This document shows, piece after piece, positions 1 through 64,000 of a stretch of 64,000 nucleotides of DNA (position 1 is the stretch's first letter; every line of letters starts with the position of its first letter). Position numbers and translations under genes: made by a program. The stretch is from Verrucomicrobiota bacterium. GTDB lineage: Bacteria; Verrucomicrobiota; Verrucomicrobiia; Opitutales; Opitutaceae. The notes under the pieces are model-generated. The model did no database searches. It had not been told where the DNA came from and saw only the letters and a list, made by a program, of their open reading frames with translations. The stretch spans positions 1-64,000 of the forward strand of contig JACRKC010000069.1 in NCBI GenBank assembly GCA_016235555.1, written 5' to 3'.

Positions 1-57
1 CCCGCCGACGCTCGGGCAAAAGTCTTGAACCGGCGGGCAGGGACGCCCGCCGTTACC
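1..57. repeat. Edge copy of dispersed palindromic repeat
   Basis: GC-rich inverted repeat cut by the window edge. Its reverse complement closely follows the core of the repeat at about 55983-56038 (GTAACGGCGGGCGTCCC here, GTAGCGGCGGGCGTCCC there, followed in both by a CCGGTTCA/GCGGTTCA stretch and TCGGCGGG). It is therefore another member of the same dispersed family. No coding function is seen in 1-180. Confidence 0.7.
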
Positions 58-120
58 CTACGCCCACTCTCTTTTTCGATGCGCTCTTAGCGCCGCAACA
101 CGGCGGTCTCGTGACATGTA

Positions 121-169
121 GCCGCGAGCGCCAGCGAGTGGTCCGGCGCCACTCGCTGGCGCTCGCGGC
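121..169. repeat. Perfect palindrome, 21-bp arms
   Basis: A perfect inverted repeat: the arm at 121-141 begins GCCGCGAGCGCCAGC, a 7-nt loop follows, and the complementary arm is at 149-169. It lies directly upstream of the DUF433 gene and would form a very stable hairpin. Its sequence differs from the other palindromes in the window. Confidence 0.85.
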
Positions 170-180
170 CACCAGGTTGC

Positions 181-450
181 GTGACATCACGACTTCCCGC
201 CCAACGCGCCACCGGCAAGCCCATCACCTCGCACCGCCACATCATCACGATCGAGCCGGGCAAGCGGAGCGGTAAACCCTGCATTCGAGGCCTGCGCATA
301 ACCGTAACCGACGTGCTGGAATACCTTGCTGGCGGAATGACCATTCTGGAGATTCTCGCCGACTTTCCCGAACTGACGGAAGAGGACATCCGCGCCTGTC
401 TTGCTTTCGCCGCCGACCGTGAGCGGCGGTTGGCCGTCATCGGCGGATGA
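181..450 (+). CDS. DUF433 family protein, probable orphan antitoxin
   Basis: 89 residues. From about residue 20 it shows the DUF433 pattern: IEPGKRSGKPCIRGLRITV, then a helical region with LADFPELTEEDIRACLAFAADRER. DUF433 proteins are small winged-helix-like proteins usually paired with a DUF5615 (PIN-like) toxin, with which they often overlap by ATGA. Here the stop also overlaps an ATG (447-449), but the frame that follows has no DUF5615 features and runs into a palindromic repeat, so the partner looks lost or replaced. The start is GTG at 181; no later start precedes the domain. The antitoxin role is inferred from family knowledge; the fold assignment is fairly secure. Confidence 0.75.
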   Translation: MTSRLPAQRATGKPITSHRHIITIEPGKRSGKPCIRGLRITVTDVLEYLAGGMTILEILADFPELTEEDIRACLAFAADRERRLAVIGG

Positions 451-492
451 AAGAGATTTGGCGAGGGCCAGCTTACAACTCCGCCGCAACCG

Positions 493-582
493 CACGATTT
501 GAACAGGAACGCCGGGAAGATCGGAAAGGGCAGAAACTGAATTCTTCCCGTCCTTCCCGAACTTCCTGTTCAAAAGCTTTGT
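493..582. repeat. Palindromic repeat in the slot of a missing toxin gene
   Basis: Imperfect inverted repeat with arms near 501-519 (GAACAGGAA...CGGGAAG) and 553-571 (CTTCCCG...TTCCTGTTC). It follows 50 bp after the DUF433 stop and fills the gap to the convergent feoB gene. The rest of 451-643 shows no credible gene. Confidence 0.7.
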
Positions 583-643
583 TCGAACTACGCGCTTCTT
601 CGATATTATCATTCAGGCGGAGTCTCACGACTTAAAGCCCCCC

Positions 644-2089
644 TCACCCCACCCACCGCCACACCGTCGCCACGAGGAACGTCAGCGCGAAACCGGCCGC
701 GACCGGGAGTAGCGTCGCCACCGCCGTCCAGCGCGCGCTGCCGGTTTCCTTGTAGATCGTGTAGATCGTCGTGCTGCATGGGTTGTGGAGCAGGCTGAAG
801 AGCATCAGATTCACGCCCGTCAGCACCGTCCAGCCGCCGGCGGTCAAAATGCCTTTCACGGCCTCGTCGGAATCGAGTTCGAACATCACGCCGGCGCCCT
901 CCCCCACGCCGGTGAGTTTCGCCGACAGCACGGTGAGCATCAGCACCGTCGGGATGATGATCTCGTTGGCCGGGATCGCGACGATGTAGGCGAGCAGAAT
1001 CACGCCGTTGAGCCCCAGCGCGAGGCCGAGCGGGTTGAGTCCGTGGATCACGTGCTCCGCGACGCTCGCGCCGCCGACGTGCACATTGGCGCTCAGCCAG
1101 ATCACGGCGCCCGCGGGTAGCGCAAAGACCACCGCGCGCCACAGCACGATCAGCGTGCGATCGATGATCGACGTGTAGAGCGTGCGCCAGAACCGCGGCG
1201 GCCGATACGGCGGCAGCTCCAGGCTGAACGTCGACACCTCGCCGCGCAGCACCGTGCGCGAGAGCAGCCACGAGGTCGCAAACGTCAGCGCCACGCCGAG
1301 CAGCGCCACGCCGACCACGGCCGCGGCCGACACGAAGCCCGCGAGGTGCGCCGGCACGAGCCCGCCGATGAAGAGCGTCGCGACGAGAATTTGCGTGGGC
1401 CAGCGGCCGTTGCAGAGCGCGAAATTGTTCGTGAGGATCGCGATCAGGCGCTCGCGCGGGCTGTCGATGATGCGCGTGGCGACCACGCCGGCCGCGTTGC
1501 AGCCGAAACCCATCATCGTGCTCATGGATTGCTTGCCGTGCGCGCCGGCCTTTTTGAAGAGGTGGTCGAGATTGAACGCCACGCGCGGCAGGTAGCCGAA
1601 ATCCTCCAGCAGCGTGAACATCGGAAAGAAAATCGCCATCGGCGGCAGCATGACGCTGATGACCCACGCCGTCGCCAGATACATGCCGTCGACGAGCACG
1701 CCGCGCAGCCACCACGGAAAGCCGAGCGACGCCGCGGCGTCGCGCAGCCACGGATAGCTTTGCCCGATCAACACGTCGGCGATCATGGCCGAGGGCACGT
1801 TCGCCCCGCTCACCGTCAGCCAGAACATGACCGCGAACAGCGCGAGCATCACGGGAAAGCCCCACACGCGGCTCGTGACGATGCGGTCCAGCGTGCGATC
1901 GAACGTCGGGCGCGCGGCCCGATCCGGCCGCGTCACGGCGCGGTCGGCGATGCGCGCGGCATCGGTGTAGATCGCCTCGACGAGGTGCTCATGCACGTCG
2001 CCGGTGATGCCCTCGCGAAGACGGCGCGCCTCGCGCAGGATGTCGTCGGCGGAGTTGGCGGGAGACGGAAGTGTGATGGCGTCGGCCAT
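644..2089 (-). CDS. feoB: FeoB membrane (permease) polypeptide of a split FeoB
   Basis: 481 residues. The N-terminus (1-70) is cytosolic and helical; from about residue 75 onward there are repeated hydrophobic segments. The conserved FeoB Gate motif appears as GFGCNAAGV at 194-202, and the [25 protein letters not shown] region at 148-172 is typical of the FeoB transmembrane domain. It carries no GTPase motifs; those are on the separate gene immediately upstream. It should form the inner-membrane ferrous iron pore with that protein. It is the last gene of the three-gene feo operon, 14 bp after feoB-N. Regulation is probably by the DtxR-type protein at 4063. Iron is the expected substrate from FeoB family knowledge and from the FeoA-like neighbour; manganese is not excluded. 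Confidence 0.9.
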
Positions 2090-2103
2090 GAGCGGGGGCG
2101 GCG

Positions 2104-2928
2104 TCAGGCGGTTTGGGCGACGCGGGCCTCGTTGAGGCGCAGCAGATCGCCGGTGCGCAGCGCGTGGGCGATCTCGTCGTCACCGCCGAGCAGGCGCATC
2201 GCGACCCAGCGCGGATTGGGCACCGCGGGATAGGCCGCGGCGATCTTGGCGCAAAGTTCGTTGAGCGGACCTTTCAAGGCGGCCGGTTCCGTGCTCAGGC
2301 GGTGCGGCCGCGTGGGCCTCGCCCCCGCGGCGACGGCGCTCACGGCTTCGAGCAACGCGGGCAGCCCCTCGCCGCTGCGCGCCGCCGTCGGCACGACCGG
2401 CACGCCGAGGTCGCGCGCGAGCTGGCGGTCGTCGACCGCGATGCCATGGCGTTTCGCCTCGTCGACGAGGTTGAGGCAGAGCACGGCCCGGCCCGTGATC
2501 TCGAGCACCTGCAACACGAGGTTGAGATTGCGTTCGAGGCGCGTGGCGTCGGCGACGACGATCGTCACGTCCGGCTGGCCGAAGAGGATGAAATTGCGCG
2601 CGATTTCCTCGTCGGGACTCGTGGACAGCAGCGAATAGGTGCCGGGCAGGTCGACGAGCTTGAAGCGCTTGCCGGCGTAGTCGAACCCGCCCTCGGCGCG
2701 CGCCACGGTCTTGCCGGGCCAGTTGCCGGTGTGCTGGCGGAGGCCGGTGAGCGAATTGAAGACCGTGCTTTTCCCGGTGTTCGGATTGCCCGCAAGCGCG
2801 ACCACATAGTCCCAGCGCTCCATGTTGAGACCGAGCTTCTTCAGGTTGGCCGAGCGGTAAACCGAGCAACTGGCGCACGCCTCTTTGGGCGCCGCCTGCA
2901 CCGCGGTCGTGGCGGTCGCGGGGTTCAT
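2104..2928 (-). CDS. feoB: FeoB G-protein polypeptide of a split FeoB
   Basis: 274 residues. GTPase motifs are complete: G1 GNPNTGKST at 47-55, a G2-type threonine in [11 protein letters not shown]3 DLPG at 93-96 and G4 NLVD at 153-156. Two cysteines (CASC, 18-21) precede the domain. After about residue 200 a short helical region follows and the protein ends, without the membrane domain found in ordinary one-chain FeoB (about 700-800 residues). It should bind GTP and gate the membrane partner encoded just downstream. The ATG at 2928 overlaps the stop of the FeoA-fusion gene by 4 bp, so translation is coupled. The separation into two chains is seen directly: stop and start codons lie between the halves. 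Confidence 0.92.
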
Positions 2929-3992
2929 GCGACGGCCCTCTCCAGGGCGGTGGTGCGGATGTGCGCCGCCTGCTCCCGACGCAGGGCGATCACCGCGCCG
3001 CGCACCCGATACGCGGTCGGATCGCCGTTGGGGCTCTTGAGTTCGACCACCACCTCGGTGCCCGGCACGAAACCCAGATCCAGCAGCCGCCGCCGCTCCG
3101 CGCCGCGGCAACCCGGTGCCAGTCCGGCCACGCGGGCGGACGCGCCCTCGGGCAGCACGGCGAGCGGCACGCCTCCGGTGCCGCGGGCGGAGGCCCCGGC
3201 CGGGCGCACGACGACCGTCACGTTGTTCGCCAGCATCGAATTCAATTCCACCTCGCCGAGGTCGGCGACCTGTAGCCGCACCCCCTCCGGCGATTTCACC
3301 CGCACCTCGGCACTCATCCCGGGTTGCAGGCCAAGGGCGCGCAGCTTCCGGTAGACCGCTTCCGGCTCATCCTCGACATGGACGACGTCCACATGCGCCC
3401 CCGCCTCCACATCCGTGAGCAGGCGGCCGCGATCCGCCGCCAGTCCCTCGCCCTCGGCCGGGATCGCATCACCATGCGGATCGTGCAACGGATGTCCCAG
3501 CTTCGCGGCGAGCGCTTCGGTCTGCGCCTGCGTGAGCAGGTGCTCCTGCCGCTCCGCCCGGCGGTGCCACTCCGCTTCGCCGAGCCCGGTCTGGTCCGCC
3601 AGAAAACTTTCCCACAACCGGTGCGCCCGCACCACGTGCTGCGCCAACTCGCGTCCAGCCGGGCGGAGCCGCGGGGCCCCACCCTCGAAACTGAGCAAAC
3701 CGCCGCGTTCGAGCTCGGCGAGCACGCCGGCGGCCCGATCCTCGCCGACCTTGAGCACGCCCGCGACGCTCGCGACCGACGCGCTCCGACCATTCACCTC
3801 GGACTTCAGGATGTGCTTGAGCGCGTCCTCCTGGCGTGTGCGCACCGCCAGCCGGCGGGCGGAACGCCACCGCGCCACCAATCCCCGCCGGGGCCAGAAA
3901 ATCGCCGCCAGCAGCAGGCCGCCCAGCACCCACGCCAGCACACCACCCGGCAGGGACCCGGCGGACGAAAGGGAGGAAAGGACGGACGACAT
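2925..3992 (-). CDS. Membrane-anchored DtxR-like / FeoA fusion protein
   Basis: 355 residues in an unusual order. Residues 15-34 form one hydrophobic helix. Residues 50-115 resemble a DtxR winged helix. Residues 118-178 match the DtxR dimerisation/metal region (HRLWESFL ... EWHRRAERQEHLL ... LGHPLHDPHGDAIP). About 190-265 and 277-346 are two FeoA-type SH3-like domains (PGMSAEV, PGTEVVVELKS). Ordinary FeoA is a free protein of about 75-85 residues. As first gene of the feo operon it probably supplies FeoA function to FeoB at the membrane, perhaps as a metal sensor. DNA binding by a tethered protein is possible but unproven. The gene shares a 70-bp divergent region with the soluble DtxR regulator. 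Confidence 0.8.
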   Translation of the reverse strand: MSSVLSSLSSAGSLPGGVLAWVLGGLLLAAIFWPRRGLVARWRSARRLAVRTRQEDALKHILKSEVNGRSASVASVAGVLKVGEDRAAGVLAELERGGLLSFEGGAPRLRPAGRELAQHVVRAHRLWESFLADQTGLGEAEWHRRAERQEHLLTQAQTEALAAKLGHPLHDPHGDAIPAEGEGLAADRGRLLTDVEAGAHVDVVHVEDEPEAVYRKLRALGLQPGMSAEVRVKSPEGVRLQVADLGEVELNSMLANNVTVVVRPAGASARGTGGVPLAVLPEGASARVAGLAPGCRGAERRRLLDLGFVPGTEVVVELKSPNGDPTAYRVRGAVIALRREQAAHIRTTALERAVA

Positions 3993-4020
3993 GGCGCGGT
4001 GGCCCGAACGGATGCCGCGT

Positions 4021-4040
4021 TATTTTGATTAGTCAAAATA
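4021..4040. promoter_or_regulatory. Putative DtxR/MntR-type operator between divergent genes
   Basis: Perfect palindrome TATTTTGATTAGTCAAAATA: 8-bp arms around TTAG. It is AT-rich in very GC-rich surroundings and lies 28 bp upstream of the feo operon start and 22 bp upstream of the DtxR-family gene. Position and symmetry suit metal-dependent repression of both promoters by the product of 4063-4746. The binding itself is inferred. Confidence 0.7.
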
Positions 4041-4062
4041 AATCTTTAGTTGCCTCAAATCC

Positions 4063-4746
4063 ATGACTCACTACCGCTCTGCCATGGCGAGCAGCACCGT
4101 TGAAGACTACCTGAAGCAAATCCTGCTGCTTTCCGCGGCCGGCGACGAACTCGTGTCGATGGGCGACCTCGCCACCGCGCTCGATGTCGTGCCCGGCACC
4201 GCGACCACCATGGTGAAGGCGCTCGCCGCCGAAGGCCTCGTCACCCACCGGCCGCGTTACGGCGTGAACCTCACCGCCGAGGGCCGCCGCGTCGCCCTCG
4301 GGGTGATCCGCCGCCACCGCCTCATCGAAACGTTTCTGGTCAACGTGCTCAAAATGGACTGGACCGAAGTCCACGCGGAAGCGGAGCTGCTGGAGCATGC
4401 GATTTCCGACACCGTGCTCGACCGGCTCGACGCCCTGCTGGGCCATCCGGCCGCGGATCCGCACGGGGATCCGATTCCCACGCGCCACGGCAAGGTGGAC
4501 GCACAGGTCTACGCCACGCTCGCCACGTGCCTCCTCGAGAAACCGCTGCGCATCGTGCGGATTGTCGATCAGTCGCCCCAGTTTCTCGAATTTGCCGAGC
4601 AGAGCGGACTGCGGCCCGGGGAGCTGCTGCGCGTGACCGACCGGAATCTCGCCGCCGGCCTCGTGACCGTGCGGAAAGGCCCGGCCCGCGCCGTCACCCT
4701 CGGCCTCGCCGCCGCCGGTCATATCCTCGTTGCGCCGGAGCGGTGA
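4063..4746 (+). CDS. DtxR/MntR family metal-dependent transcriptional regulator
   Basis: 227 residues with the full DtxR layout. An N-terminal winged helix occupies about 8-75 (EDYLKQILLL ... GTATTMVKALAAEGLV). A dimerisation/metal domain follows at about 80-145 (HRLIETFL, EVHAEAELLEHAISD, LGHPAADPHGDPIP), and a C-terminal FeoA/SH3-like domain fills about 150-225. Such proteins bind Fe(II) or Mn(II) and repress metal uptake genes. It is divergent from the feo operon, with a perfect palindrome in the gap, so autoregulation and feo repression are likely. An alternative start is the ATG at 4084 (MASSTVEDYL), which fits the usual family N-terminus. Whether the metal is iron or manganese cannot be told from sequence. 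Confidence 0.9.
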   Translation: MTHYRSAMASSTVEDYLKQILLLSAAGDELVSMGDLATALDVVPGTATTMVKALAAEGLVTHRPRYGVNLTAEGRRVALGVIRRHRLIETFLVNVLKMDWTEVHAEAELLEHAISDTVLDRLDALLGHPAADPHGDPIPTRHGKVDAQVYATLATCLLEKPLRIVRIVDQSPQFLEFAEQSGLRPGELLRVTDRNLAAGLVTVRKGPARAVTLGLAAAGHILVAPER

Positions 4747-4801
4747 GTCGGGCTCGCTCTCGGTTTCTTCAACTGCGGCGCCACCACGCGCACCTCCCGG
4801 C

Positions 4802-5608
4802 ATGAACCCACTTTCCCGTCTCGTCCTGGTCCTGACCTTGGTCATCGCGCCCTGTCGCCTCGCCGCCGCCGAGGCCAAGGCCGAACTCGAGGCCCTGGTC
4901 TCCCAGCTGCAGGGCCACCTGCGCGACGCCCCGCCCACGCCCACGCTCACAGCCGATTTCCTGGCCAAGCTCGACCGGCTGCTGGCCTCTCATCACGGCG
5001 AGACCAGCGACGATGTCGCGCAGATCCTCTTCACCAAGGCCCTCGTCCATATCGAACTCCTGCAGGACGAAGCGGGGTGCATCGCCACGCTCAAGCAGCT
5101 CAAGACCGACTTCCCCAAGAGCACCCAGGCGGCCCGCGTCGACGGTCTGATCGCGATGCTCGAAAAGCAGCTCGCCCTCGCCGTCGGCAAAATCTTCCCC
5201 CATTTCGATGAGAAGGACCTCGACGGTCGCGCCCTCTCGGTGGCGGGTCTGCGGGGTAAGGTGGTCCTCATCGATTTCTGGGCCACGTGGTGCGGCCCGT
5301 GCGTCGCCGAGCTCCCAAACGTCGTCGCCGCCTACAAAAAATTTCACGCCCGCGGCTTCGAGGTCATCGGCATCTCGCTCGACCGGGCCGACTCCCGTCA
5401 GAAGCTGGTCGAGTTCATGCAACAAAACGACATGCCGTGGCCCCAGTATTACGACGGTCTGCATTGGGAGAACAAACTCTCCCGCCGCTACGGCATCAGC
5501 AGCATCCCCGCCACCTTCCTGCTCGATCGCGAGGGCCGCATTGTCGCGAAAAACCTCCGCGGCGAGGAACTCGGCGCGCAACTCGCGACGCTGCTGCCGG
5601 AGAAATAG
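4802..5608 (+). CDS. Secreted TlpA-like thioredoxin-fold protein
   Basis: 268 residues. Residues 1-23 form a signal peptide. An alpha-helical region at about 25-125 has TPR-like spacing, and a C-terminal AhpC/TSA-TlpA domain follows with WATWCGPC (active-site CGPC at 164-167) and the cis-proline region SSIPATFLLDREG. TlpA/ResA-type proteins reduce or isomerise disulfides outside the cytoplasm, for example during cytochrome c maturation; no cytochrome genes are nearby, so the target is unknown. The ATG at 4802 was chosen over an in-frame ATG at 4730 because it places the signal peptide at the N-terminus and avoids overlap with the regulator gene. Confidence 0.85.
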   Translation: MNPLSRLVLVLTLVIAPCRLAAAEAKAELEALVSQLQGHLRDAPPTPTLTADFLAKLDRLLASHHGETSDDVAQILFTKALVHIELLQDEAGCIATLKQLKTDFPKSTQAARVDGLIAMLEKQLALAVGKIFPHFDEKDLDGRALSVAGLRGKVVLIDFWATWCGPCVAELPNVVAAYKKFHARGFEVIGISLDRADSRQKLVEFMQQNDMPWPQYYDGLHWENKLSRRYGISSIPATFLLDREGRIVAKNLRGEELGAQLATLLPEK

Positions 5609-5668
5609 ACCCGGCGTGCTTCCAACCTGAAGGGTATCCTTGACTTGGTGCCGCGACTGCCGGGAGTC

Positions 5669-5736
5669 GGGCAGGTCTGTGACCTGCCCCGCGAAGACTC
5701 AAAGCCTGAATGGGCAGATCGCTGGGCGCCTGCCCC
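5669..5736. repeat. Palindromic repeats GGGCAGGTC/GACCTGCCC
   Basis: Two short palindromes in the 341-bp gap between the thioredoxin gene and the tRNA. 5669-5689 is a perfect hairpin with 9-bp arms; a degenerate partner lies at 5712-5736 (GGGCAGATCGC...GGCGCCTGCCCC). The same core recurs at 47828-47848. The remaining gap to 5949 shows no gene. Confidence 0.75.
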
Positions 5737-5949
5737 ACCGCGGAGCCAAGCCCATTCCATCGCTGGGGATGATCGCACAGGCTGAGGACATGATACCGAA
5801 CTGCTCGGTCGGCAGGGCGAATGGGTCCGGCTTTGGCCTATCGCTACCTTTTGCAACGGCTCGTCGGCCGGTGTGGCGTGCGGCGCGGTGAGTGGGCGTT
5901 GCGTGATCCCGACTTTACCGCGAGCCGTAACTTACCTCTGAAGCCCGAA

Positions 5950-6024
5950 TGGTGCGAGTGCCGGGAGTCGAACCCGGATCAATGGCTTCGGAGGCCACTA
6001 CACTATCCATTGTGCTACACTCGC
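5950..6024 (-). tRNA. tRNA-Arg (anticodon CCG)
   Basis: The minus strand folds as a cloverleaf. The acceptor stem pairs GCGAGTG with CACTCGC. The D-arm is TAGCACAATGGATAGTGTAG. The anticodon stem GTGGC/GCCAT carries the loop CTCCGAA, giving anticodon CCG. The T-arm is CCGGG TTCGACT CCCGG. A discriminator A and encoded CCA follow. Length is 75 nt including CCA. Confidence 0.97.
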
Positions 6025-6089
6025 GGTGCGCGAAATAAAGGGCCGCGAGTATGCAAGCGTCAAGCCCGCCGCGCCCAGAGGAGCCGCAG

Positions 6090-6713
6090 CTACTCTGACC
6101 GCTTCATATGGCGATGCACGAAAGCCCAGTAGATCGCGCCAAGCACCGCAAGGGCGCCGACCAGCCAGAGCGCCACCCGGTGAAGCTCGCCTTTCATGAG
6201 TTTTTCGTCCTGCCCGGCCTCCAGTCCCACCCAGCAAAGCACGGCACACCAGAGCCCCGACCCAATCAGCGTGTAGGCCGAGAATTTGCCGAAGGGCATG
6301 CGAACGATCCCGGCCGGGATGCCGATCAGGTGGCGCACCACCGGAAGGAGACGGGAAGCGAAAATGCCAAAACTTCCGAATTGGGCCGCCCAGCGTTCCG
6401 CTTTCTCCACTTTTTCGGCGGAGACCAGGAAATATTTTCCGTAGCGCATCACGAGGGGCCGCCCCGCCCACCGCGAAACCCAATACATCGCGGTGGCCCC
6501 CACCCACGAACCGATCGCCCCCGCAACGACGATGCCGGCCAGCGACATGTTGCCCTTCTGGTGCGCGATGATCGCCGCCGGTGGGATGATTAACTCGCTC
6601 GGCAACGGCACGACCGTGCTCTCCATCGCCATGAGCAGGGCCACGAGCCAGTAACCACCCGCGTCGAGGGACTGGCTATACCAGTCGAACAAGCCCTTGA
6701 AGAGGTCGTGCAT
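6090..6713 (-). CDS. DedA family integral membrane protein
   Basis: 207 residues with the SNARE-associated/DedA pattern: MAMESTVVPLPSELIIPPAA in the first third, then GAIGSWVGATAMYWVSRWAGRP, the conserved FASRLLPVVRHLIGIPAG (arginines near 125 and 132) and two C-terminal membrane helices. DedA proteins are inner-membrane transporters/scramblases linked to undecaprenyl-phosphate or phospholipid recycling and envelope integrity. The specific lipid is unknown here. The start at 6713 (MHDLFKGL) is preferred: extending to 6770 would run back through the transcription terminator of the preceding gene. It ends 66 bp before the tRNA-Arg gene. Confidence 0.9.
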   Translation of the reverse strand: MHDLFKGLFDWYSQSLDAGGYWLVALLMAMESTVVPLPSELIIPPAAIIAHQKGNMSLAGIVVAGAIGSWVGATAMYWVSRWAGRPLVMRYGKYFLVSAEKVEKAERWAAQFGSFGIFASRLLPVVRHLIGIPAGIVRMPFGKFSAYTLIGSGLWCAVLCWVGLEAGQDEKLMKGELHRVALWLVGALAVLGAIYWAFVHRHMKRSE

Positions 6714-6720
6714 GGAGGGG

Positions 6721-6755
6721 AAAACAAAAAAGGCAGGCAGTGCGGACTGCCTGCC
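6721..6755 (-). terminator. Rho-independent terminator after the small basic protein gene
   Basis: On the minus strand GGCAGGCAG and CTGCCTGCC (6732-6740 and 6747-6755) form a 9-bp stem, followed by TTTTTTGTTTT. It lies 22 bp downstream of the stop at 6777. Confidence 0.88.
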
Positions 6756-6776
6756 AGGGTGAAAAAACAATCCGAA

Positions 6777-6932
6777 TCAGACGTCCGGCTTGGTCTTGCG
6801 CAGGCCCTGCACGCGGTCACCGGCTTTCCACTGGCCGCGTTTCTTCAGGAGATCAACGCGCTCGAAGCGCTTGAGGACGTTGCGTTTGATGACGAGGCCG
6901 GAGGTGCCTTGGAGGCTTTTGTGCTGTGACAT
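6777..6932 (-). CDS. Chlamydiae/Verrucomicrobia-type small basic protein
   Basis: 51 residues, beginning MSQHKSLQGTSGLVIKRNV and ending GLRKTKPDV; about a quarter of residues are Lys or Arg. Length and the pattern SLxGTSGLVIKRNVLKRFERVDLLKKRG fit the small basic protein family known from Chlamydiae and Verrucomicrobia, which has ribosomal-protein-like character but no assigned function. The gene has its own strong terminator, as expected for an abundant small product. It is too short to be called reliably by length alone; the terminator and the family pattern support it. No clear Shine-Dalgarno sequence precedes the ATG at 6932. Confidence 0.85.
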   Translation of the reverse strand: MSQHKSLQGTSGLVIKRNVLKRFERVDLLKKRGQWKAGDRVQGLRKTKPDV

Positions 6933-6960
6933 GGCTTTGAAAAGTGACGCGGTTGACGGG

Positions 6961-7281
6961 TTAAAGGGGCGGAGAGTGAACGGTGCCGTTCGCCCATGAC
7001 AAGTATTTTTCTCCCACGTGCGCCGCTCGGACGACGACCCACTCAGGCGTGTCGTAGGGATGGGCGGTCAGGACGTATTTTTGGAGGGGTTCGAGCTGGG
7101 AGGCGGTCAGCTTGATGCAGAGCCGGAACTCCTCGGCCCGCTCGCACCTTCCCTCCCAGCGGAAGTGCGAGACGATGGGGCCGTCGATCTGCACACAGGC
7201 TGCCAGTCCCCCGGCAACAATCTCGGTGGCAAGGCGATCGGCTTCGGCCGCGGTCCCCACGGTGGTCCACGCGATGAGCAT
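6961..7281 (-). CDS. cutA: CutA1 divalent-cation tolerance family protein
   Basis: 106 residues, the usual size for CutA1. Family pattern: MLIAWTTVG near the N-terminus, GGLAACVQIDGPIVSHFRWEG with the conserved cysteine, then EFRLCIKL and HPYDTPEWVV. CutA1 forms very stable trimers with a ferredoxin-like fold and is linked to copper/divalent metal tolerance, though its biochemical role is unclear. The ATG at 7281 was chosen because the family begins with this strand; an in-frame start further upstream would overlap the divergent rpoZ region. It lies 28 bp upstream of the small basic protein gene on the same strand. Confidence 0.93.
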   Translation of the reverse strand: MLIAWTTVGTAAEADRLATEIVAGGLAACVQIDGPIVSHFRWEGRCERAEEFRLCIKLTASQLEPLQKYVLTAHPYDTPEWVVVRAAHVGEKYLSWANGTVHSPPL

Positions 7282-7396
7282 GGTCCGAGGGTTCCTCGTC
7301 GGGGCGGGCGGGCGCAAGCTGGTAAATTCACCATTGACGGGTCTCGACTGCCGCTGTCTCCTCACCGGTTTTTCAACACCACCATTCGCCCAAGCC

Positions 7397-7597
7397 ATGC
7401 GCGACGACTACATCAAAGACGCCCTGAAGACGATCCCGGACCCGAATATCCTGATCAACGTGGTTTCCCGCCGCGTCAAACAGCTCAAACGTGGCAATCG
7501 CCCCTTGGTGGAGTCGCTCGAAAAGCTCTCCCCCGAGGACACCGCGCTCCGCGAGATCATCGAAGGCAAGATCAGCCACGAACTGGGCGCGAACTGA
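7397..7597 (+). CDS. rpoZ: DNA-directed RNA polymerase omega subunit
   Basis: 66 residues, typical for omega. Features: MRDDYIKDAL near the N-terminus, then INVVSRRVKQLKRGNRPLVE (the conserved region that contacts beta-prime) and KLSPEDTALREIIEGKISHE. Omega is a chaperone-like subunit of RNA polymerase. An apparent N-terminal extension to 7112 is only open frame. The gene is followed by its own terminator and then smpB. Confidence 0.93.
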   Translation: MRDDYIKDALKTIPDPNILINVVSRRVKQLKRGNRPLVESLEKLSPEDTALREIIEGKISHELGAN

Positions 7598-7618
7598 GCG
7601 TCGCACAGTCTTGCATTC

Positions 7619-7649
7619 GGCGGCGCTGCTTGTCGGTGCCGCCTTTTTT
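7619..7649 (+). terminator. Rho-independent terminator after rpoZ
   Basis: GGCGGC (7619-7624) pairs with GCCGCC (7638-7643) and is followed directly by six T residues. It lies 21 bp after the rpoZ stop. Confidence 0.88.
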
Positions 7650-7669
7650 GTCTACTGACATCGGCCGTC

Positions 7670-8146
7670 ATGTCCGCCCAAGCGAAGAATTCCAAGCGTC
7701 ACACCGAGATTCGGAACGCCAAGGCGTTGCGCGACTACTTTGTAGACGAGCGGTTCGAGGCGGGTATCCAGCTGCGGGGGACCGAGGTGAAGTCGATCCG
7801 CGCGGGGAAAGCGCAGATCAGTGACGGGTTTGGCCGGGTCGAGAAGGGCGAGGTCTGGCTCCACGGTGCGCATATCGAGCAATATGCCTTCGGCAACATC
7901 TTCAATCACGACGCCAAACGTGTGCGCAAACTGCTGCTGCACCGGCGCGACATCCAAAAAATCCAGATGGCGCTCGACGCGGGCGGCCGCGCACTGGTTC
8001 CGCTCCGGATGTATTTCAAGGAGGCGCTGGTCAAAGTGGAAGTGGCCCTCTGCACCGGCAAAAAACTATTCGACCGGCGGGAGGATTTGAAGACACGCGT
8101 CGCCAAACGCGAAATCGACCGGGAACTGAAGAACCGGCGGCGCTGA
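7670..8146 (+). CDS. smpB: SsrA-binding protein SmpB
   Basis: 158 residues, normal length. Characteristic SmpB stretches are present: HTEIRNAKALRDYFVDERFEAGI, GTEVKSIRAGKAQISDGF, HGAHIEQYAFGN, RRDIQKIQMALDAGGRALVPLRMYF and the basic C-terminal tail KREIDRELKNRRR. SmpB delivers tmRNA to stalled ribosomes for trans-translation. The ATG at 7670 follows the rpoZ terminator by 20 bp, so it needs its own promoter or readthrough. No ssrA RNA was recognised in the window. Confidence 0.97.
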   Translation: MSAQAKNSKRHTEIRNAKALRDYFVDERFEAGIQLRGTEVKSIRAGKAQISDGFGRVEKGEVWLHGAHIEQYAFGNIFNHDAKRVRKLLLHRRDIQKIQMALDAGGRALVPLRMYFKEALVKVEVALCTGKKLFDRREDLKTRVAKREIDRELKNRRR

Positions 8147-8160
8147 GCGCGTGATCGCGC

Positions 8161-8628
8161 TCAGAGTGACGCGATGTCGGCGCGATAAACGGGCACCGAC
8201 TCAGGCACCGGCCAGACCCGGATGATTTCCTCGGAGAGGCGCCGCCAGCCAAACGGTTTCGGCAAGAAGGCCTTGAGGGCTGGCAGCCGCGCCATGCGGC
8301 CCTGTTCGGCGGACAAGTTATGTCCGGTGATGATCACGAAGGCCGCCAGCGGCAGCAACGGGGTCGCCTGATGGATGAAATCGAGACCGTTGAGATCCGG
8401 CATGTAGTAGTCGGTGACGACGACGCCGGGGTTGAGCGCAGGGAGCCGGGCGAGGGCCTCCTTTGGCCGGGCGAACGCGTGCACGGGCGCGGACAAGTTG
8501 TCCGCGAGCATTTGCGTCAACAGGTCCGCATAGGAGCGTTCATCATCGACGAGGACGATCGACCTGGGGATGGGCGGATTCACGGCTGGACGGTCAGTGG
8601 CGGTGACGCTGCGAAAACGTCGAAGCAA
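8161..8628 (-). CDS. Single-domain response regulator (receiver only)
   Basis: 155 residues. The receiver domain occupies about 23-140: acidic pocket VDDE at 27-30, phospho-acceptor Asp73 in VVVTDYYMPD, Thr101 in IITGHN and Lys124 in LPKPF. No output domain follows, so it works like CheY/Spo0F, by protein interaction or in a phosphorelay. It is convergent with smpB (14 bp apart) and divergent from trmL, with no kinase gene adjacent. The first 20 residues look non-conserved; a start nearer residue 20 is possible. Confidence 0.88.
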   Translation of the reverse strand: MLRRFRSVTATDRPAVNPPIPRSIVLVDDERSYADLLTQMLADNLSAPVHAFARPKEALARLPALNPGVVVTDYYMPDLNGLDFIHQATPLLPLAAFVIITGHNLSAEQGRMARLPALKAFLPKPFGWRRLSEEIIRVWPVPESVPVYRADIASL

Positions 8629-8684
8629 CGCAACCCGTGAGAGCGCACTTGAATTGCGAGTTACGCTTAGCGGAGACTACGCAG

Positions 8685-9149
8685 GTGATTCACGTCGTGC
8701 TCTTCCAGCCCGAGATTGCGCCCAACACCGGCAATGTGGGTCGCATGTGCGCGCTCACCCGTTCGCGGCTCCATCTGATTCATCCGCTCGGATTTGTCAT
8801 CAACGACCGGAACCTGCGCCGTGCCGGAATGGATTACTGGAAGCAACTCGACGTGCATGAACACGCGGACTGGGCGGTGTTTCGGGCCAGTCCGCTGGGG
8901 CCGCGGCGGCTGTGGCTTTTCACCACGAAGGCGGAGGTCGATTTCTGGCAGGTGTCCTTCGCCGACGGCGATGGCCTCGTTTTTGGCAACGAGGGATCGG
9001 GCGCGCCGGATTGGCTGCATGCTGAACTGAGCGCGACGCGGATCATGATCCCGCATGCAAACGCGGCGCTTCGTTCGCTGAACCTGAGCACCGCGGCCGG
9101 GGTGGCCACCTACGAGGCACTGCGTCAGGTCGGTCTGCCGGCAACGTAG
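8685..9149 (+). CDS. trmL: tRNA (cytidine/uridine-34 2'-O)-methyltransferase TrmL
   Basis: 154 residues with a GTG start. It is a SPOUT-class methyltransferase: HVVLFQPEIAPNTGNVGRMCA at the N-terminus, then LHLIHPLGF, VFGNEGSGAP and the C-terminal SAM-binding knot IPHANAALRSLNLSTAAGVATYEA. TrmL methylates the wobble ribose of certain leucine tRNAs. The GTG at 8685 is preferred because GGAG at 8672-8675 lies 9 nt upstream and the family N-terminus begins there. An ATG at 8637 would add 16 unconserved residues and nearly reach the divergent response regulator gene. Confidence 0.93.
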   Translation: MIHVVLFQPEIAPNTGNVGRMCALTRSRLHLIHPLGFVINDRNLRRAGMDYWKQLDVHEHADWAVFRASPLGPRRLWLFTTKAEVDFWQVSFADGDGLVFGNEGSGAPDWLHAELSATRIMIPHANAALRSLNLSTAAGVATYEALRQVGLPAT

Positions 9150-9232
9150 GTCCCCGGTCCTTGCCAACGTCCGTCAGGCCGGAATTTTTGCGCCCCCGAG
9201 GGAGCCCCTCCCCCAATGAAGCGGTTACCCAA

Positions 9233-9269
9233 GGCGGGCTGCCCGGCCACCGGCCGGGCCTACAATCCA
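9233..9269. repeat. Half-palindrome shared with 39711-39757
   Basis: GGCGGGCTGCCCGGCCACCG continuing to GGCCTACAA is the reverse complement of the left half of the repeat at 39711-39757. It lies in the 148-bp convergent gap between trmL and the GDPD-like gene. Confidence 0.75.
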
Positions 9270-9297
9270 AAAGCTCCCGGTGATTGGTATTACACCT

Positions 9298-10095
9298 TCA
9301 CGGACGCGCAAACTCCGCAAGGCCGGCGAGATTGTCGGTGCCGATCAGGTCCACACCGGCGGCGCGGAGCTCGCGCCAGGCTTCGGGGCGATCGGGGGTA
9401 TTCCAAAACCGGAGCAGACGGCCTTGCGCATGGACGCGTGCGACGAAGGCGCGAAGCTGCGTGCGCGTGTCGTCGGGCATCGGCCCCGTCCAGCGCCACG
9501 GGAAGACCAGGTTCCAATTTGCGCTGATCCACGGCACCAGCGCGGCAGGCGCGGAGGTGTCGAGGTCTTCAGGCCGGCCGTCGATCGCGGCATAGCGGAC
9601 GGCCTGCGCAGCGATCTCAGCCCGGGCGCGGTTGCCGGAGATGACCACCGCGACCGCGCCGGGCTCGGAACGGGCGTCGCGATAGGTGGTGAGCATTGCC
9701 GCGTAGCGGGTGAGGACAACGTGCAATGCGGCATAGGTGGGCGCAGCAGCGGACTTCACGTCGACGAGCAGGGTGACGGTCGGACCGCCCCGATAAACCC
9801 GTCCGCCATTGGCGCGGATGCGCTCGCGCAGCGGGTCGAGGTAAAGGGCTTCGAGGGTGCGCGCCGGCCGGGCGTTCTTAAGGTCGTGCGCCACGAGGAG
9901 CTGGCCGTCGACCAGCCACACGTCAGCCTCGATCGAGCAGAACCCCTGCTCAAGGGCGTCGAGGAGCGGACGCGAGTGCTCGTAGTCGTTGTGGGCATGG
10001 ACGCCGGTGAGCGGCGCGACCGCGCGGGCGAGGGAGGCGAAAACTGCGAGAGTAAGGAGGGCGGTCAGGCGCATCATCAGCGGGCGGGGAGCCAT
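9298..10095 (-). CDS. Secreted GDPD/PI-PLC superfamily phosphodiesterase-like protein
   Basis: 265 residues. An N-terminal signal peptide ends near residue 26 (SLARA-VAP). The mature part follows the PLC-like phosphodiesterase barrel pattern: GVHAHNDYEHSRPLLDALEQGF, then SIEADVWLVDGQLLVAHD (predicted acidic and His active-site positions) and later strands LLVDVKSAA and LIGTDNLAGL. Such enzymes cleave phosphodiester bonds in glycerophosphodiesters or inositol lipids; this subgroup lacks a defined substrate. The start could be one of the nearby Met residues (MMRLTA), which would not alter the mature protein. It is convergent with trmL and followed upstream by a long palindromic element. Confidence 0.8.
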   Translation of the reverse strand: MAPRPLMMRLTALLTLAVFASLARAVAPLTGVHAHNDYEHSRPLLDALEQGFCSIEADVWLVDGQLLVAHDLKNARPARTLEALYLDPLRERIRANGGRVYRGGPTVTLLVDVKSAAAPTYAALHVVLTRYAAMLTTYRDARSEPGAVAVVISGNRARAEIAAQAVRYAAIDGRPEDLDTSAPAALVPWISANWNLVFPWRWTGPMPDDTRTQLRAFVARVHAQGRLLRFWNTPDRPEAWRELRAAGVDLIGTDNLAGLAEFARP

Positions 10096-10150
10096 ACACT
10101 CATCTCACCGTCGCCAAGATTCCCCAAGCAAAATAGGGGACGAGCTGGGC

Positions 10151-10285
10151 GCAACAGGAAGTGAGGTCAGCGAGCGGTAGCGGCGGTCTGCGACCGCCGG
10201 CAATGCACCAAGGGTTCTCGTTCGGCGGTCGCAGACCGCCACTACAACCAGGGCCTCGGTTCACTGACCTCACTTCCTGTTACAC
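10151..10285. repeat. Nested palindromic element, type A copy 1
   Basis: Outer inverted ends at 10151-10170 (AACAGGAAGTGAGGTCAG) and 10264-10285 (CTGACCTCACTTCCTGTT). Inside is a second palindrome: GGCGGTCTGCGACCGCC near 10182 and its inverted partner near 10224. It holds no reading frame of its own and supplies the stop region of the gene relic at 10284-10600. It is the best preserved of eight family members in the window. Confidence 0.9.
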
Positions 10286-10600
10286 CCGGACGAGCTTGAG
10301 CTCGGACTCACGGATCGCCGCGGAGGCGATCTCGCGGCGGAGTTCGCCGGGGCGCCGGTTTCCACGGGCGGTTGATTTCGAAGTGAGAGCCGGGGCTTGG
10401 AGTGCTTTGAGGCGGTGTCGAGGGCATTGGCGCCGTAGAGACGGTCGATGTAATCCGCCGCCTTCCGCGCGACGGCGACCAGGGTGGTTTCGCCGGCTGC
10501 GCGAAAATGCACGCAGGCGGCCGTCACGAGATACCCCATGGTGGAGCCTCGAAGTGCTCGCGGTTCTGAAATCCGCGGCCCGGCGGATCGCCGGTGCGCG
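10284..10600 (-). pseudogene. Gene relic, possibly glycoside hydrolase 127 (DUF1680)-like
   Basis: The minus strand encodes MGYLVTAACVHFRAAGETTL followed by ARKAADYIDRLYGAN. This resembles the GHLIxAxVxxYxATGxxxLLxVAxKxADYI motif of the DUF1680/GH127 beta-L-arabinofuranosidase family. Just upstream, another frame reads EHFEAP. Downstream the frame changes to a stretch ending GELRREIASAAIRESELKLV before a TAA at the repeat boundary. No continuous full-length frame exists; a GH127 enzyme needs about 600 residues. The relic lies directly downstream of the carbohydrate operon. Family assignment is tentative; the broken state is clear. Confidence 0.45.
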
Positions 10601-10609
10601 GCGGATGAT

Positions 10610-12562
10610 TCAGAGCGCGGCCGGATCCAGGACCACGTGTTTGATCGCTTTGCGGCCGAACGTGTAGGTCACGTGCACGCGGCCGTCACTCGTCTGGATC
10701 ACGGCGGGATAGGCGTAGCCGCTGACGATCGGCTCGCGCTCCAGGGTGAGAGCGCGCGTCCACGTGACGCCATCCTTTGAGATGGCGACATCGAGGGGGA
10801 AACGGTCGCCCTTGGGCTCGTTGGCGCGGTGGCCGGCGTGGTTGTAAACCAGCAGATGCCGGCCGTCGGCGAGCGTGACGGCATCGGTGCCGGAGTTCGG
10901 ATTCGGAAGATCGGTGGCGGTGAGCGGGCTCCATTTCAGGCCACCGTCGCGCGACCACGTTTGGAAGACGACGCCCTGCTTGGTGCGACCGACCGCCTGC
11001 AGCACCCCACCCTGGTGCACGAGGATGCTCGGCTGAATCGCGTCGAAGCCCGGGCCTTTCGCGACCGGGCCGAGCTTGGTCCACGTCGCGCCGGCGTCGC
11101 GCGAGAGTTCGAAGTGCACGAGCCAGCCGTCACGGTTGCCCTCGGTGCTCGAGCCGGAGAGCCACGCACCGTCGGCGAGCACGATGGGTTTGTTCTTCAC
11201 GGGGCCGAGGATGCCGTCGGGCAGGCGGCGCGCCTCGCTCCACGTTGTGCCGCCGTCGGCCGACGTCTTCACCATGCCCCACCACGCGCTCGGCGACGGG
11301 CCGACTTTGTAGAACAGAAACAGCGGGCCGTTCGGAGCCTGAAACAGAACTGGATTCCACGTCGGCAGGCGCGGACCGGTTGCCTGCACGCCGTTGGCCA
11401 CCTCGACGGCGGGCCGCCATTTTTCCTCGACGCGATGCGCGACCCAGATGCCGACATCGGGGTTGCGCTCCTTCGTGCCGCCGAACCACGCGGCGACCAG
11501 TTTGCCCGGCGCGGTTTCGACGATGGTCGAGGCGTGGCTCTCGGGATACGGTGCGCCGTCATTGACCCACGCGGTGCGGAGCACGGGCACGCGCAGCGCG
11601 GCTTCGTTGGCGAGCAGGTTGGCCATCACGGCGCGCGGCACCGCGAGCACCGTGCCGTGGCGCGCGTGCGGCGGAAACGAGACCTTGTCGCTCACGTCCG
11701 TCCACGTCCTCAAGTCACGCGACACCACGAGGCCGATGGCATCGAGCCGGTGCTGGTCGAAATACACGCGCCACTCGTCCCCCACCTTGAGCGCGCTCGG
11801 TCCCTCGGCCCAGTAGGCGCCGGTGATCGGCGGCGACGCGGCGCCCCACGGTCCGTCCGACGACGGGCCGCGAACCAGGCGGATGTTCTTCTCGGTCTTC
11901 GGCGTGAGCGTTTCGTTTTTCACGAACATCAGCCACTCGCCGTCGTTCTGCGCGAGGTTGGCGTCGATGACGTTGAAGCCGCCGTCGTAGATCAGCCGCG
12001 TCGGCGTGAACGTGACAAAATCCTTGGTGGTCGTGCCGTAGATGCGGTGGTTGCGCTCCGGCCCGCGGTTCGAGTTGGCCGTCTCGGGAAACCGGCCGAG
12101 GATCGTCGTCGACCAGTGGATGAGGTAGTGCTGCTGCGCGGGGTCCCAGACGAGTTCCGGCGCCCAGCAATTTTGTGCCCGGGCCTCGTGCTCCATCACG
12201 GGCAGCGCGCGCTGTTCCGACCAATGAATCAAATCCCTCGACCACGCGTAACCGATCGTCCGGCCGGTCCAGCCGGTGGTCCACACGGCGTGAAACGTCC
12301 CGTCGGGCCCGCGATACACGCACGGGTCGCGCATGAGTCTGCCTTCGCCGACGGTCGGGCGCAGGCACGTCTCGCCGCCGTTGAGCAGGTCCCACTTGAA
12401 GCCATCGCGGCTCCACGCAAGCCGGAGTCCGTCCGCCTGCCGGTCATGATAGAAGTAGGTGAAAAGATAGCAGGTCTCCGCCAACGGCGCCGCCGCGGCG
12501 GCGGCCAGCGGAGCGATGCGGACACCCGCGCACAAAACGAAGAGGAGGAGCAGGCGTTTCAA
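10610..12562 (-). CDS. Secreted double beta-propeller protein: GH43-like domain plus sialidase-like BNR domain
   Basis: 650 residues. A TTG start is proposed, giving a clean signal peptide (KRLLLLFVLCAGVRIAPLAAA). Residues about 30-340 resemble the five-bladed GH43/GH117-type propeller (LMRDPCVYRGPDGTFHAVWT, YAWSRDLIHWSE, WAPELVWDP, FVKNET). Residues about 345-650 resemble a sialidase-type propeller with Asp-box blades (SADGGTTW, SRDAGATW, SRDGGLKW, SKDGVTW). Such domains normally act alone; the fusion suggests two glycan cleavages or one cleavage plus binding. It follows the preceding secreted hydrolase by 14 bp and is the last intact gene of the operon. Substrate unknown. No ATG precedes the signal peptide without running into the upstream gene. 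Confidence 0.75.
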   Translation of the reverse strand: MKRLLLLFVLCAGVRIAPLAAAAAAPLAETCYLFTYFYHDRQADGLRLAWSRDGFKWDLLNGGETCLRPTVGEGRLMRDPCVYRGPDGTFHAVWTTGWTGRTIGYAWSRDLIHWSEQRALPVMEHEARAQNCWAPELVWDPAQQHYLIHWSTTILGRFPETANSNRGPERNHRIYGTTTKDFVTFTPTRLIYDGGFNVIDANLAQNDGEWLMFVKNETLTPKTEKNIRLVRGPSSDGPWGAASPPITGAYWAEGPSALKVGDEWRVYFDQHRLDAIGLVVSRDLRTWTDVSDKVSFPPHARHGTVLAVPRAVMANLLANEAALRVPVLRTAWVNDGAPYPESHASTIVETAPGKLVAAWFGGTKERNPDVGIWVAHRVEEKWRPAVEVANGVQATGPRLPTWNPVLFQAPNGPLFLFYKVGPSPSAWWGMVKTSADGGTTWSEARRLPDGILGPVKNKPIVLADGAWLSGSSTEGNRDGWLVHFELSRDAGATWTKLGPVAKGPGFDAIQPSILVHQGGVLQAVGRTKQGVVFQTWSRDGGLKWSPLTATDLPNPNSGTDAVTLADGRHLLVYNHAGHRANEPKGDRFPLDVAISKDGVTWTRALTLEREPIVSGYAYPAVIQTSDGRVHVTYTFGRKAIKHVVLDPAAL

Positions 12563-12576
12563 GGGAGTCGACGGGG

Positions 12577-15219
12577 TTACTTTGCGGCGACGACGCCGAG
12601 CACCAGAAATGCACCGGCACCGGGCGGCTCTATTTTGTGGCGGCCGGCGGGAAACGAAAGCTCGTAAACGTCGATGTCCGGCAGCGAGGAGACCGTCACC
12701 GCGTTCGTCACCAATGGCTCGGTGCCGCCCCGCTCCGCCGCCGCGGCGTCGAATTCCGAGCGCGGCGGCTTCCGCCACCCGGGATCAGCCGACTTCACAT
12801 AGCCGATCAACACCCGCACCGGCACCTCGACCGAAAACTCCGGCGGCGTCTGTGCCACGGTGCCCCGCGCATACTTGAGGCCACGGAGACCCTCGAGATC
12901 GGGCGAGAGCGACTGGATCGTGAAGGCGGCATCGCTGAACACGCGCTGGCCCGCGCGGAGCGTGTAGCTCTCCGCGTTCGGCGTGTGCACCGTGAACGGC
13001 ACGGCGCGCAGCGAGGCAAGCGCCTGCACCCTCTCGGCGGCGCGCCCGCCCGACTTGAGCGTGGCGAGGCGGCCATCGAAGTCGGCGAGTTCCTTTTCGT
13101 AGACGGGAAGGAGGTGCGTCCAATGAAAATTCGCCGGTTGCCCGCCGGAGCCGCCCGATACGGGAATGCGGCGCTGGGCGGTCTGCATCGAGTTGGCGTA
13201 GGCGTAGGTGTCGCGCGTGAGGCGCTCGAGCGTGCGGAAGTGCTCCAGGCTTTCGCTGAGCGCCGCGCGGGCCTGCTCCATCTCGGCGATCGCCTGGTTG
13301 CGCTGGTAGCGCAGCACGTGCCGGGCGGCCGTCGCCTTGGCCGCATAGCTCTGCGACATCGCGCGGATGCAATCGGCGTCGAGCTGCAGCCGCGTAAACT
13401 CCGCGCGATTCTTCGTCACGAGCGGCGCGGCGCGCCCGAGCGCGGCGACGGCGCAGGCCGAGAACCGCAGCACCTCCTGCGCGATCTGCGGCGGCGTCTC
13501 GCCCGCGTGCGGCCGGCCGGCGAGTTCCTTCTCGACGAAATCCTGCAACCGCTCGCCGGGTGGCGCCTGCGATTCATAGAGATCGTGCAGCAGGCTGTAG
13601 CGCTCCGGATTCACGAGCTGATCGAGCGTCATGCCGAGGGCCATCGTCTGGCGGTTGCCCTCGGTGATGCCGAAACGCCGCACGATCCGCGGCGCGCATT
13701 CGCCGGCGTCGTTGTAGGCGTCGAGAATCAGCGCCGCCGCCTCCACCGAGCCGTAGCGTTCGGCGAGGCGTCCGATCCAATGCGCGCGATCGGCGGCGGG
13801 CTCGCGGTCGGGATTCCACGCGTAGCGCGCCCAGGCCTCGAACCAGATCCAGTCGCGCTCCCATTGCTTCAGGCCCGTCGCAGCCGAGGTGACGAGGCCG
13901 GCGCCGGTGGTCGTGCGGGAGCCGGCTTCCTCAGGCCGGCGGCTACGGACAAGGTCCGGCGAGTCGGGCCAGTTCCAGTAAGAAAGGGGATAAAGGTGCA
14001 GACCGGTCGCGCCGAGCCGGTCGCGCGCGGCGAGCATCGACTGGCGGATGAACTCCGTCGCGCCGTAGCGGAACGGCTCGAGGTTGGAGAGGATGTGGAT
14101 GTTGACGAGGTGCGGCCCGAGCTTGGACATCGCGAGATGCGTGGCCTGACCCTTGCCCCGCGGCTCCCACGTGGTGAGCGACTCGCCGTTGAATTTCGTC
14201 TCGGTGAAAAGGTTCGAGTAAACCTTGAACGCCGCCGGCATGATCGCCTCGGGGTCCATCGCGTGCGTGCGGAAGACGACCGGCGGCTGCTCTTTCAACC
14301 CCGCCTGCTTCATGCCATCGAGCACGCCGGGCAGGATCGTCTGCGTCGCCCACTCGATCTGCGCGGGCGTGCCTTGCAACGCTTCGCCGAGGCACGGCAT
14401 GAGGCCGACGTTCGGGTATTGCTTCACGAACTCCGCGATCGCCTTGCGGGTGTAGTCGGCGGCGAGCGGTGTTGAAGCGCGAAGCTGGGTGCCGACGCCG
14501 TGCTGGTCCGCGAGCGGTTTGGGCAGGAAAATGTTGTAGAACATCTGCACGAGCCAGATGCCGCGCCGGTCGCACTCCGCGGTGATGTGGTGAAACATCT
14601 CGACGTTCCTCGCGAACACCCCGGGCGGAACCTCGATCGCGTCGGGATAATCCGCGAGCCGGACGAGCGAGGAAAACGGATGCCCGTTCCAGAGGTAGAG
14701 CGTGTTCATCCGGTGCTCGACGAGAAAGTCGAGATACTCCTGCCAGAATGCGCGGTCGTAAAAAAACGGGAACAGCTCCGGCGTGTAGGGATACTCGTAG
14801 ACGCGCCGGCCCGGGAGGATGAAGGTCTTCTGCAGGCCGATGCACGGCCCGCGCAGCACAAACGCCGGCTGCTCGCTCACGCGCAGGTTTTCCGGCCACC
14901 GGCCCGTCTCGCGCACGCGGCGCGCCAGCTCCAGCGAACCGTAGAGCAAGCCCGAGTCGTCGCCCCCCGCGACCTCGATCGAGCCATCGGCGGCGCTGGT
15001 GAGGGTGAAGCTCTCGCGGGCGCCGCTCCCGCGCTTCAACGTGAGGCGCACGCCGGCGGGCGGGCGCTCGACGGCGCGCAACGCCTCGCCGAGGCGCGCC
15101 GCGCCGAATTTCACGCGCGGCGCCGCATCGTCAGCGACAACGATGGGAACCGCGGCCGCGCTCGCCCCGGCCGCCAGCGCCAAGACGAGGAACATCGGCA
15201 GGAAGCGGGCTGGTTTCAC
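12577..15219 (-). CDS. Large secreted glycoside-hydrolase-like protein, unassigned family
   Basis: 880 residues. The GTG start at 15219 overlaps the kinase stop by 4 bp (GTGA) and gives a signal peptide KPARFLPMFLVLALAAGASA. Residues about 25-120 resemble the alpha-glucuronidase/GH20-type N-domain (PIVVADDAAPRVKFGAARLGEAL ... LLYGSLELARRV). From about 125 a TIM-barrel-like region follows (EYLDFLVEHRMNTLYLWNGH, GIWLVQMFYNIFLP, NVGLMPCLGEALQG, LHLYPLSYWNWP), then a long helical region and a C-terminal beta domain. Glu in GEALQG is a candidate catalytic residue. I cannot place it in a named GH family. Residues about 424-448 are encoded by palindromic repeat sequence (13878-13948), an in-frame insertion. 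Confidence 0.7.
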   Translation of the reverse strand: MKPARFLPMFLVLALAAGASAAAVPIVVADDAAPRVKFGAARLGEALRAVERPPAGVRLTLKRGSGARESFTLTSAADGSIEVAGGDDSGLLYGSLELARRVRETGRWPENLRVSEQPAFVLRGPCIGLQKTFILPGRRVYEYPYTPELFPFFYDRAFWQEYLDFLVEHRMNTLYLWNGHPFSSLVRLADYPDAIEVPPGVFARNVEMFHHITAECDRRGIWLVQMFYNIFLPKPLADQHGVGTQLRASTPLAADYTRKAIAEFVKQYPNVGLMPCLGEALQGTPAQIEWATQTILPGVLDGMKQAGLKEQPPVVFRTHAMDPEAIMPAAFKVYSNLFTETKFNGESLTTWEPRGKGQATHLAMSKLGPHLVNIHILSNLEPFRYGATEFIRQSMLAARDRLGATGLHLYPLSYWNWPDSPDLVRSRRPEEAGSRTTTGAGLVTSAATGLKQWERDWIWFEAWARYAWNPDREPAADRAHWIGRLAERYGSVEAAALILDAYNDAGECAPRIVRRFGITEGNRQTMALGMTLDQLVNPERYSLLHDLYESQAPPGERLQDFVEKELAGRPHAGETPPQIAQEVLRFSACAVAALGRAAPLVTKNRAEFTRLQLDADCIRAMSQSYAAKATAARHVLRYQRNQAIAEMEQARAALSESLEHFRTLERLTRDTYAYANSMQTAQRRIPVSGGSGGQPANFHWTHLLPVYEKELADFDGRLATLKSGGRAAERVQALASLRAVPFTVHTPNAESYTLRAGQRVFSDAAFTIQSLSPDLEGLRGLKYARGTVAQTPPEFSVEVPVRVLIGYVKSADPGWRKPPRSEFDAAAAERGGTEPLVTNAVTVSSLPDIDVYELSFPAGRHKIEPPGAGAFLVLGVVAAK
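13878..13948. repeat. Compound palindromic repeat inside a coding sequence
   Basis: Two repeat cores are joined here: GCAGCCGAGGTGACGAGG near 13880 (also seen as GCAGCCGAGGTAACGAGG near 38713) and GCCGGCTTCCTCAGGCCGGC at 13921-13940. The stretch is open in frame and would add about 25 Arg/Thr/Gly-rich residues to the hydrolase encoded on the minus strand. Confidence 0.65.
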
Positions 15220-16718
15220 GGGAGCTTTTGCGTTGCGCCGCAGAGCACCTGGGCGACGGCGCGGCGCCACCCCGCATGATACTGCTCGCACATCTCCCGG
15301 GACATGCCGGGACGAAAGACGGTTTCCGCGCGGGGAAGGTTCGCCAGCACGGACACCGACGGCACGAGGCCGAGGCCGAGCATTCCCATCATCGCGGCGC
15401 CGAGCGCCGAGAAGTGCGGGTTGGCCGCCACGCGCAGGTCCGTGCCGGCGAGGTCGGCCACGAATTGCATGAGAAACGCGTTGGTGGTGGCACCGCCGTC
15501 GCCATGCACGCCGCGCAGCGGCACGCCGGATTCGCGGCGCATCGCATCGAGCACGTCGCGCAGCTGGTAGGCGATCGATTCGACGGCGGCGCGCACGACG
15601 TGCCGGCGATCGCTGTGCGCACTCAGGCCGACGAGCGCGGCGCGGGCGGACTCGCTCCAGTGCGGCGCACCGAGCCCGGAGAACGCCGGCACGAGGTAAA
15701 CGCCGCCGTTGTCGGGCACGGCGCGGGCGAGCGCCTCCGTCTCGCGCACATCGGCGATGAGGCCGAGTTGATCACGGAGCCACGTGAGCGTCGCGGCCGA
15801 GCACGTGATGATGCCCTCGAAGGCATAAGTCGGTTGGCCCGCGTGGGTCCACGCCAGCGCCGTGAGCACGCCGCCGCCCGCGATGCGCGGCGTGGCGCCG
15901 ACATTGAGCAGCACGCTCGTGCCGGTGCCAAACGTCGCCTTCGCCGAGCCCGGCTCGAAGCAACGCTGGGCAAAAAGCGACGCCTGCGAATCGCCGATCA
16001 CGCCGCGGATCGGCAGCGGACGTGGGAGCGCGCCGTCGAGCGTGGTCTCGCCGAAGGACGCGGAACTGTCGCGGATCTCCGGCAGCGCGCGGCGGGGAAC
16101 CTCCCAGAGCGCGCAAAGCTCGTCGTCCCACGCGAGGCGGGTAAGATCGAAGAGCAGCGTGCGGGAGGCGTTGGTGGTGTCGGTGGCAAAGACGCGGCCC
16201 TGCGTGAAACGGTGGATAAGATAGGTGTCGATGGTGCCGATGAGCGCGGAGCCGTCGGCGAGTTTCGCGCGCAGCTCCGGGCGATGGCGGACGAGCCACT
16301 GAAGCTTCGACGCCGAAAAATAACTGTCGATCTTCAGACCGGTGCGCGCGTGGACGAACGACTCGCGGCCCGCGGCGACGTGCCCGGCACAAATCGCGTC
16401 GCCCCGGCGATCCTGCCACACGAGCGCCGGGTGGAGCGGCCGGCCGGTGGCGCGCTCGAAGACGACGATGGTTTCGCGCTGGTTGGTGATCGAGAGGCCG
16501 GCGAGGTCGGCAAATTGGTCGGGATGACGGGTGATGACGGCGCGGAGGACGGTCAGCGTGTTTTGCCAGATTTCCTCGGCGTCATGCTCGACCCAGCCCG
16601 GTTGCGGGTAGTGCTGCGCATGGTCGCGGGACTCGCGGTCGAGCGCGCGGCCCTCCGCATCGAAGAGCAGGGCCTTCGTGGCGGAGGTGCTTTGGTCGAG
16701 GGCGAGGATGAAGGGCAT
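15216..16718 (-). CDS. FGGY-family carbohydrate kinase, glycerol-kinase-like
   Basis: 500 residues, full FGGY length. Motifs: ALDQSTSATKALLFD (phosphate loop), GWVEHDAEEIW, ITNQRET with the glycerol-kinase Arg-Glu pair, SYFSASKLQWL with the substrate Tyr, GVIGDSQASLFAQ with the catalytic Asp, GTGTSVLLNVG and GDGGATTNAFLMQF. Most glycerol-contacting positions are kept; the usual GDQQAA is GDSQAS. It could be glycerol kinase, but no glpF, glpD or glpR is nearby. Its place next to a split transketolase and an isomerase suggests a ketose kinase, for example an apulose-kinase-like role. That substrate is inferred. A palindromic repeat separates it from the transketolase gene. Confidence 0.85.
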   Translation of the reverse strand: MPFILALDQSTSATKALLFDAEGRALDRESRDHAQHYPQPGWVEHDAEEIWQNTLTVLRAVITRHPDQFADLAGLSITNQRETIVVFERATGRPLHPALVWQDRRGDAICAGHVAAGRESFVHARTGLKIDSYFSASKLQWLVRHRPELRAKLADGSALIGTIDTYLIHRFTQGRVFATDTTNASRTLLFDLTRLAWDDELCALWEVPRRALPEIRDSSASFGETTLDGALPRPLPIRGVIGDSQASLFAQRCFEPGSAKATFGTGTSVLLNVGATPRIAGGGVLTALAWTHAGQPTYAFEGIITCSAATLTWLRDQLGLIADVRETEALARAVPDNGGVYLVPAFSGLGAPHWSESARAALVGLSAHSDRRHVVRAAVESIAYQLRDVLDAMRRESGVPLRGVHGDGGATTNAFLMQFVADLAGTDLRVAANPHFSALGAAMMGMLGLGLVPSVSVLANLPRAETVFRPGMSREMCEQYHAGWRRAVAQVLCGATQKLP

Positions 16719-16730
16719 TGGGTGTGAAGG

Positions 16731-16797
16731 CAGGAGCCTGCTGGCAGGCGATTCGGCGTGTTTGTGGTCAGTCCATCGCCTGCCAGCAGGCTCCTAC
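16731..16797. repeat. Palindromic repeat, CAGGAGCCTGC family, copy 1
   Basis: Inverted arms at 16731-16752 (CAGGAGCCTGCTGGCAGGCG...) and 16775-16797. Its outer GTAGGAGCC end supplies the TAG stop codon (16794-16796) of the transketolase C-subunit gene. A related copy is at 20351-20426. Confidence 0.9.
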
Positions 16798-17789
16798 AAT
16801 AAGCTGCGCGCAGTCGCGGCGAGGCCTTCCATCGAGATGCCGTAGTGGCGGAAAATGTCGGCCTGGGCGCCGGTGACGGTGTCTTCGTCGGGAAAGCCGA
16901 CGATCTTGAATGGCACGCCTGCGCGGGCCTGCAAAAGCGTGGCGGCGACGGCTTCGCCCACGCCACCGTGGACCGAGTGCTCCTCGACGGTGATGACGGC
17001 GCGACATTCCCGGCCCGCCGCGAGCACGGCAGCGGTGTCGAGCGGCTTCACCGTGTGCAGGCTGAGCACGCGCGCGGAGATGCCCTGCTCGGCGAGCGCG
17101 CCCGCGGCCAGCAACGCATGCACGACGGTCTCGCCGTTGGCGATGAACGCGACATCGCGGCCCTCGCGGAGCACGAGCGCCTTGCCCGCCTCAAACTTCG
17201 AGTCGGCGGAGTGAAGGTGGTGCATCGCGGCCTTGCCGAATCGCACGAAAACCGGGCGCGTCGCCGAAGCTGCGAAGCGAATCGCCTCGCGCGTCTCGAA
17301 ATTATCGGCCGGCACGACGATCGTGACGTTGTGGATCGCGCGGAGCGCGGCGAGGTCGTGCAACGAGTGGTGCGTGCTGCCGAGCGCACCGTAGCTCACG
17401 CCCGAGCTGATGCCGACAAGCACAGCCGGCACGTTCGAGTAGCAGATGTCGTTCTTAATCTGCTCCAGCGAGCGCGCCGTGAGGAAACACGAGGGCGAGA
17501 CGCCGAAGGCCCTCTTGCCGCAGGCGGCGAGGCCGGCGGTGATGCCGACGAGGTTCTGCTCGGCGATGCCAACCTCGACGATCTGTTGCGGCAACGCTTT
17601 GCCGTAGGGCGCGAGCTTGCCCGAGCCACGCGAGTCGGAGGTGACGGCGACGAGGTTGCGGTCGGCGGTGGCCAGGGCCTGTAGCGTGTCGGCAAACTCC
17701 TCGAGATTGGCGCGGCCCTTTTTGAGACCGAGCTTCTCGGCCATTGCTTTCGCCGCGGGCGTAAACATCGACGGGGCGGGTGCGCTCAT
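16794..17789 (-). CDS. Transketolase C-terminal subunit
   Basis: 331 residues, matching the pyrimidine-binding plus C-terminal domains of transketolase. Seen: NLVAVTSDSRGSGKLAPYGKALPQQIVEVGIAEQNLVGIAAG-type region with the catalytic Glu (EVGIAEQN), then ISSGVSYGALGSTHHSLHDLAALRAI, and the C-terminal domain from about 200 (ETVVHALLAAGALAEQG, TVEEHSVHGGVGEAVA). It works with the N-subunit encoded just upstream (ATGA overlap) as a thiamine-diphosphate enzyme moving two-carbon ketol units. Split transketolases often serve specialised pathways; one described case is apulose-4-phosphate transketolase. The stop codon TAG falls inside a palindromic repeat, so the very C-terminus may have been reshaped by insertion. 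Confidence 0.93.
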   Translation of the reverse strand: MSAPAPSMFTPAAKAMAEKLGLKKGRANLEEFADTLQALATADRNLVAVTSDSRGSGKLAPYGKALPQQIVEVGIAEQNLVGITAGLAACGKRAFGVSPSCFLTARSLEQIKNDICYSNVPAVLVGISSGVSYGALGSTHHSLHDLAALRAIHNVTIVVPADNFETREAIRFAASATRPVFVRFGKAAMHHLHSADSKFEAGKALVLREGRDVAFIANGETVVHALLAAGALAEQGISARVLSLHTVKPLDTAAVLAAGRECRAVITVEEHSVHGGVGEAVAATLLQARAGVPFKIVGFPDEDTVTGAQADIFRHYGISMEGLAATARSLL

Positions 17790-18688
17790 GATTTGGAGGT
17801 GGAGCGCGTTGACCCCAACGCGCTGGCTTGGATCGCTCCGGAGGAAAGCGCGTTGAGGGCAACGCGCTCCACCTTCACCTCGGCGGCGTCGAGTTCGGCG
17901 AGTGCTTGCGCGAGTTCCGCGTCGCTCGGCACGCCGTGGTGCCATTTGCCGACATTCTCCATGAAGCTCACGCCTTTTCCTTTCACGGTGTTGGCGATGA
18001 CGAAGAGCGGTTTGCCCGGGTGCGGCGCGGTGAGCGCGGCGGTGAGGGCGGCGTAATCATGGCCGTCCACGATGCGAACCTCCCAGCCGAAGGCGCGCCA
18101 CTTGGCGTCGAGCGGCTCGTTGGACATCACGTCGCGTGTGTGACCGGTGATCTGAAGCGTGTTGTGGTCGAGGATGGCGACCAGGTTGTCCAAGTTGTAG
18201 TGCGCGGCGGCCATCGCCGCCTCCCAGTTGGAGCCCTCGGCGAGTTCGCCGTCGCCGAGCAGTGTGAAGACGCGGAAAGCATCGCCGTCCATTTTCGATG
18301 CGAGCGCCATCCCGAGGCAGATCGGGAGGCCGTGGCCGAGCGCGCCGGTGTTCATCTCGACGCCGCGAATCTTGCGCGTGGGGTGGCCGACGTAGGGCGA
18401 TTGGTAGCGACACACCGTGGCGAGATCCGCCTCGGGAAAATAGCCGCGGGCGGAGAGCACGGCGTAAAGCGCCTCGACGCAGTGGCCTTTGCTCTGGACG
18501 TAGCGGTCGCGCGTCGGCGAATCGACGGTCCCGGGCGTCACGCGAAGCACGCGGTGGTAGAGGACGTTCAGGATGTCGAGGCACGAGAGGCCGCCGCCGG
18601 TGTGGCCGGCGCCGGCGTCATGGATGAGACGCAGCATCCGCCGGCGCAACGCGACGGCTTTGAGGGCGAGTTGGTGATCGGAGAGCAT
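17786..18688 (-). CDS. Transketolase N-terminal subunit
   Basis: 300 residues, the thiamine-diphosphate-binding half. Motifs: LIHDAGAGHTGGGLSCLDIL, DRYVQSKGHCVEALYAVL, TGALGHGLP and the GDG...N cofactor motif in LLGDGELAEGSNWEAAMAAAHYNLDNL. Family-like sequence ends near residue 270. Residues about 272-297 (VALNALSSGAIQASALGSTR and flanks) are encoded by a palindromic repeat at 17798-17873, an in-frame C-terminal addition that reaches the start of the next gene. The ATG at 18688 is preferred over a further upstream in-frame start because the family begins near LSDHQLALKAVALRRRML. It acts with the C-subunit in the proposed ketose pathway. Confidence 0.93.
   Translation of the reverse strand: MLSDHQLALKAVALRRRMLRLIHDAGAGHTGGGLSCLDILNVLYHRVLRVTPGTVDSPTRDRYVQSKGHCVEALYAVLSARGYFPEADLATVCRYQSPYVGHPTRKIRGVEMNTGALGHGLPICLGMALASKMDGDAFRVFTLLGDGELAEGSNWEAAMAAAHYNLDNLVAILDHNTLQITGHTRDVMSNEPLDAKWRAFGWEVRIVDGHDYAALTAALTAPHPGKPLFVIANTVKGKGVSFMENVGKWHHGVPSDAELAQALAELDAAEVKVERVALNALSSGAIQASALGSTRSTSKS
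17798..17873. repeat. Palindromic repeat inside the 3' end of the transketolase N-subunit gene
   Basis: Arms GGTGGAGCGCGTTG at 17798-17811 and CAACGCGCTCCACC at 17860-17873, with an inner imperfect hairpin. It is open in the minus-strand frame, so it extends the upstream protein and forms the leader of the next start codon at 17789. A related element lies at 34484-34530. Confidence 0.9.
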
Positions 18689-18738
18689 CGGACGGTCTTT
18701 AACCACGGATTGCACGGATGAACACGGGCTCAAACACT

Positions 18739-18833
18739 GTCATTCTGAGCGAAGCGGAGAATCCAGCAGGAGAAACGCATCCTGAAACCGTGGCGAGAAT
18801 CCAACTGGATTCTTCGCTGCGCTCAGAATGACA
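18739..18833. repeat. Palindromic repeat TGTCATTCTGAGCG family, copy 1
   Basis: 28-bp near-perfect arms at 18739-18766 (TGTCATTCTGAGCGAAGC...) and 18806-18833 (...GCTCAGAATGACA). It lies between the isomerase and the transketolase N-subunit genes. The second copy is at 26203-26298. Confidence 0.92.
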
Positions 18834-18859
18834 AACCTCGGTGGCTACACTCTTCTCTT

Positions 18860-20302
18860 TCATTCGTTTCGCGGTTCGTGGTGGTAGACTTCCCAGCCGA
18901 GATAGCGGCCGAACGCCTCTTCAAGCACGGCGGCGGTGTGCGAGGCGTTCATCACGACGTGGTGCTCGAAGCCCTCGCGGCAGACGTGGCGCATGAGGTG
19001 CTGCAGCTTCGGCACACGGGCGACGGCGCGGTTGCCGAAGGTCTTCAGGTCGTCGTTGGTCAACTCGCCTTCGCCAACGTAGGTGCGGATGACGCCCGCG
19101 GCGTCGTCGGTCGTGATGCGGCCATAAGTGAGCGGCGCGGCGGGCGTGCGGCCGTCGAGCGCGCCCCAGGTGTTCTCGACGCCGAGCGTGGAGCCGAGGA
19201 TGGGCGCGTTGAGGACCTTGATGTCGGGGAGGAAAGACTTGGCCCAGTTGCCGCAGTGGAAGAGCACGCATTTGTCGTCGGCGGTGCCGTAGTTGTTGTT
19301 CCAGTCGACGAGTGCGCTCGGCGAATTCGACGCGAGCTGCATCGCATACATCGTGAGCACGCCGGTGACATCGACTTCGCAGGCGCTGGGCAGGAAGTTC
19401 TCGCTCATCATGCTCATCGAGGTGCAGACGTTGCAGCCGTGATTGGCCTGCACGGAGGTCCAGCACTGGATGGCGGTGGCGTCGAGGTGGTTGGCCGCCA
19501 CGAAGTCGTCGAGCACCACGCCGAGGCGGGCCATCTGGGCGAGCTTGGTCGGCGGGACGGCGGTGGCGTTGGCGTAGGCTTTGATCTCGTCGACTTTGGA
19601 CAAGAGCCGCTTGTCGGCGTCGCCGATCTTGCCCGCGGCGCCGAGGATTTCGGAAAGATCCACGGTGGTGACGCTGATGCCGTGGCGCTCGAGGAGTTTC
19701 TCGGAGTAGCGGACAGTGTTGAACGCTCCCGGGCGGGCGCCGACCGCACCGAGCCGGACGCCGCGCACACCGCGCACGACGCGGCACACGGCGACGAAGC
19801 GCTGCAGGTCGGCGCGAAACGAGGCGTCGAGCGGATGCACGACGTGTTTCGTCGTGAGTGAGTAGGCGATGCCGGCCTGGCGGAGATTGTTGCAGACGGA
19901 GATCTTGCCGCAGAACGAGTCGCGGCGGCGCACGACATCGAGCTTGTCGAGCTCGTCGGGGTAGCCTTGCACGAGCACCGGGACATTGAGGCCGGCGAGT
20001 TTGAGCGTGTCGGCGACGCCTTTCTCGTCGCCGAAGTTTGGCAGACACACGAGCACGCCGTTGATTTTGTCGCGATGGCGACGGAAGAGGTCCGCGCATT
20101 TGCGCGCGTCGTTGTGCGTCTCGACGCCGCCGAGTTTCGTCTCGGCCGGGTCGAGCATGACGGCGTCAAGGCCGAGCTCGCCAAAGAGCTTCACGACGTC
20201 GGCGCGCGCCTCGGGCACGAGCTTGTCAGGGAAGAAGTCGCGGTTGCCGAAGATGACGCCGATCGTCGTCGGCGATGGGACTTTGGAGTTGGGAGAGGGC
20301 AT
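18860..20302 (-). CDS. L-fucose/L-arabinose isomerase-fold family protein
   Basis: 480 residues, no signal peptide. It follows the FucI/AraA fold: an N-terminal Rossmann-like half (IGVIFGNRDFFPDKLV, INGVLVCLPNFGDEKGV, VPVLVQGYPDEL) and a C-terminal half with plausible metal ligands Glu309 (CEVD), Asp333 (VDWNN) and His349 (FHCGN), the E-D-H set expected for this superfamily. Such enzymes interconvert aldoses and ketoses with Mn(II). In this operon it would feed a ketose to the FGGY kinase and the split transketolase. Specificity cannot be read from sequence: no fuculose or rhamnulose aldolase is present, which argues against classical fucose catabolism. Repeats flank it on both sides. Confidence 0.85.
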   Translation of the reverse strand: MPSPNSKVPSPTTIGVIFGNRDFFPDKLVPEARADVVKLFGELGLDAVMLDPAETKLGGVETHNDARKCADLFRRHRDKINGVLVCLPNFGDEKGVADTLKLAGLNVPVLVQGYPDELDKLDVVRRRDSFCGKISVCNNLRQAGIAYSLTTKHVVHPLDASFRADLQRFVAVCRVVRGVRGVRLGAVGARPGAFNTVRYSEKLLERHGISVTTVDLSEILGAAGKIGDADKRLLSKVDEIKAYANATAVPPTKLAQMARLGVVLDDFVAANHLDATAIQCWTSVQANHGCNVCTSMSMMSENFLPSACEVDVTGVLTMYAMQLASNSPSALVDWNNNYGTADDKCVLFHCGNWAKSFLPDIKVLNAPILGSTLGVENTWGALDGRTPAAPLTYGRITTDDAAGVIRTYVGEGELTNDDLKTFGNRAVARVPKLQHLMRHVCREGFEHHVVMNASHTAAVLEEAFGRYLGWEVYHHEPRNE

Positions 20303-20350
20303 CGGAAAAGTGATTTTAGAGGTTGCCGGAAAACAGACGGAGCCGAGACG

Positions 20351-20426
20351 CAGGAGCCTGCCTGCAGGCGATTCGGCGCACGCGGCGACTCACCAGATCC
20401 TGAATCGCCTGCAAGCAGGCTCCTAC
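20351..20426. repeat. Palindromic repeat, CAGGAGCCTGC family, copy 2
   Basis: Arms from 20351 (CAGGAGCCTGCCTGCAGGCG) and 20403-20426 (AATCGCCTGCAAGCAGGCTC...). It lies in the 150-bp gap between the first DUF1593 gene and the isomerase gene and shares arms and part of the loop (ATTCGGCG) with 16731-16797. Confidence 0.9.
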
Positions 20427-20452
20427 CTTCCGTTGGCGTAAGTTCATGGGAG

Positions 20453-21883
20453 TCACGGCACGACGTTGACGATGACGCGCGCGTAGCGCGTGAGCCGCGG
20501 CGTGCCGTGGTCGGTCACGGCGAGGATGACGTGCATCGCGCCCGTGCCGGGCGGCATGACGCGGCTCGTGGGGACGTTGAACCAGGCATTCTTTTGATCG
20601 TGGTTCTTGATTTCAAGCGGCTGGCCGGAACGCGCGCTGGAGAGCGGGAAAGTGCCGGCCTCGTTGTAGTAGAACCACTCGTAGGACAGCGCATCGCCAT
20701 CCGGATCAGTGGTGCCTTCGGCGCTCAGATCGACGCGCGCGCCGCGTTTGGCGGTGAGCGCGGCGGCGTGCGCGAGCTTGGGCGCGGGCGGGTGATTGGC
20801 GCCGGGCCGCGGCCTGATCGTCCAATCCATGCGCGCGGCGAAGTCGTTTTGACAGGCGGAACGCCAGCGCCAGATCGTGGCGTGGTTGTTGTCGTGCCAG
20901 CGGCCGTCGATGCCGAGGACCTCGTCGTCGGCGTCGGTCCAGAACGGACGCGTCTCCGGCGCGGCGTGCCACTTCTGCGGACGCGGCGTGTAGAACTCGT
21001 AGCGTCCGCCCCACCCGCCCCAGTTCGGATGCTCGGAATCGGTCAGGCCGTTGTTGATGAGGTTGAGGAAACTCGGCGTGTCGCCCTCCATCAGAAAGTC
21101 CCAGCGCGGATATTCGGCGCCGAGCGGGCCCTTGCGGCGGATATTGGTTTCGAGCCACTCGTTGGTCACGAGCGTGAAATCCGCGCCGGCGCTGCGCGCA
21201 TGGAAATAGTCGCCGCTGATGCCGCTCCACGTGGCGTGGTGGTAGGCGCCACCCGCGTTGTAGCCCGGGCTCGTGATATAGAACAACGCGGGAAACTCCT
21301 TCCGCAGCCACGGGCCGGAGTCGTCTTGATCGGAGATCGTGTAAACGCGGACCTTGGCAACGAACTTCGCGAGCGCGTCGGCGGAACGCGTGGCGCGGAC
21401 TTTCCACAGGGCCTGCGCGAGCACGCTCGGGCCGCCCCACACGGGCACCCACACGGGGCGCGGGTCCTCGCGATCCACGGCGCGAATCAGGAGCGCGGAG
21501 GCCGGCGAGTCCTTGCCCTGCCCGACGCCCTCCATGCCGTAAACGGGCAGCCCTTCGGTGACACGCGCGAGCAGGTAGTCCCCGGTCGGGAAACCGGGCT
21601 CGTGCAGCTCGAGGTTGTCGCGCACTTTGCCGTAAGCGGCGACGATGCGGCGGATGGTCTGCGGGGCGACGCGCGTGCGCTGGTGCGTGGAAGTCGTGGC
21701 GGCGAGGCCCTCGATGTCGAAGTGGTTCGCGTAGGTGAGAAAACGCACCATCGACATGGCGTCGTCGGGCTCGTTCTCGATGTCGGTGAGGACGAACACG
21801 CGAGGTTTTTCGGCGGCCGAAAAACCTAAGGTAAAGGCCGCGGAGAAAACCGCGAGGAGGGCGAAGGCGGTGCGGAGCTTCAT
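20453..21883 (-). CDS. Secreted DUF1593 protein 1 (nucleoside-hydrolase-like, Sde182-type)
   Basis: 476 residues, longest of three tandem paralogues. A signal peptide ([24 protein letters not shown]) is followed by a nucleoside-hydrolase-like domain with the N-terminal acidic motif [13 protein letters not shown], a pattern that binds calcium and catalyses glycosyl transfer to water in nucleoside hydrolases. From about residue 385 a beta-rich C-terminal domain follows ([20 protein letters not shown]), as in Sde182-type proteins. The family is often labelled cellulose-binding, but catalysis is uncharacterised. An ATGA overlap with the preceding paralogue shows translational coupling. In this locus a periplasmic furanosidase role is proposed; this is inference. 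Confidence 0.82.
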
Positions 21884-23276
21884 GGGTTGGGGGATTTGCA
21901 GCGGAGCATTCGCGCGGCGAAGTCGCGGAGAAACTCCTCCCGCCAGCGGCTGACGGTCTTCACACCGTGCTGGCCGCCTTGCACGAGCTCGGGCGAGAGA
22001 TCGTCGGCCCACCAGTTCGGATGTTGGGCGGACGGGCGCGACGCGGCGTCGGGCGGCGTGAGAAACGACGTGATGCTCCCGGTCTGGCCGTTGAGCCCGG
22101 CCCAGTCGCTGTAGATGGTGTAATTCCACGTGCGCGCTGCTTTCGGCGAGAAACGGAAGCGCAGCCTGCCGGTCGTCGGGTCAACGGTGCCGGGGATCAT
22201 CTGGTTTTCCATCGCGAGGTGCGCCCGGTGCGACACGGGCTTGCCTTCGCCCGGAGGAATCTCGATTTGGACGATGGCGTAGACTTCGACGCGATCCGCG
22301 GCGGTGGTCAGCCGATCGAAAACTGCGCGCGGCCGGTCCCACGCGCGGATGAAGCTGCCACCCCAATGCGGCTTCGCCGGATCCTCCGGATCGGCGCTGA
22401 GCAAATAGGCGACGCTCGGCGTGTCGCCCATCTTCATCGAACCGCCGCTGTAGTTCGCGAGGTAGTCACCGAGCGCGCCGTGTCCGGCCACATGCCGCCT
22501 GATGAACTCGGCGTTGCCCCACTCGCCCTGCTGATTGCCGCCGACGAACCAACCGGTGTAGGTCGAGTTCGCCTCGATGATCCAGAGGGCGCGGTGGTGC
22601 TGCTCGATATAGTCGTAGGCATTGGTGCTCCACTTCTTGTTCGGGCCGCCGATCCAATAAACGCGGAGCTTCGGTAAGATGTCGGGCGCGTCGTGCAGCG
22701 CCTGCGCGACATCGTCGAGGCCGCCCCATCCGAGCACCCACAACGGCCGCGGATCGGGGCGCCGCGCGCACTCGATGATCCACTGCGAGCCTTCGCTGGG
22801 GACGTCGTGGCCGGCATCGCCGACGGCGTCTGGTGCGCCTTGCTTTGTGATCGCGCGGAGCGCCGCGGGCGTCGGGTAACGCACGGAGTGTGTGCGCAGG
22901 GTGGCGAAATCTTTCTCGTAGGCGTCGATCGTGCCGAGGATGTCTTTCTTGCGGCCCGGGCCGTAGGGCGACGCGATCAGGCCCTCGAGTTCGAGCGTGT
23001 CGGCATACAACAACACATGCGCCATCGATTGATTGTCGTCCTGATCGGTGCCGCCGATGTCGCTGGATACGATCACGCGGTGGCGCGAGGTCCCGGTTTC
23101 AGCCGCGAAGGAAAAAGCAGGCACAAACGTCAGTAGCATCCACGCGAGCCAGGCACGCAGGTAGGGCCGGCTCTCCGAGCCGGCCTGGGTTTGCGGCCAC
23201 GAAGCGTAAAGATGCACGCGGAAACTCAGGCCGGCTCGGAGAGCCGGCCCCACCTCTGAAAGGACGATTCGGTCGC

Positions 23277-23280
<4 letters not shown>
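21880..23280 (-). CDS. Secreted DUF1593 protein 2
   Basis: 466 residues if begun at the coupled ATG (23280, overlapping the previous stop by 4 bp). The signature [20 protein letters not shown] starts near residue 70, followed by the same domain order as its neighbours ([55 protein letters not shown]). Residues 9-40 are encoded by a palindromic repeat at 23161-23255, placed between the ATG and the true signal peptide ([21 protein letters not shown]). An internal ATG at 23139 would give a 419-residue protein beginning MLLTFVPAF, which looks more natural. Which start is used decides whether the repeat is translated. Function as for the paralogues: unproven glycan hydrolase. Confidence 0.8.
23161..23255. 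repeat. Palindromic repeat at the 5' end of the second DUF1593 gene
   Basis: Arms 23161-23186 (GTAGGGCCGGCTCTCCGAGC...) and 23228-23255 (AGGCCGGCTCGGAGAGCCGG...). It is open in the minus-strand frame between the coupled ATG at 23280 and the signal-peptide codons. Confidence 0.9.
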
Positions 23281-24511
<1,231 letters not shown>

Positions 24512-24515
<4 letters not shown>

Positions 24516-25495
24516 GTGGTGTCGCGCGAGGAGGCGTTGAGTTTGTCGATCGCCACGGCGAGGAGGATGACGGCGCCCTTGATCACCTGCTGCCAGAAGG
24601 GCGACACATTGAGCAGAAACAGCCCATTGTTGAGCACGCCGATGATGAGGCAGCCGAGCACGGTGCCGCCGATGGTGCCGCGCCCGCCGGAGAGCGAGGT
24701 GCCGCCGATGACGACGGCGGCGATGGCGTCGAGTTCGTAGCCGAGCCCGGCGGTCGGCTGGGCGGAGTCGAGTCGCGCAGTGACGAGCAGGCCCGCCACA
24801 CCGGCGAGCGCGCCCGCGAGCGCGTAAACGGAAAAACGGATGCGCGCGACGGCGAGGCCCGCGAGGCGCGCGGTGAGCTCGTTGCTACCGACGGCATACA
24901 CGTGACGACCGAACACGGAGTGGCGCGCGACGAGCGCAAACCAACCCGCGAGCGTCGCGACGATCCACACGGGCATCGGCACGCCGAGCGGCGCGCCCGT
25001 GCCGAGATAGCCGAAACGCGGCCCGAGATCGGTGATGGGGAATCCGCCGGTCCAGAGCATGGTGAGCCCGCGCCCGATGCTCAACATGCCGAGCGTCGCG
25101 ATGAACGGCGGCAGGCGCAGCGCGGTGACGGCGAGGCCATTCACCGCGCCGAGCGCGAGGCCGACCACGATCGCGGCGACGATGGCGCCGGTGAGCGTGA
25201 AATCGAGCCGCACCCCGAGCACGGGAAGGGGCAGTCCGCTTTTGAACAACCCGGCGGCCACCGCGCCCGCGAGCCCGAGGGTCGCCCCGACGGAAAGGTC
25301 GATGCCACCGCTCACGATCACGAGCGTGAGGCCGACCGAAAGGCAGAGGTTCACGGAAATCTGGCGCAGGATGTTCCAGCCGTTGTCCGTGGTGAGAAAT
25401 TTGTCCGACAGCAGGCTCAGCACCACGGCCATGACCACCAGCGCGAGCAGCGACTGGAAGCGGGCGAGAAACTCGCGTGAGGCGGGACGCGTCAT
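24512..25495 (-). CDS. RbsC-type sugar ABC transporter permease
   Basis: 327 residues with about ten hydrophobic segments, the size and pattern of the BPD_transp_2 family (ribose, xylose and related importers). Family stretches: NLCLSVGLTLVIVSGGIDLSVGATLGLAGA, AVNGLAVTALRLPPFIATLGM, YAVGSNELTARLAGL and ELDAIAAVVIGGTSLSGGRGT. It should pair with the binding protein at 26334. The partner ATPase (RbsA-type, about 500 residues with two nucleotide-binding domains) is not in the window. Both ends overlap neighbours by 4 bp (DUF2291 gene and DUF1593 protein 3), so no space remains for it here. Confidence 0.92.
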
Positions 25496-26163
25496 GGGGC
25501 GGCGGAAATCTCGACGGGCACGACGACGAGCAGCGGACCGGACTCGATGCTCTCGGGCGCCTCGGCGCAGCCGGCGAACGCCAGCGTGGCGCCGACCCTG
25601 GCGCGCTCACGCAGCACGGGAAACACCTGGGCTTCGACGAGGCGGTTGAGCTCGGCGGAGAGGGCATTGAACTCCGCGAGGCCGGGAAAATCGTTCACGT
25701 TGAGGAGGCCGGTGCCGTCGCGGACCGTGTTGCCGAACAACGGGCCGGTGCCGAGCGCCACCGTGACGCCGTCGAGGTCGAGGAGCACGCGATTGCGCTC
25801 GACGGCGGTAACGCGGCCGGTGCCGCGGAAAAAATAGTAACCGCTGCCGCCGACGCCGGCAACGCGGGCGAATTGCTTCGCCGCGGCGGCGGGGTCGCGG
25901 CGGAGGGCGGGGACGAGCGCGGTGGAGTCGGTGGCGCGGGCGGCGGCGGGGGTGAGGCGCTCGCGCCAGAATTTTTCGGTGAACGCGGCGGGATCGAAAG
26001 CGGCGGGTGCGGCGTCACCGGAGCCCGTGACGGCCGCGGTGGCGACGGCGCCTTTGGTCTGGAGCGGGACGACGCGGAAGAGCGGAAAAAAGCAGAGAGC
26101 GATGCCGCTCACGCAGACGGCGGCGAAAGGGATAGTGGGAATTTTTTGGACGGAGACGGCCAC
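25492..26163 (-). CDS. DUF2291 family protein linked to sugar import
   Basis: 223 residues with a GTG start. One N-terminal hydrophobic segment (IPFAAVCVSGIALCFFPLFRV) anchors or exports it; the rest is a soluble alpha/beta domain with GSGYYFFRGTGRVTAVERNRVLLDLDGV and a strand-rich end. DUF2291 proteins are small extracytoplasmic proteins commonly encoded with RbsABC-like sugar importers, and their role is unknown. Here the gene lies between the binding protein and the permease and is coupled to the permease by an ATGA overlap. The assignment rests on length, topology, context and remembered family pattern. Confidence 0.7.
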   Translation of the reverse strand: MAVSVQKIPTIPFAAVCVSGIALCFFPLFRVVPLQTKGAVATAAVTGSGDAAPAAFDPAAFTEKFWRERLTPAAARATDSTALVPALRRDPAAAAKQFARVAGVGGSGYYFFRGTGRVTAVERNRVLLDLDGVTVALGTGPLFGNTVRDGTGLLNVNDFPGLAEFNALSAELNRLVEAQVFPVLRERARVGATLAFAGCAEAPESIESGPLLVVVPVEISAAP

Positions 26164-26202
26164 GGTCAGTGAGTGCTATCCGATGCTCGATGCGCCCTCG
26201 CC

Positions 26203-26298
26203 TGTCATTCTGAGCGCAGCGAAGAATCCAACAGGAGTCACGACGCGTGGAGTGCGAACGAATCTCCTGCTGGATTCTTCCCTCCGCTCAGAACGACA
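26203..26298. repeat. Palindromic repeat TGTCATTCTGAGCG family, copy 2
   Basis: Arms 26203-26230 (TGTCATTCTGAGCGCAGCGA...) and 26271-26298 (...CTCAGAACGACA). It fills most of the 170-bp gap between the binding-protein gene and the DUF2291 gene. A hairpin here could stabilise the upstream binding-protein mRNA, as intergenic hairpins do in other import operons. Confidence 0.9.
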
Positions 26299-26333
26299 CC
26301 GCATAAAGAAAGAGCGTTGACGGATGCGCGGTG

Positions 26334-27284
26334 TCACTTGCGACCATAGTCGCCGAACTTTTTCACGTTGGCTTTCGTCACGAGCTCGACGGCGACGGGC
26401 GTGCGCTGCGGGAACTTGCGCTCGCCCTTGAGGTATTTGTCGGCGTTTTCCGCGGCGGAGCGCGCCATGGTTTTGGGAAATTGCATGACGGTCGCCGTGA
26501 TTTTCCCCTCGGCGACGGACTTCACAACATCGTCGGCGCCGTCGAAACCGAAGACTTTCACCTTCGCCGCCTTGCCCGCGGCGAGCAACGCCTGGTAGGC
26601 GCCCATGGCCATCGCGTCGTTGCCACAGAAAACGGCGTCGATGTCGGGATTGCGCTGGAGCAGCGACTCGAGGACTTCGAGGGCCTTCGCGCGATCGAAC
26701 TCGGCGCTTTGCTGCGCGACGAGCTTGAGGCCCGGGAAGCGGTCGACGACCGAGTGGAAGCCCTTGGAGCGGTTCCACGTGTTGGTGTCGGCGACGAGGC
26801 CGAGGAGCTCGATGTATTTGCCGGTCTCGCCGACCTGCTCGACGAAATACCGGCCGAGCGCGACGCAGCCGGAGTAGTTGTCGGAGAGAATCTGCGAAGT
26901 GGCGGCGTCGTTGGCCTCGATCTCCCGATCCATGCAGAAGACGGGGACGCCGGCGGCCTTGGCGCGGCGGACGTTGGCGATGGAGCCCCTGGCGTCGGTG
27001 CAATTGAAGAGCACGGCGGCGTAGCCGGAGGCGATGAGGTTGTCGAAGTGCTGGGACTCCTTCGCGGGATCGTTTTGGGAATCGAAGATGGTGGCGTCGT
27101 AGCCGAGCTCCTTCGCGCGATCCCGGGCGGTGTTGGCGAGGACGACGAACCAGGGGTTGTTGAGCGTGGAGATGACGACGGCGACGCGCTGGCCGGCGGC
27201 GGGCGCGGCGGCGTGGACCGGAAGGGCGACGAGCGCCGCGAGCGCGGCACCGACGAGGAGACGGATGAGGCGGAGCGTGATCAT
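26334..27284 (-). CDS. RbsB-type periplasmic sugar-binding protein
   Basis: 316 residues. A signal peptide ([27 protein letters not shown]) is followed by a Peripla_BP_4 domain: [73 protein letters not shown] and [21 protein letters not shown]. It closely follows the ribose-binding protein pattern, so a furanose or related small sugar is a reasonable ligand class. First gene of the minus-strand operon. The region upstream (27285-27541) is shared with the divergent AraC gene and holds a likely AraC operator at 27416-27455. The ATG at 27284 begins the signal peptide directly. Confidence 0.93.
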
Positions 27285-27415
27285 CGGAAGGGGCGGTCGT
27301 GGTATGGAGAGGTGTCGCGGACGACTCAACCCCGCGCACGGGGCGCAGCAAGGGCGGGGCCGAGGCGGCCGGTGAGTGCCGGGGACGCGAGACGGTAGCA
27401 AGAGCAGTCGTGGGA

Positions 27416-27455
27416 GGTCTTCCGGGAAGCCGGCAAAGACTTCCTGAATCCTAAG
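27416..27455. promoter_or_regulatory. Putative AraC-regulator operator upstream of the sugar operon
   Basis: On the minus strand the site begins CTTAGGATTCAGGAAGTC and ends CCCGGAAGACC. Half-sites AGGAAGTC and CGGAAGAC are 21 bp apart, two helical turns, as in AraC/XylS direct-repeat operators. A matching 40-bp site with the same spacing precedes the TonB receptor gene (31827-31866). It lies 131 bp upstream of the binding-protein start and 86 bp upstream of the AraC gene. Confidence 0.65.
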
Positions 27456-27541
27456 CACGTTGACACGATGGCGCCGGAGGAGCAAAGCAGGACCGCGAGC
27501 GAACCGCGCGGCGCCCCTCCACCCCACTCCGGCCAAACCTC

Positions 27542-28411
27542 ATGGTCACTTTCGATCCCACTCGACCCGATTTCGCGCCGTATGGCTTCACGTGCGTGCG
27601 GTGGCATCCCGAGCCGATGCGGCGGCCCGACCGGCACAACGAGGTCGAGTTGAACTTCCTCGAACGCGGCTGGGTGACCTACCTGCTCGGCGGGCGCAAG
27701 GTGCGGCTGGAGGCGGGCATGTTGAGCGGATTCTGGGCGGCGATTCCGCACCAGATCATTGATTACGGGGACGAGCCCGACTACTTCGTCGCGACGATTC
27801 CCCTGCCCTGGTTCCTGCAATGCCGCCTGCCGGACCACCTCGTGCAGCCATTGCTGCGCGGCCAGGTCATCCGGGACCCGACGACGGAGCGGGCGGCGGC
27901 GGACAGCGCTTTGTTTGCGCACTGGGTGCGGGATTTGAAAGCACCTCGCGCCGAGATCACCCGGGCGGTGCTGCTCGAAATGGAGGCCAGACTGCTGCGG
28001 CTCGCCGTCGTGGTGCCGCCGGAGCCGGCCGGCCCGAAACGCTCCCGCCAGACGGGCCTCGATGGCGGCGAGCTCACGAAGGTCGAACAAATCGCCTGCC
28101 TGATCGCGCAGCGTTACACAGAGCCGTTGAGCGTCGAGGACATCGGGCGCGCGGTGAAGCTGCACCCGAACTACGCGATGAACCTGTTCCAGCGGACGTT
28201 CGGCACGACGCTGATCGAATACCTGACGCAGCACCGCGTGTCGCACGCCCAGCGGCTGCTGGCAACGACGGACGCGAAGATCGTCGATGTGGCGTTCAGC
28301 TCGGGGTTCACTTCGCTCAGCCGGTTCAACGACGCGTTTCGCCGCGCGTGCGGGTGCCCGCCACGCGAGTATCGGGCGCAGCACCGGCTGGAGATTCAGA
28401 CGGGAGGATAG
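27542..28411 (+). CDS. AraC family transcriptional regulator
   Basis: 289 residues. The N-terminal half resembles the AraC cupin sugar-sensing domain (HNEVELNFLERGWVTYLLGG, PHQIIDYGDEPDYFV). The C-terminal part, about 190-285, is the double helix-turn-helix domain (QIACLIAQRYTEPLSVEDIG, LHPNYAMNLFQRTFGTTLIEYLT, VDVAFSSGFTSLSRFNDAFRRACGCPPREYR). It is divergent from the sugar operon and should activate it in response to a sugar; it probably also controls the TonB receptor, since both promoters share a 40-bp motif. The start at 27542 gives a normal family length. Confidence 0.92.
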   Translation: MVTFDPTRPDFAPYGFTCVRWHPEPMRRPDRHNEVELNFLERGWVTYLLGGRKVRLEAGMLSGFWAAIPHQIIDYGDEPDYFVATIPLPWFLQCRLPDHLVQPLLRGQVIRDPTTERAAADSALFAHWVRDLKAPRAEITRAVLLEMEARLLRLAVVVPPEPAGPKRSRQTGLDGGELTKVEQIACLIAQRYTEPLSVEDIGRAVKLHPNYAMNLFQRTFGTTLIEYLTQHRVSHAQRLLATTDAKIVDVAFSSGFTSLSRFNDAFRRACGCPPREYRAQHRLEIQTGG

Positions 28412-28415
28412 CGGC

Positions 28416-28444
28416 AAGAAAAAGGCCCGCCTCATCGGCGGGCC
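28416..28444 (-). terminator. Rho-independent terminator of the TonB receptor gene
   Basis: On the minus strand an 8-bp stem (GGCCCGCC/GGCGGGCC, 28424-28431 and 28437-28444) is followed by TTTTTCTT. It lies 40 bp beyond the receptor stop at 28485, and just after the convergent AraC gene, which it may also serve less efficiently. A second small hairpin is at 28451-28467. Confidence 0.85.
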
Positions 28445-28484
28445 GGAAAACGAGGCGGGACGCCTCGTCCACGACACACACCGA

Positions 28485-31400
28485 TCAGAAGGTGCCGCGG
28501 ATGCCGACGGAGAACTGGGCGCCGTAGTTTTCGAAGTTGGTCTTCGCAGCGTAGTCGACGGCGCCGGGACCGGCGACCTCCCACTCGCTGTCGGCGTTCA
28601 GGATGTTCCGGCCCGACAGATAGAGGGCGAAGTGCTTCGTGAGCTGGAAGTCGACGTTGCCGTCAAGTTGGTAGCGGGCCCGGATGTATTCGGCCCCGCC
28701 GGTGCTGAGGCCGTTGATCAGAGTGGCGGTGTCACGCTGCATCCGACCGCGCCAATTGAGCAGGAAGTTGCCGGAGAGCTTGCCCCAGGCGAAACGCAGG
28801 CCGGCGTTGCGCGTGCGCGGAATGTAGCGCTTCCAATCGGTCGGCGTGATGCGCGACCCGGACAGCTCGAGGTGCGTGGTGTTGAGCGTGAGGGTGAGGG
28901 GCCGCAGGTAGCGATCGGCGGAGGCGAGCGCGCCCAGGCTGGCGAGGTTGGCGAGCGGCAGATTGAAATTCGCCTCCCAGCCCTTGATCATCGCATCGCT
29001 GATGTTGATGCGCGTGGAGTATTGATAGCCGACGAACTCGCGCGACAGACCGAGTGAATCGAGGAGCGCGGCGTCGGCGATCGTGGTCTGGGTGCTGAAG
29101 AAGTCGCGGATGTCCTTCTTATACCAGTTGAACGAGGCGAGGCCGTTCTTCGGCAGGTAGTATTCGAGCGAGTAGTCGTAGTTCATCGCGCGCCAGGGAC
29201 GGAGCGTGGAGTTGCTCGCGGTCACGAAGCCGGGGACGGTCGCGGAGCTGTTACCGGCGATGCCGAAGTTCACGTTGTCCTGCACGAAGAGATTGGGGAC
29301 GACGTCGGAGATGTTGGGCCGGCCCATCGTCTTCGCGACCGCGGCGCGGACGAGGAGGTTGTCGCTGACGTTGTAGGTCGCGTGCAGGCTCGGGAAATAG
29401 TAGGCGTAGTCGCGCTCGCCGGGGCTCTGGCGATAGCGGTAGATGAGCGCATTCTGCTCGGGGCCGCCGGTGACGGTGCCGGCGAGCGAGGGCAGGAGCT
29501 GGTATTGGCCGTTGGCGCCCTTGACGGGATGGCCGGCGGCGTCCTTCACGTAGATCGCGTTGGCGTCCTGCTTGTAGCCGAGGCCCTCGTCCTTGGTGAG
29601 TTCGTAGCGCACGCCGCCGACGAGGCGGAGGCGGTTGTTGAGGAGCTTGGCGTCGGCCATCGCGTAGCCGGCGGTGATCGTCTCGCGCAACCAGGGCGAA
29701 CGCACCGCCTCGTTGCGGATCGTGTCCCCCATGTTGGTCGCGGAGCGCACGAACCACGACGGGCGGTCCTTGAGCGCGCGGGCGATCAGCCATGGGCTGG
29801 CCCACTCGGGCCCGCGGACGCCGAAACCGGGGCTCACGCCGGAGACCGTCGAGTCGATGAAGTTGACCTGGTTGGAGACCATGAATTCGTCGCCGTTGCC
29901 GAGGATGCCATCGGGGCCGGCGAAGGTGGTCGTCCACAGCGAGTATTTCGCGTCGCGCGTCATCTCGTTCACCGTGCCGCCGACCTTGAGATTCACCGCG
30001 ACGCCCGCGAGGTTCAGCTTGCGGGTGACGTTGCCGCGGACCTCTTTGACGGTGTCGTGACTGTCGGCGGGCTGGCTCTGCACCTGACCGAGCGCGAAAC
30101 TCGAGAGGTGATAGGGATCCATCTCCCGGCCGGTGGCGTCGAGAACGGTGATCTTGTTCACCCACGCAGTGGAGTTGTCGAAGCCCTCGAGATTGACGGT
30201 GCGCACGTTGGGCATCGAGGTGCCGAGGCCGTTCCAGAAACCCTTGGCCATGTCGCGGACGCGGTTGTTGGAATTGGAGTAGCTGGCCGCGAGTTCCGTG
30301 AGCCAGTCGGTGCCGTTGTAAGTCCAGCGCGTGCCCAGCTGCCGGAGGAGGCCGTTGCGGTTCTGGAAGCTGTTGCCGAGCGAGACCGAGCCGGTGCCGG
30401 CGGCGCCCGTCGAGCCGAAGGTGTTATGCTCATCCCAGCGCACGGGAATGGTGCCGCCGGTGTTGAACGTGATCGTGCGGTTGGAGAACTGCTGGTAGTT
30501 GGCGTTGGCCTGCGCGGAGAACTCGAGCACGTGACGGGGCAGCGGTTTCCAGTCGAGCTTGATGGAGCCGGAGGTGCGCTCGATGCGGTTCGGATTGAAG
30601 GTGTAGGCGAGCGACGTGGTCTGCGGGTTCTTCTGGTAGGACACGAAATTGGCCGTCGTGGCGTTGGTGCCGGTGAAGTAGCGGCGGCCGAACACCGCCT
30701 TGTTTTGCAGGTAAAATTGCGTGGACTGCGCGACGTTGAGGACGATGCCGAACGTCTTGCTGACGGGGTTGACGTAGGTGAGATCGAAGTTCGGCAGCAC
30801 CTTGTAGGATTTGTCCTCGCCGGGGCCGGCCGTCTGGCCGAGGCCCAAGGCCTTGCTGTTGGCGGAGAGAAACACGTTGAAGGTGAGCTGCTGCTTCGGG
30901 CGCTCGAAGGCGCTCTTGCTCACGAAATTCACGGCGCCGCCGAGGAGGTTGGCGGACATGTCGGGCGTGGGGAGCTTGGTGACCTCGATGCGGGAGAGGT
31001 TGTTGATGTTGGCCTGCTCGAGGAGAAAGCCGCGCGAGGAAGTCTGGGTGTTGGCGATGAGCGTGCTGGCGAGCTGGCCACCGTCCATCGTGACGTTGGT
31101 GTAGTTCGGATCGAAGCCGCGGATCATGATGCCGGAGGGGCTGTTGCCGTCCTTCACGTCGAGCGAGATGCCGGGGATGAACTTCACGAACTCGCCGATG
31201 TTGCCGGTGTTGATGTCGCCGAACTGATCGGTGGAGACGACGTCCTTGCGGTTGGGCGCGAAGCGCTGCTCGTTGATCGCGATCGCGGCGGCGTCGGTCT
31301 CGCGCTGGCTCTGCACGACGAACTGGCGCAGCAACACGGTGTCGCCCTCGCGGCCCGGCTCGCCGAATTCGCGGAGCACGACGTCCTGCTGCACGGTGTC

Positions 31401-31721
31401 GCCCGTGCGCACGTTGACGGAGAGTTTCTTCGTCGCGAGGCCGGTGTGGAAGACCTCGAGCGCGGCCGGGCCCGCGGGCACGCCGGCGAGGCGGAATTCG
31501 CCGAAGCTGTTGGTGAACGCCTCGAGCGTGGTGCCGGTCACGCGCACGCGGGCGTTGGTGAGGTAGCTGCCGGAGGTCTCGCTTTGCACGCGGCCCTCGA
31601 TGGCGCCGGTGGCGGATTGAGCGGAAACATCGGAAACGATGGCGAAGGCGGCGAACAGCGAGATAGCACGGAAGGCGCGTCGGCCAGCGTGCACGAGCGT
31701 GCGGAGGGAGGTCAGGTTCAT
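28485..31721 (-). CDS. TonB-dependent receptor with carboxypeptidase-regulatory-like domain
   Basis: 1078 residues. Signal peptide to about 35 (SDVSA-QSA). Residues about 38-118 are a CarboxypepD_reg-like beta-sandwich (GAIEGRVQSETSGSYLTNARV, FTNSFGEFRLAGVPAG). The plug follows at about 150-280 (GNIGEFVKFIPGISLD, IMIRGFDPNYTNVTMDGGQL, RIEVTKLPTPDMSANLLGGAVNFVSKSAF). The remainder is a 22-strand-type barrel ending in an aromatic C-terminal strand (QFSVGIRGTF). It imports large or scarce substrates across the outer membrane with TonB energy. The promoter region shares a 40-bp motif with the sugar operon, so its cargo is probably the glycan processed there. A strong terminator follows. Confidence 0.93.
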   Translation of the reverse strand: MNLTSLRTLVHAGRRAFRAISLFAAFAIVSDVSAQSATGAIEGRVQSETSGSYLTNARVRVTGTTLEAFTNSFGEFRLAGVPAGPAALEVFHTGLATKKLSVNVRTGDTVQQDVVLREFGEPGREGDTVLLRQFVVQSQRETDAAAIAINEQRFAPNRKDVVSTDQFGDINTGNIGEFVKFIPGISLDVKDGNSPSGIMIRGFDPNYTNVTMDGGQLASTLIANTQTSSRGFLLEQANINNLSRIEVTKLPTPDMSANLLGGAVNFVSKSAFERPKQQLTFNVFLSANSKALGLGQTAGPGEDKSYKVLPNFDLTYVNPVSKTFGIVLNVAQSTQFYLQNKAVFGRRYFTGTNATTANFVSYQKNPQTTSLAYTFNPNRIERTSGSIKLDWKPLPRHVLEFSAQANANYQQFSNRTITFNTGGTIPVRWDEHNTFGSTGAAGTGSVSLGNSFQNRNGLLRQLGTRWTYNGTDWLTELAASYSNSNNRVRDMAKGFWNGLGTSMPNVRTVNLEGFDNSTAWVNKITVLDATGREMDPYHLSSFALGQVQSQPADSHDTVKEVRGNVTRKLNLAGVAVNLKVGGTVNEMTRDAKYSLWTTTFAGPDGILGNGDEFMVSNQVNFIDSTVSGVSPGFGVRGPEWASPWLIARALKDRPSWFVRSATNMGDTIRNEAVRSPWLRETITAGYAMADAKLLNNRLRLVGGVRYELTKDEGLGYKQDANAIYVKDAAGHPVKGANGQYQLLPSLAGTVTGGPEQNALIYRYRQSPGERDYAYYFPSLHATYNVSDNLLVRAAVAKTMGRPNISDVVPNLFVQDNVNFGIAGNSSATVPGFVTASNSTLRPWRAMNYDYSLEYYLPKNGLASFNWYKKDIRDFFSTQTTIADAALLDSLGLSREFVGYQYSTRINISDAMIKGWEANFNLPLANLASLGALASADRYLRPLTLTLNTTHLELSGSRITPTDWKRYIPRTRNAGLRFAWGKLSGNFLLNWRGRMQRDTATLINGLSTGGAEYIRARYQLDGNVDFQLTKHFALYLSGRNILNADSEWEVAGPGAVDYAAKTNFENYGAQFSVGIRGTF

Positions 31722-31826
31722 GGTCGTGGTAACGTGCGTGAGGTAGATCAGAACGCGACAGGGTCAAACTGCCGCCCGGCAGGAAGGGCATCCGGTGCAG
31801 TCATCATAGGCCAACCGATAGCGCCA

Positions 31827-31866
31827 GTTCTGCCGGGTTTTCCAGCAAGATTTCCGGTATCCTAAG
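31827..31866. promoter_or_regulatory. Putative AraC-regulator operator upstream of the TonB receptor gene
   Basis: The minus strand begins CTTAGGATACCGGAAATC and ends CCCGGCAGAAC. It matches the site at 27416-27455 in the CTTAGGAT block and in half-sites CGGAAATC and CGGCAGAA with the same 21-bp spacing. It is 105 bp upstream of the receptor ATG, a fitting distance for an activator site. Confidence 0.65.
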
Positions 31867-31900
31867 ATCACCGGGTGAACCGTGACGTTGCAGCGCGGTT

Positions 31901-33856
31901 TTGTTTCTGATGCTTGACGACGCCATGCCGTCTGACGCCACGCTCGCTTGCCCCAGGCCCACCATTTCAGGAATGGGTCCGGCCGCGGCGATGATGATTC
32001 TCGTCGTCGCGGCGTTGGCGGCCTACCACAACAGCCTGCACGGCCCGTTCGTTTTCGACGACCACGGCAGCATCGTGGAGAATCCGTCCATCCGGCAACT
32101 GTGGCCGCCGTCGACGTGGTTCCAAGCGCCCGTCGAGGCAGGCGTCGCGGGCCGGCCCCTCGCCAATCTCACGTTCGCACTCAATCACGCCGTGGGCGGA
32201 CTCGATGTGCAGGGCTACCACTGGTTCAACCTCGCCCTGCACACCATCACTGCGGGACTACTGTTTGGACTCGTGCGGCGAACGCTGCAGCAGCCGGATT
32301 TGCGGACGCGATTTGGCGTCGAAAGCACCGGGCTCGCCCTCGCCTGCGCCAGCCTGTGGCTCGTCCATCCGCTGACCACCGCCGCCGTCAATTATGTTTC
32401 GCAGCGCACTGAACTGCTCGCATCACTGTGTCTCGCGCTGACGCTCTATGCGTTTGTGCGCAGCCTCGACGGCCCTGCCCGGCCATGGCGCGCGTTTGCC
32501 ATGGTCGCGAGTGCACTCGGCATGGCAGCCAAGGAGACGATGGTCGCCGCACCAGTGATCGTCTGGCTCTACGATTGCTCGTTGGTCTCAGGTGGATGGC
32601 GGGCGGCGTGGCGCGCCCGGCGCTGTTTTTACACCGGTCTCGCCGCGACCTGGCTGGTGCTGGGTCTGCTGATGGCGAATTCTCACCTCACCGAGCGCGG
32701 GATCGGATTCGGCCTCGGCCTGGGTTGGTTCGACTACGCCATCGCGTCCGCCGGGGCACAGCTCCGCTATGTCGGCCTCGCCCTCTGGCCATCGCCGTTG
32801 ATTTTTGATTACGGCTGGATCACCCCGCACCCGGCAACCAGCGACGTGGTCGCAGTCGCCGGGTTGGCGATACTGGCGATCGGCGTTATTGCCGGATGGC
32901 GGCGGCGCCCTGCGTGGGCGTTCGGGGGCGTGGCTTTTTTTGTTCTCCTCGCCCCCTCGTCGTCGATCGTGCCCATCGTGCAGCAGCCCATCGCTGAGAG
33001 CCGCGCCTACCTCCCGATGATGCCGCTGCTGACACTCGTCGTGCTGATCGGCCACCGGCTGTTTGGAAAGCGGGGCTGGTTGCTGTTCGGCGGAGTAGCG
33101 GTGCTGGCTTGTTCACTCACGGCCCATCGCAATCGGGATTACCACAGCCCGGTCACCTTGTGGGCCGACACGCTGGCAAAACGACCCGACAGCGCGCGGG
33201 CGCACTGCAACCTCGCGGCCGTATTGCTTGAGTCCGGCGCCACCGACTCCGCGCTGAAACACGCCCAAACCGCGCTCACATTGCGCCCCGGCTACGCTGA
33301 CGCGCACACCAACGCCGGAGCGGCCCTCGTCCGCACCGGCCGGGCGGCCGAGGCGGTGCCCCATCTGGAGTCGGCGTTGCGCCTCCGGCCCCTCGCCGCC
33401 CAGTCCCACTACAACCTCGCGAACGCCCTGCTCCGCTCCGGCCGGATCGACGAAGGCGTCGCGGGCCTGAAAGAAACCCTCCGGCTCGCTCCCGCCCATG
33501 TGCAGGCGCACAACGACCTGAGCGTGGGCTTGCTGAGCCTGGACCGCACCGCCGAGGCTCTGATGCACGGGATCGAGGCGGCCCGACTTGCGCCGCAGTC
33601 CGCCGACGCCCACTACAATCTGGCCAACGTCCTCGCCCGCCTCGGCAGAATTGACGAGGCCATCGCCGAATTGGAAACGGCGCTGCGATTGCAGCCCGGT
33701 TTTGCCAAGGCGCACCACAACCTCGGTGCGCTGTTCCTGCGGACGGGACGCGCCGCCGCGGCGGTCGAGCAATTCGAGACGGCGGTGCGGCTGCGACCGG
33801 ACTACGCGGAGGCGCGGCGCCACCTCGAAATCGCGCGTCGGGCAAGCCCCCCCTGA
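31901..33856 (+). CDS. Membrane protein with GT-C-like N-domain and C-terminal TPRs (TMTC-like)
   Basis: 651 residues. The first 400 contain about nine to eleven membrane helices with the loop PFVFDDHGSIVEN (Asp53-Asp54), resembling the acidic first-loop motif of GT-C glycosyltransferases such as protein O-mannosyltransferases. Residues about 425-650 form six tandem tetratricopeptide repeats (AHCNLAAVLLESGATDSALKHAQTAL and similar 34-residue units). This layout is that of TMTC-type proteins, which transfer sugars to proteins or bind protein partners. Activity is unproven. The gene is divergent from the TonB receptor and has no operon partner. A start at the later Met (residue 9) is also possible. 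Confidence 0.8.
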   Translation: MFLMLDDAMPSDATLACPRPTISGMGPAAAMMILVVAALAAYHNSLHGPFVFDDHGSIVENPSIRQLWPPSTWFQAPVEAGVAGRPLANLTFALNHAVGGLDVQGYHWFNLALHTITAGLLFGLVRRTLQQPDLRTRFGVESTGLALACASLWLVHPLTTAAVNYVSQRTELLASLCLALTLYAFVRSLDGPARPWRAFAMVASALGMAAKETMVAAPVIVWLYDCSLVSGGWRAAWRARRCFYTGLAATWLVLGLLMANSHLTERGIGFGLGLGWFDYAIASAGAQLRYVGLALWPSPLIFDYGWITPHPATSDVVAVAGLAILAIGVIAGWRRRPAWAFGGVAFFVLLAPSSSIVPIVQQPIAESRAYLPMMPLLTLVVLIGHRLFGKRGWLLFGGVAVLACSLTAHRNRDYHSPVTLWADTLAKRPDSARAHCNLAAVLLESGATDSALKHAQTALTLRPGYADAHTNAGAALVRTGRAAEAVPHLESALRLRPLAAQSHYNLANALLRSGRIDEGVAGLKETLRLAPAHVQAHNDLSVGLLSLDRTAEALMHGIEAARLAPQSADAHYNLANVLARLGRIDEAIAELETALRLQPGFAKAHHNLGALFLRTGRAAAAVEQFETAVRLRPDYAEARRHLEIARRASPP

Positions 33857-33924
33857 ACGGCGCCCGCAGCGAAAGCGCGGCCGACCGCAGCCGTCGGCGA
33901 CGGGCCTTCAACCGGGTCGAATCA

Positions 33925-34479
33925 TCAATTCGCCTCCGGATGCTCGGGTTCGTCGGCCAGCAGCCGCCACTCGAGACCGGCGCGGCCGAGCACCGTGCGC
34001 CAGAGCACGTCGTTGGCCGGCTGCGTCAGCAGATCCTCCGGCACATCCGCCACGATCCACGTGTGGTGCTTCATCTCATTCTCCAACTGGCCGCCGGACC
34101 AGCCGGAGTAGCCGAGAAAAGCCCGCACCTGCGCATCGCCTTCGCCGGAAAGCTGGATCGCCTTGTCGGGTTCGATCCCGAAGTGCAGGCGAAAGCCATC
34201 CGGCCGCTTCTCCCACGCCGCGAGCAGCAACTGCCCGGCCTGCACCGGACCGCCGCGATACAGCTCCACGCCGGCCAGCGGCCCGAGAGCGAACTCGCCG
34301 TGGAGTTCGCCGAGGCGTTTGCCCATCGGGCGGTTCAAGACCACGCCCATCGCGCCCTCGGCGTTGTGCACCGACATGAGGACGACGCTGCGTCGGAAAT
34401 TCGGATCGCGCATCGCCGGGTGCGCCAGCAGCAGCGACCCGGCGTAGGTTTCCTTCGAGACTGAGCGGCGACCGCGCAT
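33925..34479 (-). CDS. YqgE/AlgH family protein (DUF179)
   Basis: 184 residues, the usual length. Family motifs: GSLLLAHPAMRDPNFRRSVVLM, GAMGVVLNRPMGKRLGEL, LYRGGPVQAGQLLL and FLGYSGWSGGQLENEM. Function is not established; the family is widespread and was once linked to alginate regulation. It is convergent with the TPR gene and followed upstream by a palindromic repeat and a deaminase gene on the same strand. Confidence 0.93.
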   Translation of the reverse strand: MRGRRSVSKETYAGSLLLAHPAMRDPNFRRSVVLMSVHNAEGAMGVVLNRPMGKRLGELHGEFALGPLAGVELYRGGPVQAGQLLLAAWEKRPDGFRLHFGIEPDKAIQLSGEGDAQVRAFLGYSGWSGGQLENEMKHHTWIVADVPEDLLTQPANDVLWRTVLGRAGLEWRLLADEPEHPEAN

Positions 34480-34483
34480 GAGT

Positions 34484-34530
34484 GGAGGTGGAGCGCGTTG
34501 CTTGTCCGCCTCTGGCGGAACCCAACGCGC
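34484..34530. repeat. Palindromic repeat GGTGGAGCGCGTTG family
   Basis: GGAGGTGGAGCGCGTTG at 34484-34500 and CAACGCGC at 34523-34530 enclose an inner hairpin TCCGCC-TCT-GGCGGA (34505-34519). It shares its left arm with the repeat inside the transketolase gene (17798-17873). Confidence 0.85.
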
Positions 34531-34548
34531 ATTTTTCCGGTTTGCTCG

Positions 34549-35025
34549 CTACAGTTTCAAGATCTTCACCCCTGCGTCCGACAGCAGCGGCGCCACGAGC
34601 GGGTCGTTGTGGTAATCAGTGCGGTATTTGACTTCCGCGATGCCGGCCGCCGCGAGGATCTTCGCGCAGTTGATGCACGGGTAGTGCGTCACGTAGGCCA
34701 CGCAGCCTTCCACGGAACTGCCGCGGCGCGCGGCATCGGCCACGGCGTTCTGCTCGGCATGCACCGTCGCCTGCTCGTGCCCGTCGCGCAGGCGGGACAC
34801 GTGGGGCGTGCCGGGCAGGTAGCCATTGTAGCCGGCGGCCACGAGGCGATTCTTCCGCGCCCCGCCCGTCACGATCACGCAGCCGACGTGCAGCCGCTCG
34901 CAATTCGACCGCGTCGACATCAGCACGGCCGTCGCCATGAAATACTCGTCCCACGACGGGCGGTGCGGAAATTTCTTCGCCGCCTGGGCGATGAGATCGA
35001 CGGGATGCGCGGACGGCTTGCTCAT
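34549..35025 (-). CDS. dCMP deaminase (ComEB-like cytidine/deoxycytidylate deaminase)
   Basis: 158 residues. The deaminase zinc site is complete: HAEQNAV (His and catalytic Glu) and PCINCAK (two Cys ligands). Family stretches RPSWDEYFMATAVLMSTRSNCERLHVGCVIV and AAGYNGYLPGTPH point to the dCMP deaminase group, which makes dUMP for thymidylate synthesis. The ATG at 35025 was chosen because the family begins about 20 residues before WDEYFM; a longer frame exists but is unconserved. Divergent from the Nif3-like gene. Confidence 0.9.
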   Translation of the reverse strand: MSKPSAHPVDLIAQAAKKFPHRPSWDEYFMATAVLMSTRSNCERLHVGCVIVTGGARKNRLVAAGYNGYLPGTPHVSRLRDGHEQATVHAEQNAVADAARRGSSVEGCVAYVTHYPCINCAKILAAAGIAEVKYRTDYHNDPLVAPLLSDAGVKILKL

Positions 35026-35132
35026 GACTCGGCGCGGACTGTGGACAGCCGCGCGGCGCCCGGCAACCTCCGACTCGCCGCGCGCAAAAATGCCGGCTGG
35101 CCGCCTGCGCCGTTTTTGCGCCACGATGCGCC

Positions 35133-35885
35133 ATGGCCAAACTTTCCGACCTCGTCGCCTACTGCGATCGCCGCACGCGCCGCGCCGCGTTCAAGGATGC
35201 CCCGGGCGCTTGCAACGGCCTGCAGGTCGCCAACAACGGCCGCGTCACCCGGATCGGCGCCGCGGTCGACGCGGGCCTCGCCCCATTCGAGCGCGCGGTC
35301 GCCGCCGGCGTGGATTTCCTGATCGTGCACCACGGCATGTATTGGGATATGCCGCGGCCGCTCACCGGCCCCGCCTACGCCCGCGTCGCCACACTCGTGC
35401 GCGGCAACTGCGCGCTCTACTCGAACCACCTCCCCCTCGACGGCCATCCCACGATCGGCAACAACGCCCTGCTCGCACGCCAGCTCGGCCTGAAACGCCA
35501 CCGCCCCTTCCTCATCCGCGACGGCGAGGCGATCGGTTGCACCGCGAAGTCGTCGCTCACCCGCGCCGCACTGCGCCGGAAACTCGAATCGCTCTACCCA
35601 CGCGTCGTCGCGATCGAGTGCGGGTCGGCGACGCCGCGCGAAATCGCGTTTTGCAGCGGCGCCGGCAACAGCGCCATCCCCGAACTCGCCCCCGCGGGCG
35701 TCGACACGCTCGTGACCGGCGAACTGCGCGAAGAGTTCTTCAATCGCGCGCAGGAGGAGCAACTCAACCTCTACTGTTGTGGTCACTACGCGACCGAGGT
35801 CCACGCCGTGCAGGCGCTCGCGGCCGAGCTGGCGAAGAAATTCAAGCTCCCGTGGGAGTTCATCGCGACGGGCAATCCCCTCTGA
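35133..35885 (+). CDS. Nif3-like dinuclear metal centre protein
   Basis: 250 residues. NIF3/DUF34 pattern: CNGLQVANNGRVTRIGAAVDAG at the N-terminus, metal ligands in LIVHHGMYWD and later GHYATEVHAVQALAAEL, plus LYSNHLPLDGHPTIGNNALLARQLG. The family forms toroidal hexamers with a di-metal site; it is linked to GTP cyclohydrolase-like or metal-chaperone roles, not settled. ATG at 35133. The gene begins a plus-strand run with aroQ and a NusG paralogue. Confidence 0.92.
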   Translation: MAKLSDLVAYCDRRTRRAAFKDAPGACNGLQVANNGRVTRIGAAVDAGLAPFERAVAAGVDFLIVHHGMYWDMPRPLTGPAYARVATLVRGNCALYSNHLPLDGHPTIGNNALLARQLGLKRHRPFLIRDGEAIGCTAKSSLTRAALRRKLESLYPRVVAIECGSATPREIAFCSGAGNSAIPELAPAGVDTLVTGELREEFFNRAQEEQLNLYCCGHYATEVHAVQALAAELAKKFKLPWEFIATGNPL

Positions 35886-35892
35886 CTTCCCT

Positions 35893-35962
35893 CACCACGA
35901 AACCCACCAAACATACGAAAATCAGACTTCCCCCTTTCGGGTATTTCGTGTGTTTCGTGGTG
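35893..35962. repeat. AT-richer inverted repeat CACCACGAAAC
   Basis: CACCACGAAAC (35892-35903) pairs with GTTTCGTGGTG (35952-35962), with further imperfect pairing of ACATACGAAA and TATTTCGTGT inside. It lies between the Nif3-like gene and aroQ, 8 bp before the aroQ start. Confidence 0.7.
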
Positions 35963-35970
35963 ATCCTCTG

Positions 35971-36399
35971 ATGAAGAAGCTCGCCATCCTCAACGGCCCG
36001 AACCTCGACCGCCTCGGCAAACGCGAGCCGGAGATCTACGGCCGCGCGACCCTCGCCGACCTCGAAAAGGCGCTGCGCGCCGAGTTCGGCGCCGCCGCCC
36101 AGCTGGAGTTTTTCCAGTCGAACCACGAAGGCGCGATCATCGACAGGATCGCCGCGCTCACCGATGCGAAATTCGACGGCCTCGTGATCAACGGCGGGGC
36201 GTTCACACACACGAGCGTCGCTCTCCGCGACGCGCTGCTCGGCGCCCACCTGCCCACGGTCGAGGTGCACATCTCGAACATCTACAAGCGCGAGGACTTC
36301 CGCCACAAGTCGCTCACGGCTCCGGCGTGCATCGCCGTGATCACCGGCCTCGGCCTCGAAGGCTACCACGCCGCGATCCGTTTCCTCCTGAAAAACTGA
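35971..36399 (+). CDS. aroQ: Type II 3-dehydroquinate dehydratase
   Basis: 142 residues, normal for the small type II enzyme. Signature ILNGPNLDRLGKREPEIYG near the N-terminus contains the catalytic Tyr, FFQSNHEGAIIDRI follows, and the catalytic His lies in VEVHISNIYKREDFRHKS. It catalyses the third step of the shikimate pathway as a dodecamer. It is separated by 3 bp from the downstream NusG-like gene, so they are probably co-transcribed. Confidence 0.96.
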   Translation: MKKLAILNGPNLDRLGKREPEIYGRATLADLEKALRAEFGAAAQLEFFQSNHEGAIIDRIAALTDAKFDGLVINGGAFTHTSVALRDALLGAHLPTVEVHISNIYKREDFRHKSLTAPACIAVITGLGLEGYHAAIRFLLKN

Positions 36400-36402
36400 T
36401 CG

Positions 36403-36894
36403 ATGGAAGAGTTCTACTGGCTGGTCTGTCACACGAAACCGCGGTGTGAGAAAAAATTCGCCGCACTGATGGCGGCGGAGAAATTCGAGCACTACCTCGC
36501 GCTGATCGAGAGCGTCCGGAAATACGGCACGCAAGTGAAGCGTTTCACCAAGCCGCTCTTTCCCGGCTACGTTTTCGCCCAGGTCCCCGCCGAGCTGAAG
36601 GCGCGCATCTATCAGCAGGATCTGCTGGCCCGCGCCATCATCGTCGACGATGTGCCGCGTTTCCTCCGCCAGCTCGACGACGTGAAAGCCATCGTCGCCT
36701 CCGGGTTCGAGTTGAGTGTCATGCCGCTCATGACCAAGGGCCGGCGCGTCAAAGTCATCGGCGGCCCTCTCGCCGGCCTCGAAGGCCTCGTCGACGACCC
36801 GTCGAACCCGCAGGGCATCGTGCTGTCCGTCGACGTGCTGCAGCAGGGCCTGCACGTGAAGATGCCGGTGGAACTTCTGCGCGTGCTGCCTTGA
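36403..36894 (+). CDS. NusG paralogue (RfaH/UpxY-type antitermination factor)
   Basis: 163 residues. NusG N-domain: FYWLVCHTKPRCEKKFAALM, RFTKPLFPGYVFAQV. C-terminal KOW: MTKGRRVKVIGGPLAGLEGLV. Position after aroQ rather than in the secE-nusG-rplK cluster marks it as a specialised paralogue. Such factors assist RNA polymerase through long operons, often those for surface polysaccharides. Its stop overlaps the next gene by 4 bp, linking it to an exported protein. Its target operon is not evident in the window. Confidence 0.88.
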   Translation: MEEFYWLVCHTKPRCEKKFAALMAAEKFEHYLALIESVRKYGTQVKRFTKPLFPGYVFAQVPAELKARIYQQDLLARAIIVDDVPRFLRQLDDVKAIVASGFELSVMPLMTKGRRVKVIGGPLAGLEGLVDDPSNPQGIVLSVDVLQQGLHVKMPVELLRVLP

Positions 36895-37832
36895 CAGAGA
36901 CGAGCGTGACCATCCGCCAGCGCCCCCGCCTTCTGTCCGTCCAGGCCGCATTCGCCGCCTTGGGTTTCTGCCTCGCCTGCGTCCGACCCGTGCCCGCGGC
37001 GGAGTCCGCTGCGAAGGGTTCCGACTGGTTTGGCGGCTGGGATCTGCCCGAGTTCATCGACCGCCTGCCCGATCTGCTCGCCGATCGTCTGCCGGGCTTC
37101 GAGCCCAGCGGCGTCGTGCGCCTCTACGTGCGGCCGCACTTCGGCGACTTTATCCACCGCGACTACGTGCGTGTGCCCCTCGGTGCCCGGGTGAAGGTTT
37201 CAGAAAACGTCGAGTGCAGCACCGAACTCCAGAGCTATTTCACGCACGGGCTCAGCGATGCCGCCGGTTACGGCCTGTCCGGTGTCCGCATCGGCGCGAA
37301 ATGCGAACACCTCCTCCCCTCGCTCGGTCACGGCGGCCTCAGCGTCGGCCTCAGCTACCAGTCGCCGCTCAGCCGCCCGCCCCTCGATCTCACCGACGGC
37401 TACCGGCATGTGCTGCCCTACGTGGCCGCGACGCGCCCGATCGTGCCCGAGTGGCGGCTGCTCGGCTACGCGAGCGTGAGCGCCGATTTTCTCAGCCGCA
37501 CCGCGCTCCCCGATCACTTTGCGCGCAACCAACTCCACGCCAATTCACTCACCTTCAGCGCCGGCGCGGCGCGGGAGTTCCGCCGCTTTCACGCCTCGCT
37601 CACCGCCAACGTGACGACGTCGGCCCTCACCAGCGACGAAGGCAAACAAGTCTACTCGCTGCGCCCCGAAATCGTCGTCCCGTGGAAAGCCCGCGCCGAT
37701 GCGCGCGCGCAAGTGCTGTTCACACTCGGCGCCCGCGCGGTGCACGGGCCGGACGGCGACGAATTCGGCCTGAGCGGCAGTATGCGCGTGGAATTTCAGC
37801 TCGGCCGCCACGGCAAGCAGTCGGGCCGGTGA
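36891..37832 (+). CDS. Exported protein of unknown function, outer-membrane-like
   Basis: 313 residues. An N-terminal signal peptide (RLLSVQAAFAALGFCLACVRPVPAAE) is followed by a region rich in alternating hydrophobic residues typical of beta-strands (VRLYVRPHFGDFIHRDYVRV, GLSVGLSYQSPLSRP, ASLTANVTTSALTS, GSMRVEFQLGRHG). I do not recognise a named family. A TTG start overlapping the NusG paralogue stop is possible; GTG at 36906 is an alternative, both upstream of the signal peptide. Translational coupling to the antitermination factor suggests a shared envelope-related role. Convergent with pgsA. Confidence 0.7.
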   Translation: MTETSVTIRQRPRLLSVQAAFAALGFCLACVRPVPAAESAAKGSDWFGGWDLPEFIDRLPDLLADRLPGFEPSGVVRLYVRPHFGDFIHRDYVRVPLGARVKVSENVECSTELQSYFTHGLSDAAGYGLSGVRIGAKCEHLLPSLGHGGLSVGLSYQSPLSRPPLDLTDGYRHVLPYVAATRPIVPEWRLLGYASVSADFLSRTALPDHFARNQLHANSLTFSAGAAREFRRFHASLTANVTTSALTSDEGKQVYSLRPEIVVPWKARADARAQVLFTLGARAVHGPDGDEFGLSGSMRVEFQLGRHGKQSGR

Positions 37833-37837
37833 GCCGC

Positions 37838-38437
37838 TTATTCGAACAACACCCGTCCGTGCCGCCGGAAATATGTGATCCCCGACGTGATCGTGAGCAC
37901 CGCTGAGATCACGTAGAGCGTGACTCCGATTCCACGCACGCCCGTGACCCAATAGCGATCGTCGCCCCCGAAACCGCCGCCGTGCTCCGCCGAGAGCATC
38001 CGGGCGCCCATGATCCACCCGATCGCGTTGAGTTGCACGAAGGTCTTCACCTTGCCGCCGGTATCAGCCTCGACCACCAGCCCCTTCACCGCCACGGCCA
38101 TCCGCAGCCCCGACACCGCGAACTCACGGCACAGGATGCACAGCAACAGCAGCATCGGCACCACATCGTAGCCGAAAAAATTTCCCGGATTGTTCACCAG
38201 GGCGATCAGCAGCCCGAGCACGAGCACCTTGTCGATCACCGCGTCCATGAACCGACCGAACGCCGAGACCTCGCCCCACGCCCGCGCCAGCAGGCCATCG
38301 AGCCAGTCCGTCAACGCCGCCACGATGAACAGCCAGAACGCCAGCGTCGCCGCCCAGTCGAAGTCGGCATACATGAGCCCGACCACCGCAAACATGAGCG
38401 GGACGCGGGAGATGGTAAGCAGATTGGGCAACGACAT
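37838..38437 (-). CDS. pgsA: CDP-diacylglycerol-glycerol-3-phosphate 3-phosphatidyltransferase
   Basis: 199 residues with the CDP-alcohol phosphotransferase signature D-G-A-R-G-D-D: DWLDGLLARAWGEVSAFGRFMDAVIDK at about 43-69. About five membrane helices are visible. N-terminus LPNLLTISRVPLMFAVV is typical of PgsA. It makes phosphatidylglycerol phosphate, the precursor of phosphatidylglycerol and cardiolipin. The ATG at 38437 was chosen; upstream in-frame sequence is unconserved. The 600-bp region upstream (38438-39037) holds two palindromic elements and no gene I can support. Confidence 0.93.
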   Translation of the reverse strand: MSLPNLLTISRVPLMFAVVGLMYADFDWAATLAFWLFIVAALTDWLDGLLARAWGEVSAFGRFMDAVIDKVLVLGLLIALVNNPGNFFGYDVVPMLLLLCILCREFAVSGLRMAVAVKGLVVEADTGGKVKTFVQLNAIGWIMGARMLSAEHGGGFGGDDRYWVTGVRGIGVTLYVISAVLTITSGITYFRRHGRVLFE

Positions 38438-38516
38438 GGGCAAAGGAGGACGGAGCAAACACGCTGGAGTTGCACCAACGCAAGCACGCAGCAAACCAGG
38501 CCGCGGACGCGGTCGG

Positions 38517-38655
38517 GTGTAACTCAAACCGAGGACAACGGGTGCGTGATCCCGAGGTGGGCGGGCACGTCCCCGCGCCCGCCTGGGTGGAGCGCCTGTC
38601 ACCGCCGAAATGCGGGCACATCGTCGTGCCCGCCCGCCCACGCACCTCGTCTCAC
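38517..38655. repeat. Nested palindromic element, type B, degenerate copy
   Basis: The left end GTAACTCAAACCGAGGACAA (38519-38538) matches the type B outer repeat. Inner cores GGGCGGGCACGTCCCCGC (from 38560) and its inverted partner GTGCCCGCCCGCCC (to about 38640) form a hairpin. The right outer end is not recognisable, so the copy is decayed. Confidence 0.6.
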
Positions 38656-38826
38656 CCGCCTCGCGGGGCCATTATACGGAACCATGCGGTCGAAATGCGC
38701 GATGCGGCGTAGCAGCCGAGGTAACGAGGCTGTTGTGCGATGTTAACCCAATTCCAGCCTTCTTACGTCGGCTGACGACCGGCTGCATCGTTGGCTCAGT
38801 CTGTGTTCCATCCCTCGCGGATACGG

Positions 38827-38964
38827 GTGTAACAGGAAGTGAGGACAGTAAACTGATGCCCGGTTATCGTGACGCTCTGCGACCGCCATAACGAGAACCC
38901 TTGGCGCATCGACGGCGGTCGCAGCACCGCCGGCACAGCTGGCTGACCTCACTTCCGGTTGCGC
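38827..38964. repeat. Nested palindromic element, type A copy 2
   Basis: Outer ends at 38827-38848 (AACAGGAAGTGAGGACAG) and 38943-38964 (CTGACCTCACTTCCGGTT). The inner core is partly decayed (GACGGCGGTCGCAGCACCGCCG near 38911). It lies 73 bp upstream of coaD. Confidence 0.85.
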
Positions 38965-39037
38965 CCTCCGGGCACCGCTGAAAAAAACACAGTCGCCACC
39001 CGCCGCCGGTTCCGCTTCGCTGCGGTCGATTCCGCCC

Positions 39038-39535
39038 ATGCGCCATTGCATCTATCCCGGCACCTTCGATCCCATCACCTACGGCCACCTCGACGTGCTC
39101 GCCCGCGCGGCCAAGCTCTTCGATCGCGTGACGGTCGCCATCGCGGAAAACGCCGGCAAGGATCCCCTCTTCACCGCCGAACAGCGGCTCGACATGGTCC
39201 GCCCCAACGTCGCCGAATACCCCAACGTGAGCGTGACCACCTTCAATGGCCTCCTCGTCGAATTCTGCCTCGAGCAACGCGCCGAGGCGATCATCCGCGG
39301 CCTGCGCGCCCTGTCCGACTTCGAATTCGAGTTCAACATGGCGCTGATGAACCGCCACCTCGAACCCCGCGTGGAGACGATCTTCGTCATGCCGAACGAA
39401 CAGTTCAGCTACACCAGCTCGACGCTCGTGAAACAGGTCGCCAAATACGGCGGCAACGTGTCCCATTTCGTCCCGCGCAACGTGGCCGCCGCGCTCAAGC
39501 GGGCCTTCGCGCCAAAGGCAAAAGCGAAGCGCTGA
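39038..39535 (+). CDS. coaD: Phosphopantetheine adenylyltransferase
   Basis: 165 residues. Nucleotidyltransferase motif YPGTFDPITYGHLDVLARA (T/HxGH), then GLRALSDFEFEFNMALMNRHL and the C-terminal SSTLVKQVAKYGG. It catalyses the penultimate step of coenzyme A synthesis. Standard length and start (MRHCIYPGTFDP). Palindromic elements flank the gene on both sides (38827-38964 and 39551-39687). Confidence 0.97.
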   Translation: MRHCIYPGTFDPITYGHLDVLARAAKLFDRVTVAIAENAGKDPLFTAEQRLDMVRPNVAEYPNVSVTTFNGLLVEFCLEQRAEAIIRGLRALSDFEFEFNMALMNRHLEPRVETIFVMPNEQFSYTSSTLVKQVAKYGGNVSHFVPRNVAAALKRAFAPKAKAKR

Positions 39536-39550
39536 CTCTCCGCGCCGCAG

Positions 39551-39687
39551 GTGTGACCCAAACTGAGGTCAGCGATTTGGAGCGGCGGTCTATGACCGCC
39601 GAACGAATGCCCTTGGCGCAACGACGGCGGTCATAGACCGCCGCTACAACCGGGGCATTCGAGAACTGAAATCAGTTTGAGTTACAC
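39551..39687. repeat. Nested palindromic element, type B copy 2
   Basis: Outer ends at 39551-39572 (ACCCAAACTGAGGTCAG) and 39666-39687 (ATCAGTTTGAGTTACAC). The inner core GCGGCGGTCTATGACCGCCG (39582-39601) has its inverted partner near 39627-39647. It starts 15 bp after the coaD stop. Confidence 0.88.
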
Positions 39688-39710
39688 CAGTTACGGTGTG
39701 CTTTGAGACT

Positions 39711-39757
39711 GTAGGCCCGGCCGGTGGCCGGGCAGCCCGCCCACCGGGCGGGCCTAC
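39711..39757. repeat. Palindromic repeat GTAGGCCCGGCCGGTGG family
   Basis: A palindrome from GTAGGCCCGGCC to GGGCGGGCCTAC. Its left half recurs in inverse orientation at 9233-9269. The gap 39536-40007 holds this and the preceding element; no gene is supported there. Confidence 0.8.
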
Positions 39758-40007
39758 AAGATCAGGAGTCTCAACGCGCGCGTAACTGCTATTACCCCCC
39801 CCGCGCTCCGTCGAATCCGCGCCGACCCCTCGGGCAGCCAGACGCCGCCGAGCCCTTCAGTGCGATTTCCGGAGAACAACTCGCGTCAACGCCTGGGGGC
39901 GGAGGGCTGGCACGCAGGCGCACGGCGAGGCCGGTGGCGCGTTGCGCTGGGAGCGTGGCGCCGGCGACGCCGCGTTTGTCCGGCTCGCTGCCCGCCGCGC
40001 GGGCGCC

Positions 40008-40334
40008 TCACGCCTTCTTCACGAAGCAGGCTTTGAGGGCCATCGCCACACCCTCGATCTTGCAATCGATCTCGTGATCGCCGTCCACCAGCCGGATGTT
40101 CTTCGCCTTCGTGCCTTGTTTGAGCACCCCGGAGGAGCCGCGCAATTTGAGGTCTTTGATCAGCACGACCGAGTCGCCGTCGGCCAGCACGTTGCCGTGG
40201 GCGTCCTTCACGAGTCGCGGCGCCTCCGGGACCGCCTCCTTGGTCCATTCATGCCCGCACGTGGCACACTCCCAGTGATCGGGATGGCTGAGGACATCAT
40301 CCATGGCGCAGGCAGGGCAGGTCGGCTTGGTCAT
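40008..40334 (-). CDS. yjdM: PhnA/YjdM family zinc-ribbon protein
   Basis: 108 residues. An N-terminal zinc ribbon CPAC...CATC (residues 6-9 and about 23-26) is followed by the YjdM/PhnA C-domain (DAHGNVLADGDSVVLIKDLKLRGSSGVLKQGTKAKNIRLVDGDHEIDCKIEG). It was historically annotated with alkylphosphonate uptake, but the role is unproven; it is a small cytosolic protein. No phosphonate genes are nearby. Single gene between repeats and ahcY. Confidence 0.94.
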   Translation of the reverse strand: MTKPTCPACAMDDVLSHPDHWECATCGHEWTKEAVPEAPRLVKDAHGNVLADGDSVVLIKDLKLRGSSGVLKQGTKAKNIRLVDGDHEIDCKIEGVAMALKACFVKKA

Positions 40335-40478
40335 AGCGGAAAAATGGCTGGAGGAATCGCACTCCGTCGAGGCGGCACCGCGGCAGCGGCCCGTGACGCG
40401 ACGGAATCCTGACGTTGGCGCACCCGGCCGCGCGGAGGGCGCGGGGCCGGGCGTTTCACGCCAACCGGTCGCCGGATC

Positions 40479-41912
40479 TCAGTAACGGTAGTGCTCCGGT
40501 TTGTAGGGACCTTCGACCGGGACGCCGAGGTAGGCGGCCTGTTCCTTCGAGAGTTTCGTCAGCTTCGCGCCGATCTTCTCGAGGTGCAGGCGGGCGACTT
40601 CCTCGTCGAGGTGTTTCGGGAGGCGGTAGACGCCGACCTTGTAAACATCCTTGTTCTTCCAGAGGTCAAGTTGCGCGAGCGTCTGGTTGGTGAAACTGTT
40701 CGACATGACGAACGACGGGTGGCCCGTCGCGCAGCCGAGGTTCACGAGCCGGCCTTCGGCGAGCAGATAGATGCTGTGGCCGTTGGGCAGCACGAACTGG
40801 TCGTATTGCGGCTTGATCGTGATGCGCTTCACGCCCTTCGCCTTGTAGAGCCGGTCGACCTGGATCTCGTTGTCGAAGTGGCCGATGTTACACACGATCG
40901 CCTGGTCCTTCATCTTCAGGATGTGCTCCAGCGTGATGATGTCCTTGTTGCCGGTCGTCGTGACGTAGATGTCGGCGGTGCCGAGCGTGGATTCGACGGT
41001 GTTGACCTCGAAGCCTTCCATCGCGGCCTGCAGGGCGTTGATGGGATCGACCTCGGTGACGATCACCCGCGCGCCGAAACCGCGCAGCGAGTGCGCGGAG
41101 CCTTTGCCCACGTCGCCGTAGCCGCACACGCACGCGACCTTGCCGGCGATCATCACGTCGGTGGCGCGCTTCAGGCCGTCGGCGAGCGATTCGCGGCAGC
41201 CGTAGAGATTGTCGAACTTCGACTTCGTGACCGAGTCGTTGACGTTGATCGAGGGCACGAGGAGCTTGCCGGCCTCGTGCAACTGATAGAGGCGGTGCAC
41301 GCCGGTGGTGGTCTCCTCGGAGACGCCGCGCCAGTCTTTCACCATCGTGGTGAAGACGCCGGGCTGGCTCTTCTTGATCTTCTTGAGGAGGTTCTTGATG
41401 ACCTGCTCCTCGTGCGAACCGGAGGCGCTGTTCACCCAGTCGCTCCCCTGCTCCATCTCGTAGCCCTTGTGGAGGAGCAGCGTGACATCGCCGCCGTCGT
41501 CGACGACGAGCTGCGGGCCCTGGCCTTTCGGGTGGCTGACGGCCTTCCAGGTGAGATCCCAGTATTCCTCAAGCGTCTCGCCCTTCCACGCGAAGACGGG
41601 CACGCCGGCCGCGGCGATCGCGGCGGCGGCATGATCCTGCGTCGAGAAGATGTTGCACGACGCCCAGCGCACGGAGGCACCGAGTTCGACGAGCGTCTCG
41701 ATGAGGACGGCCGTCTGGATCGTCATGTGCAGCGAGCCCGTCACGCGCACGCCGGCGAGCGGCTTCTGCGGGCCGAATTTTTTGCGGACCGACATCAGGC
41801 CGGGCATCTCGTGCTCGGCGACGGAGATTTCCTTCCGTCCCCAATCGGCGAGGCCGGGGTCTTTGACCTGATAATCCTGCGCGGTGCGGGTATTTTTTTT
41901 GGCTTTGGCCAT
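40479..41912 (-). CDS. ahcY: Adenosylhomocysteinase
   Basis: 477 residues, full length. Typical sequence: [25 protein letters not shown] at the N-terminus, [34 protein letters not shown], the NAD site [21 protein letters not shown], and the C-terminus PYKPEHYRY. It hydrolyses S-adenosylhomocysteine to adenosine and homocysteine. It lies 21 bp downstream of metK, giving a metK-ahcY methyl-cycle operon. Long antisense open frames over this gene are composition artefacts. Confidence 0.98.
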
Positions 41913-41933
41913 GAGAGTGCGAGGTCGAGGCGG

Positions 41934-43106
<1,173 letters not shown>

Positions 43107-43254
43107 AATTGGAAGAGCGAGGAACGAATCGCTCCCGGCCGGCGCTGGCAAGTGGAATAATCAACGCATCCGAATTCCCTGATGCGATCGCTTGGGCCGG
43201 GCGGCAGCCGCGGGCACCGGGTCCTTCCTGCTCACCCGCCGCGCCGCGCCGCGG

Positions 43255-43391
43255 GTGCAACTCAAAGTGAGGTCAGTTTTCGAGGGGCTCGGCTGTAGCG
43301 GCGATCTATGACCGCGGGCGTCGCGCCAAGAGCATTCGTTCGGCGGTCATCGACCGCCGCTACAGATCGCTGACCTGAGCTTGAGTCACGC
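43255..43391. repeat. Nested palindromic element, type B copy 3
   Basis: Outer ends at 43255-43276 (AACTCAAAGTGAGGTCAG) and 43370-43391 (CTGACCTGAGCTTGAGTC). Inner core GGCGATCTATGACCGC with inverted partner GGCGGTCATCGACCGCCGC. It lies between the divergent metK and the sensor kinase gene. Confidence 0.88.
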
Positions 43392-43456
43392 CCCCGCGCC
43401 GCACGAAACTGAAGTTGCAGTTGCCGAAGCGGATAATACCTGCTGAATCCCCCCGA

Positions 43457-44614
43457 ATGGCTTCCGCTCCTGCCTCCGACACCACCCGGTCCATCGACTT
43501 GAAGGGCCGCAAGGTGCTGGTCGTGGACGATGATCGCATGAACCTCCGCATCCTCGCGGGCATCCTCCGCGGGGAAGGATATGCGCTGATCGAAGGCGAC
43601 TCCGGCGAGCGGGCCATGCAACTGTATGCCGAGTCGAGCCCGGACCTCGTGCTCCTCGACGTGATGCTGCCGGGCATCGACGGCTTCGAGACGTGCCGCC
43701 GCCTGAAAAAGGCCTACGGGGACGATTGCGCTCCAGTCATCTTCATCACCGCGAAAAATGAGTCCGACGATGTCGTCGAAGGTCTCGGCGCCGGGGGCGC
43801 CGACTATCTGCCGAAGCCCTTCAAGGCGAAGGAAGTGCTCGCCCGCATCCGCTCGCATCTGCAAAACCGCCTGCTCGTCGAGCAGCAACGTTCGCTGGTC
43901 GACCAGCTGAGCCGGGCCAACGCCGCGAAAAACAAATTCCTCGGCATGGCCGCCCACGATCTGCGCAATCCGCTCGCCTCCATCCGCGGGCTCGCCGAAT
44001 TCCTCCGGGACGGCGTCGCCGGCCCGCTCACCGTCGATCAAAAGGATCTCATCGCGACGATTCACAGCGCCAGCCAGTCGATGCTCGAACTCGTCAACGA
44101 ACTGCTCGATGTCGCCACGATCGAGGCCGGCGAACTCAAGCTGCAGCTCGAGGCGCAGAACCTCGCCGACGTGATCGCCAAGTCGGTCTCGCTCACCAAC
44201 CTTGAGGCGGCAAAAAAACAGACCCGCGCCCATTTCACGCCGGCCGGCCCCGGCCCCGTGCTCATGATCGATGCCGCGAAAATCCGGCAGGTCATCGACA
44301 ATCTCCTCAGCAACGCCGTCAAATATTCCCCCCCCGGCTCCGAGATCGCCGTGCAGCTCTCGACCGACGCGAGCCGCGGCACCTGCTCCTTTGCCGTCCA
44401 GGATCAGGGACCGGGCATCCCCGCCGGCGAACGCGACAAGCTTTTCAAGGACTTCAGCCGTCTGTCCGTGCGTCCCACCGGCGGAGAAAAAAGCACCGGA
44501 CTCGGGCTCGCCATCTGCCGCAAGATCGTCGAGGCTCACCGCGGCACCATCACCGCGGAGAACCTCCCCTCCCGCGGCTGCGAATTTCGCGTCACCGTTC
44601 CGCTCCAACCATGA
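43457..44614 (+). CDS. Receiver-histidine kinase hybrid (REC-HisKA-HATPase)
   Basis: 385 residues, no membrane segment. Receiver at about 18-135: VVDDD, phospho-acceptor Asp68 in LLDVMLPGIDG, Lys120 in LPKPF. HisKA from about 150 with H-box AAHDLRNPL (His167). HATPase from about 255: N-box DNLLSNAVKYSPPG, G1 DQGPGIPAGERDKLFKDF, G2 STGLGLAICRKIVEAHRG. The receiver-first order suggests its kinase activity is controlled by another kinase or by phosphate from the HPt protein at 46934. An ATGA overlap couples it to a receiver-only gene. The ATG at 43457 is preferred over a TTG at 43415. Confidence 0.93.
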   Translation: MASAPASDTTRSIDLKGRKVLVVDDDRMNLRILAGILRGEGYALIEGDSGERAMQLYAESSPDLVLLDVMLPGIDGFETCRRLKKAYGDDCAPVIFITAKNESDDVVEGLGAGGADYLPKPFKAKEVLARIRSHLQNRLLVEQQRSLVDQLSRANAAKNKFLGMAAHDLRNPLASIRGLAEFLRDGVAGPLTVDQKDLIATIHSASQSMLELVNELLDVATIEAGELKLQLEAQNLADVIAKSVSLTNLEAAKKQTRAHFTPAGPGPVLMIDAAKIRQVIDNLLSNAVKYSPPGSEIAVQLSTDASRGTCSFAVQDQGPGIPAGERDKLFKDFSRLSVRPTGGEKSTGLGLAICRKIVEAHRGTITAENLPSRGCEFRVTVPLQP

Positions 44615-45006
44615 GTTTTCCCGCCACCGTCCTGCTCGCCGACGACGAGCCCCACATCCGCAAGTATGTCTCCCTGATCCTCCGGCAGCTCGGTGCCACC
44701 CGGCTGATCGAGGCCGCCAACGGCGAGGAAGCCGTCGCCCTGTTCGAGCGGGAAAAACCCGACATGGTGCTCCTCGATGTCAACATGCCCACGGTCGATG
44801 GCCTCGAAGCCCTCCGCCGCATCCATGCGCTCGATCCCAACAGCGTGGTCGTCATGCTGACCTCGCTGAGCACGCGCCAGACGGTGGAAGCCGCTCTCGA
44901 GCACGGGGCCGCCAACTACATCCGCAAAGACACTCCCCGCGAAGAACTGTCCCGGGTCCTGCGGGAAACGGTCGCCGTCTGCTTCGGCGGTGAGGCGTCG
45001 CCATGA
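44611..45006 (+). CDS. Single-domain response regulator
   Basis: 131 residues, a CheY-like receiver: LADDEP at 9-14, Asp56 in LLDVNMPTVDGLEA, Thr84-Ser85 in VMLTSL, Lys106 in IRKD. No output domain. It is coupled by ATGA to the kinase upstream and to the small protein downstream, so it is the natural phosphorylation target of the kinase and may act on the ATPase encoded next. Confidence 0.93.
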   Translation: MSFPATVLLADDEPHIRKYVSLILRQLGATRLIEAANGEEAVALFEREKPDMVLLDVNMPTVDGLEALRRIHALDPNSVVVMLTSLSTRQTVEAALEHGAANYIRKDTPREELSRVLRETVAVCFGGEASP

Positions 45007-45203
45007 CTGCCCCCGGCCAGCCCGAATCCCAAGCCGCGGCGGCGAACGGACTCGCCGAGGTCCGTTACCCGCTGCCGCAGCTGCTGAACGAACTGAAGCG
45101 CGAGCGCTCCGCCGGCACGTTTGCGATGGAAAAGCTCGATCAGACTGAAATCGGAAAACTCTTCAAAACGAAGGGTCCCCGCCGTGCAAAATCCCAAAAG
45201 TAA
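45003..45203 (+). CDS. Small conserved-looking protein between response regulator and PilB-like ATPase
   Basis: 66 residues: VRYPLPQLLNELKRERSAGT in the middle and FAMEKLDQTEIGKLFKTKGP near the end. No recognised family. It overlaps the response regulator by 4 bp (ATGA) and the ATPase gene by 20 bp, so it is translated as part of the cluster. Its size, charge and position suggest an adaptor between the signalling proteins and the ATPase; this is inference. Confidence 0.6.
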   Translation: MTAPGQPESQAAAANGLAEVRYPLPQLLNELKRERSAGTFAMEKLDQTEIGKLFKTKGPRRAKSQK

Positions 45204-46890
45204 GGTCTTCCTCGATCGGCTGCGCAAACTGCCGCATTTCGACTACCACAACGAACTGGCGGCCCTCGCGACCCGCCACGGCGACACGGCGATGCTGGCG
45301 CAGGCCGTGATCGACGAAAAAATCCTGTCGAAGGACGACGCGTGCCGCTTCTGGGCCGATTCGATGAACGTCGCCTACGTCGACCCGTTCGCCTCGGTCA
45401 TCACCGACGACGCCATCTCCCGGCTTCCCGTCGAAGTCGCCAAGAAGGTCCGGGCCATCGGCCTCTACGTGCTCAACAACGTGCTGACCGTGGCGATGGC
45501 CGCCCCGCTCGACACCGACCTCGTGCGCCGGCTCAGCCAGATCGCCCAGATGCCCGTGAGCCCCGTCTTCGCGCTGCCCCGCGAAATCGAGGACGCCATC
45601 GCGATCCACTACTGCACCGACAAAGGGCTGGAGGAGAGCCTCAGCGAACTCGAGCGCTCGTCGTTGTTCGACCGGCCCGAAATCGCCAGCGAGAAACTGG
45701 CCCAGCTCGCGGAGAACAACGCCCTCGTCCAGATCCTCGACGAACTCATCTACTACGCGATGCGCGAGCGGGCGACCGACATCCACATCGAGGCGCAGGA
45801 GACGCAGTGCCGCATCCGCTTCCGCATCGATGGCAACCTCCGCGAGATCCTGACCTACTCCCGCAAACTCCACCGCGCCCTCATCTCGCGCATCAAGATC
45901 CTCTGCCAGCTCAACATCTCCGAGACGCGCTTCCCGCAGGACGGCCGCTTCACGATGCCCATCGGCACCCAGAGCGCCAACTTCCGCGTCTCCACCATTC
46001 CCTCCGCCTACGGCGAGAAAGCCGTCGTCCGCATCCTCGCGATGACGGGCAAGAAGACGATGCTCACGCTGGACAAGATGATGATCTCCCAGACCATCCT
46101 CCAGCCGTTCAAGCGCCTCATTCAGAATCCCAACGGCATCATCTTCGTGACCGGACCCACGGGCTCCGGCAAGACCACCACGCTCTACGCCGCGCTGCAT
46201 GAGATCAATTCACCCGGCCTCAACATCTCCACGATCGAGGACCCGATCGAAATCCAGCTCACCGGGGTCACCCAGAGCCAGGTCAACGCCAACATCGACC
46301 TCAAATTCGCGACCATCCTCCGCGCCCTGATGCGCCAGGACCCCGACGCCATTCTGATCGGCGAAATCCGCGACCTCGAAACCGCCAAGATCGCCACCGA
46401 GGCCGCGTTGACCGGCCACATTGTCTTCGCGACCCTCCATACCAACACCGCCCCGCAGGCCATCGTCCGCCTGATCGAGATCGGAGTGGAGCCCTACATG
46501 GTCGCCCCCTCGGTGATCGGCGTGCTGGCCCAACGCCTCGCCGCGCGGATCTGCGAGAACTGCAAGGAAGCCTACTACCCGTCGCGCGAGACGCTCTTGA
46601 AATACTTCGACGAGGAAGGGCTCAGCGAGGTGCCATTCTACCGCGGCCGCGGCTGCCCCGCGTGCCGCCACACCGGCTACAAGGGCCGCGTGGCCTTCCA
46701 CGAACTCGTGCTCATCACCGAGGAAGTCCGCACGCTCATCAGCGAAGGCCGCAGCGTGCAGGAAATCACCCGGGCCGCCGCCAAGGTCGGCTACAAACCC
46801 CTCCGCTACGACGGCCTGAAGAAAGTGCTCCTCGGCCTCACCACCATCGAGGAGATCGATCAGAACACCTCGTTCGAGTGGGCCAGCTGA
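45184..46890 (+). CDS. PilB/GspE-type secretion ATPase
   Basis: 568 residues with a GTG start. The N-terminal MshEN/GspE-N domain occupies about 20-150. The ATPase core has Walker A GPTGSGKTT at 324-332, Asp box TIEDPIE at 350-356, Walker B DPDAILIGEIRD near 386-397, His box ATLHTN near 416-421 and zinc-binding cysteines 457, 460, 491 and 494 (CENC, CPAC). It powers assembly of type IV pili or type II secretion pseudopili. Other pilus or secretion genes are not in the window; instead signalling genes surround it. The GTG at 45184 begins where similarity starts and overlaps the small upstream gene. Confidence 0.92.
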   Translation: MQNPKSKVFLDRLRKLPHFDYHNELAALATRHGDTAMLAQAVIDEKILSKDDACRFWADSMNVAYVDPFASVITDDAISRLPVEVAKKVRAIGLYVLNNVLTVAMAAPLDTDLVRRLSQIAQMPVSPVFALPREIEDAIAIHYCTDKGLEESLSELERSSLFDRPEIASEKLAQLAENNALVQILDELIYYAMRERATDIHIEAQETQCRIRFRIDGNLREILTYSRKLHRALISRIKILCQLNISETRFPQDGRFTMPIGTQSANFRVSTIPSAYGEKAVVRILAMTGKKTMLTLDKMMISQTILQPFKRLIQNPNGIIFVTGPTGSGKTTTLYAALHEINSPGLNISTIEDPIEIQLTGVTQSQVNANIDLKFATILRALMRQDPDAILIGEIRDLETAKIATEAALTGHIVFATLHTNTAPQAIVRLIEIGVEPYMVAPSVIGVLAQRLAARICENCKEAYYPSRETLLKYFDEEGLSEVPFYRGRGCPACRHTGYKGRVAFHELVLITEEVRTLISEGRSVQEITRAAAKVGYKPLRYDGLKKVLLGLTTIEEIDQNTSFEWAS

Positions 46891-46933
46891 CCGCCCGCTC
46901 GCCACTGGAATCCTTTATTTGGCTCAACCTCCC

Positions 46934-47296
46934 ATGTCCGACCTCCTTGTCATCGACCCGCAGGCCATCGAAAACCTCCGCGCCCTCAACCCGGGCGACA
47001 ACGATGAATTCCTGCGCGAAATCATCGGCATCTTTCTGGAAGACACCCCGCAGCGCGTCGCCGAGCTAGAGCAAAGCCTCCGCGCCGGGGATGTGCCGAA
47101 GTTCACCCGCGCCGCGCACAGCATCAAGGGCAGCTCCGCCAATCTCGGCGCGATGGCGCTCCGCGGCGTCGCGGAGAAACTGGAGCACGAATCCCGCAAG
47201 AGCGGACTCGGTGCGGTCGCGCCGCTGGTCGACGCCCTCAAGGGCGAGTTCGCCCGTGCCCGGACGGAACTGGAAAAATATCAAGCGCCGCGCTGA
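46934..47296 (+). CDS. Stand-alone HPt (histidine phosphotransfer) protein
   Basis: 120 residues, mostly helical. The HPt motif FTRAAHSIKGSSANLGA contains the phospho-His62, followed by the helix LRGVAEKLEHESRK. It shuttles phosphate between receivers, here most likely between the hybrid kinase and a response regulator in the same cluster. ATG at 46934, 43 bp after the ATPase stop. The C-terminus is short, with no extra domain. Confidence 0.9.
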   Translation: MSDLLVIDPQAIENLRALNPGDNDEFLREIIGIFLEDTPQRVAELEQSLRAGDVPKFTRAAHSIKGSSANLGAMALRGVAEKLEHESRKSGLGAVAPLVDALKGEFARARTELEKYQAPR

Positions 47297-48045
47297 CCGC
47301 CGGACTACCGGCGTTCGGCGCTCGCGTCAGCTGCCCCGGTTCGCGGAGGCCGGATGCCATCGTGTCACCGGTCGCAGTGCCGCGAGCTGGCGCGCTGCGG
47401 CCGCAACCTGTCAGGAGTCAAGAGCCTGTCGCCCAGGTCGAACAAAGATTGAGCGCCTGGAATCGGCGGCGATCTCACGTCGCCAGATGACGGACACGCC
47501 CCCGCCGTAGAAAGAACTGTCCACCTCCAGCGTCGACCTCGACCGCCGGGGTGCATGCCGATCACCCGCTGCGCCGCGTCAACACGATGGTCGGCATCAC
47601 ATTCACGCACACCGCCAGGGTAGCCGGAGAGGGTCATGGCTTGACCGGAGACGGCGGCGTTTCCGTCGCCGGCGCGAGGCACCAGCGCCGCCCGACGCAG
47701 TCACGGCGCCGGCCAAGGTCGACGCGTCGCCGGCCGTCGTCGAACCGCCGCCGACCACCGCGCCTCCGGCTGCGCACCAGAGGCTGTCATGCACTGTTGT
47801 CCAAGAAGACGCACGGGCTCCGAGGTAGGGCAGGTCTGTGACCTGCCCTTTCGCGCGGTGAGTGTTCGCTGGGTAGGTCGCAGCCCTGCCCTACCCCCAG
47901 CCGCTCCCCTCGGAAAGTTCATGACAGCCTCGAATGAGGCCGCTCATCACACTCGGGCCGACCGGGCGCCCGAGCCGGCGGTTCGTCTTCAAACCTCCAC
48001 GGCGCTGATCGCGACCGTGGCCGCCGGCACATGGCCGACCGGCCC
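47297..48045. other. Gene-free region with repeat and possible gene relics
   Basis: About 750 bp between the HPt gene and the terminator of the second TonB gene. I see no complete gene. A plus-strand stretch near 47690-47770 would encode a Pro/Ala-rich segment (SPAVVEPPPTTAPPAA) like a secreted-protein linker, but without a coherent start or domain. A palindromic repeat occupies 47825-47894. Confidence 0.5.
47825..47894. repeat. Palindromic repeat GTAGGGCAGGTC family
   Basis: GTAGGGCAGGTCTGTGACC continuing to TGCCC forms a hairpin at 47825-47848, and CCCTGCCCTAC at 47884-47894 pairs with its outer left end. It shares the GGGCAGGTC/GACCTGCCC core with 5669-5689. Confidence 0.8.
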
Positions 48046-48077
48046 AAAGAAAACCCCGGCAACGGGCGTTGCCGGGG
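48046..48077 (-). terminator. Rho-independent terminator of the second TonB receptor gene
   Basis: On the minus strand CCCCGGCAACG and CGTTGCCGGGG form an 11-bp stem (48054-48077), followed by TTTTCTTT. It lies 37 bp after the receptor stop. Confidence 0.92.
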
Positions 48078-48114
48078 CGGGTGACGACGAGCGCTTCAGG
48101 CGCGAGGCGCGGGC

Positions 48115-51100
48115 TCAGAACTGCCGGGTGAGTTCCATCGTCCAGGTGCGGCCCTGGAAGAGCGAGCCATGCACGGACGCCGAGTAGCCGAAGGCGCCGG
48201 ACACGAGCGGCGGTTCCTTGTCGGTGAAGTTGATCACGCCGAGGCGCACGGAGGAGCCGCGCAGCCACCGGTGGGCCTCCGGGCCGAAGCGACGCTGGAG
48301 GTAGCCGTTGAACGAGACGACGTCATGCACGCGATAGCGGTAGACGTAGTTGCCGTCGTTGAACTGGCGCGAGAGGTAGCTCGGCGCGCCGAGGGTGTTG
48401 TAATTCGCAGCGGTCGTGGTGGCACCGGAGTCCGCGAAGCTGCCCACGTAGTAGGCGCTCACGCCGGCGCTCCAGTTGTCCTTGCGCCAATTGAGATTGG
48501 TCGCGCCGCGCCAGCGCGTGGTGCCGTTGACGTTGAGCCGTTCGCTGACGAGCGTCGGCGAGCCGGCGAGCACGCGGGTCTCGTAGGTGCGGATGAGGTA
48601 GCTCCAGTCGGTGTTGAGGTTGATGCGGCCGATCGGGAGCGAGGGCAACTGGTAGCTGCGGCTGAGGTCGACGCCGCTGGCGTAGCCTTTGGCGAGGTTC
48701 TCGTAACCGGCGGTGCGCGAGAGGATCAACCCTGCGACCGGGAACTGCTGGCTGGCGGGCTTGCTGGCATTGGCGGCGTTGTAGGCGGCGATATCGGCGG
48801 CCGAGGGCGCGAAACGCACCACGGCGGGATCGCCCTTGTAGTTGGCGGTGCCGGAGCCGAGGTCGATCTGCGCCGCGGTGCGCCCGGCGCCGAGTTGCGA
48901 CTGCACGTAGGCGTTGAGCAACGCGTAGTCGCTGTTGAGGATCTGGTCGGCGCTGCGGGCTCCGACGACGTTGGACTGGTCGATCTGCCAGTAATCGGCC
49001 GTCACGGTCAGGCCTTTGACCTTGGGCACCTCGAGCACGACGCCGGCGCTCTTGCCGATGGACTTCGCGGGCTGGAGCTTCGGATTGCCGGTGCCGTAGT
49101 TGCGCATGCTGTAGCGATTGTCGGCGGCACCGGCGAGGTTGCGGTAGATGTCCACCTGGCCGGGCGCGCTGTCGACGGTGTATTGGGTCGGAGCGTAGAG
49201 CGTGGGCAGATTGGGCGCGGTGAAGCCTTCGTTGAAGGAGGCACGCACCATCAGGCCCGAATACGGTTTCCAGTTCATCCCGACCTTCGGGCGCGTGGTG
49301 TTGCCGAAGTCGCTGTATTTCTCGTAGCGGACGGAGCCGGTGAACTCGAGGGAGTGCGTGAGCGCCAGATTGTGCCGCGGGGCGACCACCGGCAGGATCG
49401 CCTCGGTGTAGGCGCTGTAAACATTGCGATTGCCCGAGGAGTCGGGCTTCGGCGAGGCGAGGACGTAGTCGTTGTCGTCCGGGTTCAGGCCGAGGGAGTT
49501 GCCGACGCCGTTGACGCCGACAAACGGCGCCCGCTTGTCCATGTATTGCTCGCGGCGCACCTCGCCGCCGATGGCGGCCGAGACGGTGTTGCCCCAGTAA
49601 CGGAAGAGCGGGCCGGCCGTGCGGAAGTCGCCACTGGTGATGCCGCTGAAGCCCTCGCGGCGCCAGACCTGGTTGAACTGATCCAGCTGGCTCTTGTTGT
49701 TGCCGATGAAGCGGTCGACGACCACCGCGTTGTTCTGCACCTTGAACAGGTAACGGAAGGGATTGAACGCGAGCGTGTCGGTGCGCATCAGCGCAGCCGC
49801 CAGCGCCGACTCGCGCACGGCGCCCGTGGAAATATCGGACGCATAGCCGCGGGTGTAGAGCAGGCCGCTCTCCCACGTCCAGTCGCCGGCTAGTTTGCCG
49901 CGGAGCCCGATCACGCCGCGGTAGACCCCGGAATGCACCATCACGTCTTCCGCGCCCAGGTCATCAAACGACATGGAGAGCAGGGTGATGGCCTGCGGCG
50001 TGCCGGTGAGGCGGAGCGTGCCGTCGGAATTCGGCGCACCGGTGGGGCTGTAGAAGCGCGAGCCGTAGGGGTTGTAGGGATTGTCGACGGAGATTGGCTT
50101 GAGCAGGTCGCTGCCGGGGGCGTTGAGGAACACCGGCTGGCGCAGCAGATTCGTGGTCGAGTGGTAGAACGAGAGGTCGGCAAACGCGGTGACGCGGTCG
50201 TTGATCTCGAATTCGACGCTGTTGAAGAGGTTCTGCCGGTTGCTCTTGGTGTAGGCGAGCGTCTGGTAGGAGTTGATGTCGAGGTAGTATTCCGGGTTGG
50301 CGGCGCGGGTCGGCGCGGCCGTGGTCAGGGTCGGCGTGCCGTTGACCGGCCGGAAATAATTCGCGGTCGTGCCGGTGCCGACACGGAAGGTCGGCCAGTT
50401 GCCCACGGTGGCGCGACCGTCGAAGACGCTGCCGGGCGCATTGAACGGCGCGGGCGCCGCCGCGAAGTGCGCGGCCGTGCGGGAGAAATCACGCTGCGCC
50501 ATGTAAATCGGCTCGCGCCACAGGAGGTCGACCGCGGTCATCCAGTGGCCCTTGCCTTTGGCGAAATCGGTGCCGTAGAGGAGCGTGCCCTGGTAGTTCC
50601 GGCCGCCGCCGTGCTCCGGCACGCCCAACCGGGTGCGAACTTCCGCCCCTTGATAGTCGCGGCGCGTGATGTAGTTGATCACGCCGGCGACGGCATCGGA
50701 GCCGTAGATGGAGGACGCGCCGTCGCGCAGGACGTCGATCCGCTCGATGCCCTGCGTGGGGAGCTGGTTCACGTTCACGGAAAACGCCGGGATGTTGCCG
50801 TCCGGGGAGGTCATCGGGTTGGGCGTCGCGCGACGGCCATTGAGGAGCACCAGCGTATTGCCGGAACCGATGCCGCGGAGGTTCACGTTGGCGTTGTCGC
50901 CGCGGGAGTTGGCACCGCCGGCGGTGGACTCGTTGAGCGGGACGTTGGTGACCTGCGGCAGGGCGGTGAGCAATTCGACGGGCGTGATCGCGTTGCGCAC
51001 ATCGATGATGTCCTTGCTGAAGACAGTCACGGGGAGGACCTTCTCCTGGTCGAGGCGCTTGAAGTTCGAGCCGGTGACGGACACGGCCTCGAGGGTGATG

Positions 51101-51225
51101 ACCTCCTCTTTCTTTTCGCCCGGTTTCGCCGGAGCGGTCTGGGCAGGCAGCGAGAGCAGGCTCGCCACGAACACGACGGCGGTGGAAATCACGGCCGTGC
51201 GGGTAGTCAGTCGGTGCTTAATCAT
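48115..51225 (-). CDS. TonB-dependent receptor 2
   Basis: 1036 residues. A signal peptide (TAVISTAVVFVASLLSLPAQ) precedes a plug at about 45-190 (ITLEAVSVTGSNFKRLDQEK, LLTALPQVTNVPLNESTAGG, VNLRGIGSGNTLVLLNGRRA, QGIERIDVLRDGASSIYGSDAVAGVINYIT), then a large barrel ending RTWTMELTRQF. No carboxypeptidase-like N-domain, unlike receptor 1. Substrate unknown; it lies downstream of a gamma-glutamyltransferase gene on the same strand, but a terminator separates them, so a link to peptide or glutathione use is only a guess. The ATG at 51225 begins a proper signal peptide. Its strong terminator is at 48046-48077. Confidence 0.93.
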   Translation of the reverse strand: MIKHRLTTRTAVISTAVVFVASLLSLPAQTAPAKPGEKKEEVITLEAVSVTGSNFKRLDQEKVLPVTVFSKDIIDVRNAITPVELLTALPQVTNVPLNESTAGGANSRGDNANVNLRGIGSGNTLVLLNGRRATPNPMTSPDGNIPAFSVNVNQLPTQGIERIDVLRDGASSIYGSDAVAGVINYITRRDYQGAEVRTRLGVPEHGGGRNYQGTLLYGTDFAKGKGHWMTAVDLLWREPIYMAQRDFSRTAAHFAAAPAPFNAPGSVFDGRATVGNWPTFRVGTGTTANYFRPVNGTPTLTTAAPTRAANPEYYLDINSYQTLAYTKSNRQNLFNSVEFEINDRVTAFADLSFYHSTTNLLRQPVFLNAPGSDLLKPISVDNPYNPYGSRFYSPTGAPNSDGTLRLTGTPQAITLLSMSFDDLGAEDVMVHSGVYRGVIGLRGKLAGDWTWESGLLYTRGYASDISTGAVRESALAAALMRTDTLAFNPFRYLFKVQNNAVVVDRFIGNNKSQLDQFNQVWRREGFSGITSGDFRTAGPLFRYWGNTVSAAIGGEVRREQYMDKRAPFVGVNGVGNSLGLNPDDNDYVLASPKPDSSGNRNVYSAYTEAILPVVAPRHNLALTHSLEFTGSVRYEKYSDFGNTTRPKVGMNWKPYSGLMVRASFNEGFTAPNLPTLYAPTQYTVDSAPGQVDIYRNLAGAADNRYSMRNYGTGNPKLQPAKSIGKSAGVVLEVPKVKGLTVTADYWQIDQSNVVGARSADQILNSDYALLNAYVQSQLGAGRTAAQIDLGSGTANYKGDPAVVRFAPSAADIAAYNAANASKPASQQFPVAGLILSRTAGYENLAKGYASGVDLSRSYQLPSLPIGRINLNTDWSYLIRTYETRVLAGSPTLVSERLNVNGTTRWRGATNLNWRKDNWSAGVSAYYVGSFADSGATTTAANYNTLGAPSYLSRQFNDGNYVYRYRVHDVVSFNGYLQRRFGPEAHRWLRGSSVRLGVINFTDKEPPLVSGAFGYSASVHGSLFQGRTWTMELTRQF

Positions 51226-51417
51226 AGTTTGGTCTGGGTTGATCAAACCGCGTCCGCACCATGCAACAATGCGCACAAATCTTCGCAGGGATTCGCAGCA
51301 GCAGGGCAGACGGAATATCGGAACGCAGCTTGGGTCGGATTGAGTGCTTGAACTGTTGGCCTGTGTTGCCGGACGCAGGCGGCGAGGACGAGAAAATAAA
51401 TACCCCAGCGCTCCTGC

Positions 51418-51439
51418 AAAAAACCGGGGCCGGACCCGG
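51418..51439 (-). terminator. Probable terminator of the gamma-glutamyltransferase gene
   Basis: On the minus strand CCGGG-TCCGGC-CCCGG is followed by TTTTTT. It lies 22 bp after the stop at 51461 and separates this gene from the TonB receptor gene downstream. Confidence 0.75.
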
Positions 51440-51460
51440 CGGCGATCGGGCCGCCACGAC

Positions 51461-53170
51461 TCACCAGCCCACGGCCACGTTGGTGCGGCGGGGGTCGGCG
51501 TAACCGGTGAGCGTGCCGTCGGCGTTGAGTTCGATGGCATTGAGTCCGCCGAAGTGCCGGCCGCGGCCGGCCTCCTCGGGGAGATTGACGCGCCAGCCTT
51601 TGGCTTTCAACGCCTCGACCGTCGCCGCCGGCAGGGACCGCTCCGCCTCGAAGGCCTCGCTTTCCTGCCGCGAACCCGCGGCGGCGTAGTGCACGCGGGT
51701 ATCGCCAATCGCCTCGGCGAGCGGCCGGTCAAGCGCGAGGCGATCGAGCAGCCCCTGCACCATCGCGGTGGGGATGCGCGCCGCTCCGGGGATGCCGATG
51801 GCAAGGACCGGTTTGCCGCCGCGCAACACAATGGTGGGCGAGATGGTGCTGCGCGGGCGCCGGCCGGGGGCGATGAAGTTGGGGTGCTTGCTGTCGGTGT
51901 AGCCGAAGTTGCTCATGGAATCATTCATCACCACTCCGGTGCCGGGCGGCACCACGCCGGCCCCGAAGTGCAGGCTCTGCGATTGGGTGGCGCAGACGAC
52001 GTTGCCCTGGGCGTCGACCACCGCAAAGTGGGTCGTCGCCGCCATGAGGCTCTCGGAAAACGGCTCGTCCAACCAGGCCGCTTTCCGGGGCGCGGCGGTG
52101 GGTTCACCGGATTTCCGGCGCAGTTCGCTGATGGAGTCCGGCGCCAGCAGCCTGGCGACGCGGAAATGCGATGATTCGTCATCGCCAACAGCCGCGGAGA
52201 CCAGCGGCTGCGCCAGTCGCCACACGCGGCCGATCCGGTCGAGATTCTCGGCCGTGCGCAACGGACCACCGCCAAACCGGTCCTCCTCGAGGACCTTCAT
52301 GATGGTGAGAAACAGCGCCGGCCCCTGCGCGGGCGGCGGGGCACTGGCGAGTTGGTAGCCGCGAAAATCCACCCGCAAGGGCTCCACGATGCGCGCCTCG
52401 TAGTGCGCAAAGTCGGTGAGCGAAACGATCCCACCACCCTGCCGCGCGGCGGCGACGATCTTCGCGGCGATCTCACCGCGGTAAAACCCGTCCCGGCCGT
52501 GTTTCGCCAGCATCTCCAAGGTGCGGGCCAGATCCGGATTCGCCAGCCTCGTGCCGACCTCCGGCAGTCTGCCTCCGGGCAGATAGAGACGCGCGATCTC
52601 GGCGTCGCCCCGCCGGAGCTTGCGCTCCTGTTCCGCGAAAAAATCGCGCGTTTTCGGCAAAACTTCAAAGCCCTCGCGTGCCAGCGCGATCGCCGGCGCG
52701 ATGTCATCCGCCCACTTTTTCAGGCCCCACTTCTGATGCGCCGCCCACAACCCCGCCCCCAGGCCGGGCACGCACACCGAACTGTAGCCGTAACTGCGCG
52801 AGTCTTCGGGCCGCTTCCGGTAATCGGCGACCTGAAAGGCCGAGCCGCAGGCATCCATCGCATCGACCACGAACGTGCGGCCGGACTTCGCCTCGTAGTA
52901 AAGCAGCATCAGCTTGCCGCCCAGGCCGGAGCCGTAGGGTTCGGCTACGCCCACGGCGAGTGAGGTCGCGACCGCCGCATCGATCGCATTGCCGCCGTTG
53001 CGCAACACCGCCAGCCCCGCCGCCGCCGCCTGCGGATGCGCCGCGACGACCATGCCGTGGCGAGCCGTGACCGGCGCGACTTCGACCGGCGTGCCCGTGG
53101 CGATCGCCGTCAGAGTGCCCAACCGGCAAACCAGGAAAAAAAAGACGACTATCCTGAAATTCGACAGCAC
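51461..53170 (-). CDS. ggt: Gamma-glutamyltransferase
   Basis: 569 residues with a proposed GTG start giving a hydrophobic signal (FRIVVFFFLVCRLGTLTAIATG). The large-subunit region shows GMVVAAHPQAAAAGLAVLRNGGNAIDAAVAT and GLGGKLMLLYY. Autoprocessing should occur before Thr379 in MAATTHFAVVDAQGNVV, the catalytic nucleophile of the small subunit. Later GTGVVMNDSMSNF and a PGAARIPTAMVQGLL region (usual GSPGGxxI is changed) follow. It hydrolyses or transfers gamma-glutamyl groups from glutathione and related peptides in the periplasm. Longer in-frame starts would place 38 unconserved residues before the signal. Confidence 0.9.
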   Translation of the reverse strand: MLSNFRIVVFFFLVCRLGTLTAIATGTPVEVAPVTARHGMVVAAHPQAAAAGLAVLRNGGNAIDAAVATSLAVGVAEPYGSGLGGKLMLLYYEAKSGRTFVVDAMDACGSAFQVADYRKRPEDSRSYGYSSVCVPGLGAGLWAAHQKWGLKKWADDIAPAIALAREGFEVLPKTRDFFAEQERKLRRGDAEIARLYLPGGRLPEVGTRLANPDLARTLEMLAKHGRDGFYRGEIAAKIVAAARQGGGIVSLTDFAHYEARIVEPLRVDFRGYQLASAPPPAQGPALFLTIMKVLEEDRFGGGPLRTAENLDRIGRVWRLAQPLVSAAVGDDESSHFRVARLLAPDSISELRRKSGEPTAAPRKAAWLDEPFSESLMAATTHFAVVDAQGNVVCATQSQSLHFGAGVVPPGTGVVMNDSMSNFGYTDSKHPNFIAPGRRPRSTISPTIVLRGGKPVLAIGIPGAARIPTAMVQGLLDRLALDRPLAEAIGDTRVHYAAAGSRQESEAFEAERSLPAATVEALKAKGWRVNLPEEAGRGRHFGGLNAIELNADGTLTGYADPRRTNVAVGW

Positions 53171-53211
53171 CTCGTGAACAGGGCAGCCGTTCTGATTCAG
53201 AAACCGCCGGT

Positions 53212-53862
53212 TCACGGTTGGGCAGTGGACGCGTCGGGATGGTTTGCACCTACCGCCCGGCTTCTGAGCACGCGGCATATCCACGTCGTTTTATGGAGAT
53301 TGGTGACGACGTTTTCATCGAGGAAATCGTAAACGACATACAACTTTTCCCAGATGGCGTCGGAGCTGCGATGGAGCAGTGAGATCAGAAAAACACCATC
53401 TTTCGCGAGATACGGCTCGTAACGCCGGAGACAGGCCACTGGATTGCGCGAGTAGTAGAGCGCCTCGTTGACGACCACCGCATCGAACGATCCACGCGCC
53501 GGTCGATAGGTGTCAAAATCGCCCTGGAAAAAACGCGTCTTGGTGTCGCCGCGTTTCGTTGTGGCGAGCCGCGCAGCCTCATCCGCCAGATCCACGCCCT
53601 CATAGTAAGAGTAACTTTCCTTGCCGAGCGCATCATTCCAGACGCCCTCGCCACAACCCAAGTCCAGCACCGCGCCACCGGGTTTCAAGCGCCGGAAATA
53701 TCCAGCGAGAACAAAATGATGGCCCTGTTCGTCGAGGCGGTCGAGCCACGCCCACCCGCCCTGCCGGTATTGGTAATTCAGCTTGGTGCGACGGTCGCGG
53801 AGGATCTTCACGCGAAACCAGCGAACGAGGCGGGCCCAAAACGATTCGTGAGCTGATGACAT
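53212..53862 (-). CDS. Class I SAM-dependent methyltransferase
   Basis: 216 residues. SAM motif I is GGAVLDLGCGEGVWNDAL near residue 62, with acidic strand-2 position in YEGVDLADEAA and motif IV-like SFDAVVVNEALYYSRNP. The last 40 residues, including FLDENVVTNLHKTTWI, follow the core fold. The substrate cannot be read. Polysaccharide deacetylase and glycosyltransferase genes lie nearby, beyond a palindromic element, so a glycan or lipid substrate is possible. Confidence 0.85.
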   Translation of the reverse strand: MSSAHESFWARLVRWFRVKILRDRRTKLNYQYRQGGWAWLDRLDEQGHHFVLAGYFRRLKPGGAVLDLGCGEGVWNDALGKESYSYYEGVDLADEAARLATTKRGDTKTRFFQGDFDTYRPARGSFDAVVVNEALYYSRNPVACLRRYEPYLAKDGVFLISLLHRSSDAIWEKLYVVYDFLDENVVTNLHKTTWICRVLRSRAVGANHPDASTAQP

Positions 53863-53971
53863 GGGGTGAAGGGATCGGCGCGGACGGAGCGCAGACGGGA
53901 AGGTTTAGCGCGGCAACGTGGGCGCGCCCGGGAACTCACGCAAGCCAACTCAATGCGCCGGCTTACCGCGG

Positions 53972-54110
53972 GGCGTAACAGGAAGTGCGGTCAACCCGCT
54001 GTAGCGGGGGTCTGTGACCGGGGTCGGAGCTCCAGCATTCCTCCGTCGGCGGTCACAGACCGCCGCTACATCCAAGGCGTCCGTTTGTTGATCTCACTTC
54101 CTGTTACGCC
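53972..54110. repeat. Nested palindromic element, type A copy 3
   Basis: Outer ends at 53972-53993 (GTAACAGGAAGTGCGGTCA) and 54089-54110 (GATCTCACTTCCTGTTAC). Inner cores GGGGGTCTGTGACCG and GGCGGTCACAGACCGCCGC are inverted to each other. It ends 10 bp before the deacetylase stop. Confidence 0.9.
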
Positions 54111-54120
54111 CCCTGCCGCC

Positions 54121-54840
54121 TTACCACCAGCGCCCCCACGCCACTTTGCGCTGAAAGCGAAGGAAACTTTCGTCACCGCGCACGCTCAGCCGCTGGATAT
54201 CCAGTCGGTCGCTCAGCGGAAGCGAATTAATGCGGTTGCCGACACGAAATGCGAACTCCACCCCGCCATCCGCCAACGCCTGTTTCATCGCCTGCAATAC
54301 CGGCCGGCTGCGCGGGCGCCCGCCATACGGATAAGCCAACGCCGGCGCCGGCGGAATCCCCATGGTGTGAAGGACGCCAAAACACCTCCGCACATCATCA
54401 GCCACGTCCGCGGCCGTGAGCTCCGCGTAGTTCACGTGGCGATGGGAATGCAGCGCGATCTCAAAACCCCGCGCTGCGAGTTCGCGAAGCTGGCCTTCGT
54501 CGAGCAGCGGGCGGGCCTCCGCCTCCCAGGCGCTCATCGCACCGATAAAGCCCGTCGGCACGAACACCACGGCGGGCACACCGAGCGCGCGGAGGACCGG
54601 CTCGGCCAACTCCAGCGTGTCGGCATAGCCATCGTCGAACGTCACCAATACGGTGTTCTCCGGCGGAATCGCCCGCCCCATTTCCGCCAGGGTCGTAAAC
54701 CGAAACCCCTCGGCCTGCAGCCAGCGCAGCTGGCGCTCGAGCTGAACCGCGCTCACCGTGTGTTCGCCGGATTGGTCGCGCGAAGTCTTGTGATACATGA
54801 GCACCCTCAGTCCGCGGCGAAAATACCAGCGCATGGCCAT
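54121..54840 (-). CDS. NodB-domain polysaccharide deacetylase family protein
   Basis: 239 residues, no clear signal peptide. NodB motifs: TFDDGYAD with catalytic Asp69 and metal ligand Asp70, HSHRH with metal-binding His131 and His135, and AYPYGG. N-terminus RGLRVLMYHKTS is typical of the family. Such enzymes remove N- or O-acetyl groups from polysaccharides; the substrate is not evident. Divergent from the glycosyltransferase gene with a 74-bp gap if that begins at 54915. Start at 54840 or the Met two codons later. Confidence 0.9.
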   Translation of the reverse strand: MAMRWYFRRGLRVLMYHKTSRDQSGEHTVSAVQLERQLRWLQAEGFRFTTLAEMGRAIPPENTVLVTFDDGYADTLELAEPVLRALGVPAVVFVPTGFIGAMSAWEAEARPLLDEGQLRELAARGFEIALHSHRHVNYAELTAADVADDVRRCFGVLHTMGIPPAPALAYPYGGRPRSRPVLQAMKQALADGGVEFAFRVGNRINSLPLSDRLDIQRLSVRGDESFLRFQRKVAWGRWW

Positions 54841-54914
54841 GATGGGTGAACGCGGGCACGAGAGTTGACAATCCCGTTGCTTTGGCGCGTTGCTGTCGGC
54901 GGCTCGCTGCGAAC

Positions 54915-55883
54915 GTGGCCACCCCCACCCCACTCCTCCCGCTCTCGGTCGTTATCATCGCGCACAACGAAGAAAGGCGCATCGGCGACTGCCTTGAGTC
55001 GGTCCGTGACCTGACCGGCGACATCGTCGTAGTCGATGGCGGCAGCCGCGACGGCACCGTCGAAGTCTGCCAGGAGCGGGGAGCCCGGGTGTTCGTCCGG
55101 GCGTGGCGCGGTTACGCCGATCAGAAAAATTTCGGCAACGGACAGGCCCGCCACGAATGGATACTTTCGCTGGATGCGGACGAGCGCGTGACGCCCGGGC
55201 TTGCAGCGGCCATCCGCCGGGCGTTTGGGTCCGGCGAGCCCGGCTGCGCTGCCTACTCGATTCGTTTTGAGAGTTATTTCGGCGTTCGACGAGTGCGCTT
55301 CGGCGCGTGGAACCCCGAGTGGCACGCGCGCTTGTTCGACCGGCGCGTGTGCGACTGGAATGCCGACGAGGTGCACGAGGGCCTGCGTGGACTGGAAGGC
55401 TGCTCCATCGGGCGGCTCGAAGGAAGAGTCCGGCACCTGACGGTCGCCACGCGGCGCGAACTCACCGCCAAGTCCGACCGCTACGCCGCGTTGTTCGCCT
55501 CGAAGTTACAGCGGCAGCGGCGCCGGCCGCACTGGACCAAGATCTGGTTCAACCCGGCGTGGCGGTTTTGTCGCGACTATTTTCTACGGGCCGGCGTGCT
55601 CGACGGCACCGCCGGACTGGCCATCGCGTGGGAGGCGGCGCGCTACACGCATCTAAAATACCGCGGAGCACTCGACCCGTGCCAGGCCCGTCGCGCCGCA
55701 TGGAGCGCTGGGAGCATTGCAACCGCCGCGTGCGCCGCGGCGTTCGCACTGGCCGCGTGGATGCCGCATTCCCACAAGCTCCCGACGGCCGGACTGCCCG
55801 GCACCGCCGTCAGTTCGAGTGAGGACGACGGCGGGATGGGCCGCTCGACGCTTCCGTATCTCGGTGAGGATGTGTCGAGCTGA
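54915..55883 (+). CDS. Family 2 glycosyltransferase (WaaE/LpsA-like)
   Basis: 322 residues with a proposed GTG start at 54915. GT-A core: LSVVIIAHNEERRIGDCLESV, VVDGGSRDGTVEVC, ADQKNFGN, LSLDADERVTP (DxD motif) and GAWNPEWHARLFDRR. A hydrophobic helix near 270-290 (AGSIATAACAAAFALAAWM) may attach it to the membrane. WaaE-like members add a glucose or heptose to lipopolysaccharide core. An earlier GTG at 54846 would leave only 5 bp to the divergent deacetylase start. The last 30 residues are low-complexity. Confidence 0.88.
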   Translation: MATPTPLLPLSVVIIAHNEERRIGDCLESVRDLTGDIVVVDGGSRDGTVEVCQERGARVFVRAWRGYADQKNFGNGQARHEWILSLDADERVTPGLAAAIRRAFGSGEPGCAAYSIRFESYFGVRRVRFGAWNPEWHARLFDRRVCDWNADEVHEGLRGLEGCSIGRLEGRVRHLTVATRRELTAKSDRYAALFASKLQRQRRRPHWTKIWFNPAWRFCRDYFLRAGVLDGTAGLAIAWEAARYTHLKYRGALDPCQARRAAWSAGSIATAACAAAFALAAWMPHSHKLPTAGLPGTAVSSSEDDGGMGRSTLPYLGEDVSS

Positions 55884-55907
55884 ATGCCGCCTCGCCGTCA
55901 CCTGCGG

Positions 55908-56097
55908 GTGTGACTCAGACTCAGGTCAGGAAACGGCGAAAAAGCCTGCCGAAGGCGCGCGCTCACCCGCGCCGGCTCGGCGTAGCGGCGGGCGTCCCCG
56001 CCCGGCGGTTCAGGACTTTCGCCCGATCCGTCGGCGGGCCGGGACCCCCGCCGCTGCAACCGAGGCCTTCGAGAACTGACCTCAGTTTGAGTTGCAC
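55908..56097. repeat. Nested palindromic element, type B copy 4 (long)
   Basis: Outer ends at 55908-55929 (GACTCAGACTCAGGTCAG) and 56076-56097 (CTGACCTCAGTTTGAGTT). The inner part is longer (about 190 bp in all) and holds GGCGGGCGTCCCCGCCCGGC, which is also present in inverse at 1-57. It ends 3 bp before the stop of the serine-hydrolase-like gene. Confidence 0.9.
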
Positions 56098-56100
56098 CCG

Positions 56101-57018
56101 TCACCTGCCGGTCCCGGCAGCGCTCCCCGCACGCGTCTCGCGCTGAAAGTAGGCGAGGGCGAGTTCAGCCGCCCGCGTGATGACCGCATCGGCCTTCGAA
56201 TAGTCGCGACGCACGCCGAGCGGCCCGAATTTTCCCTCCAGCGTCACGCAAAAAACGTAAGGATGGCCCGGGAGGAGGACGATCCCCTGGTCGCCACGAA
56301 ACGTCGGTCCCGAGGCCGATCGCCCCGCGAATCGCACGCCCAACGGCAGGTTGCGCTCAAAAAAACCGACGGCCGGCAGCGAAAGCATCTCGAGGACTGC
56401 GTCGGAGGTCGCGCGGTCCACCACTTGTCCGCGATAAATCAACTCGAGGGCACGCATCACCGCCCGGGGCGTGCCGACATTTTCGGGAGTGTTGGCCGGA
56501 GTCTTGACCCGGCTCACGGCGCGGCGCCGAAACTTGATCTCAGGCGTCCCCTGCGCAACGAGAGATGCGTTGATCCGGTCGATCCCCAGCACGTCGGTAA
56601 GCAGATTTGCCGCGCTGTTGTCGTTCACCGTGATGACGAGCGTCGCGTAGTCGCGCAGGCTCATCGACACCGTGCCGCGCCCGGTGTAGCGGAGCACCCC
56701 GAAACCGCCGGTGCGCGCCGACTCGGGCAGGGTCTGGATCTCCTCGAGCGAAACCCTGCCGGCTGCAGCCTGCCGGAACAGCTCCGTGATCAGGTGGATG
56801 CGAATACAGCTGCCCTGGATGAAAACGGCGTCAGGATTGACGAGGAACTGGTCGCCCGTGGTGAGATCCAAGACCGCGATGCCGGTGTGCAGCCCTGAGT
56901 TCCGGGCCAGATCCGCGAACTCGAGCCGCAGCTTCGCTTTGTCTGATTCAGACGCGGCTGGGGCGTCCGACCAACCGGCAATGATCGCGAAAAAAGGAAG
57001 AAGGAATCGCGCACGCAT
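56101..57018 (-). CDS. Class A beta-lactamase-fold protein with altered catalytic motifs
   Basis: 305 residues. Signal peptide RARFLLPFFAIIAGWSDAPAA. The fold pattern of beta-lactamase2 domains is visible: SGLHTGIAVLDLTTGDQFLVNPD, then RDYATLVITVNDNSAANLL and PRAVMRALELIYRGQV. The catalytic positions are changed: S-x-x-K is SCIR (Ser70, Arg73), the SDN loop is NDN (132-134) and the KTG box reads GRSASG. With the general-base Lys and SDN Ser replaced, ordinary beta-lactam hydrolysis is doubtful. It may be a peptidoglycan-binding or esterase-like relative. Its promoter lies in the gap toward the M20 gene. Confidence 0.78.
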   Translation of the reverse strand: MRARFLLPFFAIIAGWSDAPAASESDKAKLRLEFADLARNSGLHTGIAVLDLTTGDQFLVNPDAVFIQGSCIRIHLITELFRQAAAGRVSLEEIQTLPESARTGGFGVLRYTGRGTVSMSLRDYATLVITVNDNSAANLLTDVLGIDRINASLVAQGTPEIKFRRRAVSRVKTPANTPENVGTPRAVMRALELIYRGQVVDRATSDAVLEMLSLPAVGFFERNLPLGVRFAGRSASGPTFRGDQGIVLLPGHPYVFCVTLEGKFGPLGVRRDYSKADAVITRAAELALAYFQRETRAGSAAGTGR

Positions 57019-57120
57019 GGCCGTAGAAACACCGGGAACGCAAGTGTGGAAACTGCCCGGCGCCACGCAAGCCTCCGCTCCGTGAAAACGCCCTGCGCCG
57101 GCCGGGCCACGGATCGATGT

Positions 57121-58560
57121 TCAGTCGCGATAATTCAGGGCCGGCGGGCGATCCCCGAGGAGCGCGGCGTATTTGAACTCTTCGCCGCGTTTCTGCTTAA
57201 ACTCCGCCTTCGCTTTCGCGATCAGGTCGGGCTTGGTGAAGAGATCGACCGCAGTGCCGGCGATGGTCTTGGCGGCGACGTTCATGCCCTTCAAGCCGAG
57301 GGTTGTGCCGCCACAGGCCACCGCCTGCCAGCTGTGCGCGGGCGTGCCCGGCGCCCACGTCGCCGTGCGCACGCCGACCGTGGGAACCGCCCAGCTGACA
57401 TCACCGACATCCGTCGAGCCACCACCACCCTCGCGCGGCTGGTTCGGCACGTAAGGAGCAATGAGCGCCGCGGTCTCGGGCGCGGGCGCCTTGCCGTAAA
57501 CCGTCCGGCCGATCTTGAGCGCAAACTCGCGCTCCTCGGGCGTGTAATTCACGCCGCCAGCCGCCGTGAGATTGGCATGCATTGCCCGACCGAGCACATC
57601 GTTGATCAGCAGTTCGTAGACGCCGCCGGTGATCTCCACTTTCATCGTCGTGCCGGTGCCCATCGCGGCGCCGGTGGCGGCCTTTTCCACGCGATCCCAC
57701 ACGTCCTGCACAATTTCGCGGCTGGGGCTGCGGACGTAATAGTAGACCTCGGCAAACGCGGGCACGACATTGGGCGCCTCGCCGCCGCGGGTGATCACAT
57801 AGTGAATGCGCGTAGAGTCCGGCACATGCTCGCGCATCATGTTTACCATGTGGTCCATCGCCTCGACTGCATCGAGGGCGCTGCGTCCGCGCTCCGGCGA
57901 ACCGGCGGCGTGCGACGCCACGCCGTAGAAACGGAACTTGCCCGACTTGTTCGCGAGCGAACTCGCCATGGTGATCTGGTTGCGATCGCCGGCGTGCCAG
58001 TGGAGGACCACGTCGACATCCTTGAAGAGGCCGTCGCGCACCATGTAGACCTTGCCGGCGCCGCCCTCTTCCGCTGGCGTGCCGTAGAGGCGGACGGTGC
58101 CTTTCTGTCCCGTGGTTTTCATCCAGTCCTTGACGGCGATGGCGGCTTGAATCGACGCCGCGCCGAACAGGTGGTGACCGCAGGCATGGCCGGCCGCGGA
58201 GCCGGCGCGCTCCTTCTTCTCGGGCACGGCCTCCTGCGAGACGCCCGGCAACGCGTCGAATTCCGCCAGAATGCCGATGATGGGCGAGCCGCTGCCATAG
58301 GTCGCGATGAACGCCGTCGGAATCGCGGCGACCCCGGTCTGCACGGAGAACCCCTCGCTCTTCAACTGCTGCTGGAGCAGCGCGGAACTCCTGGTTTCGC
58401 GATAGCCGACCTCGGCGTAGTCCCAGATTTTCAGCGCGATGTCTTCGTAGACTTTCTTCTGCGCGTCGATGCGCGAGAAGAGTTCCGGCTTGGAAGTCTG
58501 GCCGTGCGTGACCAGCGCAAGACCGGACGTGAGGAGCAGCAAACAGAGGAAGCGTTTCAT
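57121..58560 (-). CDS. Secreted M20 family amidohydrolase (AbgB-like)
   Basis: 479 residues. Signal peptide KRFLCLLLLTSGLALVTHG. M20 features: IIGILAEFDALPG, metal-binding HACGHHLFG, GTPAEEGGAGKVYMV with catalytic/metal Glu pair, a dimerisation domain (FRFYGVASHAAGSPERGRSALDAVEAMDHMVNMMREH) and a C-terminal GGGGSTDVGDVSW and AHSWQAVACGGTTLG. It resembles the p-aminobenzoyl-glutamate hydrolase B subunit group, but is exported here, so it probably cleaves an acyl-amino acid or peptide outside the cytoplasm. A hairpin plus T-run lies 21 bp upstream of the ATG. Confidence 0.88.
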   Translation of the reverse strand: MKRFLCLLLLTSGLALVTHGQTSKPELFSRIDAQKKVYEDIALKIWDYAEVGYRETRSSALLQQQLKSEGFSVQTGVAAIPTAFIATYGSGSPIIGILAEFDALPGVSQEAVPEKKERAGSAAGHACGHHLFGAASIQAAIAVKDWMKTTGQKGTVRLYGTPAEEGGAGKVYMVRDGLFKDVDVVLHWHAGDRNQITMASSLANKSGKFRFYGVASHAAGSPERGRSALDAVEAMDHMVNMMREHVPDSTRIHYVITRGGEAPNVVPAFAEVYYYVRSPSREIVQDVWDRVEKAATGAAMGTGTTMKVEITGGVYELLINDVLGRAMHANLTAAGGVNYTPEEREFALKIGRTVYGKAPAPETAALIAPYVPNQPREGGGGSTDVGDVSWAVPTVGVRTATWAPGTPAHSWQAVACGGTTLGLKGMNVAAKTIAGTAVDLFTKPDLIAKAKAEFKQKRGEEFKYAALLGDRPPALNYRD

Positions 58561-58581
58561 GTGGGTCGCGACAGGAGGGAG

Positions 58582-58610
58582 AAAAAAATGCACCCGCGCA
58601 AGCGCGCGGG
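58582..58610 (-). terminator. Terminator-like hairpin just upstream of the M20 gene
   Basis: On the minus strand CCCGCGC-GCTT-GCGCGGG is followed by TGCA and seven T residues. It lies 21 bp before the M20 start. It could end transcription from the outer-membrane-like gene far upstream, or act as a leader attenuator. Confidence 0.6.
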
Positions 58611-58652
58611 CGCGGCGTGGCCGTGGCGGGCGCATCTCACTTTCCTGCCACG

Positions 58653-58705
58653 CGGAGGGGCGCTTTTCCAAGCGCCCAAGCCCGGCGGTTGAAACCGCCG
58701 CTCCG
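58653..58705. repeat. Palindromic repeat GGAGCGGCGGTTT family, copy 1
   Basis: Hairpins GGGCGCTTTTCCAAGCGCCC and GGCGGTTGAAACCGCC lie side by side, bounded by CGGAG and CTCCG. The same arrangement is at 60471-60531. The 379-bp gap 58561-58939 otherwise holds a terminator-like hairpin and one further small repeat. Confidence 0.85.
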
Positions 58706-58903
58706 TCGCGCTCGCCGGACGACAAGAGACTGAGATACACCCGTCGTCGCTGAGGCATCCCGCCTCAGGATTTGGAGGCTGTTCCACCTCTTTGTCCGAG
58801 GAGACGGACGCGCCGAGGCACAATCCCCTTCTCACGCCCCCACTTCACCCTGGCCCACAGACACCGTTGCGATGTCCGCGGCACGAAAGCCCCGAACGTT
58901 TCA

Positions 58904-58929
58904 CCGGCGGCCATGGACCGCCGCTACAA
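58904..58929. repeat. Isolated inner core of the nested palindromic family
   Basis: CCGGCGGCCATGGACCGCCG followed by CTACAA is like the inner hairpins of the nested elements but has no outer inverted ends. It ends 10 bp before the stop of the next gene. Confidence 0.7.
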
Positions 58930-58939
58930 CTGAAACGCC

Positions 58940-60187
58940 TCAGAAGCGGATCGTCATGCCCGCGCGCATGCCGCTCTGGTTGGCGAGGTCGATGCGCGAA
59001 GAGTATTGGGCGGCGGTCGTGTTGACGTTCTGGGTGTATGCGCCGGTGCTCTGGAACACGGCGCCCGCATAAAAACCAGTGCGCTCGGTCAGTTCGAATT
59101 GCAGCGTGGCGTCGGCGTAGTAACCCGGCAGCAGCTTGCTGGTGCTATTCTCGCTGATGTCCGAAATCTCCACGCCGGTGTCGGGCGCAAACGACTGCGT
59201 GACCGTATAGGTGCTGCCGGCGTAGACGAGCGCGGCACCGAGGCTGAAGTTGGCCCGCAGCCGCGTCGTGATCGGAAAGAAGACCGTCGGGCCGGCGCGG
59301 AACGTGTAATAGGCCCCCCGCACGCGCCAGTGGTTGGTGACGCTGGTCGAGTCCTGCGTCTTCGTCTCCTTGCGCTCGACGGGCTGGCTGGAGATGAGCG
59401 TGCTGGTATCCGTGGTCACGGACTGCGCGGTGCCGTCGGGGTTGAGGAGGGCGGCGCCGTTGGCATCGGTGACGCTGAACGTGCCGGTGCTCGGCGAAGT
59501 ATAAGGGGCGTCAGGAACGGGCTGGCCGTTCAGCGAATAGAGGTCGGTCAGGGTGGTGAGATTCGACTGCACGGTGTCCGAAGTCTTCGCATTGAGGTCG
59601 TTGACCGTCATGCCAGCCATCAGCAGCCACGAGATGTTCGTTTTGCGGAATTTTCCCATGTCGCGTGACACGGTGAGCTCGATGCCGGAATTGCGCGTGC
59701 CGCTGGCCGGGCGCAGCCTGGAATCGACGACGTCCGCGGTGTAGTTGTTCAGGGCCACCAGGCCGTCAGCGGTGAGCTGCTTGCTGCTGATGTAATTCCA
59801 GCTGTTGGTGCGGCCGTCGGGCGCGATGGGATCGGTCAACGTCGCCCCGCTGACAGGGTCCGTGATGGGATTGCCGTCCGCGTCGACCCGCGTGGTCGCC
59901 CGCGTGTCGAGATGGACTGCGCCGTCGTGATAGGCCCGGGCGATGTTGGTCGCGCTCCGCGCGCCGGCGTCCTCGCTGGTCGCCAGCCGCCCTTTGCCGC
60001 CAAACTTCATTTTCGGTCCGCTCAACATCCGAAAACCCGTCGATAGGATGCTCTTCGGGACGTAGATGTAGTCGTCGAGGTTGCTGAAGTCGGGAATCTC
60101 GGTGGGTGGCTTTTGTTGCTGTTCGTCCTGGGCGCGAACGAGGCCGAGGGTGGCGAAAACCACGAGGGCGAGGCGGAGATGTCTCAT
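58940..60187 (-). CDS. Exported outer-membrane-barrel-like protein of unknown function
   Basis: 415 residues. Signal peptide RHLRLALVVFATLGLVRA. The middle contains low-complexity Thr/Asp/Ser-rich loops (TTRVDADGNPITDPVSG, TSTLISSQPVERKETKTQD). The C-terminal part shows alternating hydrophobic strands (RANFSLGAALVYAG, YADATLQFELTERTGFYAGA) and ends in an aromatic strand, RAGMTIRF, a feature of outer-membrane proteins. I do not recognise a named family. The ATG at 60187 begins the signal directly. Palindromic repeats flank it. Confidence 0.75.
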   Translation of the reverse strand: MRHLRLALVVFATLGLVRAQDEQQQKPPTEIPDFSNLDDYIYVPKSILSTGFRMLSGPKMKFGGKGRLATSEDAGARSATNIARAYHDGAVHLDTRATTRVDADGNPITDPVSGATLTDPIAPDGRTNSWNYISSKQLTADGLVALNNYTADVVDSRLRPASGTRNSGIELTVSRDMGKFRKTNISWLLMAGMTVNDLNAKTSDTVQSNLTTLTDLYSLNGQPVPDAPYTSPSTGTFSVTDANGAALLNPDGTAQSVTTDTSTLISSQPVERKETKTQDSTSVTNHWRVRGAYYTFRAGPTVFFPITTRLRANFSLGAALVYAGSTYTVTQSFAPDTGVEISDISENSTSKLLPGYYADATLQFELTERTGFYAGAVFQSTGAYTQNVNTTAAQYSSRIDLANQSGMRAGMTIRF

Positions 60188-60295
60188 GCAGATTGGGTGG
60201 GTGCCGGCCTTGGACGGCACGGCGTGGAAAATGTTGCATCCAGATTCAGGGTGCGACCCCGCCTGCGTCAACAGGGGAGTTTTGGCGCCGGACGG

Positions 60296-60431
60296 GGGTA
60301 ACAGGAAGTGAGGTCAGTAAACAGAGGCCTTGGTTGTAGCGGCGGTCTGCGACCGCCGGCGATGCGCCAAGGGGTCTCATTCGGCGGTCGCAGACCGCCG
60401 CTACAGCTGGCTGACCTCGTCCTTTTGCGCC
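60296..60431. repeat. Nested palindromic element, type A copy 4
   Basis: Left end at 60296-60317 (AACAGGAAGTGAGGTCAG), right end from 60411 (CTGACCTCGTCC...), the latter partly decayed. Inner cores GGCGGTCTGCGACCGCC and GGCGGTCGCAGACCGCCGC match the copy at 10151-10285 closely. Confidence 0.9.
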
Positions 60432-60470
60432 GCGGACGGGGGCACATCGCGGTTTCTTGCATGACAGCGA

Positions 60471-60531
60471 ACGGAGCGGCGCTTTGTAAGCGCCGAGGCT
60501 GCGGGCTCGGCGGTTAGAAACCGCCGCTCCG
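60471..60531. repeat. Palindromic repeat GGAGCGGCGGTTT family, copy 2
   Basis: ACGGAGCGGCGCTTTGTAAG followed by CGCCG, then GGCGGTTAGAAACCGCCGC ending in TCCGT. Two adjacent hairpins within an outer CGGAGCGG/CCGCTCCG pair, as at 58653-58705. The gap 60188-60615 holds this and the preceding element and no supported gene. Confidence 0.87.
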
Positions 60532-60615
60532 TTCGCCGAGAGCCAGACGTGCAAAAAGCGAGATGCGCGCCGGACGGGGCCACGACGGGGCCGGCCCCAC
60601 CCGCCGGCCGGGCGC

Positions 60616-61329
60616 CTACTCGTTGAACTCGTCGCGCCTGGCTGCGGTTTCGTCGGCGGCCTTGAGCGCGGCCGCCGCCTGGGGGTCGAGGGCGGCTTCG
60701 CGCTCCTTCAGCCGGCGCTCCCACGCCCGCAAATCCTCCGTCCGCTGCTCCTGCTCGATCTCCTTTTCCTGCTGAGCCTGCACCTTCTCAAACAGCTTGG
60801 TCTCGCTCTCGTCGAGAAACTGCTCCCGCTCGCGTTGCGCCTGCTTGGCCTCCTTCAGGCCGGCCTCCTGCCGCTCGAGTTCGGCGCGCAACTGTTCGAG
60901 GGCTGCTTTCTCCTCGGGCGAGGCGGCCGCCTGGGCCGGCGCGGGCCGGCGGGCGGCGGCGAGCAGTTTCTCCCGCGCCATCAGCAGCGCCTCGGACTCG
61001 GCGATTTCGCGTTCCCGGTCCGCCAGGCGCGCCTCGGCGTCGGCCAGCGCCCGTTCGCGCTCGGCGAGCGTGTGTTCCAGTTGGCGAAGGGATTTTTCGA
61101 GCTCGGCCACCTGGGCGGGCGGCGCGGCGGCCGGGCCGCCGAACGGCGAACGCGTGGCCGACACGATCGCCTTGATCGATTCGCGGGCAGCCGCGGAGGC
61201 TTCCGACACCGCATAGGGATCGCGGGTCGCGATCGGACGGCGGCGGAGCGACAACGCCGGCACGGCGCCACCGGGCCCGCGAGCCCCGGGAAATCGAATC
61301 GTTGGTCCAGGCGGCGGAGCGTCTGACAT
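60616..61329 (-). CDS. Coiled-coil protein of unknown function
   Basis: 237 residues, no signal peptide. Residues 1-60 are Pro/Gly-rich; about 70-130 and 138-235 are long charged heptad-like helices (AELEKSLRQLEHTLAERERALADAEARLADRE, EQLRAELERQEAGLKEAKQAQREREQFLDE). No recognised family. It lies 6 bp after a helical protein gene, downstream of an orphan ParA gene, in a co-oriented string. A scaffolding role with that ParA is plausible but unproven. Confidence 0.75.
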   Translation of the reverse strand: MSDAPPPGPTIRFPGARGPGGAVPALSLRRRPIATRDPYAVSEASAAARESIKAIVSATRSPFGGPAAAPPAQVAELEKSLRQLEHTLAERERALADAEARLADREREIAESEALLMAREKLLAAARRPAPAQAAASPEEKAALEQLRAELERQEAGLKEAKQAQREREQFLDESETKLFEKVQAQQEKEIEQEQRTEDLRAWERRLKEREAALDPQAAAALKAADETAARRDEFNE

Positions 61330-61335
61330 GGGAGA

Positions 61336-62187
61336 CTATTTGCGACCGAACAGCCGGCCGAAGAAACCGGGCTTTTTCTCCCCGGCGCCAGCCGGCGCCC
61401 CCGCCGGAGTTTTGGCCGTGAGGTGGGGCCGCAAGAGCGCCGCCGCCTTTTGTTCGGTCGCCGGGTCGTTGAGCATGATGAAATGCCGCGGAAGCGCGCC
61501 GCCCGCGGCGAGATCGCGCTCGATGGCCGCGAGTTCGTCCTTGAACCAACCTGTCGCCTGCTGCGCGTGTTTGATCGGATCGGGCGAGCGGGTGGCTTGC
61601 GCGAGCGCTTCAACGAGGTGCAGACCCTTCGCGCCGCGGCGGAACGGCAGCGCCTCCGCGAGCGCGGCCTCATCGACGTGCGAGAGCGCGTTGAGCAGTT
61701 TCTTGAAGTCCCCGCCCACGATCACGCTCTGCGCCATGGTTTGGGCGAACACCGCGAATTCCCCGAGCGTGGCGAGCTTCTCCAGTTTGCAGAATTCGAG
61801 CGTGCCCGCTTCGAGCGCGGTCAGCCCCATGGGAAAATCCTGCGGGATGCCGAGTTTCGCGAGGTTTTTGAGCAGCGGGTTGTCGCGCTCCTCGGCGGCC
61901 TTCGTCTGCTCCACCATCTCGCCGAACGGGCTGTCAAAGGCGAGCGTGTCCTTGAGGATGCCGATCAATTGATCGATGCGCTCGGGCTTCTGGCCCTTGA
62001 GCTGGAGCAGCTCGATCACCTCGTCGAAGGCCAGATCGATGTATTTCGCCGGGGTCTCCTCCTTGCCCTTGATCGGCCAGTCAGGGCCGTCGAGATTTTG
62101 CGCGAGGCTGCTCAGCGCGGTGTCAACCATGATGGAGGTCGCAAACGCGCTGCGCACTTCGTCCCAGTCTTTGGCGGTGGATTTCAT
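61336..62187 (-). CDS. Helical cytosolic protein of unknown function next to ParA
   Basis: 283 residues from the ATG at 62187; a GTG at 62211 overlapping the parA stop (GTGA) would add 8 residues. Predominantly alpha-helical (FDEVIELLQLKGQKPERIDQLIGILKDTLAF, LEKLATLGEFAVFAQTM), with a C-terminal basic tail KKPGFFGRLFGRK that could bind membrane or DNA. I recognise no family. Tight linkage to parA and the coiled-coil gene suggests a joint positioning system. Confidence 0.75.
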   Translation of the reverse strand: MKSTAKDWDEVRSAFATSIMVDTALSSLAQNLDGPDWPIKGKEETPAKYIDLAFDEVIELLQLKGQKPERIDQLIGILKDTLAFDSPFGEMVEQTKAAEERDNPLLKNLAKLGIPQDFPMGLTALEAGTLEFCKLEKLATLGEFAVFAQTMAQSVIVGGDFKKLLNALSHVDEAALAEALPFRRGAKGLHLVEALAQATRSPDPIKHAQQATGWFKDELAAIERDLAAGGALPRHFIMLNDPATEQKAAALLRPHLTAKTPAGAPAGAGEKKPGFFGRLFGRK

Positions 62188-62207
62188 GGAGCGGAATTCA
62201 GCCGGCC

Positions 62208-63107
62208 TCACGCCGACGCGTGTGTGATGATCTCGGACGCGAGCCGGCGGTAATCATTGACCACGTTGTCGCTGCCCGCGCCGGTGTCGGCGGCCTCGGC
62301 GCTCACGAGCATCACGGGCAGGCCGAGCGCGACCGCGCGGCGCACCACCATCGCGTCGCGAATCTGCGTCTCAAAAATCTTTGCCACCGGCGCGGCACGC
62401 TTCGCGGTTTTGAACTGGTTGAGCCGAAGCTGGAGGCGCATCTTCGGCACCTCGATATCCACCCCGGCCTTGATCGAGTTGAAGACCAGGCCCTGCACCT
62501 GCGCCGGCACGCCCATCGCGGACCGGCGAAAACTCGCGGAGAGTTGGTGAAACTTGTAGAGCTTTTCGACCAGCAGCGTGAAACCGATGAGGCTGAGCGC
62601 ATCCGGATTCACCGGCACGTAGATTTCATTGCACGAAAATATCCCGCACTGCGATGCGCGCAGGATGTTCGGCGGGCAGTCAAACAGGATGAAATCGTAG
62701 TTCGCCTCGATCGCCGCGAGCTGCTCGTAGAAGACCAGATAAGGCGGGCGCTTCGGGTCGCCGTTGTATTCGTTCTCGAGGTCGACCAGGTTGAAGGTGG
62801 TCGCGACGAGATCGAGGCCGGGCAGCAGCTTCTCGCCGGTTTTGCCCTCGAGCACGTCCTTGATCACGATGTCCCTCACCTGCGCCCGGCCGGGATCGAA
62901 GATCGAGTAGACCGCGCCCTCGCCCGTCGAGTTGAGCTTGTTCCAGCGGTCGAGCTTCAGCAGCCAGATGCTCGCGTTCGACTGCGTGTCGAAATCACAC
63001 AGCAGGACGCGCTTTCCGAGTCTGGCGAGGGACGCCGCGGTGTTGACGATGAGCGACGTTTTGCCGACGCCACCCTTGTAGTTAATAAAGCTGATTTTGC
63101 GCGCCAT
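62208..63107 (-). CDS. ParA/MinD-family ATPase, orphan
   Basis: 299 residues. Deviant Walker A KGGVGKTS at 11-18, switch region DFDTQSNASIW, DFILFDCPPNI (Walker B-like) and VPVNPDALSLIGFTLLVEKL. The ATPase core is complete, but no ParB, parS or chromosome-origin genes are nearby, so it is probably not the chromosomal Soj. Orphan ParAs position other cargo such as chemosensory arrays, carboxysomes or secretion machines. The ATG at 63107 gives the usual MARKISFINYKGG start. First of three co-oriented genes with helical and coiled-coil partners. Confidence 0.9.
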   Translation of the reverse strand: MARKISFINYKGGVGKTSLIVNTAASLARLGKRVLLCDFDTQSNASIWLLKLDRWNKLNSTGEGAVYSIFDPGRAQVRDIVIKDVLEGKTGEKLLPGLDLVATTFNLVDLENEYNGDPKRPPYLVFYEQLAAIEANYDFILFDCPPNILRASQCGIFSCNEIYVPVNPDALSLIGFTLLVEKLYKFHQLSASFRRSAMGVPAQVQGLVFNSIKAGVDIEVPKMRLQLRLNQFKTAKRAAPVAKIFETQIRDAMVVRRAVALGLPVMLVSAEAADTGAGSDNVVNDYRRLASEIITHASA

Positions 63108-63238
63108 GCGTGGGGGTGTCCGGCTGGCCGGACGAACACCGCCACGCTGTTCCACGACCGCCGGCACCGCGAGTCAAAAACGGACGCCATGCCTTTTGAC
63201 CAATTTTCGACGCGGCGCGCGGAGCGGATCGAGTGCGC

Positions 63239-63922
63239 TCATTCGCGATCGAGTTTGAATACGACCGGCACCGCCATGCGGAACGGCACCACCCGGCCGT
63301 CGCGCGTGCCGGGTTCGAAACGCCACCGGGACACCGCGCGGAGCGTCGGCTCATCAAACGCATGATCGGTCGTGCGCACGACCCGCGGGGCGAGCACGGC
63401 GCCGTTCTCGTCGACCATGAACTCGACGATGACCTCGCCGTCCCCGCCGGTGCGGCGTTTGTCCGGCGGGTATTGCGGCGGCACCCGCAGGCGTGTGCGC
63501 GGCGGATGGTCGAGCAGGCGGGCGTCAATCAGACTCCGACCGCCACCCTCCGTCCCCGTCCGATCGCCGACCGCACCGCGAAGACGGTCGAGCCCGTCGA
63601 GGTTGACGACGGGATGCTCCGGGTTCCGCGTCGCCCGGTCCGGCACCTGGATGACAAACGGATCGTTGGCCGGGAGCGGCGGCGGCTCGGTGGTGACCGG
63701 CGGTGATTCGCGGTCGGCCCTCTCCGGCGCGACCTCTTTCGCCGGGTCCGTGTCCGCCGCCAGCGTCACCACCACCGGATCGCTGTCGGGCGGCGGCGAC
63801 GACGATGGAGGCGGGGGCGGCGGGTCGCCGGGCGCTGTTGTCGGTGAATTTGTGATACCAAACAGCAGGCCGACGTGAACGGCGGCTGCGAGCGCAATCG
63901 GCAGTGCGAACTGGCGTTCCAT
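63239..63922 (-). CDS. TonB family energy transducer
   Basis: 227 residues. One N-terminal membrane helix (LPIALAAAVHVGLLFGITNS, about 6-25), a Pro-rich periplasmic spacer (PPPPPPSSSPPPD) and a C-terminal TonB domain from about 140 (RVPPQYPPDKRRTGGDGEVIVEFMVDENGAVL, RAVSRWRFEPGTRDGR). It transmits proton-motive energy to TonB-dependent receptors such as those at 28485 and 48115. ExbB/ExbD genes are not seen. It lies 131 bp upstream of the ParA gene on the same strand. Confidence 0.88.
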   Translation of the reverse strand: MERQFALPIALAAAVHVGLLFGITNSPTTAPGDPPPPPPSSSPPPDSDPVVVTLAADTDPAKEVAPERADRESPPVTTEPPPLPANDPFVIQVPDRATRNPEHPVVNLDGLDRLRGAVGDRTGTEGGGRSLIDARLLDHPPRTRLRVPPQYPPDKRRTGGDGEVIVEFMVDENGAVLAPRVVRTTDHAFDEPTLRAVSRWRFEPGTRDGRVVPFRMAVPVVFKLDRE

Positions 63923-64000
63923 GTTTCCTCCGGGGTTCAGGGTTCGCTCAGGACTACGCGCGGCCGGCCGGTTTCTTAGTTCCCGGCGCTCCGGGTGGAA

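Follow-up and report, generated by a model that had tools for sequence, protein, structure and literature searches.

The window, i.e., the whole stretch of 64,000 nucleotides that was analysed from a genome of Verrucomicrobiota, carries a gene for an AraC/XylS-family regulator, flanked by a divergent operon led by a solute-binding protein (SBP) gene and by a convergent gene for a TonB-dependent receptor. Genes and predicted regulatory elements are listed in Table 1. The operon from the SBP to the kinase gene is probably transcribed as a single unit. Two groups of genes recur together in relatives: the isomerase with both transketolase halves and the kinase, and the SBP with the DUF2291 lipoprotein, an ATPase-like gene and the permease. 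The ATPase-like gene, which in relatives lies between the DUF2291 and permease genes, is missing in the window. The isomerase scored 74.9 bits against the sulfoquinovose isomerase SftI, for which the cut-off is 700.

Table 1. Genes and predicted regulatory elements in the window.
Feature	Position	Strand	Remarks
FGGY kinase, glycerol-kinase-like subfamily	15216..16718	-	NF000756 556.6 bits, cut-off 498
Transketolase C-terminal subunit	16794..17789	-	start approximate
Transketolase N-terminal subunit	17786..18691	-	start approximate
Isomerase with Fucose_iso_C domain	18860..20302	-	
Sde182 nucleoside hydrolase-like protein 3	20453..21880	-	with Sde0182_C domain; start approximate
Sde182 nucleoside hydrolase-like protein 2	21880..23256	-	start approximate
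Sde182 nucleoside hydrolase-like protein 1	23277..24515	-	
Sugar ABC permease	24512..25495	-	
DUF2291 lipoprotein	25492..26163	-	
Ribose-type solute-binding protein (SBP)	26334..27284	-	first gene of operon 1; Pfam Peripla_BP_4 4.2e-60
-10-like TACCGT, SBP operon	27392..27397	-	motif position 60; position enriched in relatives
Operator 1 (40 bp, predicted)	27416..27455	-	between divergent SBP gene and araC; distal box CTTAGGAT; half-site cores AGGAAGTC (27438-27445) and CGGAAGAC (27417-27424)
AraC/XylS-family regulator, 289 aa, presumed activator	27542..28411	+	Pfam HTH_18 1.2e-21, HTH_AraC 3.1e-16
TonB-dependent receptor	28485..31721	-	predicted target of operator 2
-10-like TATGAT, TonB receptor	31803..31808	-	motif position 60; position enriched in relatives
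Operator 2 (40 bp, predicted)	31827..31866	-	upstream of TonB-dependent receptor; begins CTTAGGAT; half-site cores CGGAAATC (31849-31856) and CGGCAGAA (31828-31835)

The C-terminal domain of the regulator contains the two helix-turn-helix motifs of the AraC/XylS family, with HTH_18 scoring 77.2 bits (cut-off 33.6) and HTH_AraC matching in two stretches. It matches AraC-type helix-turn-helix structures, as well as domain profiles of AraC, SoxS, MarA, and Rob. The AlphaFold2 model (mean pLDDT 88.3) consists of seven N-terminal strands and, from residue 180, seven C-terminal helices, and its Foldseek matches in the PDB include ToxT, Rns, AraC, and RhaR. The N-terminal beta domain matched the regulatory domains of AraC (2arc) and RhaR (5u93) with E-values from 1.5e-4 to 5e-4, and judged by the model it would be the cupin-like effector domain of the sugar-type family members; the Cupin_2 profile scored 19.9 bits, below its cut-off of 27.2. 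The best NCBIfam match was the MelR equivalog NF007693 with 162.7 bits (cut-off 253), while the equivalog for AraC of the arabinose operon, NF007860, reached 49.9 bits (cut-off 208). Since both scores are below the cut-offs, the protein was treated as a family member outside the named subfamilies.

The 40-bp sites and the motif in relatives

The first-pass annotation had pointed to two minus-strand sites, operators 1 and 2 in Table 1, that were said to align over 40 bp, to open with the same letters and to carry half-sites 21 bp apart, 131 and 105 bp from the starts of the SBP and receptor genes, one of them in the divergent araC region. All of these observations were confirmed. The coordinates are exact, the alignment is gap-free with 27 of 40 positions identical, the shared opening is CTTAGGAT, the cores begin at 40-mer positions 11 and 32, both distances hold, and operator 1 does lie between the SBP gene and araC. 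The half-sites named at that stage are real as inner cores, but incomplete as a description of the site, which further includes a conserved distal box, TTAGnAT. When both intergenic regions were dinucleotide-shuffled 300 times, identity averaged 22.4 and never exceeded 26 of 40. As the pair of sites had been picked beforehand by that annotation, the shuffle result is modest as sole evidence, and the pair, taken alone, is suggestive and not conclusive.

We collected 77 loci with orthologues of the regulator, 47-69% identical in the best segment. Three of them (L036, L056, and L074) reach a contig edge shortly before araC and were left out of the counts, so that 74 with enough upstream sequence remained. 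The closest orthologues came mostly from Opitutaceae or Opitutia (Verrucomicrobiota). De novo expectation maximization (EM) on the 74 upstream regions, with the window excluded, yielded the motif.CTTAG.ATACCG..AGTA.T......AA...AGG.AGA. with 64.1 expected occurrences and a log-likelihood of 986. Three Markov-resampled sets, run with fewer seeds, gave 127-172. The EM motif is the same motif as in the two window sites. Applied to the window, the EM matrix gave just two matches over 4 bits, at 31828 (37.6 bits) and 27417 (35.7 bits), compared with a maximum of 6.7 bits in 30 Markov shuffles of the window. The two sites also ranked first and second with a matrix built from 28 non-Opitutaceae sites, and again with one from 15 sites of Planctomycetota, Acidobacteriota, and Sumerlaeota (34.2 and 29.7 bits; next 14.8). 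A third window match with these two non-Opitutaceae matrices, 13073(+), is located inside a gene, scored 11.0 and 14.8 bits, and was taken as chance.

The 1.26 Mb of locus sequence contained 95 sites over 16 bits, whereas its resampled counterpart gave 0.67. The 95 sites comprise 63 araC-divergent sites, which lie within the training regions, and 32 others, one of which (L080) is also in a training region. Absence of the motif upstream of orthologous operons had been named beforehand as the observation that would speak against a regulon; the motif was present, araC-divergent and reading away from araC, in 63 of the 74 loci. No araC-divergent site over 16 bits was found in the remaining 11. Six of these have such a site elsewhere in the locus (L071, L080, L083, L088, L090, and L097), and five have none anywhere in it (L061, L062, L072, L076, and L077).

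When motif columns were compared at offsets from 12 to 30, the only positive direct-repeat score was at 21, which supports the direct-repeat operator layout of the AraC family proposed in the first-pass annotation; a pair of direct-repeat half-sites with a spacing of about 21 bp is what is expected of an AraC-type class II site. Of 16 non-araC sites selected with only the first half of the matrix, 10 had all of G34, A37, and G38 of the second half (chance about 1/64 per site). Conversely, among those picked by positions 11-40 alone, at least three of the four TTAG letters were kept in five of seven and all four in three of seven. The halves thus form one element, and the distal box is more than a part of the araC promoter. 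A further role of this box as the araC -10 element (TATnCT near the araC start) was considered; it would be a poor fit in the window, where the bases are AATCCT.

A TAnnnT hexamer is found at motif position 59 or 60 in 65 of the 95 sites, i.e., 43 of 63 araC-divergent and 22 of 32 others. At other positions the mean was 0.51 for the araC-divergent and 0.29 for the other sites, with maxima of 6 and 3, the exception being position 54 with 10 araC-divergent and 3 other sites. If transcription begins 7 bp beyond the hexamer, which in the window would be near 27385 and 31796, the centre of the site is estimated at -50.5 to -51.5, and the proximal half-site is placed next to or over -35 with a fixed distance to -10, as in class II sites, these positions being estimates from predicted starts. 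Such a fixed layout of half-site and -10 reads as the geometry of an activator. The sites of the 63 relatives had a mean pairwise identity of 0.53, compared with 0.35 over the -10-like element and 0.26-0.31 in the flanks. In 61 of the 63, the beginning of the site is within 80 bp of the presumed start of araC, and in the window the distance is 125 bp.

Distribution of the motif and the genes behind it

For genome scans we used a profile, R1, made by sequence only from 51 araC-divergent sites of at least 22 bits, with near-duplicates removed. The first-pass annotation had proposed to scan the genome, and in its 8.03 Mb R1 had no match at E <= 10 other than operators 1 and 2 (25.5 and 24.9 bits), with 150 of 331 first-look candidates scored. 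With filters off, the next best match in the window was 6.1 bits. The same genome has a paralogous regulator, 59% identical, on contig C130; no R1 match was found near it, so the assignment of sites to one or the other of the two regulators is provisional. Relatives also contain AraC paralogues whose first recognition helix is changed (NSAMRLF), and three related variant sites were seen (L066, L091, and the second of L034). The idea of a shifted operator for these was dropped, the own-genome paralogue showing no clear fit.

A regulator match at E <= 1e-60, a threshold chosen after the family search results were known, was present in 32 of 150 family genomes. At motif E <= 0.01 the motif was found in 19 of these 32 and in none of the 118 genomes without the orthologue; the corresponding values were 24 and 1 at E <= 0.05 (the single case being G057, E 0.0136) and 28 and 7 at E <= 0.5. 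Fisher P-values were between 6e-16 and 6e-20, without correction for phylogeny. No match at E <= 0.05 was found in 8 of the 32 orthologue-bearing genomes; the filters lose weak matches. In a phylum sample of 288 genomes, 9 of 12 genomes with the orthologue and none of 276 without it had the motif at E <= 0.01 (P 7e-15, likewise uncorrected). This sample overlaps with the family sample, and all its motif matches are within the family. Both scans were run with stricter filters, with 43 or 22 candidates scored per genome. Matches adjacent to araC in genomes that supplied rows to the model are partly circular, while the own genome and matches away from araC are independent of the model rows. The co-occurrence of motif and orthologue across genomes agrees with the earlier proposal that the shared motif defines a regulon with the AraC regulator.

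The scan of related genomes that had been suggested along with this proposal placed the motif in front of isomerase, SBP, Sde182-like, and TonB-receptor genes. Behind the 63 araC-divergent sites the first open reading frame (ORF) was similar to the isomerase in 14 cases, to Sde182-like proteins in 10, SBP in 7, TonB receptor in 2, and AraC in 1, with no match to any window protein in 29. Behind the 32 other sites these were TonB receptor in 6, isomerase and Sde182-like proteins in 4 each, SBP in 3, AraC in 1, and none in 14. The isomerase was thus the commonest window homologue (18 of 95 sites), and 43 of the 95 first ORFs lacked a window match. The TonB-receptor matches were weak (26-38% identity) and all in Verrucomicrobiota. 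Among non-araC matches, taken as those on another contig or at least 2 kb from araC, the isomerase follows the motif on other contigs in G104, G081, and G029 and at 2 kb from araC in G040, while a TonB receptor follows it in G013, 250 kb from araC. Other genes in such positions encode GH127 and a sugar transporter (G006), an alpha-L-fucosidase (G076), and an MGH1-like hydrolase (G043 and G097). Pfam was run on seven first ORFs from the genome matches and on ten of the 43 unmatched ORFs, picked by eye. The former included a phytanoyl-CoA dioxygenase-like protein (L113) and one without any Pfam match (L133). The latter comprised three apiosidase-like proteins, an alpha-L-rhamnosidase, a GH127, a pectate lyase, an alcohol dehydrogenase, and three in which Pfam gave no catalytic domain (L069, L092, and L103). 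Judged from these annotations, the genes behind the motif appear to share a theme, namely that a plant cell-wall sugar is taken up and used.

Regulation and significance

We consider that the two window sites are operators through which the neighbouring AraC-type protein would activate the operon and the receptor gene, with a probability of about 0.9. Two regulator subunits would sit head-to-tail on the half-sites 21 bp apart, and a plant-cell-wall sugar or a fragment of it, bound in the cupin domain, may serve as the inducing signal. The proximal subunit, beside the would-be -35, would recruit RNA polymerase at two promoters, that of the SBP-to-kinase operon and that of the TonB receptor. Outer-membrane uptake, inner-membrane uptake and breakdown would thereby be switched on jointly. 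Activation of both promoters by the regulator is the most likely mode of action, and araC may in addition be autoregulated.

A regulator acting mainly as repressor, or forming a loop across the 4.4 kb that separate the two sites, like AraC with O2 and I1, would drive the operon by derepression. E. coli AraC is itself dual in nature and has the far upstream half-site O2, according to the accessible text of PMC7408454. The two sites share their orientation, and the short distance between site and araC start in 61 of 63 relatives would suit autorepression. Nevertheless, 17 of the 35 family genomes with the motif at E <= 0.5 have a single match, and the -10-like element follows at a constant distance from the proximal half-site, on the side facing the target, at araC-divergent and other sites alike, as would be expected for activation. 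We therefore regard repression or looping as very improbable. That the operators are real but bound by another protein, either the C130 paralogue or an unrelated regulator, is very improbable in our judgement. The existence of that paralogue and of the altered-helix paralogues in relatives lends it some support, but the site adjoins the gene of the window regulator's orthologue in 63 of 74 loci, and orthologue-less genomes lack the site at the strictest cut-off in both samples, with 1 and then 7 of 118 family genomes matching at laxer ones. In addition, the flank of the paralogue has no R1 match, and the paralogue's candidate site in L142, which scored 17.1 bits, differs in appearance. Duplication of a promoter fragment, or chance likeness, without regulatory meaning would fit an identity barely above the shuffle maximum; it is contradicted by the conservation of the relatives' sites above their flanks and by window-free motifs, other phyla included, that put these two sites first, and its chance of being right is negligible.

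The closest known systems resemble the window sites in part, and each of them also differs. In the accessible text of PMC7408454, AraC at araBAD is described with direct-repeat half-sites centred at -52.5 and partly overlapping -35. The sites here share the direct-repeat half-sites of I1-I2, the AraC-type DNA-binding domain of the regulator and an estimated centre near -51, but differ in operator sequence, target genes and regulator, which scores 49.9 bits against the 208 required; no far looping site as in the E. coli system was found. MelR of E. coli serves the melibiose operon divergent from the melR gene. It is the closest named profile, yet the window regulator stays below its 253-bit cut-off and has other targets. 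MtlR of Pseudomonas is, in the accessible part of PMC4514859, an activator of AraC/XylS type binding PmtlE at two similar 15-bp blocks, -72 to -58 and -50 to -36, upstream of -35. The arrangement here is alike in regulator type and in its two similar blocks upstream of -35, and unlike in sequence and substrate class.

The sugar itself was sought, and its identity was not found. A D-apiose degradation cluster is described in the accessible part of PMC13001218 with a kinase, aplK, and two transketolases, aptA and aptB. By gene content alone the window has a set of this kind, a sugar kinase together with two transketolase genes in a plant cell-wall sugar context, and three relatives have apiosidase-like first ORFs behind the motif. 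Unlike that cluster as described there, the window has a Fucose_iso_C-family isomerase and a glycerol-kinase-like kinase, so the sugar is not fixed as D-apiose.

It is possible, although we think it doubtful, that the operator marks an undescribed regulon for releasing and using one pectin-side-chain sugar, D-apiose or another furanose, in which Sde182-like proteins would be the glycosidases and the Fucose_iso_C-family isomerase, the kinase and the split transketolase would form a new route to central metabolism. The same tentative reading would have this regulon span at least Verrucomicrobiota, Planctomycetota, Acidobacteriota, Sumerlaeota, and Pseudomonadota. No description of such a regulon was found in the accessible literature on Sde182/DUF1593, AraC of Verrucomicrobia, apiose, MelR, or AraC direct repeats, subscription papers being mostly outside its scope. 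This type of gene switch is already known, and the window sites are a new, well-supported example of it. To our knowledge, few operators have been defined for polysaccharide degraders of Verrucomicrobiota and Planctomycetota. The specificity of the motif, with two matches in 8 Mb (150 of 331 first-look candidates scored), lets sequence scanning tie enzymes to one regulator. The Sde182 family and the orphan isomerase may thereby be linked to one regulator and probably to one inducer, and the motif yields a short list of candidate promoters and ligands.

Transporter genes and neighbouring features of operon 1

Among the 16 tabulated relatives, 10 carry an ABC-ATPase-like gene, recognised by its motifs, between the DUF2291 and permease genes. 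This gene is absent from the same position in the window, where the DUF2291 and permease genes overlap by 4 bp. A query with a relative's ATPase finds its best counterpart in the own genome on another contig, at 48% identity. The sequence of the inverted repeat within the operon resembles a dispersed palindromic repeat.

Positions of the features discussed
Feature	Location	Remark
880-aa frame	window 12577-15219	3' of the kinase gene
Inverted repeat, TCATTCTGAGCGAAGCGGAGAATCC ... GGATTCTTCGCTGCGCTCAGAATGA	window 18740-18831	separates the isomerase from the transketolase genes
Three Sde182 nucleoside hydrolase-like genes	window 20453-24515	in tandem
Overlap of DUF2291 and permease genes	window 25492-25495
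AraC paralogue, locus L142	G000:C130:94081-94926	59% identical to the window AraC

Searches of Pfam and solved structures

A Pfam search with the 880-aa frame returned no family at E <= 0.001. Solved structures were searched as well; the sole match found for the first Sde182-like protein was 2yhg, named as a cellulose-binding protein, and nothing matched the isomerase at E <= 0.01.

The operator and araC in relatives and at a paralogous locus

At five loci of relatives (L092, L098, L100, L105, and L107) the presumed araC start, set at the residue where the alignment with the window AraC begins, lies only about 3-5 bp beyond the end of the operator's distal box. Because of this short distance, the araC transcript at these loci may be leaderless and repressed by its own product.

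The neighbours of the AraC paralogue in the own genome include a GH127-like gene and one for a TonB receptor, and the first recognition helix of the paralogue differs from that of the window AraC. Scanning with R1, the profile built from 51 operator sites of relatives, gave no match at the paralogue locus. Perhaps the paralogue governs a parallel regulon whose operator has diverged.
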